The notes below the pieces were generated by a model. It was not told the origin of the DNA. It ran no database searches and saw only the letters and a program-made list of their open reading frames with translations. A stretch of 41,038 bases of DNA, from assembly GCA_018698135.1 (NCBI GenBank), contig JABINZ010000128.1:1-41038 (forward strand). The letters are read 5' to 3'. The stretch is from Bacteroidota bacterium. GTDB lineage: Bacteria; Bacteroidota; Bacteroidia; CAILMK01; JAAYUY01. The translations under genes and the position numbers were made by a program. Position 1 is the stretch's first letter. Every line of letters begins with the position of its first letter. This document shows, one piece after another, positions 1 through 41,038 of the stretch.

Positions 1-1289
1 TGAACACCATAGCCTCCCAATTGAACCGTATGATTAGACGTTGTAAAAGCATCTGAAGATCGATAAATATTGGTCCCAGCAATAAACACCATATTTGAAT
101 CGTCTGGTTTTACTCTAACTACCAAGTTATAAGAGCCTTGTGCATTGAAATTATCGAAACTAGCCGTGCCTGTTGAAGGAATATTCTCCGAAAGATTTTC
201 CCAAATAGCATTGCTATCAGCTCCATTTCCACGGATGTATCGATATTTCCATAAGCTATTCCAGTCTTCATTTCCCCTATAGTTAAGCGACAACTTGCCA
301 AAACCAGGAGTATGGGCTAAAAAATAAACCACATTTTCATTATTCGGATCAATTTCTAAAACAATGCGTTCATATTCGGCAGGAAATGTATCTAAAGGCA
401 AAATATTCACCCAATTACTACAATCTTCCGACCGCCAAATTCCCTTTTGGTTTCCATCGCTACTCATCGTTGCATAAACAACTCCTGTTGAACTAACAGC
501 AACATCTGTAAAATATGAACCTGAAGCACCTCCTAATTCTAAATTCCAGTTTTGACCACCATCAATACTTTTATAAAGTCGTCTTAGCGCTGCGACATAA
601 ACCACATCCTGAGTATCATTTGATTGATCAGTTTGAATTCTCCATGTAATATCCCACGGATCAAAATCAGTGGTGTTATTTGAAACTGTTGATTCCAATT
701 GTGTCCATGTCAATCCTTTGTCAATCGATTTATAAACACCATTCCCATAAAAATATGCACCTGATCCACTAGCTGAATTTCCATAAGCTTCGCCTGTTCC
801 ATAATACCAAGTGTTGGTTTTTCCTATTCTTTTGTCTTGAGCTAAAGAGCTTATACTTAAAAATTGGTTGGAAGGTGTAATCTTACTCCAACTTGATCCA
901 GCATCAATTGAGCGCCACAATCCTCCCGATACACCACCAGCAAATAGAATGTTTTCGTTTTCAATATCCAATGCTGCGGCTCGTGTGCGTCCACCAATAT
1001 TGAATGGCCCGCGATTTACCCAGACGTCTCCTCTATAGGTTCCAATTCCATAGTTTTTGGGTAATTGCTCTGCAAACTTCATCTCTCTAAATGTCATGTT
1101 CGCAGGTATTTTTCCTGTGGAAGGATCAATTAAGCGATTCAATTCCCAGCTAACTCTATCTTGTAAATTCACATCTGATTCCAATGCATCAAAAGCAATT
1201 CCTTTATGTACATGTTCTTTACTACTAAATAAAACAAAGATTCCAAACACGAAATAAGCAAGTGCTGCTAATGTAAATAGCCTTTTCAT
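1..1289 (-). CDS. BNR/sortilin-type beta-propeller exoprotein, partial (C-terminus outside window)
   Basis: An open frame runs from ATG at 1289 leftward off the edge, giving 429 complete codons. The N-terminus (MKRLFTLAALAYFVFGIFVLF) looks like an export signal or anchor. The mature part has the repeated pattern of VPS10/sortilin and YCF48/BNR propellers: NIGGRTRA, LFAGGVSGGLWRSIDAG, YYGTGEAYG, GVYKSIDKGLTWTQ, RLYKSIDGGQNW and GIWRSEDCSNWV, i.e. blades ending in x-S-x-D-x-G-x-x-W Asp-boxes. Such large proteins are common Bacteroidota exoproteins and often end in a T9SS sorting domain, but the C-terminus is not visible here. Substrate is unknown. A TATATTTG -7 box lies just upstream. Coding sense is certain from the length and repeat pattern; function stays at fold level. 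Confidence 0.8.
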   Translation of the reverse strand, partial: MKRLFTLAALAYFVFGIFVLFSSKEHVHKGIAFDALESDVNLQDRVSWELNRLIDPSTGKIPANMTFREMKFAEQLPKNYGIGTYRGDVWVNRGPFNIGGRTRAAALDIENENILFAGGVSGGLWRSIDAGSSWSKITPSNQFLSISSLAQDKRIGKTNTWYYGTGEAYGNSASGSGAYFYGNGVYKSIDKGLTWTQLESTVSNNTTDFDPWDITWRIQTDQSNDTQDVVYVAALRRLYKSIDGGQNWNLELGGASGSYFTDVAVSSTGVVYATMSSDGNQKGIWRSEDCSNWVNILPLDTFPAEYERIVLEIDPNNENVVYFLAHTPGFGKLSLNYRGNEDWNSLWKYRYIRGNGADSNAIWENLSENIPSTGTASFDNFNAQGSYNLVVRVKPDDSNMVFIAGTNIYRSSDAFTTSNHTVQLGGYGV

Positions 1290-1303
1290 AAATTAATTTT
1301 ATA

Positions 1304-1311
1304 CAAATATA
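1304..1311 (-). promoter_or_regulatory. Predicted -7 box of the BNR-repeat gene
   Basis: Read on the minus strand this is TATATTTG, an exact fit to the Bacteroidota TAnnTTTG element. TTTT sits 19 nt further upstream (1331-1334) in the place of the -33 TTTG, a 3 of 4 match. The ATG at 1289 leaves a very short leader of roughly 10 nt. Confidence 0.5.
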
Positions 1312-1344
1312 GGAAGTTGAGTGTGGAGTTAAAACTAAATGTAA

Positions 1345-2706
1345 TTATGCCTGTGGAAGCTTTTCAATAGGATAGGGTTTTGGGTATTTCCCATAAAAAA
1401 AGTCATCCATATAAACAGCTATTTGACGAAATAGTATATTACGCCTGATCAATCTCTTCACCATTCTATGAAAAGAGTTGTCAGGATGCGAATACGGACA
1501 AACAGCCATGCATTTTCCACAATCAGTTCCAACTTTTTTCCAATATGAGAAACAGGAATCCTGATTGATTTTCCATCTATTCACACCATCTATTTGCTTC
1601 ATATCGGTATGGGGAATTGCATTGGCAGGACAATTTGTAGCGCATTTTTTACAATAGCGGCAAAACTCCAACATGCTCAGATCTCGTTTTCGTTTATTCG
1701 GTTTTATACCCAAAGATGTTGTGACCACAGAAATACGCATACGAGGACCTAATTGTGGGGACATCAAAATACCCATTCTTCCTATTTCTCCAAGACCAGC
1801 ATCACGCCCAACCAAAGGGCATAATAATTCATAGTTTGCATCAATATGGGCTCGTGCTGAATAGCCTAATTGCCTGATATAGGAAGCCACTGCAACTGCA
1901 ATTTCTCCCGATTGCAAATAGCGTTTGGCTGATTCATAAACAGTAGGGGCATGAGGCGCTGTTTTGTTTAAAGTTCTGTCCATTTCAACGGTCATAACAA
2001 TGGCATACTCATGTTGCCTTTGTATTTCCTTTCCATAATTCTCACCTCTTCCCTTGGTGCTGTACAGGTGATAATCTTTCAGATTTGTTACCGCCACATG
2101 GTTTGCTCCCAACCTTTTGGCATACTTATGCACTTCCTTTGTTATTTCATCAATGTCTAAATTTTGTTTGACATGACTAATGTCTCCATCAACTTTATCA
2201 TAAAGCAAATCAACTTCATCAAAAATTTCTCTTCCCCTTGTTGAGTAAAACGAATGGAAAAAAGCTGTTTGGGGAGACAAAAGCGGTGGTAATTCTCTCC
2301 AATGATCATCTAGCGTTTTGCTTTTGGGGTTATTCTGATAGTATGACTCATATTTGCCATCCCCTTTTTCAAGATTCATACGACTAAAAACCAAATCTCG
2401 TTCATCATATCTGGTAGAGGGAGAATCAGGAGTTGTTTTGTGTTTTTTATCAATAGGTGCAGTAAACAATATCCCTGAAAGAATAACCAAAGACAATAGC
2501 GCCCAGCTTATTATAAAATAAGGAGAGGAATCAAGAAAGGCAGCAGTAACAAATATAGCTGATAATGAAAAAGCGATTATAAGAGATCTGTTTCGAGCTC
2601 TTGACTCGTTTTCAATGGCTGAAAAAATAGCAATCAGACTAAAGATGGAAAATAATAATCCACCCATCACAAAAAGCGCGATATCCAATCCTGTTATTTC
2701 AATCAA
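1345..2706 (-). CDS. Membrane-anchored reductive dehalogenase/QueG-like corrinoid Fe-S protein
   Basis: 453 residues from a TTG start; the first in-frame ATG, at 2667, would cut the first helix. Three hydrophobic helices (about 8-30, 41-60, 63-84) precede a soluble domain. Residues 290-330 (CPLVGRDAGLGEIGRMGIL) resemble the corrinoid-binding PLAxxAGLGxxG stretch of QueG and reductive dehalogenases. Two ferredoxin-type clusters follow: C349-x2-C352-x2-C355-x3-C359-P and C385-x10-C396-x2-C399-x3-C403-P; the second spacing is that typical of RdhA. There is no twin-arginine signal, unlike classical respiratory RdhA, and no separate RdhB gene nearby; the fused helices may replace the anchor. It starts 13 bp after the hydrolase stop, so the two probably form an operon. 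The reaction (dehalogenation or another corrinoid-dependent reduction) cannot be settled from sequence. Confidence 0.75.
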   Translation of the reverse strand: MIEITGLDIALFVMGGLLFSIFSLIAIFSAIENESRARNRSLIIAFSLSAIFVTAAFLDSSPYFIISWALLSLVILSGILFTAPIDKKHKTTPDSPSTRYDERDLVFSRMNLEKGDGKYESYYQNNPKSKTLDDHWRELPPLLSPQTAFFHSFYSTRGREIFDEVDLLYDKVDGDISHVKQNLDIDEITKEVHKYAKRLGANHVAVTNLKDYHLYSTKGRGENYGKEIQRQHEYAIVMTVEMDRTLNKTAPHAPTVYESAKRYLQSGEIAVAVASYIRQLGYSARAHIDANYELLCPLVGRDAGLGEIGRMGILMSPQLGPRMRISVVTTSLGIKPNKRKRDLSMLEFCRYCKKCATNCPANAIPHTDMKQIDGVNRWKINQDSCFSYWKKVGTDCGKCMAVCPYSHPDNSFHRMVKRLIRRNILFRQIAVYMDDFFYGKYPKPYPIEKLPQA

Positions 2707-2719
2707 ATTGTAGGAATTA

Positions 2720-3544
2720 TTACAATCCTAAAAACTTCTGAATTTCCTTGAAATAGGCTCCTTTATCTGAAACAAAGGTGGTTGTTCTTTTAGCGCCTGG
2801 CACTTCATACATTTTTGTGATGCTTTTGCGCAATTTATACAGGCTTTTCATATCATCAGGTTGGAATAATTCGTCCAGTTCTCCACTAATGAGAAAAATA
2901 CCTGTGAGGCCACTTGCTTTTGCTTCTAATGCATAAAGTGGTTCCATCCAGGTTTTGTCAAAACCTAATGGCATCATCACTTTTTGGCCATAAACCTCCA
3001 TATATCTCTTTTCGGTTAGTTCAAAAGTAATGTATGGAGAATCGGCAATTATTTTACTTACTTCGGGCCGATTGGCTCCAATACCCAGTGAAAGTCCTCC
3101 TCCGAGTCCAACGCCAAAAAGATGTGTTGTTTTAAAGGAAGGATAATGTCTTCTCATATAGTCGATAACTCCTTCCAGATCTTTTTGAAACTGGCTATAC
3201 AAAAAGAATTTAGTATTTATCTGGAAATCATCGCTCGATCCATATCCTCGATAATCGTAGGTTACTACATTATACCCTAATGATAAAAAGTTACTGGCTA
3301 ATTCAATTAAATCGGCCATGTTTCCATCACCATCATCACTGAGAATAATCACTTTTCTGGACTGCTTATCTGTTGCATTGAATAACCAGGCTTGTAACAT
3401 CATTCCATCTGACGTTTTAATTTTCAGATTATTATAATCCATGCCATAATCAGCTGGAGTTACTGCATATTCTCTTTCCGGTTTCAATGCATAAAGGCTT
3501 ACTGACAAAATTAAGGCAATACTAATAAAGACTATTTTTTTCAT
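2720..3544 (-). CDS. Alpha/beta-hydrolase-fold protein lacking the catalytic Ser and His
   Basis: 274 residues from ATG 3544; an upstream in-frame TTG at 3553 is less likely. A signal peptide or anchor covers about 1-20 (KKIVFISIALILSVSLYAL). The fold marks are clear: the oxyanion region VIILSDDGDGN, the TYDYRGYGSS motif of BEM46/ABHD17/FrsA-like hydrolases (about 95-104), and a late SGELDELF strand carrying a candidate acid Asp224. The nucleophile elbow, normally GxSxG, reads GVGLG (144-148), so the Ser is replaced by Gly146. The usual C-terminal His is also absent: the region around 249-257 reads VPGAKRTTT. This points to a non-catalytic member with a binding or scaffolding role. It is the upstream gene of the pair with the Fe-S protein. 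Confidence 0.75.
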   Translation of the reverse strand: MKKIVFISIALILSVSLYALKPEREYAVTPADYGMDYNNLKIKTSDGMMLQAWLFNATDKQSRKVIILSDDGDGNMADLIELASNFLSLGYNVVTYDYRGYGSSDDFQINTKFFLYSQFQKDLEGVIDYMRRHYPSFKTTHLFGVGLGGGLSLGIGANRPEVSKIIADSPYITFELTEKRYMEVYGQKVMMPLGFDKTWMEPLYALEAKASGLTGIFLISGELDELFQPDDMKSLYKLRKSITKMYEVPGAKRTTTFVSDKGAYFKEIQKFLGL

Positions 3545-3650
3545 TTTACTCAATTAAGTTCATATTCAAACGGAACTAAAGATATGAATTTAAACGAAAA
3601 TGAAATGAATTGTGCACGCAGGTATTTTGATCTGAGACAATTAACTCGTT

Positions 3651-5756
3651 CTATTCCTCATAAATTATTTCAGAATACTCGGGCAGTAGACCAATCACGC
3701 GAAATTCTGTGCGCCTGTTTTTCTGCCTTCCTTTAGGATTATCGCTGCCATCGGGATTTTCATTTGGCGCGATGGACTGAGTTTCGCCATATCCCTTAGC
3801 TTGCAATCTTTCCTTGGCAATTCCATTTTTAATGAGATAGTCAACTACACTTTGGGCTCTTCGTTGGCTTAATCTTTCATTATATGAAAGTGCACCTTTG
3901 CTATCGGTATGCGAACTTATTTCTGCAATAATTTTGGGATTATCCTGCATTAAAATAAGAATGGTTGAATCAATAATAGATTTGGCACTATCCGTTAAGT
4001 AGCTTTTGTCGAAAGGATAGTAAATATTTCTGATAACCAATGGCTTCTCGGGTATTTTAATAATATACAAGTCTCGAATTAATGTGTCAGTCTGCGTAAT
4101 TTCATATGTTTCAACTTGCCTTTGGCGACTGAAATAGTCATCTTTTGAAACCCTGATCTTATACTTATTCCCATTTTCTAATTTAAAACTGTAGGCTCCT
4201 TCAAAATCAGTGGTATCACTTTTAATTAAAAACTCAACATTTTCTTCATCGGGACTTATTAGATACAAGCTAACCACTGCTTGAAATGCAGGAACTCCAG
4301 TCATTATATCGGCATCAGGGCTTTCAGAAATCAGATTTTCTATGTATTGAACCTTTGCGGTATCTTCAATTGCAACTACATTTCCTTTTAAAATAATATT
4401 GATAAAATCAGGATAATTGAATGAGTAGATATCATCACAACAGCTTATTTTCTGTAGTATATTGCTTCCTGTACGATTGGACACCAAAAAGCCTTCCGAT
4501 TTATTATCTGGATTCAGCACATAATAAATATCATCGGCACAGGAATTAATTGGATAACCCAAATTAACCGGTTCTTCCCAGCGTTTCAGCTCTCCGGTTG
4601 ATTTAAAAACATCTAGTCCACCAATATTTGTTTTACCATTCGAACTATAATATAATCGATGATTTTCCAGATCGTAAAATGGTGTTGTTTCATCACCTGG
4701 GCTATTGATTTTACCACCCATATTTTTTGGTGCTGAAAAAGCATTTGTTTTGGTGCTAAATACGCTATACCATAAATCCATGCCCCCTTTACCTCCCGGT
4801 CGATCGGAAGCAAAATAGAGCACTTCATAACCTCTTTTTGACTCTATTGCAACGGCAGGTTGTGTGGATGTGTAATACCTCAGATTGATCGGTTTTTCGA
4901 TCATTTTAGGAGATTGCCATTTCCCTTTTTTCTTTTCAGAATAATAAATTGCACAGCTATTTTTGCTGTCACTATTTTGGTTACATACTGTAAAGTAAAA
5001 TCGATTCCCATGCGGGCAAAGCACGCCATTGCCAACATCAGCTCCAGGAATATTGAATGAGTCGCTAATTTCAAATCCTCCTTGCCAGATATCATTGATC
5101 TTTTTGGCATGATAAAACGAACTGCTTATTTCTTTTTCCTTCGTTTGATCATCTAAATACCTAATTACTTCATTTACCCGAACTGATGCAAAAATCATTA
5201 GCGAATCATTCAAGGGAAATGGGGAATAGTCTATATGATCAAAATTTACAGTTTCATTTAATTTGTTGATATGGACATTTAATGGCTTTTCGAGCTGTTC
5301 AAGAGCTAAATCACAGCCATCAATTTCTTTACGTGCAAGTTTACGGTAAAGAGCATTTTCGCCTTTTCCTTTTAGTTTTTTCCGTGCTTTTGTCAAGGTT
5401 TCTTTTGCAAGTTCATACTCACCATTCATTTTTAACATAACACCATAATGAAACAATGATTTAGCATATTTCTTTGGCTTTAAATCATAAGCAATCTTAT
5501 AATATTCTTTGGCTTTCTCATAATCTCGAATTCTTTCGTATAGTTGGGCTAAATGAAAACTAGTATAGGGCCTGTTAGGAGATTGTTGAATATATTTTTC
5601 ATAATTTTCAATGGCGGCATACACATCTCCATACCTTTCATAGAGCAAGGCTTTCTTCTTCAGCTTAGACGGTTTTTCCTGTGCAAATGAAGAAAAAGAC
5701 ATGCATAGAATAATAATTGACAGCCACGCAACAGATATGTTCTTATTAATAATCAA
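3651..5756 (-). CDS. PorE-like TPR/beta-propeller/CRD/OmpA lipoprotein-type T9SS component
   Basis: 701 residues. The start is TTG 5756, because the first ATG lies inside the signal peptide (about 1-25, ending SFAQ). Domains in order: TPR repeats (about 30-130, e.g. GDVYAAIENYEKYI, DYEKAKEYYKIAYDLKP); a PD40/WD40-type propeller (about 170-450, with blades such as YFASDRPGGKGGMDLW and LYYSSNGKTNIGGLDVF); a carboxypeptidase-regulatory-like beta domain (about 450-560); and a C-terminal OmpA domain (about 575-690) with SHTDSKG, YNERLSQRRA and NRRTEF, the peptidoglycan-contact elements. This order and length match PorE, known to link the T9SS to peptidoglycan in Porphyromonas gingivalis. There is no obvious lipobox. 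The gene is 12 bp behind the porP/sprF-like gene and certainly co-transcribed. It could instead be a paralogue dedicated to the neighbouring adhesin. Confidence 0.85.
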   Translation of the reverse strand: MIINKNISVAWLSIIILCMSFSSFAQEKPSKLKKKALLYERYGDVYAAIENYEKYIQQSPNRPYTSFHLAQLYERIRDYEKAKEYYKIAYDLKPKKYAKSLFHYGVMLKMNGEYELAKETLTKARKKLKGKGENALYRKLARKEIDGCDLALEQLEKPLNVHINKLNETVNFDHIDYSPFPLNDSLMIFASVRVNEVIRYLDDQTKEKEISSSFYHAKKINDIWQGGFEISDSFNIPGADVGNGVLCPHGNRFYFTVCNQNSDSKNSCAIYYSEKKKGKWQSPKMIEKPINLRYYTSTQPAVAIESKRGYEVLYFASDRPGGKGGMDLWYSVFSTKTNAFSAPKNMGGKINSPGDETTPFYDLENHRLYYSSNGKTNIGGLDVFKSTGELKRWEEPVNLGYPINSCADDIYYVLNPDNKSEGFLVSNRTGSNILQKISCCDDIYSFNYPDFINIILKGNVVAIEDTAKVQYIENLISESPDADIMTGVPAFQAVVSLYLISPDEENVEFLIKSDTTDFEGAYSFKLENGNKYKIRVSKDDYFSRQRQVETYEITQTDTLIRDLYIIKIPEKPLVIRNIYYPFDKSYLTDSAKSIIDSTILILMQDNPKIIAEISSHTDSKGALSYNERLSQRRAQSVVDYLIKNGIAKERLQAKGYGETQSIAPNENPDGSDNPKGRQKNRRTEFRVIGLLPEYSEIIYEE

Positions 5757-5768
5757 TTGATAATAATA

Positions 5769-6785
5769 TTAAAAGCGTTCGCATGGAATAGATTTCTGAA
5801 ATGCCAACGAACTTATTTTCTTATAAACCAGTGAAAATTCAATTGCCCCCTGATTATGTGTGCTTGTACTCAATTCTGATACATTCAAATCATAGCTTAA
5901 ACCAATATCAAAATGTCTTAATGAGATGCCGGTCTGAATAATTGCAGCATCGAAATTTCTTTTAATTCCATTTCTAGAATATAATCCTCCATATACATGC
6001 TGAAAACCACCCATTGTTTTACCAATTTCATAGGTTAAGCCCATACCTATAATAAGTTCTGATGCCAGTGCATGTTCAGTAAATAGTATGGTTGGTGCAA
6101 TATCCAGTCTGCCTTTCAAATCAAAACGAGCAATTGTGTAATAGGATTTCCTAACCTTCAATTGATTTCCTGTTCCAAAAAAACTTTCTCCCGGTGTGTT
6201 TAAGTGATACAAACTAACACCAACTTCAGGCTTAAAATCCCCAAAGCTACCAGTCCAAAGAATACCTGCATTAATATCTGGATAATAGATTGTTGTTGGA
6301 GAACCTGTATCGGAAGAGGGAAAAGTAGGGTCATAAAAACCGGTGAGTTTATTATATTGATCAGGAAAAGTTAAAGCATTTGCTGAAATATTTTTATTCA
6401 CCATTCCGGCTTGAATGCCAATATGAAATTCTTGTCTTTGAACTAATTTATGATAGGCCAAGTTTAAAAACAATTTATTAACAGCCAATTCAGCATCACC
6501 TGACTTATCGTTTACGAGTAATAAACCAATTCCAAATTTCTCTTTTCGAAGGTAAATTGCTTTATCGAGGGAGATCGCATTTGTGCTATAGGGAATAGGC
6601 ATAGTAAACCATTGAGTACGATATATATCGGCTAATCGAAGTTCACCCTGATAATGACCAGAATTTGCTGGATTAACAACCAATGGAGAAGCATAGAATT
6701 GAGAAAAATGAACATCCTGAGATCGAACACTAAATGCCAATAATGCCAACAAACTGATAGATATGATATGAATTCGGTATCTCAA
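5769..6785 (-). CDS. PorP/SprF family type IX secretion outer-membrane protein
   Basis: 338 residues when started at TTG 6785, giving a clean signal peptide (MRYRIHIISISLLALLAFS, cleaved before QDVHFSQ). No ATG exists in the N-terminal region. A TTG at 6809 is also open, but it lies inside the predicted -7 box, so translation from it is unlikely. The mature N-terminus DVHFSQFYASPLVVNPANSG is the PorP/SprF family signature, and the rest is an alternating beta-barrel pattern. Family members sit in the outer membrane, couple to the T9SS and help deliver or attach type B sorting-domain proteins such as SprB. The gene leads an operon with the PorE-like gene and is divergent from a type B PKD adhesin, its probable client. 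Confidence 0.88.
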   Translation of the reverse strand: MRYRIHIISISLLALLAFSVRSQDVHFSQFYASPLVVNPANSGHYQGELRLADIYRTQWFTMPIPYSTNAISLDKAIYLRKEKFGIGLLLVNDKSGDAELAVNKLFLNLAYHKLVQRQEFHIGIQAGMVNKNISANALTFPDQYNKLTGFYDPTFPSSDTGSPTTIYYPDINAGILWTGSFGDFKPEVGVSLYHLNTPGESFFGTGNQLKVRKSYYTIARFDLKGRLDIAPTILFTEHALASELIIGMGLTYEIGKTMGGFQHVYGGLYSRNGIKRNFDAAIIQTGISLRHFDIGLSYDLNVSELSTSTHNQGAIEFSLVYKKISSLAFQKSIPCERF

Positions 6786-6793
6786 TAATTTAG

Positions 6794-6837
6794 TATATTT
6801 GTTATACAAATATAGATAATCTCAGGCTTTCATCAAT
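6794..6837. promoter_or_regulatory. Overlapping divergent promoter, perfect 8-bp palindrome
   Basis: Positions 6794-6814 read TATATTTG-ttata-CAAATATA, so both strands carry a perfect TAnnTTTG -7 box, 5 nt apart. For the minus strand (porP/sprF-like) an ATTG -33 element lies at 6834-6837, with exactly 19 nt between the boxes. The plus strand (adhesin) has only a weak TTCG at 6773-6776. The symmetry implies that the two promoters exclude each other or share one regulator or polymerase footprint. Confidence 0.65.
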
Positions 6838-6853
6838 TTTCAGCTTTTCAACA

Positions 6854-9800
6854 ATGCAAAATAAAAAAAGTATTTTTTACACAAGAATAGTTATTTCTTG
6901 TATTGTTATTTTGCAAGTTAGTATTGTCCAAGCTCAGCCCATTGCTAAATTTACTTCAGATATCGTTTCCGGATGTAATCCTATTGTTGTTTCATTTACA
7001 GATCAATCAACTGGTGGGCCAACTACTTGGTTTTGGGATTTTGGCAATGGAAACACCTCCACCCTTCAAAATCCACAAGTATCTTATACCGTGAGTGGAA
7101 GCTATACAGTCTCTTTAAAAGCAACAAATTCCAGTGGATCAAATACAATATCAAAAACTGCATATATAACTGTTTTCAAAAACCCTACAGCCAATCTAAC
7201 CGCAACTTCTGCTACAAATGGTTGTGTTCCTTTTACCATTGGTTTTTCTGATCAAAGCATTGAAGGAGATGGTGTAGTATCGAAATGGACATGGGATTTT
7301 GGCGATGGCGGAATTTCAGCTGCTAAAAACCCGACCTATACCTATAGTACATCGGGTGTATATAATGTTTCTTTGCATGTTGTGGATATTAATGGCTGTT
7401 CAGACACACGGGTTTATACAAGCTATATTACTGTTAATTCAAAGCCAAAACCCCAGTTTAGTGTCAACACAAGCACATATTGCAGTATTCCTGCTGCCGT
7501 TACTTTTACAAATTCTTCCACAGGCAATGGAACATTAACATATCGATGGGACTTTGGTGATGGAAACACCGCTAATAGCAAAGACACAACCTATACCTAT
7601 TTAACTTCAGGAACTTATAACGTTAAACTGGTCGTAACTGATCAGAATGGATGTTCAGACTCAATTATTGAAAATAGTTTTGTAAAAATAAATAGTATCA
7701 AAGCTAGTTTTAAACCCGATAACGACTCGATTTGCCCAGGCGTATTGGTTGCTATGAATGATGCATCAAATGGTGCAAATAGTTATTTTTGGAGTTTTGG
7801 TGATGGAAATACAACCACTGTTCCAAACCCAAAGTATATCTATTTTAATCCCGGAACCTATGTTGTTAAGTTAAAGGTTGAAAATACCGGCAATTGCAAG
7901 GATAGCATTAGCAAAACCATATTAGTGGATGATATTGAGGCTGGTTACAGTGCGTTTCCTTTGCAAACATGTCATATTCCATTTGAAGTTGATTTTACAG
8001 ATCTTTCAAAAAACGCAGTCAGTTGGGTATATTATTTTGGCAATGGAGATACTTCTCATAGCCAGAATCCAACCTATAGTTATCAGACAGTAGGGTCACA
8101 CCAAACAAGCCTGGTTGTAAAATCAGCAGCCGGATGTACAGATTCTTTTGCATTTAAAAAACAGGTAAACATCGAACCACCTGTGGCAGAATTCATAGGC
8201 GATACGATGCGTGGTTGTGCCCCATTAACGGTTAATTTTACTGACAAAAGTTTTTCAAACGAGACTATAATCAGTTGGAAATGGTATTTCAGTGATGGCG
8301 ATTCTTCACATCTGCAAAATCCAACACACACATTTTATGATGATACTACATATCAGGCAACATTATTTATTGAAAACGACTCTGGTTGCGTCAGCTTTAC
8401 GTATAAAATAATTGAAGTAGGATTAAAACCTATTATTGATTTTATTGTAATGCCTGATTCAAATTGTGCTCACGACTCAGTTCTATTTGCCGATATGTCA
8501 ACAAATCCAAATGGAAAGCCAAATGATGAATGGCTTTGGACTTTCGGAGATATGATGACAGGATCAGGGGCAAACGTGTACCACATGCATGTAGATACAG
8601 GCTATATGAAAACCATGCTTATAGTTGGCCAAAACGGATGTTATGATACCTTGATTGTTGATAGTTCCAACTATGTATTGGCTCCGGTTTCCATTGTATT
8701 ACCATTCTTTGCTTGTGATTCTCCATTTAATTATACTTTTATTCAAATACCAAAAGGTGTTGATCATTGGGAAATTGACTTTGGCGATGGATTAAAGCTC
8801 GATCATTTAACCAATGACACCTTAACTCACACATATGGAGCATATGGCAATTACAAGGTTAAAACTAAAGCTTACAATGACAGCACAGGATGTACCTGGC
8901 CCAATGAAATTGATGTCAATATAGGTCATCTGGATGCTGATTTTATGTTCTCAGATTCAACTCCTTGTGTAGGAGATAGTATATTATTTGTTTTAAAAAC
9001 AGGTAGTAACTTCAACACATACTGGAAATTTGGAAATGGAAATACCTCATCCGATTACTTGCCCTTATATGCCTATAATAAACCCGGCACCTATCGTGTT
9101 GATCTGTTAGCTATTGATTTTAGCGGTTGCCGAGATAGTGTATCCAAATTTATAACAGTTTCCAGCATCACAGCCGATTATCAGGCTGATAGTTTTATTT
9201 GTGTTCCAGATCAAGTTGTATTTACGGATTTAAGCAGTTCCGATACGACTATTGTTAGTTGGAATTGGCATTTTGGAAATGGGCAATATTCCACCAATCA
9301 AAACCCAACACATAACTATGTACAGAGTGGAACTTTTAGCCCACGTTTAATTGTTGTTAATGCTGCTGGTTGTGCTGACACCATCATGAAAACTGCCAGT
9401 ATTTTTGCAAGCAAACCAACAGCAGGTTTTTATACACTTGATAACTCACTATGTTTACACGATTCTGCCGTATTTGTGAATACCTCAAGTGGAATACTAT
9501 CAGATTATGATTGGACATTTGGAGATGGAAGCAGTTCAAAAGATATTGTTCCTGGGCATATCTATTCAAAAGCAGGGCAATATAGCATTCGCTTAATAGT
9601 TACAGATACTGCAGGGTGTAAGGATACAGCAACTGTTAATAATTATATTCAAGTTGAAGATTCTGTAATTGCGAATTTCTTTGCTGATACTATATTTTCT
9701 AACTGTTACCCCTTGTTGGTAAAATTTTCTGATCAGTCAATAGCCTCAAATATTATCTATTGGGAATGGGATTTTGGAGATAATACAGCCCTTTCTTTTA

Positions 9801-10696
9801 TTCAAAACCCAGCACATAATTATCAGTTGCCGGGCACATATGATGTGCAGTTGAATATTATAACATCTTTTGCCTGTGTGGATACCATTTCTAAAACAAA
9901 ATATATTACGGTAAAAGGCCCACTAGCCGATTTTGAGGTCGATCCAGATACAATTTGCACCTATGAATTTGTTAAATTCACACTTATACAAAAAGAAAAT
10001 GTGAAGTTGTTTGAATGGGATTTTGGCGATGGCTATGTTGAAACCGGTCAGATCGATTCTATCCTTCATACATATTCAAGAGGTGGTGTGTTTTTTCCTA
10101 AGCTTATCTATGAAGATTCAACTGGCACATGTCGTAAATCAGCGGATGATCTTGTTTTTGTTTCACAAGTAATAGCTGATTTTCAACCAAGTGATACCAA
10201 CGGAACTGTTCCTCTGCTTATCGATTTCACAAATTTTTCATCAACAAATGCTATTTCATGGATTTGGAATTTTGGAGAAGGAGCAGATACCATGAGCGAA
10301 GATGCTGCTCATTATTATAAAATGGCAGGAGATTATCTGGTTTCCTTAATCGTTCAAAACGACTTTGGCTGTTTGGATAGTATTACCAAATTAATAGTTA
10401 TTGATCCTCTTGAAGCCTTGGTTGATTTTCCAAGCGCATTTACACCCAATGGGGATGGAAAAAACGATCAGGTTAAAGTTGAAGGCTATGGCGTTCGATT
10501 TAAAGAGTTACTTGGATTTCAGATATTCAACCGTTTTGGGGAGGTTGTTTTTGAAACAAGCGATCCTGAAATTGGATGGGATGGTTATTACAAAGGAAAA
10601 TTACAAAATATGGAAACCTATATTTATCTGGTTACTGTAAAAACATTTGAAGATCAGGTTATTTCAGAAAAAGGATATATTAGTTTGCTTTATTAA
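6854..10696 (+). CDS. Giant PKD-repeat adhesin with T9SS type B sorting domain
   Basis: 1280 residues with a signal peptide (about 1-27, ending VQAQ). It carries 14 PKD-type repeats of roughly 80 residues, recognisable by their W-x-F-G-(D/N)-G cores: WFWDFGNG, WTWDFGDG, YRWDFGDG, YFWSFGDG, YYFGNG, WYFSDG, WTFGDM, IDFGDG, WKFGNG, WHFGNG, WTFGDG, WDFGDN, WDFGDG and WNFGEG. Most repeats also have a conserved Cys early (e.g. GCNPI, GCVPF, GCAPL) and another in a late GC-x-D motif, so intradomain disulphides are plausible. The last 85 or so residues (FTPNGDGKNDQ, FNRFGEVVFE, WDGYYKGK) are the gliding-motility type B C-terminal domain that directs export through T9SS. It is probably a surface adhesin or filament, SprB-like in export but much shorter. 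It shares a palindromic promoter with its likely PorP/SprF partner. Confidence 0.92.
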   Translation: MQNKKSIFYTRIVISCIVILQVSIVQAQPIAKFTSDIVSGCNPIVVSFTDQSTGGPTTWFWDFGNGNTSTLQNPQVSYTVSGSYTVSLKATNSSGSNTISKTAYITVFKNPTANLTATSATNGCVPFTIGFSDQSIEGDGVVSKWTWDFGDGGISAAKNPTYTYSTSGVYNVSLHVVDINGCSDTRVYTSYITVNSKPKPQFSVNTSTYCSIPAAVTFTNSSTGNGTLTYRWDFGDGNTANSKDTTYTYLTSGTYNVKLVVTDQNGCSDSIIENSFVKINSIKASFKPDNDSICPGVLVAMNDASNGANSYFWSFGDGNTTTVPNPKYIYFNPGTYVVKLKVENTGNCKDSISKTILVDDIEAGYSAFPLQTCHIPFEVDFTDLSKNAVSWVYYFGNGDTSHSQNPTYSYQTVGSHQTSLVVKSAAGCTDSFAFKKQVNIEPPVAEFIGDTMRGCAPLTVNFTDKSFSNETIISWKWYFSDGDSSHLQNPTHTFYDDTTYQATLFIENDSGCVSFTYKIIEVGLKPIIDFIVMPDSNCAHDSVLFADMSTNPNGKPNDEWLWTFGDMMTGSGANVYHMHVDTGYMKTMLIVGQNGCYDTLIVDSSNYVLAPVSIVLPFFACDSPFNYTFIQIPKGVDHWEIDFGDGLKLDHLTNDTLTHTYGAYGNYKVKTKAYNDSTGCTWPNEIDVNIGHLDADFMFSDSTPCVGDSILFVLKTGSNFNTYWKFGNGNTSSDYLPLYAYNKPGTYRVDLLAIDFSGCRDSVSKFITVSSITADYQADSFICVPDQVVFTDLSSSDTTIVSWNWHFGNGQYSTNQNPTHNYVQSGTFSPRLIVVNAAGCADTIMKTASIFASKPTAGFYTLDNSLCLHDSAVFVNTSSGILSDYDWTFGDGSSSKDIVPGHIYSKAGQYSIRLIVTDTAGCKDTATVNNYIQVEDSVIANFFADTIFSNCYPLLVKFSDQSIASNIIYWEWDFGDNTALSFIQNPAHNYQLPGTYDVQLNIITSFACVDTISKTKYITVKGPLADFEVDPDTICTYEFVKFTLIQKENVKLFEWDFGDGYVETGQIDSILHTYSRGGVFFPKLIYEDSTGTCRKSADDLVFVSQVIADFQPSDTNGTVPLLIDFTNFSSTNAISWIWNFGEGADTMSEDAAHYYKMAGDYLVSLIVQNDFGCLDSITKLIVIDPLEALVDFPSAFTPNGDGKNDQVKVEGYGVRFKELLGFQIFNRFGEVVFETSDPEIGWDGYYKGKLQNMETYIYLVTVKTFEDQVISEKGYISLLY

Positions 10697-10745
10697 GAAA
10701 TCATTATTTATCAATACTATTAATCAAACACTAAAATCATCAAAC

Positions 10746-11759
10746 ATGAAAGCGTTAAAATGGATTGGAATTGTTTTAATACTACTTATTGCCATTCTCT
10801 TCGTTGTTTCTTTATTTTTACCGAGTGATTATTACACGGAGAAATCAAAAGTAATTGATGCTCCCACATGGTCTGTATTTGAGGAAGTTGCCGACTATAA
10901 CAACTGGCCAAAATGGGATCCATGGAATGCTGCTGACACAAATATGCAAAGTACAGTAGTTGGCGAAATGGGCGTTGGACAAGTGAGAAGCTGGGTTAGT
11001 GAAAGTCAGGGAAATGGATCAATGGAAACACTTGAGCTTGTAGAAAATGAGCTAAGCAAAGGCAAGCTGATGTTCGAAGGAATGGATAATCATGCTTTTA
11101 ATAAATTTGTATTGGAAGAAGTAGAAGGAGGAACAAAAGCAACTTGGTCAATTGAAGGCGATGTAGGTTTTAATCCGATTGCCAGATATTGGATGCTATT
11201 AGCAAAAGGACAAATGAAAAAATCCTTTGAAAATGGCTTGAATAACCTTCAGGCACTGTGTGAGGCAAAACCAAAAGAAAAGGCAGTAGTTGTTACTGTT
11301 GAAACAAAAGATTTTGAAGGTATTAACTACATCGGAATCAAACATGCATTAACAGATAAAAATACTTTTGGCCAAGTTATGGGGCAAGATTTTCAAGTTA
11401 TGATGGCGTTTATGGCGATTCATAAAATTGAAATGGCAGGCGCTCCATTTTCCCGTTATTTACAATGGAGCGATAAAGATGGTGACACCATTATTTTTGA
11501 AAGTTGCCTTCCTGTTGCTGACATTGGTAAAGGAGACGAAAATGTCTATTTCGGGCAAATTGAAGCTAGCAAAGTGGCAGCAGCCATGCACTTTGGTGCA
11601 TACGAAAAAATTGGACCTGTTTACTATGCAATAGAAGATTATATTGCTGAAAATGCTTTGGAAATAATTGGCGGTCCTTGGGAAGTTTATTTAACTGATC
11701 CAGGTAAAGAACCTGATCCAAGTAAATGGATGACAGAAGTTTATTATCCGATAAAATAA
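10746..11759 (+). CDS. SRPBCC (START-like) plus GyrI-like ligand-binding protein
   Basis: 337 residues from ATG 10746; an in-frame upstream extension to 10647 overlaps the adhesin gene and has no signal-like start. Residues 1-25 form one N-terminal membrane helix (KWIGIVLILLIAILFVVSLFL). Residues about 28-170 match the polyketide cyclase/SRPBCC pattern (VIDAPTWSVFEEVADYNNWPKWDPW). Residues about 180-337 form a GyrI-like/AraC effector-binding domain ending PWEVYLTDPGKEPDPSKWMTEVYYPI, with the expected acidic positions. This two-domain architecture is common in Bacteroidota and probably binds a small hydrophobic ligand; the ligand is unknown. It lies 49 bp after the adhesin and is followed by a hairpin terminator. 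Confidence 0.8.
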   Translation: MKALKWIGIVLILLIAILFVVSLFLPSDYYTEKSKVIDAPTWSVFEEVADYNNWPKWDPWNAADTNMQSTVVGEMGVGQVRSWVSESQGNGSMETLELVENELSKGKLMFEGMDNHAFNKFVLEEVEGGTKATWSIEGDVGFNPIARYWMLLAKGQMKKSFENGLNNLQALCEAKPKEKAVVVTVETKDFEGINYIGIKHALTDKNTFGQVMGQDFQVMMAFMAIHKIEMAGAPFSRYLQWSDKDGDTIIFESCLPVADIGKGDENVYFGQIEASKVAAAMHFGAYEKIGPVYYAIEDYIAENALEIIGGPWEVYLTDPGKEPDPSKWMTEVYYPIK

Positions 11760-11782
11760 AAGTTTTTTAACTCAAATAAACT

Positions 11783-11817
11783 AAGCTCCATCTTTTAGTA
11801 GATGGGGCTTTTTTTAT
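11783..11817. terminator. Hairpin terminator between convergent genes
   Basis: AGCTCCATC and GATGGGGCT pair (one G-U) around an 8-nt loop, followed by TTTTTTT on the plus strand. It ends the SRPBCC gene. It also lies directly after the stop of the last GldM-C-like gene, so it could serve both directions. Confidence 0.75.
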
Positions 11818-12476
11818 TCTTTTACTGTCAAAACGATAGCGCCAGGTAATTGCTTGCTCCCACCTTCTGGTACTTCAACATAAATGTTTGCGCAAATAAT
11901 TATATCTCCAACTTTGGGCTCCTTGAGCATGTTAAGAGCTGATTTATGCAACTTTGCACTACTACATGGATAAAATGATGCTGGTCCTTCCTTAGGTTGA
12001 TAAACGAATTTATATTTCGAGATTTTATAGTTTAAATCTTTCGGGCCTTCTAGGTTAACGGTTAATTCAGTCACATTTTTAACATTGTCGATACTAAGCT
12101 CCCCCTTTGACTCTCCACCAAAAGTTACAGTTGGACCTGAAATGTTTTTAATAGGGTATTTTACTCGACAAATAATAATATTTTTGTCATTTTTGACTTT
12201 GAAAAAAGTAATTATTGCCACTTTTTTCTGGTTCTCCTTCGTCTTGGGAATATGAATGACAAAAAGCCCTTTCTCAAATGTGACTTTTCCCTGATTGCAA
12301 ATGACTTTTACATTTGCTGCATTGATTTTCTTGTTTTTGAGTTCCAGCTTGTTGTTCCATCCAACATAAAGCGCATCTCCGCTATGATTAATAATTCTGG
12401 ACTTTCCCTTAAACTGTGCATTAGCACTTGAAAAAACCAGAGAAAAGGCGATTAAAGCAAATAGTATCTTTTTCAT
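11814..12476 (-). CDS. Secreted GldM C-terminal-like protein, paralogue 4
   Basis: 220 residues with a signal peptide (about 1-20, ending ANAQ). It is the most divergent of four tandem paralogues. The first beta domain (about 30-115) keeps ALYVGWNNKLEL, in the place of NVLYxGxxNPIxIxV in GldM, and FEKGLFVIHIP. The second (about 118-220) keeps VTFGGESKGELSI, KISKYKFVYQPKEGPASFYPC, PKVGDIIICANIYV and LPGAIVLTV, the order seen in the last periplasmic domain of GldM. The N-terminal membrane helix and helical domain of real GldM are absent, so it cannot be a motor subunit. It has Cys in both domains. It is the last gene of the run, 11 bp after paralogue 3. The GldM assignment comes from motif resemblance, not a profile search. 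Confidence 0.7.
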   Translation of the reverse strand: MKKILFALIAFSLVFSSANAQFKGKSRIINHSGDALYVGWNNKLELKNKKINAANVKVICNQGKVTFEKGLFVIHIPKTKENQKKVAIITFFKVKNDKNIIICRVKYPIKNISGPTVTFGGESKGELSIDNVKNVTELTVNLEGPKDLNYKISKYKFVYQPKEGPASFYPCSSAKLHKSALNMLKEPKVGDIIICANIYVEVPEGGSKQLPGAIVLTVKE

Positions 12477-12487
12477 AATTGTAATTT

Positions 12488-13159
12488 TTATTCGACAACT
12501 GATAACACAATTGAGCCGGGAAGTTGCCTGTTTCCTTTGGTTGCAATATCTGCAAATATTCTACTGACAATAATCACTGATCCGGCTTCAAGCCCATAAA
12601 TAACTTCCTTGACTTCTTGTGACAATTGAGTTCCTTTATGCTGGTAGGATGTACTTGTATTATCTGTCTTTTGTATAATGATTTCAAATGATGTTACTTG
12701 AAAAAGGATATCTCTATAATAGAACCAATCCATGTCCACATATACTGAATCCATATCCTTCAATTTGGCTTGTCTGATTTCTCCACCAGCATAGCCATTC
12801 AAAACAGGTGTTGGATTTGGAACCCGGAGAATATTAAACTCTTTTTTCCCAGCAGGAGTTAACTTTAAGTCTTCTTTAATAAATACAGAAATGGTCAGTT
12901 TCCAAATTTTCTGTCTCGAATCTTTTACAGACAAAAAATACTGTCCATCTTTTTTTGTTAGCAGTCCAAAATCTGTTTTCAGTTCAATTTGATCAAACTG
13001 ATAGCCCGGAACTGATACATTGATGGGGTTTTCCAAACCAATATAAACAATGCTAACAGCTTCTGCCGCAATTACTGCTTTTGGTGCTAAAGCTGGTTGG
13101 GCAAAAATTACAGAAGAAAACAGAATGAATGTGAGTAAGGCAAGAAATAACTTTTTCAT
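12488..13159 (-). CDS. Secreted GldM C-terminal-like protein, paralogue 3
   Basis: 223 residues with a signal peptide (about 1-20, ending IFAQ). The D3-like part (about 37-115) has VYIGLENPINVSVPG, then GLLTKKDGQYFLSVKD and FNILRVPNPTPVLNG, all close to the GldM pattern (xYxGxxNPxxxxVxG ... F-x-V/I-x-x-I/V-P-x-P ... G). The D4-like part (about 118-223) has GGEIRQAKL, VTSFEIIIQ, YGLEAGSVIIVSRIFAD and RQLPGSIVLSV. In GldM and PorM these domains project from the motor toward the GldK-GldN ring; here they form a free periplasmic or exported protein. A 99-bp gap separates this gene from paralogue 2, so a second promoter is possible, though I see no exact TAnnTTTG box there. Confidence 0.72.
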   Translation of the reverse strand: MKKLFLALLTFILFSSVIFAQPALAPKAVIAAEAVSIVYIGLENPINVSVPGYQFDQIELKTDFGLLTKKDGQYFLSVKDSRQKIWKLTISVFIKEDLKLTPAGKKEFNILRVPNPTPVLNGYAGGEIRQAKLKDMDSVYVDMDWFYYRDILFQVTSFEIIIQKTDNTSTSYQHKGTQLSQEVKEVIYGLEAGSVIIVSRIFADIATKGNRQLPGSIVLSVVE

Positions 13160-13258
13160 AATCGTGTATTTAGTTCACACAAACCTTTACAAATTTTTAA
13201 TATGTAAATATACAAAAAATAACGTTTAAATTGGGTTATTCGTATAAACAGATGCTTT

Positions 13259-13933
13259 TCATTCTACGGTTAATACAATAGCTCCTGGCAATTGTTTTGT
13301 TGAGTTGTTATTATAATGCGCATAAATGTTAGAGAATATCAAAATATCCCCTTTTTTAACATTTGAGAGTACTGCAATAATTTCTTCTGATATTGCAGCG
13401 CTATCACAAGGAATAAACTGGGCAAGGCCTTCAACAGGTTGAATAACAAATTTAAATTTATCAACGGTATAGGTTATTCCATCCAAAACATAATCAGGTT
13501 TAATAGTGATTTCTTTTACTGTTTTAACTTCCTCGGGGCTTATTGTTCCTCCACTTTTTGAACCAAAACAAGGATATGGGTGCAATACTTTTTTAATTTT
13601 AAAAGAGCTATTTCCTGCAAAATAAAAACTGTCGTTTATATTTACATAAACACTTAATACAGCCTCTCTAACCTTCCCTCTTGTATCTTTAACTTTAAGA
13701 ATATATTGGCCATTCTCTCCTGTCAATGTTCCTTGATTAGTTTTCACTTTTATCTGATCATTTGAATATCCTGGAACACTGACTGACAAAGTATTATCAA
13801 GGCCGAGATAAACTGCATTCATTTTAGAAGCAGAAACTACACAACTATAACTTACTGAGGAATCCAGTTCCTGAGCATAACTATTTCCGATAATTAAAGC
13901 AGTAAGGACAATATAACAAACCAGAGATCTCAT
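13259..13933 (-). CDS. Secreted GldM C-terminal-like protein, paralogue 2
   Basis: 224 residues from ATG 13933, which overlaps the stop of paralogue 1 as ATGA and gives a proper signal peptide (MRSLVCYIVLTALIIGNSYAQ). The longer open frame reaching 13996 adds 21 residues of no signal character and overlaps the upstream gene, so I reject it. GldM-like marks: AVYLGLDNTLSVSVPGYSND, GTLTGENGQYILKVKD, FKIKKVLHPYPCFGSKSGGTIS, YTVDKFKFVIQPVEG, VKKGDILIFSNIYA and LPGAIVLTVE. The overlap implies translational coupling and an equal dose of paralogues 1 and 2, possibly a heteromer. Confidence 0.72.
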   Translation of the reverse strand: MRSLVCYIVLTALIIGNSYAQELDSSVSYSCVVSASKMNAVYLGLDNTLSVSVPGYSNDQIKVKTNQGTLTGENGQYILKVKDTRGKVREAVLSVYVNINDSFYFAGNSSFKIKKVLHPYPCFGSKSGGTISPEEVKTVKEITIKPDYVLDGITYTVDKFKFVIQPVEGLAQFIPCDSAAISEEIIAVLSNVKKGDILIFSNIYAHYNNNSTKQLPGAIVLTVE

Positions 13934-14592
13934 CGCACTTCTATAATATGTGGCTCGCGAATAAGTCTGCTTGGCAACCCCGGGGCCGAATACCAAACAT
14001 TGGCAATTATGTATTTATCGCCTCTTTTAGGATTGTCAAATGATTTTTTCATTTCATCGGTAAGCATGTGACTTTTGCTTTTGTATATGCTTGCAAACCC
14101 ATTTTTAGGTTGATAAATAAATTCAAACTTATCTACCATAAAACTTAGATCAAATGGGAAATCTTCTAAACGAAGGGCAACAAAATTTCTTATTCGAATT
14201 TCTCCAGAATATGGATATGTTGAGCCAAAATAAATTGTAGGCTTTGGAATTGGCCTTATCCTGAAATACTTTGAGCACACATATTTAATATTGTTTGCTG
14301 TTGTCACATAAACCTTGATTTCAACTTTAGAAAAAACCTGACCATCATCTTTTATATGAAGCGAATATTCCCCTTTTTCTCCTTTTAATATTCCTATGGA
14401 CGATTCTGCAATGATATGCTCAGGAAGAACTCCCATTACAGCTATTGAAATAGGATTATCGATATCCAGATAAACTAAATTAAGCAGTTTGACTGAAATT
14501 ACAGGTGGTGGAATGAAAAACGAATCTGCAGTTTGTGCATGAGATGGACTAAACAAGAATAGAATTAAAACAAAAGCCAGGTAGTTTTTCAC
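13930..14592 (-). CDS. Secreted GldM C-terminal-like protein, paralogue 1
   Basis: 220 residues from a GTG start at 14592 with a signal peptide (about 1-19, ending SHAQ). It is the first gene of the minus-strand run. It shows the best GldM resemblance of the four: LVYLDIDNPISIAVMGV, GILKGEKGEYSLHIKDDG, YFRIRPIPKPTIYFG, then LRLEDFPFDLSFMVDKFEF, matching the GldM pattern in which LxDFDFDLxxxVxxF opens the last domain, and PKRGDKYIIANVWY. Its end (REPHIIEVR) departs from the LPGxIVLxV ending shared by the other three. It is divergent from the GldN-like genes over a 110-bp region. Role inferred: periplasmic partner of GldN-type proteins. Confidence 0.74.
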   Translation of the reverse strand: MKNYLAFVLILFLFSPSHAQTADSFFIPPPVISVKLLNLVYLDIDNPISIAVMGVLPEHIIAESSIGILKGEKGEYSLHIKDDGQVFSKVEIKVYVTTANNIKYVCSKYFRIRPIPKPTIYFGSTYPYSGEIRIRNFVALRLEDFPFDLSFMVDKFEFIYQPKNGFASIYKSKSHMLTDEMKKSFDNPKRGDKYIIANVWYSAPGLPSRLIREPHIIEVR

Positions 14593-14702
14593 GAATCCAG
14601 ATTTATTTTGATGCTTTTATAACGTTTGTTTTGTGTTTTATTATATATTTATTGGATTAAAATATACCATTTTTTCATATCAAGCGTTTAGAAAAATAAA
14701 AT

Positions 14703-15758
14703 ATGTTCCGAAAATTCGCTTTTCTACTTATACTCCATTTGTTTATTAATCAGCTTACTGCCCAGGAATTAACATACAGAAAAATTAATTTGAATGATTA
14801 TCTCGGCCAAAAAACAGTTGATGAACTCAATACACTTATTTATCATGAAGCCTTGTCAGGAAAAATAAAGGCCTACAAAACGGACACGCTTGTCAATAGT
14901 TATACGATCGAAGAACTTAATAGCTTGGGTGAATGGACAGATTGGATAGAAGTTTGTCCAGAGCCAAAATATCCGAATGATTGCTATGATTCAACAATAG
15001 TCAATGAGTTTAGGACAGATGATTTAATTGGAAACCTCATTGCCGAGAAATGGGCATTTGATTTAAAGAAAAAACAAATATTTGTTGAATACCACTCTTT
15101 TGCACTTATGCATAATTTAACCTATGCAGGATATGCTTTAGGAGAACAACCATTGTTCTGGATAGATTTAGATGACCTGGCTAAAATATTGAATCCTGAT
15201 GAGCTCAAACTGTTCATGGATGCATTGTTTAATGAAACACTTTCCTTTTACAATGATTTTGACGAAAATAGCGCAATAACAAAAAGACTCCTTTCGCCTA
15301 ATGACTATATTGGCAAATTTACTTTTCAGGAATATAATTCAAGCCTTTACTCTGCAGCACTTAACCAAGATATTCCTTCCTATAAAACTATTGCTCTTGA
15401 TTCTGCGTATGATATAAAAGCGCTGAAAAACAGGGGTAGCAAGGAATACGACAGATTTTATCCCGATCCTGAATATCCAGATTATGGATTTGACACTTTA
15501 TATACTAAATTTTGGAATCCAAAAGAAATAGAATCATTTATAATTTCTGAGCAGATTATCTTTGATAAGATAAGGTTTTCTTATAAATACAACATTCGTT
15601 CTATTGGATTACTGTATGTAACTCCAGATATACAAATTGATATTTGTTATTTCGCTTATACTGATTTGAAAAAAGCACTTAAAAAGTATGAAATAAGCGG
15701 ACTCACAAAAGCTATTTACAATGCAACTGTTGATCAGCATAAATTTCATAAAGACTAA
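14703..15758 (+). CDS. Secreted protein with two GldN/PorN-like repeats, paralogue A
   Basis: 351 residues with a signal peptide (about 1-20, ending LTAQ). Repeat 1 (about 26-180) follows GldN order: LSGKIKAYKT (compare the GxITAYxxxD stretch of GldN), a Cys-containing loop (VCPEPKYPNDC), IAEKWAFDLKKKQ (compare IKExWxFDKxxS), and EQPLFWIDLDDLAKIL with FWI at 152-154 (compare PLFWxYFPxxRxxL). Repeat 2 (about 197-345) repeats the layout (DYIGKFTFQEYNSSLYSAALNQDIPSYKT ... SEQIIFDKIRFSY ... YFAYTDLKKAL) but has lost the FW pair. GldN works in a periplasmic ring with GldK and contacts GldM; a double-repeat secreted version is unusual. The gene is paired with paralogue B 15 bp downstream. Assignment is by motif order, not a profile search. 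Confidence 0.68.
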   Translation: MFRKFAFLLILHLFINQLTAQELTYRKINLNDYLGQKTVDELNTLIYHEALSGKIKAYKTDTLVNSYTIEELNSLGEWTDWIEVCPEPKYPNDCYDSTIVNEFRTDDLIGNLIAEKWAFDLKKKQIFVEYHSFALMHNLTYAGYALGEQPLFWIDLDDLAKILNPDELKLFMDALFNETLSFYNDFDENSAITKRLLSPNDYIGKFTFQEYNSSLYSAALNQDIPSYKTIALDSAYDIKALKNRGSKEYDRFYPDPEYPDYGFDTLYTKFWNPKEIESFIISEQIIFDKIRFSYKYNIRSIGLLYVTPDIQIDICYFAYTDLKKALKKYEISGLTKAIYNATVDQHKFHKD

Positions 15759-15773
15759 TTCTGAAAATAAAGT

Positions 15774-16862
15774 ATGCACATTCATAAATTAAAATACAGC
15801 TTCATTTTTAAGGCAATTGTCCTCCAGCTTGTTTTAGTTTTTTTATGCAATAACCTTGTTGCCCAGCAACTAAGCTCACGAAAAATAAACTTAGACGATT
15901 TTCTTGGTCGAAAAACAATAGATGAATTCAACACACGTATTTATTATGCTGCTATTTCAGGAAAAATTAATGCATACAAAACCGAAAAATTAATCGAAAC
16001 CTATTCACCAGAAGAACGAAAGGGTGCTGGTGGAGTTGAATGCATTGTCGAAATTTGTCCTGATCAAGAAAATCCAGATTATTGCTACGATTCAATCCTG
16101 CTTAATCCTTTTAGCACAGAACAGATTCGTGGAAGCTACATTGCAGAACAATGGTGGTTGAATACAAAAAAGAATCAATTTGGAGCTAATTTTTATGCTT
16201 TTGCTCCTGCTTGTAACCTTATAATTGCTGGACAGAATTTGGGGACAAAACCACTATTCTGGATAAATTTAAGAGAGCTCAACAAAGTACTCAACAATTC
16301 TGAAATAATACTATTCAAGCAAGCCATTTTTAAGGAAACCCAATATGTTTACTCCGATTCAAAAGTTTTAAGTTCTAGAACGAAAAGAAAGATTGATTTA
16401 GAAGATTATATTGGAACAAACACCCTTTTCGACCAGAACTTGCTGATTTACAGCGCAGCATTCAAGCTAAAATGTCCAGCATATACTTCCGTTGATCTCG
16501 ATTCTGTTTATACTGCAATGGAGTTATTTTATCGGGGAACGGAAGACGTTTATGGATATCGTATTCCAGAACACCTCAATGATGAAATTGATTCGACATT
16601 AGTCACTACAAATCATAATGCTGAATTAAAACTAAATTCAATATCAGAAACTTTGCATTTTAATAAACAAGACTTTTCTTATACATCAGAGCTTAATGCT
16701 CTGGCATTACGAGAAAAATTATATACCAAAGGAGAAATTGATTTATTCTGGGTTTCGTATAAAGATTTGAAAAAAGTGCTTTCAAAACTCGAAATTGAAT
16801 TACTTACACACGCTATTTATAAAGCCACTGTTGATCAGCATCATATGTATAAAAGAGACTGA
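15774..16862 (+). CDS. Secreted protein with two GldN/PorN-like repeats, paralogue B
   Basis: 362 residues with a signal peptide (about 1-30, ending NLVAQ). It is clearly a paralogue of the preceding gene: both mature proteins begin with RKINLxDxLGxKT and end with ATVDQH. Repeat 1 (about 36-190) has ISGKINAYKT, IAEQWWLNTKKNQ, FAPACNLIIAG and TKPLFWINLRELNKVL. Repeat 2 (about 205-350) has DYIGTNTLFDQNLLIYSAA and EIDLFWVSYKDLKKVL, keeping the FW pair at 325-326 that paralogue A lost. Two Cys in the first-repeat loop (ICPDQENPDYC) are shared with paralogue A and could form a disulphide. It is the last gene of the plus-strand operon. Function unknown beyond the GldN resemblance. Confidence 0.68.
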   Translation: MHIHKLKYSFIFKAIVLQLVLVFLCNNLVAQQLSSRKINLDDFLGRKTIDEFNTRIYYAAISGKINAYKTEKLIETYSPEERKGAGGVECIVEICPDQENPDYCYDSILLNPFSTEQIRGSYIAEQWWLNTKKNQFGANFYAFAPACNLIIAGQNLGTKPLFWINLRELNKVLNNSEIILFKQAIFKETQYVYSDSKVLSSRTKRKIDLEDYIGTNTLFDQNLLIYSAAFKLKCPAYTSVDLDSVYTAMELFYRGTEDVYGYRIPEHLNDEIDSTLVTTNHNAELKLNSISETLHFNKQDFSYTSELNALALREKLYTKGEIDLFWVSYKDLKKVLSKLEIELLTHAIYKATVDQHHMYKRD

Positions 16863-16880
16863 TTTTCCCTTTTGTCTTAT

Positions 16881-16916
16881 ACTATGATTTACATGATTAT
16901 TTGATGAGCTATGATT
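16881..16916 (+). repeat. Inverted copy of the GxxExxY-cassette repeat
   Basis: The sequence starts ACTATGATT, contains ATGATT and ATGA, and ends CTATGATT. It aligns imperfectly with the reverse complement of the repeat at 17432-17469. With that repeat it forms an inverted pair enclosing the GxxExxY gene. Confidence 0.45.
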
Positions 16917-16930
16917 CTTATTATTCATTA

Positions 16931-16957
16931 AAAATAACTGCTTCAATAGCAGTTTTC
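16931..16957 (+). terminator. Weak hairpin after the GldN-like operon
   Basis: AACTGC (16936-16941) pairs with GCAGTT (16949-16954) around a 7-nt loop; flanking A and T runs extend the pairing weakly. There is only a short T run, so efficiency is doubtful. Confidence 0.3.
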
Positions 16958-17010
16958 GAATAATTTGTCATTTCAGATCGTCCATGAATTAGTGTATATC
17001 ATGGTTTAAT

Positions 17011-17048
17011 AATCATAGTATTCATTCAATCATTAAAATTATAGTTTA
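17011..17048. repeat. 38-bp direct repeat, left copy
   Basis: It is identical to 17432-17469 at 35 of 38 positions (AATCATAGTATTCATTCAAT... to ...ATAGTTTA). It covers the stop codon of the GxxExxY gene. Confidence 0.7.
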
Positions 17049-17446
17049 GATGTTTTGCCTGGCTTCATAACCCGCTTAAACTGCAAACTCCTGCTGCTGA
17101 AATTAATAAGCAAGCCAATACTCATCCCATAAGCCTCAAGATAATTAATTGCTTGAGCCAAGTGCACATCTTCAAGCTGAATTACTGCTTTTAACTCTAC
17201 CATGATTTTCCCCTCAACAAAAAAATCGACTCTTCTGGTACCGATATGTTCACCTTTATAATTAATATCCATTTCAAACTCACGCTCAAATTCCAATCCT
17301 TGCTCAGCCATTTCAATCACCAATGCCCTTTGGTAAATAACTTCTTGAAAACCATTTCCAAGAGTTTTGTGAACTTCCATTGCACAACCAATGATTTTAC
17401 CTGTCAAGTCACTATCAGGATATTCCTTTTTAATCATAGTATTCAT
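17039..17446 (-). CDS. GxxExxY family PD-(D/E)xK nuclease-like protein
   Basis: 135 residues. The family signature G-F-Q-E-V-I-Y falls in LGNGFQEVIYQRAL (about 31-44). The nuclease-like core follows: an Asp in RRVDFFV, then VELKA, which together fit PD-(D/E)xK (PF13366-type). Members are small, often multicopy in Bacteroidota and other environmental genomes, and of unproven function. A second in-frame ATG lies three codons in. Both ends of the gene fall inside near-identical 38-bp repeats, so the unit looks like a mobile or amplified cassette. No transposase is present. Confidence 0.82.
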   Translation of the reverse strand: MNTMIKKEYPDSDLTGKIIGCAMEVHKTLGNGFQEVIYQRALVIEMAEQGLEFEREFEMDINYKGEHIGTRRVDFFVEGKIMVELKAVIQLEDVHLAQAINYLEAYGMSIGLLINFSSRSLQFKRVMKPGKTSKL

Positions 17447-17469
17447 TCAATCATAATAATCATAGTTTA
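17432..17469. repeat. 38-bp direct repeat, right copy
   Basis: This is the partner of 17011-17048, 421 bp away. It contains the start codon of the GxxExxY gene and three spaced copies of ATCAT. Confidence 0.7.
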
Positions 17470-17476
17470 AGACAAT

Positions 17477-17833
17477 TTACCCTCCAGCCTTTTTCACCTT
17501 AAAGCCCATATCCAAAAGTAACTGCATTACCTTGTCACGCTTTTCACCCTGTACCAGTATCTCTCCATCTTTCACACTACCGCCTGTTCCACATTTGCTT
17601 TTGAGCGTTTTTCCTAAATCGGTCAAATCATCTTCGCTGCCAATAAAGCCCGTTACAAGTGTAACAACCTTGCCTCCCCTTTGTTTCCTATCAAGCAGAA
17701 CTTTTAAATTTTGTTGTTGAGGTGCAAGTGTTTCCTCGTCTTCCTCATTCAAATTATCATATTCAAAATCAGGATCTGTTGAATACATAATTCCTCCCAG
17801 AGGTTTGGATTTGTTCTTTTTCTTTTTGCTCAT
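17477..17833 (-). CDS. SUI1/eIF1-like (YciH-type) translation factor
   Basis: 118 residues from ATG 17833. An open frame extends to 17887, but a TAATTTTG promoter box lies within that extension and the MSKKKKNKSKPLGG start is typical of the family. A basic, acidic and Gln-rich N-terminal tail (about 1-45) precedes the SUI1 domain (about 48-115): GKVVTLVTGFIG, DLTDLGKTLKSKCGTGGSVKDGEILVQG, and MQLLLDMGFKVKKAGG. The KCGTGGSVKDGEI loop is the conserved core. Bacterial YciH proteins resemble eIF1 and influence start fidelity or act as stress translation inhibitors; this role is not certain here. Confidence 0.88.
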   Translation of the reverse strand: MSKKKKNKSKPLGGIMYSTDPDFEYDNLNEEDEETLAPQQQNLKVLLDRKQRGGKVVTLVTGFIGSEDDLTDLGKTLKSKCGTGGSVKDGEILVQGEKRDKVMQLLLDMGFKVKKAGG

Positions 17834-17865
17834 TGACCTGCTATAAATGTTGATTAAAAGTCTTT

Positions 17866-17873
17866 CAAAATTA
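17866..17873 (-). promoter_or_regulatory. Predicted -7 box of the SUI1-like gene
   Basis: The minus strand reads TAATTTTG, an exact TAnnTTTG match. The -33 position is poor (CATG). A start about 7 nt downstream leaves a leader of about 25 nt before ATG 17833, supporting the short form of the gene. Confidence 0.4.
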
Positions 17874-17948
17874 GCAAATGCTTTCATTATTACATGATTA
17901 GTTATTTAAATTCGTCCTGAAAAATGAATCGGTTTTAAATAAAAGAAG

Positions 17949-19952
17949 ATGAATTTGAGTAAGTTTCAGCAAGCAATTCTAACAGGAATTCCAGAGGAAT
18001 TACCAACACATCCGGGAATTGATGAAAAGGTTAGCCATGCACCAAACCGTCCTGACTATTTATCAGATACAGAAAAAATACTGGCATTAAAAAATGCATT
18101 ACGCTATTTTCCAGCAAAACATCACGAAATATTGGCCAAGGAATTTGCAGAAGAATTGAAAAATTATGGTCGCATTTATATGTATCGTTTTCGTCCAACC
18201 TACGAGATAAAAGCCAGACCCATAGGAGATTATCCTGCAAAATGCCAACAAGCTGCAGCCATTATGCTCATGATCAACAACAATCTTGATTATGCGGTTG
18301 CACAGCATCCCAACGAACTCATTACCTATGGAGGCAATGGGGCTGTTTTTCAGAATTGGGCGCAATACCTACTCACCATGAAATATCTGGCTGAAATGAC
18401 AGAAGAGCAAACGTTAACCATGTATTCTGGTCATCCAATGGGTTTGTTTCCTTCACACAAAGATGCTCCTCGGGTTGTCGTAACAAATGGAATGGTGATT
18501 CCAAATTACTCTAAACCTGAACATTGGCATAAATTCAATGCATTAGGCGTTTCACAATACGGACAAATGACTGCGGGCTCATATATGTATATCGGACCTC
18601 AGGGAATTGTTCATGGAACTACCATTACTGTTTTGAATGCATGTAGGAAAATTGATGATAAGGGAACCTATGGGAAGTTATTTTTAACCGCTGGATTGGG
18701 CGGCATGAGTGGAGCTCAACCCAAAGCAGGAAATATAGCAGGCGTTGTTTCTGTTACGGCCGAAGTAAATCCAGATGCCACATGGAAACGCCATGAGCAG
18801 GGATGGGTTGATGAAGTTATTTCAGACCTTGATGAGCTTTGCATTAGAGTTACAAAAGCAAAAGAGGAAAAAGAGGTTGTTTCAATAGCCTATAACGGAA
18901 ACATAGTCGATGTTTGGGAAAAATTTGATCAGGAAAATATATATGTTGAATTGGGATCAGATCAAACATCCCTGCACAATCCATGGGATGGTGGTTATTA
19001 TCCTGCCGGATTAAGCCTCGAAGAATCAAACAAAATGATGGCTGAAAATCCATCACTTTTCAAAGAAAAAGTACAGGAAAGTTTAAGGCGTCATGCAGAT
19101 GCCATTAATAAACATACGGCAAAAGGAAGCTATTTCTTCGATTATGGAAATGCATTTTTACTGGAAGCATCCCGTGCTGGTGCAGATATCATGGCTGAGG
19201 ATGGAATCACTTTTAAATATCCTTCTTATGTTCAGGATATAATGGGTCCCATGTGTTTTGATTATGGATTTGGGCCTTTCCGTTGGGTTTGTACTTCTGG
19301 TAAACCAGAGGATCTTCAAAAATCAGATAGTATTGCCTGTGAAGTTTTAGAAGAAATTATGAAGAACTCTCCAGTAGATATTCAGCAGCAAATGGCTGAT
19401 AATATTCAGTGGATTAGAGGAGCACAGGAAAACAAACTTGTAGTTGGCTCACAAGCCCGAATTCTATATGCAGATGCAGAAGGCCGAATGAAAATTGCTG
19501 AAGCATTTAATAATGCCATTCAAGCAGGTGATATTACAGCACCTATTGTATTGGGTCGCGATCATCATGATGTGTCTGGAACCGATTCTCCTTTCAGGGA
19601 AACATCAAATATTTATGACGGCTCAAGTTTTACAGCCGATATGGCTATCCAAAATGTGATTGGCGATTCATTTAGAGGTGCAACTTGGGTTTCTATTCAC
19701 AACGGTGGTGGAGTTGGTTGGGGTGAAGTGATCAATGGTGGGTTTGGAATGCTACTCGATGGAAGTAAAGATGCAGACAGAAGACTTAAAAACATGCTTT
19801 TCTGGGATGTAAATAATGGTATTTCGAGACGAAGTTGGGCCAGAAATGAAGGCGCTATTTTCGCCATAAAAAGAGCTATGGAATTGAATCCAGATTTGAA
19901 AGTTACAGTACCCAACATAGTTGATGAAAACATCCTTGATTCACTTAATTAA
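17949..19952 (+). CDS. hutU: Urocanate hydratase
   Basis: 667 residues, the long urocanase form; the Pseudomonas enzyme is about 110 residues shorter. It converts urocanate to imidazolone propionate with tightly bound NAD+ in histidine breakdown. Visible marks: YGGNGAVFQNW (about 127-137), YSGHPMGLFPSH, the NAD-binding GLGGMSGAQPKA (249-260), the active-site segment DYGFGPFRWVCTSG with the conserved Cys, LGRDHHDVSGTDSPFRET, and the C-terminal HNGGGVGWGEV. It is cytoplasmic. An OM protein gene follows after 8 bp. The other hut genes (hutH, hutI, ftcD) are not in this window, so the pathway must be completed elsewhere. Confidence 0.97.
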   Translation: MNLSKFQQAILTGIPEELPTHPGIDEKVSHAPNRPDYLSDTEKILALKNALRYFPAKHHEILAKEFAEELKNYGRIYMYRFRPTYEIKARPIGDYPAKCQQAAAIMLMINNNLDYAVAQHPNELITYGGNGAVFQNWAQYLLTMKYLAEMTEEQTLTMYSGHPMGLFPSHKDAPRVVVTNGMVIPNYSKPEHWHKFNALGVSQYGQMTAGSYMYIGPQGIVHGTTITVLNACRKIDDKGTYGKLFLTAGLGGMSGAQPKAGNIAGVVSVTAEVNPDATWKRHEQGWVDEVISDLDELCIRVTKAKEEKEVVSIAYNGNIVDVWEKFDQENIYVELGSDQTSLHNPWDGGYYPAGLSLEESNKMMAENPSLFKEKVQESLRRHADAINKHTAKGSYFFDYGNAFLLEASRAGADIMAEDGITFKYPSYVQDIMGPMCFDYGFGPFRWVCTSGKPEDLQKSDSIACEVLEEIMKNSPVDIQQQMADNIQWIRGAQENKLVVGSQARILYADAEGRMKIAEAFNNAIQAGDITAPIVLGRDHHDVSGTDSPFRETSNIYDGSSFTADMAIQNVIGDSFRGATWVSIHNGGGVGWGEVINGGFGMLLDGSKDADRRLKNMLFWDVNNGISRRSWARNEGAIFAIKRAMELNPDLKVTVPNIVDENILDSLN

Positions 19953-19960
19953 TCAGGTTC

Positions 19961-20740
19961 ATGAAACTGAATTTATTAATCATTTTTCTCGCTTTTTCTA
20001 CAGTCAGTCAGGCACAAGACTCAAGCAAATGGGACATTAATCCATCTGCAGATATTGTAAGTCGATATGTTTGGCGAGGAATTGATTTCGGAGGATCTCC
20101 ATCTATACAACCAAGTTTAACTTTTCAAAATGGCAATCTTGAGTTTGGATTTTGGGGTGCATATGCTGTTTCAGGAAGCTATCAGGAAGCTGATTTGTAT
20201 ATTTCTTACTCATTTTTAGATGAGCTTTTTAGCATAGGAATTACCGACTATTTCTTTCCCGATATGGCAAGTATTGATCAGGGATATTTTAACTGGAATA
20301 ATAACACAGGACATGTTTTAGAAGCAAATTTGGCATTTAATGGGTCTTCGAAATTTCCAATAGCAATTGCTGCAAACACATTTGTTTATGGTGCTGATAA
20401 AGTATTTTCAGACTCAACATGGAATCTCAATGATAGTGTGCATCAAATGAATACAAAAAATGGCTATTCAACTTATTGTGAAATAACGTATTCATTCGAA
20501 GTAAAAAAAACAACTATTGATGTATTTGCAGGCTTCAATCTCAATGGAGTTAATTTTGAAGATGCCATATTGAGAGGAGGAGAAGGATTCTATTTGGATG
20601 GACCCGGATTCACAAATATTGGATTGACAGCCAGTCGAGAAATTCCTGTTTCAGGCAAGTTTTCATTGCCAGTTTATTCCTCTCTTATTGTGAATCCAAA
20701 GCGGGAACGCATATACATGGTTTTCGGATTTACTTTATAA
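19961..20740 (+). CDS. Outer-membrane beta-barrel protein, TIGR02001-like
   Basis: 259 residues with a signal peptide (about 1-18, ending SQAQ). The mature start ADIVSRYVWRGIDFGGSPSIQPSL is typical of a family of small outer-membrane proteins of unknown function (Gcw_chp/TIGR02001-like). Alternating hydrophobic strands and a terminal aromatic-rich strand (RIYMVFGFTL) support a barrel. It sits 8 bp after hutU and is surely co-transcribed, so it may help uptake of histidine-related compounds; that is inference from position only. Confidence 0.7.
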   Translation: MKLNLLIIFLAFSTVSQAQDSSKWDINPSADIVSRYVWRGIDFGGSPSIQPSLTFQNGNLEFGFWGAYAVSGSYQEADLYISYSFLDELFSIGITDYFFPDMASIDQGYFNWNNNTGHVLEANLAFNGSSKFPIAIAANTFVYGADKVFSDSTWNLNDSVHQMNTKNGYSTYCEITYSFEVKKTTIDVFAGFNLNGVNFEDAILRGGEGFYLDGPGFTNIGLTASREIPVSGKFSLPVYSSLIVNPKRERIYMVFGFTL

Positions 20741-20854
20741 AACAACATATATACTAATCTGATCGATTAATACTTCTATTTTAACGAATGAGTCAATTAT
20801 TAATCTTATTTTAGCGCTTTCTTTTTTTTAAGAACAATTCTATAAAACAGCTTT

Positions 20855-22594
20855 ATGACTGAAATTATTAAACAAACACTTAGAGACTCTAAGTCAGCCC
20901 GTTGGTCTGCTTTGATTATTCTATCTTTTACCATGTTCGCAGGTTATATGTTTACCGAAGTTATTTCTCCGCTTAAACCAATTCTGGAGAGATCAGGAAT
21001 TAATAGTTCCGACTTTGGTTTTATTACCAGTGCATATGGATTATTCAACGTATTTCTTTTCATGCTTATCATTGTAGGAATTTTACTGGATAAGTTTGGA
21101 ATTCGCTTTAGCACTATAGCTTCAGTTCTTGTAATGATTGCTGGTGGTATTATTAAATATGCTGCCTTTAAAGGATTAATTGGAAGTACAGAAGTAACCA
21201 TGTCGATTCTAAAACTTGAAATAACCACACAGGTATTTTGGGCAGGATTTGGATTTGCTCTATTTGGGGTTGGAGTTGAATACGCTGGTATTACAGTTTC
21301 AAAGTCTGTTGCAAAGTGGTTTAAAGGAAAGGAAATGGCGCTTGCAATGGGAATGCAGGTAGCTATTGCTCGTTTAGGTTCGTTTGCACCTTTAGCATTT
21401 GGCGCAAAAATCGCCTATAAATATGATGTCCCTACAACAATACTAATTGTTATTATTTTCCTGATACTTGGATTAATGGGCTTCATTTATTATAATACTA
21501 TCGACAGAAAACTTGACAAGCAACTTGATGTTGGAAAAATTAAATCTAAAGAAGATGATTTTAAAATTTCTGATCTCGGATTGATTATTAAAAATCGTGG
21601 TTTCTGGTTGATTGCAATACTTTGTGTATTATTCTATTCTGCCGTTTTTCCATTCTATAAATACGGACCCGATTTAATGGTTAACAAGTTTGGTGTTTCA
21701 GTTAAGTGGGCAGGATTGTTACCTAGCCTTGTTCCTTTTGGAACCATGTTGCTTACTCCGTTTTTTGGAAGTATTTATGATAAAAAGGGGAAAGGCGCCA
21801 CAATAATGATTATTGGTGCTGTGTTGTTGATTGTCGTTCACGCAATATTCTATCTTCCATTTGTTGACAGTGTTGTTGTTGCATTCTTTAATGTTCTGCT
21901 ACTGGGAATTGCATTTTCTTTAGTACCATCAGCAATGTGGCCATCAGTTCCAAAAATTATTCCTGAAAAACAATTGGGAAGTGCATTTGCACTAATCTTT
22001 TGGGTTCAGAATTTTGGGCTTTGGGGTATTCCATTATTAGTAGGAATCGTTTTAAACTCTACCAACCCAACCATTGTTCCTGATAAAACGCTGGTTATTG
22101 ACACCTATGCAGAAGCCTACACTACTGCCTTGGAGGACAGTCCGTTTATTGGAGTAACAGATGCAAAAGGAAATGTAATTGATCTGGCTGCCATTAAAAT
22201 ATTAGCCAAATCATCTGGAGGAGATTTAGTTGATAAGGTAATTGCAGAATCACCTCAGGAAGAAGTCATAGAATACGATAAAGAGGCACTAAAACAAAAA
22301 ATTTCAACTGAAATTGAACTTGTGGTCAATGAGTATGTATCAACAATGGATATTACAGATATTAGTGAAATTGATGAAAAAGATTTAGCAGCCTTGAATA
22401 AATTAGAAGAAGTTGCTATTAGCAAGGGTATGGAAATAGTTAAGGAAAGCAAAATAAAGCTTAACTATAATTATCAAAAAACCTGGACCATTTTTGTTGC
22501 TCTAACATTTTTAGCACTTTTTATTGCATTCTGGCTTAAAGCAGAGGATAAACGAAAAGGCTATGGTTTAGAGTTACCGAATATTAAAAAATAG
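20855..22594 (+). CDS. Major facilitator superfamily transporter with a large TM11-TM12 insert
   Basis: 579 residues; twelve hydrophobic helices can be laid out. The TM2-TM3 loop has GILLDKFGIRFS, a variant of the MFS GxxxDrxGrr signature, and the central repeat echo is GSIYDKKGKG (about 305-314). TM11 ends near 400 and TM12 begins near 543. The roughly 140 residues between are polar, acidic and partly helical (e.g. EEVIEYDKEALKQKIS), predicted to face the periplasm. Most MFS carriers have a short loop there. The substrate is unknown; lying between hutU and a His-dipeptidase suggests, weakly, a peptide or amino-acid-related substrate. A hairpin terminator follows. Confidence 0.85.
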   Translation: MTEIIKQTLRDSKSARWSALIILSFTMFAGYMFTEVISPLKPILERSGINSSDFGFITSAYGLFNVFLFMLIIVGILLDKFGIRFSTIASVLVMIAGGIIKYAAFKGLIGSTEVTMSILKLEITTQVFWAGFGFALFGVGVEYAGITVSKSVAKWFKGKEMALAMGMQVAIARLGSFAPLAFGAKIAYKYDVPTTILIVIIFLILGLMGFIYYNTIDRKLDKQLDVGKIKSKEDDFKISDLGLIIKNRGFWLIAILCVLFYSAVFPFYKYGPDLMVNKFGVSVKWAGLLPSLVPFGTMLLTPFFGSIYDKKGKGATIMIIGAVLLIVVHAIFYLPFVDSVVVAFFNVLLLGIAFSLVPSAMWPSVPKIIPEKQLGSAFALIFWVQNFGLWGIPLLVGIVLNSTNPTIVPDKTLVIDTYAEAYTTALEDSPFIGVTDAKGNVIDLAAIKILAKSSGGDLVDKVIAESPQEEVIEYDKEALKQKISTEIELVVNEYVSTMDITDISEIDEKDLAALNKLEEVAISKGMEIVKESKIKLNYNYQKTWTIFVALTFLALFIAFWLKAEDKRKGYGLELPNIKK

Positions 22595-22614
22595 CTTTTG
22601 AAATAAATAATTTG

Positions 22615-22653
22615 AAATACCTGCTTTTAATTAAAGGCAGGTATTTTGTTTAA
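22615..22653 (+). terminator. Hairpin terminator after the MFS gene
   Basis: AAATACCTGC and GCAGGTATTT form a 10-bp stem, with further A-T pairing (TTTAATTAAA) in the loop, followed by TTGTTT. Confidence 0.75.
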
Positions 22654-22684
22654 TATAAACTCACTAACATTTAAAATATAGCAT

Positions 22685-24142
22685 ATGAGTAACGAAATAT
22701 TAAATCTGGAGCCTAAGGCAATCTGGAAACATTTTTACAGCCTGACTCAAATTCCTCGTCCTTCTAAAAAAGAAGAACGCATCATTGAATTCATGAAGAA
22801 ATTTGGTGAAGACCTTGGTCTTGAAACAATTGTTGACAAGGTGGGAAATGTGATAATCAAAAAACCTGCAACCTCAGGTATGGAAGGCAAAAAGGTAGTT
22901 GTTTTACAAGGCCACCTCGATATGGTTCCACAAAAAAACTCAGATAAAGATCACGACTTCGAAACTGATCCAATCGAAACAATGATTGAAGATGGTTGGG
23001 TAACTGCAAATGGAACCACATTGGGCTCTGACAACGGAATGGGTGTTGCTGCTGCAATGGCTGTTTTAGAAGCAACTGACTTAGTACATCCTGCTATTGA
23101 AGCCTTATTTACAATTGATGAAGAAACAGGCATGACAGGTGCTTTTGGATTAGAACCTGGTATTTTAGCTGGTGATATTCTCATCAATATGGACTCAGAA
23201 GACGAAGGCGAACTGTATGTTGGTTGCGCTGGTGGTGAAGATTGTGAAGCTCAATTTACATATAATGAAGAGAGTGTCCCTGCAGGATATACTGCTTTTG
23301 AAATTAAAGTTACCGGTCTTAAAGGTGGACATTCAGGAATGGATATTCCATTAGGTCGAGGCAATTCAAATAAAGTATTAAACCGTTTCTTGTGGCATGC
23401 ACAAAGAGAGCATGGCTTAAAAGTCGCAACGGTTACAGGTGGAAGCCTTAGAAATGCTATACCAAGAGAATCATTCGCTATAGTTGTAGTGCCATCTGAC
23501 AAAGTTGAAGATGTTAAGGTTTGTTTCGAAAAATATAGCGTTACAGCAAAAGCTGAACTTTCAGTCACTGAGCCAAATATGAGTCTTGAATTAATAGCTA
23601 CAGATATGCCTGCAAAAGTGATGGCAGATGCCGACCAAAGCAGAATTTTAAATGCTGTATACGCCTGCCCTCATGGTGTTATAAGAATGAGTGATGGTGT
23701 TGGTGTTCCTGAAACGTCAACCAATATGGCAATTTACAATATCGGTAGTGGTAAAGCAGAGGTAATGAACCTCATGAGAAGTTCAGTAGATTCAGCCAAA
23801 AAAGACTTGGCACAACGCATGACTGCCTTATTTGAATTAGCTGGAGCAGCGGTAACACTTAAAGGCGAATATCCAGGTTGGAAACCCAATATGGATTCTC
23901 CTATTCTCAAAACGATGAGTGATGTTTATAACAAAAATTATGGTAAAATTCCTGAAGTAAAAGTTATTCATGCTGGTTTGGAATGTGGTATTCTAGGAGA
24001 TGGTTATCCAAATTGGGATATGATTTCATTTGGCCCAACCATTCGTTTCCCACACTCACCTGATGAGAAGGTAAATATTGAGACAGTAGGAAAATTCTGG
24101 AATTTCTTAGTCGCTACTCTTGAAGCTATTCCTGAAAAATAA
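22685..24142 (+). CDS. pepD: Aminoacyl-histidine dipeptidase (M20 family)
   Basis: 485 residues, the usual length for PepD/carnosinase-type enzymes that split Xaa-His dipeptides. Metal and catalytic residues are visible: H77-x-D79 (LQGHLDMVPQK), D116 (GSDNGMG), E146-E147 (DEETGMTG), D170 (NMDSEDEGEL) and a late His in FPHSPDEKVN (about 461). The dimerisation or lid insertion contains KGGHSGMDIPLGRGN. Cytoplasmic, dinuclear zinc by family knowledge. It has its own start region after the terminator. Together with hutU it makes a loose histidine-scavenging theme: the peptidase frees histidine and the hut pathway degrades it. Confidence 0.93.
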   Translation: MSNEILNLEPKAIWKHFYSLTQIPRPSKKEERIIEFMKKFGEDLGLETIVDKVGNVIIKKPATSGMEGKKVVVLQGHLDMVPQKNSDKDHDFETDPIETMIEDGWVTANGTTLGSDNGMGVAAAMAVLEATDLVHPAIEALFTIDEETGMTGAFGLEPGILAGDILINMDSEDEGELYVGCAGGEDCEAQFTYNEESVPAGYTAFEIKVTGLKGGHSGMDIPLGRGNSNKVLNRFLWHAQREHGLKVATVTGGSLRNAIPRESFAIVVVPSDKVEDVKVCFEKYSVTAKAELSVTEPNMSLELIATDMPAKVMADADQSRILNAVYACPHGVIRMSDGVGVPETSTNMAIYNIGSGKAEVMNLMRSSVDSAKKDLAQRMTALFELAGAAVTLKGEYPGWKPNMDSPILKTMSDVYNKNYGKIPEVKVIHAGLECGILGDGYPNWDMISFGPTIRFPHSPDEKVNIETVGKFWNFLVATLEAIPEK

Positions 24143-24177
24143 ATCATTAGTTTGACCAAACACGTTAGCTATATTCT

Positions 24178-24822
24178 ATGCAAAAACGGAAAGAACTTGC
24201 ATTAAAGCTAATAGACATATTTGAGAAGCATGATCCGGTTCCTGAAACGGAACTGGATTATGTTAATCCTTATGAGCTTGTAGTTGCCGTAATTTTGTCG
24301 GCACAGTGTACCGATAAAAGAGTGAATCTGATTACCCCTGCATTATTTGACCATTTCCCAACTCTTGAGAGCATGGCAAATGCAAAGGTTGAAGAAGTCT
24401 TTTTCTTTATTAAAAGTTGTAGTTATCCTAATAACAAAGCCAAGCATTTAGTTGGAATGGCAAAAACTGTTATGGATAGTTTTAATGGAGAGATTCCTAA
24501 ATCGCTTGTTGATTTGCAAAAATTGCCTGGTGTGGGCCGCAAAACAGCAAATGTAGTTGCCTCTGTAGCTTTTGATATTCCGACAATGCCTGTTGACACA
24601 CATGTCTTTCGCGTTGCTCAACGAATTGGTTTGGTCAAAGCATCAAAAACACCATTACAAGTTGAAGAACAATTGCTTGAAATAATTCCAACTGAAAAGC
24701 TACATGACTACCATCATTGGTTAATTCTACATGGGCGTTATATTTGTCAGGCAAGAAAACCCAAATGCGAGCACTGTCCTGCTACCCCAGTTTGTAAGTA
24801 TTTCAAAAATAAACACATCTAA
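24178..24822 (+). CDS. nth: Endonuclease III, DNA glycosylase/AP lyase
   Basis: 214 residues. It removes oxidised pyrimidines and cleaves the abasic site. The helix-hairpin-helix is LPGVGRKTANVV (116-127) with catalytic Lys122; catalytic Asp140 is in PVDTHVFRV. The [4Fe-4S] ligands C190-x6-C197-x2-C200-x5-C206 are all present. The early segment LSAQCTDKRVN is also typical. It lies 35 bp after pepD, which may provide read-through; recA follows after 158 bp. Confidence 0.96.
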   Translation: MQKRKELALKLIDIFEKHDPVPETELDYVNPYELVVAVILSAQCTDKRVNLITPALFDHFPTLESMANAKVEEVFFFIKSCSYPNNKAKHLVGMAKTVMDSFNGEIPKSLVDLQKLPGVGRKTANVVASVAFDIPTMPVDTHVFRVAQRIGLVKASKTPLQVEEQLLEIIPTEKLHDYHHWLILHGRYICQARKPKCEHCPATPVCKYFKNKHI

Positions 24823-24980
24823 CTTATCTGTCAGATTTTTGTCGAACGTTAATCCTGCCAAAGCTTTCGTTTTTTTTCGAACTCCTCTTCAATAGTTTAT
24901 CATAAAAAATTGTAATTTAGCGGTTTAAGCTTTCAGCTACTGCAACTCAATATTAATTCGAAATAGCAAAAAATATAAAT

Positions 24981-25979
24981 ATGACAACTGACAATTCAGG
25001 AAAAGAAAAGGCATTAAATCTTACAATATCCTCTTTAGAAAAACAATATGGTAAAGGTATTGTTATGAAACTGAGTGATGATGCTATTACGAAAGTTGAA
25101 GCGATCTCAACTGGCTCTTTGGGTCTTGATATCGCACTAGGTGTGGGTGGTTTGCCCAGGGGAAGAGTCGTTGAAATATATGGCCCCGAGTCATCAGGAA
25201 AAACAACGCTGGCTATGCATGCTATTTCTGAAACACAAAAAAAAGGTGGTTTAGCAGCTTTCATTGATGCAGAACATGCATTTGATAAAATTTATGCAGA
25301 AAATTTAGGAATTGATATTGATAATCTATTAATCTCCCAACCAGATAATGGAGAGCAAGCACTTGATATTACGGATCATTTAATCCGCTCAGGAGCCATC
25401 GATATTATCGTAATTGACTCTGTAGCTGCCTTGGTACCCAAAGCAGAAGTAGAAGGAGATATGGGCGATTCTCGAATGGGTTTACAAGCTCGCTTGATGT
25501 CGCAGGCTTTACGAAAACTAACGGCTTCAATAAGCAAAACAAAATGTATTTGCATTTTTATTAATCAGCTACGTGACAAAATTGGAGTTGTTTATGGTAA
25601 TCCCGAAACAACCACGGGCGGTAATGCACTAAAGTTTTATGCATCAGTTCGCCTGGATATACGAAGGATTGCAACCCTAAAATCTGGAGATGCATTTTTA
25701 GGAAATAGAACGCGTGTAAAGGTTGCAAAAAACAAAGTTGCACCACCATTCAGACTCGCTGAATTCGACATTATTTATGGAGAAGGAATTTCCAGAGAAG
25801 GGGAAATAGTTGACCTCGCTGCAGATTTTGATGTTGTTAAGAAAAGCGGTTCTTGGTATAGCTATGGAGAAACAAAACTGGGGCAAGGGCGCGATAGTGT
25901 TGTGAGCCTGTTGAAAGACAATCCTGAATTATTTGAAGAAATTAAAACGAAGGTGCTTTTAAAGCTTAACGAAAAATAA
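24981..25979 (+). CDS. recA: Recombinase RecA
   Basis: 332 residues. Walker A is GPESSGKTT (68-76). Other core marks: [41 protein letters not shown] (Walker B), the loop 1 region [26 protein letters not shown], and [24 protein letters not shown] (loop 2). It forms filaments on single-stranded DNA for repair and SOS induction. The C-terminus is short and less acidic than in Escherichia coli. No recognisable SOS box is visible upstream; SOS control is often absent in Bacteroidota. An exoprotein gene begins only 5 bp downstream. Confidence 0.98.
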
Positions 25980-25984
25980 TAGCC

Positions 25985-28324
25985 ATGAAATCAGGCTTAT
26001 TTGTTATTTCATTATTGACACTTCTAATACATGGAAGTTTACAAGCTAATAATGACACTTTACGGATGCACGATCCTGAAAATGTTTTAACGAACTATTA
26101 TAATACAACAACCCATCCCAATCAGCTAGCCCGATTTGACCTCCCCAAACCTGCAATAATTAAAGGTTTTGAAATAACCTTAATGGGTGAGGCAGGATCA
26201 ACAGTAAATCTGAATTTTTTAGGCCACGAAGGTGGGGTGGCTTTGATTAGTTTGAAAAACAATATTGTTCCTACAATCACTGTTACAAAGTTGCAAGATG
26301 GCAAAGAACAGGTTTATGTTGCTTTGGATAGTCCGTTCATAAAAATGAATAACACACAGTTCTTCTTGCTTTTTAATGCTTTTAATGGAGCCGGTATTGT
26401 AACCGACAGAACCAATCATCCTTATAGTTGCAAGTCAAGTTCAGGTGGAGATTATTACTATCAGTATGGGATAAATAATGCCGGTGAATATCGTTTACTT
26501 TCAAATTTTAATCGGGCATTTGCAATTGATGTAATTTTGGAATATCCAGATAAAGAATCACAGCAAATATTCCTGGATGTTACCTTAACAGCTGGAATTG
26601 ACGAAAATCTTTCTAATTCAACTATTGCTGCTGCGGATTACAATGATGATGGGTTTGTTGATTTACTGATCAGGGGCAGGCTATATAAGAACTTAAAAAA
26701 TGGAAATTTTGAAGATGTTTCCCATCAGCTTGGAATAGTTAATCCCTATTCTGCGGTTGTGGCAAATGCATTTGTTGACAACGACAATGATGGCGATTTA
26801 GATATTTTTCTTTTTGGTTCAGATACCTCCGTATTGCTTATTAATAATGGAAATATATTTACTGAAATAATTCTCAATTTTCCTGAATTTAAAGCTTTTC
26901 TTTCCTTCAGCTTTGCTGACATTAACAACGACAACTATCCTGACCTATTTGTTTCACAACTTTGGAAAACATATCCAGAACCAGAGCTTAACTATTTCTT
27001 TTATAATACAGGAAGCAACAATTTCACAGATAATACGAATGTCATTTACCCTGAATATGATGGAAACTGGAACTGGCCTGGCCGTACATGGGATCCTGCC
27101 AATTATGTTGTAGAAAGAAACCGCAATAGCAGGGGGTCTCAGTGGATAGATTTCGATAATGATGGCGATCTTGATTTGTTTGTTACCAATTATTTCCTTC
27201 AACCGGATGAGTTTTATAGAAACAATGGTGATGGGAGTTTTACTGATATCTGTCAGGTTAAGGGAATTGATAAAAACAATACCGGCTCAAATCATGGAAC
27301 TGGAGTTGACTGGTATGACTTTGATAACGATGGCAATCTAGACCTATTATTACCCCAATTTGCTCACCCCAGATTTATTGGCGATTATGACCATCGTGGC
27401 ACCACAATTTATCGTAACAAGGGTGCGCCAGATTTTGAGTTTACTGATTTGATTGGACAATATAATAATTACTCCGGCTTGAAATCAGATATTGGCTTTG
27501 AGCTGGAAGAAACACATGCTGGAGGAGCCTGGGGAGATGTTAACAACGATGGCCTTGCCGATGTTTTGCTCACCGTATTTTATGGTTGCCGATACATTGA
27601 TATGTATGAGCAGCAAGAAGACAATTCATTTAAATTAGAAACTTTTAAATATGGCTTGTCGGGCATTAACACCGGAACAGATTTGGTTTGGTTGGATTAC
27701 GATAATGATGGACGACTTGACCTGGCTGGTGCAATTGCAGGAAAATTCAGGCTTTTTAAAAACAACCAATACAATAGTAGACGATGGATTGAATTGGATC
27801 TAAAAAGTAAAACAGCAAATAAATATTCAATAGGGGCTCGTGCCAGTGTATATGTTGATGGTAAAATATTAACACAGGAAGTTTGTGCTGGTAGGGGTCA
27901 AAAAATGCAAAAACCTTATCGTCTACATTTTGGTTTAGGTTATAACCCTACTATCGATTCAATAATGGTCACATGGCCAACACAGCCTCCCATTAAGGAA
28001 CGTTTTGATAATCTTAATGTAAATGAGATTTACACCTTGACTCAAGGCGGACAGGTTTTTAATAGTATTGAAAACTTGACAAAAGACCAAACAGAGATAA
28101 GAGTCTATCCCAATCCTGCATCATCCAAGCTTTATGTCTCAGGACAGGATATAAAAAGAATTCGTATAATGAGCACAATAGGCCAAATGTTATTAAATAT
28201 TTCTGTGAACAACATAAACCCAGTTCAGATTGATCTTTCAGCTTTTAAAAATGGAATGTATGCACTAGAGATAGAAACTGAAACAGATCGTGAGCTCCGA
28301 TTCTTTATGGTTAACAAACCCTAG
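25985..28324 (+). CDS. FG-GAP/VCBS repeat exoprotein with ASPIC/UnbV domain and T9SS type A tail
   Basis: 779 residues with a signal peptide (about 1-21, ending SLQA). At least seven calcium-binding FG-GAP loops are readable (DYNDDGFVDLL, DNDNDGDLDIF, DINNDNYPDLF, DFDNDGDLDLF, DFDNDGNLDLL, DVNNDGLADVL, DYDNDGRLDLA), forming a CRTAC1-like propeller. An ASPIC/UnbV domain follows (RWIELDLKSK, GARASVYVDG, LHFGLGYN, VTWPT). The last 75 or so residues (VYPNPASSKLYVSG ... IDLSAFKNGMYALEI) are a type A T9SS sorting domain, so the protein should be exported across the outer membrane. It is 5 bp downstream of recA, an odd partner. Its 3' end overlaps the DUF4834 gene by 4 bp on the other strand. Confidence 0.92.
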   Translation: MKSGLFVISLLTLLIHGSLQANNDTLRMHDPENVLTNYYNTTTHPNQLARFDLPKPAIIKGFEITLMGEAGSTVNLNFLGHEGGVALISLKNNIVPTITVTKLQDGKEQVYVALDSPFIKMNNTQFFLLFNAFNGAGIVTDRTNHPYSCKSSSGGDYYYQYGINNAGEYRLLSNFNRAFAIDVILEYPDKESQQIFLDVTLTAGIDENLSNSTIAAADYNDDGFVDLLIRGRLYKNLKNGNFEDVSHQLGIVNPYSAVVANAFVDNDNDGDLDIFLFGSDTSVLLINNGNIFTEIILNFPEFKAFLSFSFADINNDNYPDLFVSQLWKTYPEPELNYFFYNTGSNNFTDNTNVIYPEYDGNWNWPGRTWDPANYVVERNRNSRGSQWIDFDNDGDLDLFVTNYFLQPDEFYRNNGDGSFTDICQVKGIDKNNTGSNHGTGVDWYDFDNDGNLDLLLPQFAHPRFIGDYDHRGTTIYRNKGAPDFEFTDLIGQYNNYSGLKSDIGFELEETHAGGAWGDVNNDGLADVLLTVFYGCRYIDMYEQQEDNSFKLETFKYGLSGINTGTDLVWLDYDNDGRLDLAGAIAGKFRLFKNNQYNSRRWIELDLKSKTANKYSIGARASVYVDGKILTQEVCAGRGQKMQKPYRLHFGLGYNPTIDSIMVTWPTQPPIKERFDNLNVNEIYTLTQGGQVFNSIENLTKDQTEIRVYPNPASSKLYVSGQDIKRIRIMSTIGQMLLNISVNNINPVQIDLSAFKNGMYALEIETETDRELRFFMVNKP

Positions 28325-28542
28325 TCTACCTCTTCGTAATCAGTGTATTCAATTTTATTTTTACCTCCCTGACTACTATTTTTGTTTTTGGGAACATATT
28401 TAATGAAGGTATCCCCTTTTTGCTTTCTCGATCTATTTTGATCTACTCTTTGCGAATTCTTAAATTGTAATAGAACAAGTATCGCTTTTGCGAAACGGTA
28501 AATAACCCAAATGGATAGTATGGTTAGAAGAACTTTAAACAC
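28321..28542 (-). CDS. DUF4834-like small membrane protein
   Basis: 73 residues from GTG 28542. One N-terminal transmembrane helix (FKVLLTILSIWVIYRFAKAILVLL) is followed by a basic linker and an acidic end, EYTDYEEVD. This layout is that of the DUF4834 family found across Bacteroidota; function unknown. It overlaps the convergent FG-GAP gene by 4 bp and is 34 bp downstream of the RsmF-like gene in the same direction, so it probably belongs to that operon. Confidence 0.7.
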   Translation of the reverse strand: MFKVLLTILSIWVIYRFAKAILVLLQFKNSQRVDQNRSRKQKGDTFIKYVPKNKNSSQGGKNKIEYTDYEEVD

Positions 28543-28576
28543 TTTTCTTAATTTTGACTACAAAAGTATGAATTTT

Positions 28577-29989
28577 TCACTTTTTCATTAATTCCCAATT
28601 GGGAAGATTTTTTCGAATTGACCACTCTTTTGGGTAGAAGTTACTTAGTCTGCTTTTATTATTTTTTAAAAAACCCAAGTTGCAGCCTTTATACTTGGCT
28701 ATAATCCAACCCAGTGGTAAGTTGTTCGGATTAATGCTTGTCTCCATCTTTTTTAAGTAATGCAAGGCATCTTTCAATTCTAATTCAACAAAGGGAAAAT
28801 CCTCCTTCATTAAATTACTCATTGCCAAATCATGACTTGGGATAAAATCACCAGATTTCTTGTTAAAACTGCCGATATATGTTCCTTGTAAAACAATATT
28901 CAGTTTATATGCAGCAAGTCCAATTTCATTTAAATAACGCGTTGGTAATGCATAAATTCTATCCAAATGTTGCCGAATTTGAAAATCCTTATTAGGTTTA
29001 ACAAAAACATTTACTTTTTTCTGATCAATATTTGACAAGCCTTTAAAGAGTTGGCTATTTCTTTTTTGTTTGGGCAAATCAGATTGCATTCGACTACTTA
29101 CTTTAAAAGCAGCAATAAACATCCCTTCACCCCTGATTTTGTGAGGATAGCAACGATACACTTCTTGATTTTTCTCGTCAAAATGAAGTACATTTTCCTT
29201 CACGACACCCCATTCATCTTTCAATTGAATAGTTATAGGCTGTATAATTGATTTGTATTTCTTATAAAACCATTTGACAATCTGATCATTTTCCTCTTCA
29301 GAATAGGTGCATGTTGAATAAATTAATAGACCATTATTTCTGACTAGTTTAATGGCTTCATCCAAAATATCTTTTTGGCCAATAGAACATACAAATGCCT
29401 TATTTTCAGACCACTCCTGTAAGGCTCTATTATTCTTTCTAAACATCCCTTCGCCCGAACAGGGCGCATCTACTAAAACAATATCAAAAAAAGCGTTGAA
29501 TGATGCATATGATGCAGACCTGTTTGAAGTGACAACAATATTTGAATTCCCCCATTTAATCAGATTCTCTTTTAATATTTCAGCTCTTTTCCCAACCAAT
29601 TCATTACTGAAAAGAACACTATTCTTAGACATTTTTGAAAGCAATAAAGTGCTTTTTCCACCAGGTGAAGCACATAAGTCCAAGATTTTTAAATCTTTGG
29701 AAAAATCTATTGCATGAGCAAAAAGCATTGAAGAAGATTCCTGCACATAATATGCACCACCGTGAATCAATGGATCAAATACAAACTCAGGTCTTTTGTT
29801 TAGGAAATAGCCGTGTTCATTCCAGGGAATTTTTTCTTCTTGAGCAAACTGATTTGTTGGTTTTTGGGGATTTGTGCGAACTGAAATAATGGACTCTTGA
29901 CTTAATGATTCTAAAAAAGATGGAAACTCCTTATCTAATTTGAGCGTCATCCTTTTGATAAAACTTTTTGGAAATCCCTCTTCTTTCAT
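28577..29989 (-). CDS. RsmF-like rRNA m5C methyltransferase (NOL1/NOP2/Sun family)
   Basis: 470 residues from ATG 29989, which overlaps the upstream stop as ATGA; an upstream TTG at 29998 is not needed. The SAM-binding motif is LDLCASPGGKS (103-113). The catalytic motifs are VDAPCSGEGMF (173-183, Cys177) and the nucleophile STCTYSEEEN (225-234, Cys227), the two-Cys arrangement of RNA m5C methyltransferases. The C-terminal extension (about 320-470, with HDLAMSNL and LPLGWIIAKYKG) resembles the PUA-like and RsmF C-terminal region. It probably methylates 16S rRNA in the cytoplasm; the exact position is not decided by sequence here. Confidence 0.9.
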   Translation of the reverse strand: MKEEGFPKSFIKRMTLKLDKEFPSFLESLSQESIISVRTNPQKPTNQFAQEEKIPWNEHGYFLNKRPEFVFDPLIHGGAYYVQESSSMLFAHAIDFSKDLKILDLCASPGGKSTLLLSKMSKNSVLFSNELVGKRAEILKENLIKWGNSNIVVTSNRSASYASFNAFFDIVLVDAPCSGEGMFRKNNRALQEWSENKAFVCSIGQKDILDEAIKLVRNNGLLIYSTCTYSEEENDQIVKWFYKKYKSIIQPITIQLKDEWGVVKENVLHFDEKNQEVYRCYPHKIRGEGMFIAAFKVSSRMQSDLPKQKRNSQLFKGLSNIDQKKVNVFVKPNKDFQIRQHLDRIYALPTRYLNEIGLAAYKLNIVLQGTYIGSFNKKSGDFIPSHDLAMSNLMKEDFPFVELELKDALHYLKKMETSINPNNLPLGWIIAKYKGCNLGFLKNNKSRLSNFYPKEWSIRKNLPNWELMKK

Positions 29990-31014
29990 ATTGACCAATT
30001 TACAACCACCTTACCTATTGACTTCCGACTTTCTAATAAATCGTGAGCAATAGCAATATCATTTATATGATAACTTGCTCCAACATGCGGACTCAATTTT
30101 TTCTCTTTTACAAGATTAACCACTGCATTCATGCTTTTATTCAAAAGGTCAGGTCTATTTTCAGCAATGCGAAGCAAATTGACGCCCAAAACCGACTTTG
30201 ACGACATGATTAAAAAAACGGGATGAAGAAATCCAAATCCAAATAGCAAACGCATGTTATTCAGAAAACCCTTTTTTCCCTTCAGTTGATCAGAGGCTCC
30301 ATAGGTAATTATTCTTCCTCCATTTGCCAAAACCGACTTGCTTTTCTTGAAATTTTTGCCTCCAATTGGATCAAAAATCACATCTAGCTTTCTGTTAATA
30401 TTAAGCTTTAAAACCTCTTCCTCAAATAGATGGTCTTTGTAATTTATTGGAAAGTCAATGCCCGATTTTTTAATAAACGCTATCTTTTCAGCGGAGCTGG
30501 TAGTTCCATATGTAACACAACCTCTAAGCTTTGCAAGCTGTGTAAGAGCAATGCCTACACCTCCTGCTGCAGCATGAATCAATACGTGGTCGTTTTCCTG
30601 TAAATTTCCCAAAATATAGGCAGAATAATAAGCTGTTGCATATTGAGTGGCTAAACAAGTAGCAACTCCATTATCCATTTCTTCTGGAATTACAACAGCA
30701 GCCATTTCTTCTGTTAAAGCATATTCAGCATAACCTCCAAAACGAGTTAATCCAACAACTTTTTGCCCAACTTTCAATGTAGTAACCTCAGTCCCTAATT
30801 TCTCAATATGACCAACCACCTCATAGCCTAATATGCATGGATTTGCTGGCGCTTCCCCATACATGCCTCTTCTGGCAATCACATCGGCAAAATTGAGTCC
30901 GAATGTTTCTACCTTTACCAATACCTCTGTTCCTTTTGGCTCAGGAATAGCCGTTTCTCTGATTTCAAAAACATCTGAGGAATTCCCATATTTTGTAAGA
31001 AATACTGCTTTCAT
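29986..31014 (-). CDS. Zinc-independent quinone oxidoreductase/VAT-1-like MDR reductase
   Basis: 342 residues. It is a medium-chain dehydrogenase with a GroES-like N-terminus (about 1-120: VEVxGLNFADVxARRGMY type, here TFGLNFADVIARRGMYGEAP) and a Rossmann domain with the NADPH-binding AAAGGVG (148-154) and KLDVIFDPIGGKNF. The structural and catalytic zinc Cys sets of alcohol dehydrogenases are missing, pointing to quinone or enone reduction. The loop after 250 (GFLNNMRLLFGFGFLHP) and the late SRKSIGKVVV match VAT-1 homologues. It directly abuts pheS (no gap) and overlaps the RsmF-like gene by 4 bp, so the three form one operon. Confidence 0.9.
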   Translation of the reverse strand: MKAVFLTKYGNSSDVFEIRETAIPEPKGTEVLVKVETFGLNFADVIARRGMYGEAPANPCILGYEVVGHIEKLGTEVTTLKVGQKVVGLTRFGGYAEYALTEEMAAVVIPEEMDNGVATCLATQYATAYYSAYILGNLQENDHVLIHAAAGGVGIALTQLAKLRGCVTYGTTSSAEKIAFIKKSGIDFPINYKDHLFEEEVLKLNINRKLDVIFDPIGGKNFKKSKSVLANGGRIITYGASDQLKGKKGFLNNMRLLFGFGFLHPVFLIMSSKSVLGVNLLRIAENRPDLLNKSMNAVVNLVKEKKLSPHVGASYHINDIAIAHDLLESRKSIGKVVVNWSI

Positions 31015-32013
31015 TTATCTTTCTGCTATAAACTGTTCCAAAAACCGAATATCATTTTCATAGAGCACACGAATATCTTTTATGCCATATTTTAACATCG
31101 ACATTCGCTCGATGCCCATTCCAAATGCATATCCAGTATAAATTTCTTGATCAATTCCACAATTTGATAACACATTAGGATCAACCATTCCACAGCCAAG
31201 AATTTCCATCCATTTGCCATCTCCATTTTTTGCCCGAATATCCATTTCAGCACTGGGCTCTGTAAAAGGGAAAAAAGAAGGTCTGAATCGAACTTCAAAG
31301 CTATCACCAAAGAATTGCTTAACAAAATAATACAATACTTGTTTCAAATCTGAAAAGGAAACCTTCTTCTCTATATAAAGTCCCTCAATTTGGTGAAACT
31401 GTACATGCGATTTATAGGATATCGTCTCATTTCTGTAAACCCGACCAATTGAAATTGTTCGAATAGGTGGTTTATACCTTTGCATTTCTTGAACCTGAAC
31501 TGAAGATGTATGTGTGCGCAATAAAAAATCGGGATCCCTTTGAATGAAAAAAGTGTCCTGCATATCTTTTGCGGGATGATCTGCCGGAAAATTGAGTGCG
31601 GTAAAATTGTGCCAGTCATCCACAACCTCAGGACCAACAGATTGTGTAAACCCAATTCGGGAAAATATATCCACTATTTGGTTTTTAACAATAGAAACCG
31701 GATGCCGCGAACCCAACTTAATAGCTGGACCATCCAAAGAAATATCTATATTATTATACGTATCTTCTTGCTCATTATCTTTCAACTTCTCCTGAAACTC
31801 ATCAATTTTTAAAGTAACTAATTGTTTAAGTTCATTGAGCGGTTTCCCAATTTCTCGCTTAATATCAGCATCTAAATTTTTGAATTTTTGAAATAAATCT
31901 TGAATAATTCCTTTTCTACCCAAGTATTCTATGCGAAAAGCCTCTATTTCAGACATCTCCTTTGGCTCGAACGTTTCGACTTGTTTTACTAATACTTTTA
32001 TCTGCTCAATCAT
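31015..32013 (-). CDS. pheS: Phenylalanyl-tRNA synthetase alpha subunit
   Basis: 332 residues. An N-terminal coiled coil (about 1-85) binds tRNA. Class II motif 2 is RTISIGRVYRNETIS with QFHQIEG, and motif 3 is GMGIERMSMLKYGI. The phenylalanine-pocket elements HTSSVQVQEM, FTEPSAEMDI and GYAFGMG are intact, with the small Ala next to motif 3 that sets amino-acid selectivity. The beta subunit gene is not adjacent, as is common in Bacteroidota. It heads a three-gene run with the MDR reductase and the RsmF-like gene. Confidence 0.97.
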   Translation of the reverse strand: MIEQIKVLVKQVETFEPKEMSEIEAFRIEYLGRKGIIQDLFQKFKNLDADIKREIGKPLNELKQLVTLKIDEFQEKLKDNEQEDTYNNIDISLDGPAIKLGSRHPVSIVKNQIVDIFSRIGFTQSVGPEVVDDWHNFTALNFPADHPAKDMQDTFFIQRDPDFLLRTHTSSVQVQEMQRYKPPIRTISIGRVYRNETISYKSHVQFHQIEGLYIEKKVSFSDLKQVLYYFVKQFFGDSFEVRFRPSFFPFTEPSAEMDIRAKNGDGKWMEILGCGMVDPNVLSNCGIDQEIYTGYAFGMGIERMSMLKYGIKDIRVLYENDIRFLEQFIAER

Positions 32014-32031
32014 TATTTATTAAATTCTTTA

Positions 32032-32062
32032 TTTGTATAAATGAAAACTATTTATATATTTG
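32032..32062 (+). promoter_or_regulatory. Promoter of rpoD, consensus -33/-7
   Basis: TTTG at 32032-32035 is separated by exactly 19 nt from TATATTTG at 32055-32062. This is the full consensus for the Bacteroidota primary sigma factor. Transcription should start near 32069, giving a leader of about 150 nt before the ATG at 32221; the sigma factor would drive its own gene. Confidence 0.8.
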
Positions 32063-32220
32063 CAGCCCTTTTCAATTTGCTATATGAATAAAATAACTAG
32101 CAATATCCGCATAATTTATTTCCCCACACTAAGTAAAACTGTATTAATTGGAAGAATTTTTGCTTGTAAATCAGAGCAAAAATCCCATCAATCATTTAAT
32201 TTGTAATTTAAGGATATAAT

Positions 32221-33084
32221 ATGAGACAATTAAAAATTAGCAAACAATTTACAAACCGCGAAAATAAGTCTTTAGATAAATATCTCAATGAGATTTCGAA
32301 AGTCGAGATGATTACACCAACTGAAGAGGTGGAATTAGCTATACGTATCAAAAAAGGAGATCAGAGGGCTTTGGAAAAGCTTGTAAATGCTAATTTACGT
32401 TTTGTTGTATCGGTTGCAAAACAATATCAAAACCAAGGTTTAACTTTAGGTGATCTGATTAATGAAGGGAATATGGGCTTAATTAAAGCCGCTCAACGTT
32501 TTGACGAAACCCGTGGTTTTAAATTTATATCTTATGCCGTATGGTGGATTCGTCAATCTATACTGCAAGCTTTGGCTGATCAATCCAGGTTGGTTCGCTT
32601 GCCACTGAATAAAGTTGGATCATTAAGTAAGATTTCAGCAACATCTGTTGCATTAGAGCAAAAATTTGAAAGAAAGGTAACTGATTTTGAAATTGCCGAT
32701 CAGTTGGAATTAACTCCACAGGAAGTTGCTTCAACACTTTCGTCATCAAGCAAGCATTTGTCAATAGATGCACCTATTAATGAAGAAGAAGATGCAAGTT
32801 TATTAACCATTCTTCCAAATGACCATGAGCCTGAACCAGACAAAGGTTTGATTCATGAATCGTTGCAAACAGAGATTTCAAGAGTTGTTTCCATTTTATC
32901 TGAGAAGGAAAGAGAAATTGTTAAACTGTATTTCGGTTTAGAAGGAAACCCACCTCATTCATATGAAGATATTAGTGACAAAGTAAAACTAACCCGTGAG
33001 CGCGTTAGACAAATCAAAGAAAAAGCGTTGAAGAAACTTAGGAAATCAACAAAAAGCAAAATCCTGAAAGCTTATTTAGGATAA
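32221..33084 (+). CDS. rpoD: Primary RNA polymerase sigma factor (sigma-70/RpoD type)
   Basis: 287 residues; short because region 1.1 is absent, as in other Bacteroidota primary sigma factors. Region 1.2: [20 protein letters not shown] (17-36). Region 2.1-2.4: [53 protein letters not shown] (94-114), with the promoter-melting aromatics present. Region 3 and region 4.2 ([27 protein letters not shown], about 248-274) complete it. It directs housekeeping transcription and reads the TTTG/TAnnTTTG promoters listed here. AAGGA lies 7 nt before the ATG. Confidence 0.95.
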
Positions 33085-33107
33085 TAATCAGCGAATTATA
33101 TTTTATG

Positions 33108-33140
33108 AACTCGGATACTATTTAGTTTCCGAGTTTTTTT
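33108..33140. terminator. Hairpin terminator after rpoD, inside the end of the convergent gene
   Basis: AACTCGGA (33108-33115) pairs with TCCGAGTT (33128-33135); an inner ACT-ATTT-AGT extends the stem past a T-T mismatch. Seven Ts follow. The right arm encodes the last residues of the minus-strand glycosyltransferase, whose stop lies in the loop. Confidence 0.85.
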
Positions 33141-35104
33141 ATTCCCCTTTTGAGAATAATCAGGTCTTTTTTGACAGAATAGTCTCTGGCATAAAGTAAG
33201 TTCAGTTCATTCAAGTCTTCGCTTGACAAAGTTGTATTTGATTTCAAGAAAGCTGTTGTTAGAATTGAAGGTTTTAAAGCCGGAAGATCAACAATTCTAG
33301 CATTGGTAGTATATCCAACAATGGTTTTCCTGCCTATTAATACATTGAATATATTCTTGAAAAACGCTTTCTTATTTTGCTGCTTCAATATAAAAAATAC
33401 AGAGCCAATTAGAAGAAGAAAGGAAAATCCGATATCAAAAAAGCGCTTATTCACTTTACTCCTTCGAGTGGCCAATTCCAATCGAATATCAATCGTATAA
33501 AGGTCTCCTGAATTATTCTTGCTGTGACTCCCAATAATAAAATAGCTTTCATCAGGTGCTATTTTATAGACAACATCTTTATTCTCCAACAACGACATCG
33601 TTTTAATTATTCGAGAAGACGGAATGTCTTTCCCGCAGAAAATCAATTCATCGACCTTATGAATTTTAACGATTTCATTAATTTGCTCAATGTTGCCCAA
33701 GTAATTTAGCCCTTTCTTGTCATTAAAAACAGGATATACAAAACCAACAAATCGATGTTGCAGGCTGCTTTTCTGGAGAAGGTTATGTACGCGTTCTCCC
33801 TCTTTAACTGAACCTATAATTACAATTCTATTTTCTCTGGTAAAGGTTAGGTTAACGTTTTTGTTTTCAATATATGATGCAACAATACGGTTGATATAGG
33901 TAATAATAAATGAGGTGAATGTCCCTAAAATTATTATCGCTCTTGAAAATCGAAAAGACTCTTCAAAAAACGCATAAAAAGCTGATATTGTTAAGGTTCC
34001 AAGCAACACTCCTCTTAAAATATTCTTTGGAAAAAAAGGCTTTCGATATGCTTTTGTTGAAAGGAGGCTTAACATCCAGATTAATATGTAGATGGGGAAA
34101 ATATATAAAACCAGTTCTTTGGGGTATGGCCTTCCATGGCCAAACTTTAAATTCGATTCCCAGATCAGTTTAACAATGTAAAGACCACCAAAGATGGTTA
34201 TAAAATCAGCAATTGGCAGAGCTGCCTTTTGCAAAACGCGTCTGAATATTGAAATTGAGGCCCTAAAGTAAATGGCCAAATTGATTAAAAAAGAAAACAG
34301 CTTTGCATTTTTACTGGAGAAGTGCTTGCTGGCAAAAATTATCATGGCTCGATAAAAGGTAAAAACGTAGTTTACACTACTTTTTTTTGTGCTTTCTCCC
34401 TTATAATGTATGATCTGAGTAAGTGGGAAATAGTAATTTTTATAACCTGCTTTAATTATCCGATAAGATAAATCAATGTCCTCTCCATACATAAAGAACG
34501 ACTCGTCTAAAAATCCGATCTTATCAATTACTGATTTTCTAAGTAGCATAAATGCACCCGACAGCACCTCAACTTCATTTATCTCATTTTTATCAAGATA
34601 ACCCAAATGATATTTTCCAAATTTGCGAGATTTAGGGAAAAGTGCCGATAAGCCAAATATTTTATAAAAAGCCGTCTTCGGGTTTGGAAGTCCTCTCTTC
34701 GATTCCGGAAGAAAGGCTCCAGATCCATCTATCATTTTAACGCCTAGTCCTCCTGCATCTGGGTGCTGATCCATGAAGGTAATAATTTCAGAAAAAGTAG
34801 TCTCTTCAATTACTGTATCAGGATTCAATAACAGCAGGTATTCGCCTTTTGCAACTTCCAATGCCTGATTGTTTGCTGCAGAAAAACCTTTATTTACATC
34901 ATTTTTAAGGAGTATGACCTCTGGAAACTTTTCCTCAAGCATGGATATCGAAGAGTCTACAGAGTTATTGTCGACAACATAAACCTCAGATGAGAAATTT
35001 TCGTTTATGGTTGCCAATTGTTCACAAGCTTTTCTGACTGAGAGAAGGCATTGCTCCAGAAAAAACTTTACATTATAATTAACGATGATTACGGATAGCT
35101 TCAT
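33122..35104 (-). CDS. GT2 glycosyltransferase fused to a degenerate polyprenyl-phosphate sugar transferase
   Basis: 660 residues. Residues 1 to about 250 are a GT-A/GT2 rhamnosyltransferase-like domain: VIIVNYNVKFFLEQC, VYVVDNNSVDSS, NKGFSAANNQAL, LLLLNPDTV and FMYGEDIDLSYRI. Several membrane helices follow (about 265-410), then a Rossmann-like sensor segment (RIVIIGSVKEGERV, about 425-560) as in WcaJ/EpsE-type initiating transferases. The end begins like their catalytic domain (NKRFFDIGFSFLLLIGSV) and finishes like it (LLYARDYSVKKDLIILKRGIKK). The middle is shrunken, and the usual Asp-Glu catalytic dyad and KTMRV-type motifs are missing. So the GT2 part may act and the second half may be structural. 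It is 5 bp behind recR. Confidence 0.85.
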   Translation of the reverse strand: MKLSVIIVNYNVKFFLEQCLLSVRKACEQLATINENFSSEVYVVDNNSVDSSISMLEEKFPEVILLKNDVNKGFSAANNQALEVAKGEYLLLLNPDTVIEETTFSEIITFMDQHPDAGGLGVKMIDGSGAFLPESKRGLPNPKTAFYKIFGLSALFPKSRKFGKYHLGYLDKNEINEVEVLSGAFMLLRKSVIDKIGFLDESFFMYGEDIDLSYRIIKAGYKNYYFPLTQIIHYKGESTKKSSVNYVFTFYRAMIIFASKHFSSKNAKLFSFLINLAIYFRASISIFRRVLQKAALPIADFITIFGGLYIVKLIWESNLKFGHGRPYPKELVLYIFPIYILIWMLSLLSTKAYRKPFFPKNILRGVLLGTLTISAFYAFFEESFRFSRAIIILGTFTSFIITYINRIVASYIENKNVNLTFTRENRIVIIGSVKEGERVHNLLQKSSLQHRFVGFVYPVFNDKKGLNYLGNIEQINEIVKIHKVDELIFCGKDIPSSRIIKTMSLLENKDVVYKIAPDESYFIIGSHSKNNSGDLYTIDIRLELATRRSKVNKRFFDIGFSFLLLIGSVFFILKQQNKKAFFKNIFNVLIGRKTIVGYTTNARIVDLPALKPSILTTAFLKSNTTLSSEDLNELNLLYARDYSVKKDLIILKRGIKKLGN

Positions 35105-35109
35105 TTGGT

Positions 35110-35715
35110 CTATAAAGTATAGTTTGTTCTGTTAACAATTGATCTGCCGAGTGTTACTTCATCTGCAAATTCCAATTCTCCACCAATTGAAATACCCCTG
35201 GAAATTGCTGACACCTTGATGTTTAATTCTTTTAATAAATTGGAAATATAATACATAGTTGTGTCGCCTTCCATAGTCGCTCTTAAAGCAAAAACAACTT
35301 CTTTTGGTTTATCTTTTCTAACTCGATCTACAAAAGAGTCAATCTTTAAATCTTCAGGCCCAATTCCATCAATTGGTGAAACAACTCCACCTAAAACGTG
35401 ATAAAGACCATTAAATTGCTTAGTATTCTCGATTGCAATTAAGTCCCTATGATCTTCAATTATGCAAATTACATTACTTTCTCTATTATTATCACTACAA
35501 ATATGGCACAATTTATTATCTGAAATAGTATGACATTTTTGGCAAAACTGAATATCTGTTTTCATTCGAAGAACAAGTTCTCCCAATTTTTTAACATCCT
35601 CTTCTTCTTGCTTTAAAAGACTTAATACCATTCGTAATGCAGTCCTTTTGCCAATTCCGGGTAATTTTACAAAAGCATCTACTAGTTCCTTGATTATATT
35701 TGAGGGATATTCCAT
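35110..35715 (-). CDS. recR: Recombination protein RecR
   Basis: 201 residues. The N-terminal helix-hairpin-helix is KLPGIGKRTALRMV (17-30). The zinc finger is C58-x2-C61-x8-C70-x2-C73. The Toprim domain begins VICIIEDHRDLIAIE (82-96), with the typical GLYHVLGGVVSPIDGIGPEDL loop. It works with RecO/RecF in gap repair and RecA loading. It leads a two-gene run with the glycosyltransferase. Confidence 0.97.
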   Translation of the reverse strand: MEYPSNIIKELVDAFVKLPGIGKRTALRMVLSLLKQEEEDVKKLGELVLRMKTDIQFCQKCHTISDNKLCHICSDNNRESNVICIIEDHRDLIAIENTKQFNGLYHVLGGVVSPIDGIGPEDLKIDSFVDRVRKDKPKEVVFALRATMEGDTTMYYISNLLKELNIKVSAISRGISIGGELEFADEVTLGRSIVNRTNYTL

Positions 35716-35756
35716 GATCTATTTCTTGCTGCAAAGATCATAAGAATTATTTATTT

Positions 35757-35764
35757 CAAAGTTA
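35757..35764 (-). promoter_or_regulatory. Predicted -7 box of recR
   Basis: The minus strand reads TAACTTTG, an exact TAnnTTTG match, placing the start about 35 nt before the recR ATG. The -33 position is weak (TTCT). Confidence 0.4.
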
Positions 35765-35836
35765 ATATTCGAAAAGCGCCATAAGAATTAAAAATAAGCG
35801 GAATACGCGCTTTATATTAAATTATTTGTAATATTG

Positions 35837-35869
35837 AATTATTATTCAATTCCCTTTTGAATAATAATT
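35837..35869. repeat. Perfect 13-bp inverted repeat upstream of the OmpA gene
   Basis: AATTATTATTCAA (35837-35849) and TTGAATAATAATT (35857-35869) are exact complements separated by TTCCCTT. It lies between divergent recR and ompA-type genes. It is AT-rich, so it may be an operator or a weak hairpin rather than a terminator. The rest of the 277-bp gap shows no ORF. Confidence 0.6.
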
Positions 35870-35992
35870 TGGTAGAAATAGTTATCCACACTTATTGTGA
35901 TGGCAAGTTGCACGTATGTTTTTTATACTTAATGATATAGTGAATTTCTTGTTAATAAGTGTAATAATTTGATAATTAAAAAAGAGAACAAA

Positions 35993-37732
35993 ATGAAAAC
36001 AAAAACATTACTTTGTCTCATGGCAATTCTGATGACATCATTTATTGTCATAGCTCAGGAAGATGAGAAGCCAGGAAAGATTAAAAAGAAAACTGTAAGC
36101 CAAAAAACAGCAATTAATAAATCCTGGTCAATTGGTGTATTTGGTGGTGTTCCAATTGTTTTTGGCGATGTGAATCCCGAATACATGGCTTATGGCTACG
36201 GTATTAATATCAAAAAGGCGGTTAGCAATAACCTGGAATTGCGTTTTCAAGCATCCAATGGATTTGCTTTTGGTGTCGACAGAAAATACGCCAATGCCAA
36301 TATGATTCAGAGCAATCCTGCATTAAATGGGGTTAATGATGCAGCTATTAATTTTTTCAACAATCCCCCTACACCAGCATACACTTACTACAATTATAAG
36401 ATGACATTTTACGAAGCAAACTTTCATGTTGTCTACAATTTTGCTTTCAACGATTTTCGCATGAAAGAAGACCCTCGTGTTAATTATTTTCTATTTATAG
36501 GGGCTGGTGGGCTCATGTTCAAAACATATACAGACCAACTTAACAGTTTTGGCTCTCTATATAGTTTTAGCACAGTATACAATGATTATGTAGCGGGAAA
36601 TATTAATCAATCTGAATCTCAGGACAGAGTATCTGCCATGTTGGATCGTGAATACGAAACAGCAGCTGATGGCAATCCTGATGGAAACGGATTTGCACCA
36701 GATCCACAATTTTTAAGTCATACTATGTTGGCCAATATCAATGGTGGAATAGGTGTACGATTCAAATTGGGGAGCAGAATAGATTTATCCTTAGAATCCA
36801 AGGCTTCTTTTTGCGACAATGATTTGTTAGATGGACAGAGGTTTGACAGGTTAACTTATGGTTTATCAGCTAATAACGACATTTTACTTTTTACCACACT
36901 AGGAATCAATATTAGACTAGGTGCCTTGAACAATGTTTATTGGTTTGACAACCCTGCTGCCATGCATTATAAAGTGACTCTTGAAAATAAAAGAAAAATT
37001 TCTTTGCTTAGCAGTGATATTGACAATGATGGTGTTTCCGACTATTTTGACAAAGATCTTGAAACTCCAGAAGGAGTGAAGGTTGATGTAAATGGAAAAG
37101 CTTTAGATACTGATGGAGATGGTATTGCTGATTATCTCGACAAAGAACCATTTTCAGATGTAGGCGCAATTGTTAATGAAGAGGGGATTTCAATTGACAC
37201 CGATGAAGATGGTGTTCCTGATCATCGTGACCTGGATCCAAATACTGACAAAGATATGCTTGTGAATTTCCAGGGTGTACCCATTGGAGGTAAAGGCTCA
37301 ATGTCTGGTATCCGTGGTGGATCTTTGGGATTTTTACCTGCCATATTCTTTTCATTTGACAATGCTTCTGTTAAAACAGAATTCCTTTCCCACTTGAGTC
37401 TGGTTGCTGAAGCAATGAAGAATAATACTGGTGCTAACTTACGTGTTATTGGCTATACTGATCCTGTTGGTTCTGCAGATTACAATCATTCCTTAGGACT
37501 AAGAAGAGCTCAGGCTGTTATTAATTTGCTCAGTTTGCAGGGTGTTGATGCTTCTCGATTCGAAGCTGTTAGCAAGGGAGCAACAGAGCCTTTAACAGAT
37601 GTCAGATCTGCTGATGCCAATAGATTGAATAGAAGAGTCCAGTTTGAAATTATTAGCGGTTCCATTGAACCTCCAGTCGATACTGACATGGAAGAATCAA
37701 TTGATGATTTTGAAGAAGTACCTACTGAATAA
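35993..37732 (+). CDS. OmpA-family outer-membrane protein with TSP3 calcium repeats
   Basis: 579 residues from ATG 35993; a TTG at 35969 is also open but weaker. Signal peptide about 1-22, ending VIAQ. Residues about 40-330 look like an outer-membrane barrel. Then come thrombospondin type 3 calcium loops (DIDNDGVSDYFDKD, DTDGDGIADYLDKEP, DTDEDGVPDHRDLDP, about 340-425) acting as a spacer, and a C-terminal OmpA domain (about 440-555: FSFDNASVKTEF, GYTDPVGSADYNHSLGLRRAQ, NRLNRRVQF) that should bind peptidoglycan, followed by an acidic tail. It is probably an abundant structural porin-like protein. It has its own leader region and a strong terminator. Confidence 0.92.
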   Translation: MKTKTLLCLMAILMTSFIVIAQEDEKPGKIKKKTVSQKTAINKSWSIGVFGGVPIVFGDVNPEYMAYGYGINIKKAVSNNLELRFQASNGFAFGVDRKYANANMIQSNPALNGVNDAAINFFNNPPTPAYTYYNYKMTFYEANFHVVYNFAFNDFRMKEDPRVNYFLFIGAGGLMFKTYTDQLNSFGSLYSFSTVYNDYVAGNINQSESQDRVSAMLDREYETAADGNPDGNGFAPDPQFLSHTMLANINGGIGVRFKLGSRIDLSLESKASFCDNDLLDGQRFDRLTYGLSANNDILLFTTLGINIRLGALNNVYWFDNPAAMHYKVTLENKRKISLLSSDIDNDGVSDYFDKDLETPEGVKVDVNGKALDTDGDGIADYLDKEPFSDVGAIVNEEGISIDTDEDGVPDHRDLDPNTDKDMLVNFQGVPIGGKGSMSGIRGGSLGFLPAIFFSFDNASVKTEFLSHLSLVAEAMKNNTGANLRVIGYTDPVGSADYNHSLGLRRAQAVINLLSLQGVDASRFEAVSKGATEPLTDVRSADANRLNRRVQFEIISGSIEPPVDTDMEESIDDFEEVPTE

Positions 37733-37751
37733 TATCAAATTAAACAAATAA

Positions 37752-38306
37752 TTACAGGCCTTCCTTTGTGAAGGCCTTTTTTTTGAGATGTTGGTAAACA
37801 TGATAAATCATGATGCCTGCTGCTACACTTACATTTAAAGAATGTTTGGTGCCTTCCTGTGGTATTTCTACACACAAATCAAGTAAGTTCATTATATTGT
37901 CACTAATTCCCGAAACTTCATTGCCAAGAATTATTGCATATTTTATGTTCTGATTTGGAATAAAATCTTCAATTTGAATTTGTTTGTCAGCTTGCTCCAA
38001 TCCAACAATATGGTAATTATCTTCTTTAAGATTTAATATTGTTTGATAAATATCTTTTGAATACTCCCAAAAAACCGATTCCGTTGCGCCTAAAGCTGTT
38101 TTCTGAATATCCCGATGCGGAGGCTGTGGTGTAATACCGCAGAGAATAATTTTTTCAATAAGAAAAGCATCCGATGTTCGGAATATAGATCCAACATTGT
38201 GCATGCTACGAATGTTGTCCATAATGATCACAACAGGCAATTTTCTCCTTAATTTATAGTCTCCAATGCTCGGTCTTTTCAGTTCTGTTGTTTTCAGCTT
38301 TTTCAT
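37752..38306 (-). CDS. TrmH/SpoU-family RNA 2'-O-methyltransferase
   Basis: 184 residues, a SPOUT-class enzyme. Motif 1: DNIRSMHNVGSIFRTSDAF (30-48). Motif 2: AIILGNEVSGIS (124-135). Motif 3: EIPQEGTKHSLNVSVAAGI (147-165), whose segments form the knotted SAM site. It probably acts on tRNA or rRNA ribose; the substrate is not decided by sequence. It lacks the N-terminal substrate-binding domain of rRNA-specific RlmB. It is convergent with the OmpA gene and divergent from mutS. Confidence 0.93.
   Translation of the reverse strand: MKKLKTTELKRPSIGDYKLRRKLPVVIIMDNIRSMHNVGSIFRTSDAFLIEKIILCGITPQPPHRDIQKTALGATESVFWEYSKDIYQTILNLKEDNYHIVGLEQADKQIQIEDFIPNQNIKYAIILGNEVSGISDNIMNLLDLCVEIPQEGTKHSLNVSVAAGIMIYHVYQHLKKKAFTKEGL
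37756..37784. terminator. Hairpin terminator after the OmpA gene
   Basis: AGGCCTTC (37756-37763) and GAAGGCCT (37770-37777) form a perfect 8-bp stem around a 6-nt loop, followed by a run of eight Ts. The stem also encodes the last residues of the convergent methyltransferase gene. Confidence 0.88.
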
Positions 38307-38321
38307 TCAGCTTTATTATTT

Positions 38322-38349
38322 TAATTTTGAAATTCTTTAAGCAAAAGTA
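38322..38349. promoter_or_regulatory. Divergent -7 boxes for mutS and the TrmH-like gene
   Basis: The plus strand has TAATTTTG at 38322-38329, with TTTT 19 nt upstream (38299-38302), serving mutS. The minus strand has TACTTTTG at 38342-38349, serving the methyltransferase gene. Each leaves a leader of about 30 nt to its start codon. Confidence 0.45.
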
Positions 38350-38367
38350 GTATAAAAAATAATTCAC

Positions 38368-40986
38368 TTGGGAGCAAAAAAGAAGATTGAGGAAACACCT
38401 CTTATGAAGCAATATTTTGCCATTAAAGCAAAACACCCAGATGCAATTCTTCTTTTTCGAGTTGGCGACTTCTATGAGACTTTTGGTGAAGATGCAATTA
38501 AGGCTTCAAAAATTCTTGGGATTGTTTTAACAAAAAGAGCGAATGGTTCCAGCCATGTTGAGCTTGCTGGCTTCCCACATCATAGCGTTGATGTCTATTT
38601 ACCGAAACTAATCAAGTCGGGGCATCGGGTAGCGATTTGTGAACAGCTTGAAGATCCGAAAACAACTAAAAAAATTGTGAAACGTGGTGTTACTGAAATG
38701 GTTACACCGGGAACTTCGATCAGTGACAAAATTCTGGAGAATAAGGAGAATAATTTCTTAGCATCTATTAGCTTCTCACAAGGTACAATCGGACTGGCAT
38801 TTGTTGACCTCTCAACCGGTGAATTCTTGCTAACTGAAGGGGATGCTGATTATGTTGAAAACATGGTTAACACCTTTAATCCTTCTGAAATTATTTATTC
38901 AAAGAGCAAACAGGAGGTTTATAAGCAGCTTTTTAATTCAAAAAGATTTACTTTTTTACTCGAGGACTGGCTTTTTAGTTTTGATTTTGCTGAAGAAAAA
39001 TTGCTCAATCATTTCAAAACAAAAAGCTTAAAAGGATTTGGAATTGACAATCTTCGAAATGGTGTTTGTGCAGCCGGAGTAATTCTTCATTATTTATCTG
39101 AAAATAAACATGATCACCTCAAGCATATAAACCAAATAAGTAGGATTGAAAGGGATCGTTTTGTTTGGCTAGACCGTTTCTCAATTCAAAATCTTGAACT
39201 TTTGACAAGCATCCAAGTAGGAGGAAAATCTCTTTTTGAAGTTTTAGATCAAAGCCTAACACCAATGGGAGGGCGCTTGCTTCGAAAATGGATGGTTATG
39301 CCATTAAAGGATATTCACGCCATTAAGGATCGGCAAGAAATCGTTAAGATTCTGCTTAAAAAAGAAGATTTATCAAGTAACCTTAGTGAAATTCTCTCAA
39401 AAATGGGTGATTTGGAAAGGCTCATATCAAGAGTTGCTCTACGAAAAGTAAATCCCAGAGAAATTTTGCATATCGAAAAGTCACTAGAGGGAGTTGAACA
39501 AATTATTTCTTTGCTAAAAAAGACTAATTCCAGCCCACTCAAAAAGATTTCAGACAAGTTAAATCCATGTTTAGAAATAAGAAAGAAAATACATGAAACA
39601 CTTGAAGATGAACCTCCTGCTCAAATTAATAAAGGAGATTTAATTCGTAAGGGGGTTTCTGAAAATCTGGATGAACTGAAAGAATTAAAAAAATCAGGAA
39701 AGGATTACTTGGTAAAGATTAGAGAAAGAGAGCTTGCCAAAACAGGAATAAGTTCTTTGAAAATTGGCTTTAATAATGTTTTTGGGTACTATCTCGAGGT
39801 AACAAATTCGCATAAAGACAAGGTTCCTGAAGAATGGCATCGAAAGCAAACTCTGGTGAATGCTGAACGATACATTACAGAAGAGCTGAAGGTTTATGAA
39901 GAAAAAATCCTGAATGCTGAAGAAAAAATCCTGGCAATTGAGCAAGATATTTACCAGAAATTGGTTTTCGAACTCTCTGATTATATTCAGGCTATACAAC
40001 AAAATTCATATTTGATTGCTAATTTGGATTGCTTGCTTTCCTTTTCAACACTTGCGAAAAAAAATAATTACTCGCGCCCGGATATTGATGAAAGCTTTGT
40101 GATTGATATTAGAGATGGCCGACACCCAGTTATTGAAAAAAGTTTAAAAGAAGGAGAGGAGTACATCCCAAACGACATCTACTTAAACAACAACAACCAA
40201 CAGGTTGTCATACTTACTGGTCCAAATATGTCTGGTAAATCTGCTGTATTGCGTCAAACAGCTTTAATTGTACTGATGGCTCAAATAGGATGTTATGTTC
40301 CTGCAAGCTCAGCGCGTATTGGTATAATTGATAAAATATTTACCCGAGTTGGTGCTTCCGACAATCTTGCTTTAGGTGAATCTACCTTTATGGTGGAAAT
40401 GATAGAAACAGCAAGTATTCTGAATAATATTTCGAACAGAAGCCTGATTGTGCTTGATGAAATTGGTAGAGGAACCAGTACTTATGATGGAATTTCAATA
40501 GCATGGGCTATCACCGAATTCCTTCATCACAATAAATTCAAGCCTAAAACAATATTTGCTACTCATTATCACGAATTGAATGAAATTGCCAATTCACTGA
40601 AAAGAGTTAAAAATTTTAATGTAAGTGTAAAAGAACATAAAGGCAAGATAATTTTTCTGAGAAAACTAAAACCCGGAGGAAGCGAACATAGCTTTGGAAT
40701 AAATGTAGCCCATTTAGCAGGTATTCCAAAGGATGTTGTTTCTCGTGCAAATGAAATTCTTGAAGAATTGGAAAAGCAAAGAACTGGAATGCAAAATGGA
40801 GAAGGCCTACCTTCTAACGCGCCAGTAAACATCCAACTAAAAATGTTCGACACCAGTGATCCAATTTATGAAAGGGTAAAAAATGAGCTTGACAAAATTG
40901 ATATCAATGCACTCACTCCTATTGAAGCAATGATGAAACTTAATTATTTAAAAGGATTGTTAAGAAAAGACAAACAAAAAGACTAA
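38368..40986 (+). CDS. mutS: DNA mismatch repair protein MutS
   Basis: 872 residues from a TTG start; the first ATG is codon 13, and the residues before it (GAKKKIEETPL) match the conserved MutS start in this phylum. The mismatch-reading Phe-x-Glu is F35-Y36-E37 in VGDFYETFG. The connector, core and clamp domains are complete. Walker A is GPNMSGKSAVLRQ (about 618-630), Walker B LIVLDEIGRGTSTYDG (about 692-707), and the switch His is in FATHYHEL. The C-terminus (LTPIEAMMKLNYLKGLL) is the tetramerisation-type helix. It binds mispairs and recruits MutL. It is followed immediately by a possible convergent gene. Confidence 0.97.
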   Translation: MGAKKKIEETPLMKQYFAIKAKHPDAILLFRVGDFYETFGEDAIKASKILGIVLTKRANGSSHVELAGFPHHSVDVYLPKLIKSGHRVAICEQLEDPKTTKKIVKRGVTEMVTPGTSISDKILENKENNFLASISFSQGTIGLAFVDLSTGEFLLTEGDADYVENMVNTFNPSEIIYSKSKQEVYKQLFNSKRFTFLLEDWLFSFDFAEEKLLNHFKTKSLKGFGIDNLRNGVCAAGVILHYLSENKHDHLKHINQISRIERDRFVWLDRFSIQNLELLTSIQVGGKSLFEVLDQSLTPMGGRLLRKWMVMPLKDIHAIKDRQEIVKILLKKEDLSSNLSEILSKMGDLERLISRVALRKVNPREILHIEKSLEGVEQIISLLKKTNSSPLKKISDKLNPCLEIRKKIHETLEDEPPAQINKGDLIRKGVSENLDELKELKKSGKDYLVKIRERELAKTGISSLKIGFNNVFGYYLEVTNSHKDKVPEEWHRKQTLVNAERYITEELKVYEEKILNAEEKILAIEQDIYQKLVFELSDYIQAIQQNSYLIANLDCLLSFSTLAKKNNYSRPDIDESFVIDIRDGRHPVIEKSLKEGEEYIPNDIYLNNNNQQVVILTGPNMSGKSAVLRQTALIVLMAQIGCYVPASSARIGIIDKIFTRVGASDNLALGESTFMVEMIETASILNNISNRSLIVLDEIGRGTSTYDGISIAWAITEFLHHNKFKPKTIFATHYHELNEIANSLKRVKNFNVSVKEHKGKIIFLRKLKPGGSEHSFGINVAHLAGIPKDVVSRANEILEELEKQRTGMQNGEGLPSNAPVNIQLKMFDTSDPIYERVKNELDKIDINALTPIEAMMKLNYLKGLLRKDKQKD

Positions 40987-41038
40987 AGATCTTTGCTCAG
41001 ATCTACTTCTAAAGCTTCTCCAACATAAGAGTATGTAA
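40983..41038 (-). CDS. Possible C-terminal end of a minus-strand gene (partial)
   Basis: Reading the minus strand from the right edge, one frame stays open and ends at TAG 40985-40983 with the residues YSYVGEALEVDLSKDL. It would overlap the mutS stop by 3 bp, as a convergent pair. Only 17 residues are visible, so neither the gene nor its product is certain. Confidence 0.3.
   Translation of the reverse strand, partial: TYSYVGEALEVDLSKDL

Follow-up and report, generated by a model that had tools for sequence, protein, structure and literature searches.

The window, a 41,038-nucleotide stretch of a Bacteroidota genome, contains four GldM-like genes (D34_1 to D34_4) and two GldN-like genes (N1 and N2) in a cluster at 11814-16862. 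Pfam matches confirm the preliminary description of orphan GldM-like and GldN-like sets diverging over only 110 bp (Table 1). Scans of this divergent region for sigma-70 and Bacteroidota -33/-7 promoters gave no match above chance. D34_3 probably starts at 13933, where an ATG opens a good signal peptide, rather than at the mechanical start 13996; read from 13933, it overlaps D34_4 by ATGA. The PorE-like and PorP/SprF-like genes that had also been described nearby are borne out by Pfam and NCBIfam, with the PorE-like protein scoring 309 bits against NCBIfam T9SS_PorE, under the cut-off of 600. With the CHU_C protein, they make up a type B adhesin module.

Table 1 Features of the GldM-like/GldN-like cluster and of the genes adjoining it in the window.
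Feature	Position	Strand	Evidence
PorE-like TPR-propeller-OmpA protein	3651..5756	-	Pfam, NCBIfam
PorP/SprF-like protein, C-terminal IPCERF	5769..6809	-	Pfam, NCBIfam
PKD-repeat type B (CHU_C) T9SS adhesin	6854..10696	+	Pfam; syntenic in G001 and G003
SRPBCC and GyrI-like gene, context rather than module	10752..11759	+	Pfam
D34_1: signal peptide, strongly diverged D3, GldM D4	11814..12476	-	Pfam GldM_4th
D34_2: signal peptide, GldM D3-D4, no QPxxG loop	12488..13159	-	Pfam GldM_3rd, GldM_4th
D34_3: signal peptide, GldM D3-D4	13259..13933 (mechanical ORF start 13996)	-	Pfam, AlphaFold2
D34_4: signal peptide, GldM D3-D4, GTG start, YQPKNG loop present	13930..14592	-	Pfam
Divergent intergenic region, 110 bp	14593..14702		
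N1: signal peptide, two tandem GldN cores, no GldK-docking elements	14703..15758	+	Pfam GldN x2, alignment, tree
N2: signal peptide, two tandem GldN cores, no GldK-docking elements	15774..16862	+	Pfam GldN x2

Three of the four GldM-like reading frames match both GldM_3rd and GldM_4th above the curated Pfam cut-offs. D34_1, in which D3 has diverged, matches GldM_4th alone (25.4 bits against a cut-off of 24.6). The proteins are not full GldMs, as they score 47-71 bits against TIGR03517 (equivalog cut-off 180) and align to it only from position ~319-332 onward. The AlphaFold2 model of D34_3 (pLDDT 80.9) finds its best PDB matches in residues 315-516 of PorM (6ey6, 6ey5, 7cmg) and in GldM (6ey4). 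The D34 proteins share D3-D4 and the Ig-like fold with GldM/PorM (TIGR03517; Pfam GldM_1st-4th). They differ in their length of 220-245 aa, in the location of their genes outside the gldKLMN operon, and in the absence of D1, D2 and the N-terminal transmembrane helix for GldL, in place of which a signal peptide directly precedes D3.

The two retained domains have diverged unequally. D34_1 is 14% identical to its own core GldM over D3 and 48% over D4, and in five of six orphan copies D4 has stayed nearer than D3 to the core (pooled 44% vs 32%, p = 3e-5), a bias that core GldMs do not show. We rejected a general rule that constraint is always stronger on D4, as it fails for the orphans of G042, a genome of a distant family, in which conservation of D4 does not exceed that of D3, and for D34_1 and its ortholog in G001, a genome of the same genus, which are 42% identical over D4 and 47% over D3. 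Three of the four copies in the window keep a QPxxG motif at the loop of PorM S460, a residue crosslinked to PorN. The loop is absent from D34_2, and in the G001 ortholog of D34_1 it is changed to YKPKDAG. In a two-hybrid assay, PorM-D4 by itself binds PorN, and the KD in the PorM-PorN system is ~1 uM (PMC5790014).

N1 and N2 each contain two GldN stretches (PF19841, 65 and 56 bits against a cut-off of 23), but fall far under the equivalog cut-off of TIGR03523, with 21 bits and no match against 85.9. They share the core of GldN/PorN (TIGR03523, PF19841; 7pvh, 9ots, 9mzu), including CPxxxxPxxCYD and LFW in the first repeat, and differ in carrying two cores per chain. In alignments with core GldNs and PorN, they lack the C-terminal tail, the GldK-docking extension at the N terminus and a counterpart of the PorN helix that is crosslinked to PorK. 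These GldK-docking parts, which we interpreted against the PorKN cryo-EM study (PMC12421860), are missing also from a single GldN-like protein of the same genome, the C73 type. In the doubles, alignment of the helix expected to carry the PorM-crosslinked residue (PorN A241) is doubtful, and the AlphaFold2 model of a double is poor (pLDDT 45). For the double GldN, neither a scan of 84,980 genomes nor one of plasmids returned a relative.

Another conceivable reading is that the Ig-like D3-D4 and GldN folds were recruited for unrelated periplasmic binding, away from the T9SS. The D3 domains of D34_1 and its ortholog share only 15-24% identity with any GldM D3 but 48% with each other; D34_2 has lost the GldN-contact loop; and in the genomes G014 and G054 a D3-D4-like protein is encoded within an ECF sigma / putative anti-sigma operon. 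We nevertheless regard repurposing as unlikely, given that D4 similarity and QPxxG are retained in most copies and that what has been lost is specifically the parts by which GldM and GldN are each held on their own side of the apparatus.

A complete gldKLMN operon was sought elsewhere in the genome and found on another contig, C195, which carries porP, gldK, gldL, gldM (529 aa; 305 bits against TIGR03517) and gldN (281 aa). Outside the cluster, the genome also encodes two more D3-D4 proteins, one D4-only protein, two D1-D2 proteins and two single GldN-like proteins. The 4 to 4 repeat stoichiometry pointed out earlier is void because of these additional copies. The secreted D4-only protein occurs in all four family genomes, as does each of the two types of stripped single GldN (C120 and C73).

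In the GldM tree, six orphan D3-D4 copies, the orphan of G002 (another genus) and four family cores fall in one set of 12, whose separation from the remaining 41 rows has 96/97 support; the set includes a very long-branched row (G008orphB) whose placement is unsure. Within it, D34_2 groups with the G002 orphan (97/85). Duplication of the D3-D4 genes from the family's own core gldM is thus well supported by the tree. Equally well supported is a derivation of the double GldNs from a stripped single GldN-like lipoprotein present family-wide, as a 100/100 clade unites the doubles with the C73-type single GldN. The first domain of N1 pairs with the first of N2 and the second with the second (100/95 each), which places the fusion before the tandem duplication. 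Horizontal transfer was rejected because the orphans sit with the family cores. A scan for D3-D4 relatives found only the core GldMs of G001 and Sinomicrobium, and a class-wide GldN search (149 genomes) returned only core GldNs among the matches listed, which is uninformative on orphans.

The copies could in principle be neutral or decaying duplicates without function. They are lineage-specific and evolve faster than core genes (dN/dS 0.15-0.26 vs 0.02-0.08). Individual estimates, rough because dS is near saturation, are ~0.10 for the D4-only protein, 0.15 and 0.23 for the C73-type and C120-type GldNs, and ~0.26 for D34_1 against its G001 ortholog. These values indicate purifying selection on all four. 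Reading frames and signal peptides are intact in the copies examined, the codon-position bias resembles that of neighbour genes, and three types are retained family-wide. Decay is accordingly very improbable.

The preliminary description held that the two sets evolved as a unit, and it considered an independent periplasmic lattice. Such an accessory assembly would be self-contained, with the four D3-D4 proteins binding the two GldN doubles and one another. Both sides do consist of domains in contact within the core machine, encoded divergently over 110 bp, and G042 independently has both double GldNs and D3-D4 orphans. Other genomes contradict a unit. G001 has a single D3-D4 gene at the site, the syntenic ortholog of D34_1 (L099 10169-10831, 46% amino acid identity), next to an IS256 copy, and its genome lacks a double GldN; G002 has a related D3-D4 gene among housekeeping neighbours with no gldN beside it; and G080 encodes a double GldN but lacks D3-D4 orphans. 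Across 57 genomes, co-occurrence is weak and not significant (5/8 vs 17/49, p = 0.13), and adjacency of the two gene types was seen in this genome only, although further cases may go unseen in assemblies that are distant or fragmented. The cluster itself lacks a membrane anchor and a GldK-like lipoprotein. D3-D4 proteins and double GldNs together are not a conserved separate machine, and an independent lattice in this organism is rather unlikely. What stands of the T9SS interpretation is that these are real T9SS-derived modules, both reduced to domains that contact each other. The trees suggest that the D3-D4 half of GldM became detached on more than one occasion within Bacteroidota.

The cluster had also been placed about 1 kb past the adhesin and read as an adaptation to it. 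It does lie nearby, but the SRPBCC/GyrI-like gene, which has a 75% identical ortholog in the same place in G001, stands between. A role in tuning how the PKD adhesin, partnered by PorP and PorE, is secreted or moved would fit the gene order adhesin, PorP, SRPBCC, D34_1, which is the same in G001. In Porphyromonas gingivalis, moreover, type B proteins, PorP and PorE occur in one complex with traces of PorK and PorN (PMC9143113), resembling the genes at 3651-10696 that adjoin the cluster; unlike the window, that module includes no GldM- or GldN-like proteins. Against such a role, G003 has the adhesin-SRPBCC pair without any D3-D4 gene, the D3-D4 operon is separate and convergent, lying beyond the SRPBCC/GyrI-like gene and a terminator-like hairpin (11783-11810), and at other sites an adhesin gene is absent beside most orphan D3-D4 and GldN genes. 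Adaptation to the adhesin is not borne out by these comparisons, and we consider it quite unlikely.

The reading we favour, to which we give an even chance, is that the cluster represents a species-level expansion of family-wide detached GldM-GldN docking domains that would work at the joint between motor and track, either competing there or serving as adaptors. Without a transmembrane helix, D1 or D2, the GldM copies are predicted to be exported, soluble and motor-less; the GldN copies, devoid of the GldK-docking parts, would not be expected to enter the GldK ring or track. What remains on both sides is the domains that contact each other in the core T9SS (PMC5790014, PMC12421860). Judged from these features, their action would probably be that of a competitor or adaptor at the joint. 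Periplasmic D3-D4 and D4-only proteins would bind GldN subunits, GldN cores would take hold of D4, either on GldM or on a free copy, and a double could link two D4 domains, so that together they may set the number of GldM arms engaging the GldKN track. The divergent placement may allow co-regulation of the two opposing sides. A more specific version, conceivable though doubtful, is a periplasmic clutch in which free D4 proteins fill GldN sites on the GldKN track and GldK-blind GldN cores capture GldM D4 arms, thereby setting the number of engaged motors in secretion or gliding.

Additional T9SS core gene copies in one genome have a precedent in GldN and GldO of Flavobacterium johnsoniae. To our knowledge, the known extra copies (GldN/GldO, extra PorM) are full-length homologues, whereas those described here consist of interface domains only. 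Extra porM orthologues of F. johnsoniae have been mentioned (PMC5790014), and a literature search for GldM or GldN domains occurring as separate proteins found nothing relevant. Detached domains would bear on the question of how force is transferred from the GldLM motor to the GldKN track and how this transfer may be regulated. If natural proteins consist of only the D4 side or the GldN side of the joint, they would be ready-made probes and possible regulators of it, and the D4-only protein would offer a small test case conserved across the family.

The window is contig C128 of a 97%-complete Bacteroidota genome assembly of 4.2 Mb. The cluster consists of two divergent gene sets separated by 110 bp, one encoding free GldM D3-D4 proteins (D34_1 to D34_4) and the other proteins with doubled GldN cores (N1 and N2), and contains no gldK, gldL or full gldM. 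An intact porP-gldK-gldL-gldM-gldN operon, whose presence elsewhere in the genome the preliminary description had left to be checked, is located on contig C195. That account of the cluster holds, except that the third gene starts at 13933 rather than 13996, and that an SRPBCC/GyrI-like gene separates the adhesin from the cluster. Further pieces of GldM and GldN lie on other contigs. In the D1-D2 lipoproteins, which represent the complementary half to the D3-D4 orphans, a lipobox replaces the transmembrane helix; this one genome therefore contains several instances of GldM divided into complementary halves.

Location of GldM- and GldN-related genes and other features (C, contigs of the window genome; L, loci studied; G, compared genomes)
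Feature	Location	Strand	Remarks
Four D3-D4 genes	window 11814-14592	-	exported, ~220 aa each, GldM domains D3 and D4
Two double-GldN genes	window 14703-16862	+	exported, two GldN cores per protein
Two further D3-D4 proteins	C125; L020 2643-4181		in tandem
Two D1-D2-only lipoproteins	C237; L021 7023-7904 and 7906-8805		in tandem; Pfam GldM_1st/GldM_2nd and alignment
D4-only exported protein	C155; L107 1144-1542
D4-only exported proteins, all four family genomes	L107 1144-1542; L108 7182-7583; L109 375-773; L110 3900-4307		~130 aa
Single GldN-like protein	C120
Single GldN-like lipoprotein	C73
D34_1 ortholog, G001	L099 10169-10831
IS256-like transposase, G001 cluster site	L099 10962-11202 and L100 8588-9709		two contig ends, 139-nt overlap
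Double-GldN lipoproteins, G042	L052 746-3704; L053 1035-2513
Sigma factor operons	L065 4882-7863; L068 7603-10505
GldL-GldM-OmpA-like genes, G041	L070 5725-11331
GldL_N-GldM_1st fusion, G016	L071 6587-7639
Reductive-dehalogenase-like protein	window 1345-2706	-
PorP/SprF	window 5769-6809	-
FG-GAP/ASPIC-UnbV protein	window 25985-28324	+

In a tree of the D3-D4 regions of core and orphan proteins, 12 sequences split from the other 41 at 96/97 support. This group comprises the six orphans of the window genome, the orphan of family member G002, the four family cores and one G008 orphan, which has a very long branch and an unsure placement. The orphans of the distant G042 cluster with the core of the same genome (83/92), and weak support (83/70) places G008orphA among the cores of its own family; judged from these placements, the D3-D4 half of GldM was probably detached on more than one occasion. 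In the GldN tree, the four repeats of the window form a clade (97/86) nested in a 100/100 clade that also includes the C73-type lipoprotein, which all four family genomes encode. The first repeats of N1 and N2 pair together, as do the second (100/95 each), indicating that the two-core gene formed earlier and was duplicated in tandem later. Double-GldN lipoproteins also occur in G042 (three) and its sister G080 (one), and those of G042 doubled independently of the window's.

PorM D4 alone suffices for PorN binding in two-hybrid assays, and D2-D3 provide dimerisation (PMC5790014). In the PorKN ring, PorK is held by the N- and C-terminal helices of PorN, and crosslinks connect PorN D220 to PorK and PorM S460 to PorN A241 (PMC12421860); the D220-A241 spacing suggests an offset of 21 between paper and chain numbering of PorN. 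Three elements of PorN and core GldN are missing from the GldN cores of the window and from the C73 type: the N-terminal extension, an equivalent of the D220 helix (core sequence NDAMRLNYLDFFEMRMF) and the C-terminal tail. Both still possess a short C-terminal helix that, in an uncertain alignment, may carry the A241 position. Compared with core GldM, the orphan D3-D4 proteins lack the motor half. The duplication history of these genes and their loss of motor and GldK-docking parts are established. The family motif of the S460 loop, QPxxG, is kept in D34_1, D34_3, D34_4 and both C125 copies, and three of the four D4-only proteins have the very similar QPxxxG; it is lost in D34_2 and reads KP in the G001 ortholog of D34_1. 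For five orphans out of six, identity to the core is higher in D4 than in D3 (44% versus 32% when pooled, p = 3e-5), a bias absent from the cores. It was seen neither in the G042 orphans nor between the D34_1 orthologs and is thus a tendency rather than a rule. The predicted structure of D34_3 (pLDDT 80.9) shows two beta domains, and the top seven hits in the PDB are all chains of PorM or GldM (E 1e-13 to 2e-10); the TM-scores by query length, 0.41-0.50, are probably lowered by a hinge between the domains.

The earlier proposal that the two sets evolved as a unit is not borne out by comparison. In the same-genus genome G001 (Bacteroidetes bacterium BS150m-G14, JADHTG01), adhesin and SRPBCC genes are ordered as in the window; next come the D34_1 ortholog and, where the contig ends, an IS256-like transposase. 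A second contig, carrying SUI1 and a urocanase-like gene, terminates in the same IS element, the 139 overlapping bases being identical. This suggests that one IS256 copy occupies the position of D34_2 to D34_4 and the doubles, although the repetitive nature of IS elements leaves the join uncertain. G001, G002 and G003 yielded no double GldN, the D3-D4 gene of G002 is surrounded by unrelated genes, and G080 carries a double GldN but lacks a D3-D4 orphan. Among 57 genomes with a core, classified by hand in a way that missed the diverged D34_1 ortholog of G001, the co-occurrence of orphan D3-D4 with orphan GldN gave 5 of 8 against 17 of 49 (Fisher p = 0.13). Physical adjacency was seen in the window genome only, within the limits set by fragmented assemblies. 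These data also weaken two possible readings, namely that the sets build an independent lattice, as previously suggested, or that they serve as an adaptor specific to the adhesin.

Relative to G001, dN/dS is ~0.26 for D34_1, 0.23 for the C120 protein and 0.15 for the C73 lipoprotein, with 0.08 and 0.02 for core gldM and gldN. Among the free domains, constraint is strongest on the D4-only protein (about 0.10). All values, rough because dS is near saturation, point to purifying selection. The D4-only gene adjoins a CYTH-domain-like gene in three of four family genomes, and the protein has no clear match in other families of the sample (one weak match, G009).

Related arrangements occur elsewhere. 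In two different families (L065, L068), an ECF sigma factor, a ~540-aa protein, possibly its anti-sigma factor, and a D3-D4-like protein share one operon; in the tree the two families' D3-D4-like proteins are joined in one clade (100/96), and the operons possibly link T9SS state to transcription. Accessory GldL-like, short GldM-like and OmpA/PorE-like genes are consecutive in G041, possibly as a second motor set, and this GldM-like protein groups with a second full-length GldM of G005 (L091; 99/93). The GldL_N-GldM_1st fusion gene of G016 adjoins a PorP/SprF gene and a sigma factor. The window itself also encodes a reductive-dehalogenase-like Fe-S protein (TIGR02486, 152 bits, slightly under the cut-off of 160) and an FG-GAP/ASPIC-UnbV protein whose T9SS sorting domain is of type A. 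The C-terminus of its PorP/SprF, IPCERF, contains one cysteine; F. johnsoniae SprF has a C-terminal twin-cysteine, which is bonded to GldK (PMC12635249).

Our literature search, of partial coverage, found no report of D4, D3-D4 or D1-D2 existing as free-standing proteins, nor of doubled GldN cores. Additional full-length GldM and GldN homologues are already known. The reading that we favour, as an even call, is that the orphans and doubles are detached halves of the motor-track joint and act in general as interface competitors or adaptors; a true clutch would be a special case of this reading, and an unlikely one. Soluble D4-bearing proteins would sit on GldN, and GldK-blind GldN cores would hold D4. 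The free domains could then compete with the GldM-GldN contact, bridge D4 domains or neutralise each other, and may in this way influence secretion or gliding.
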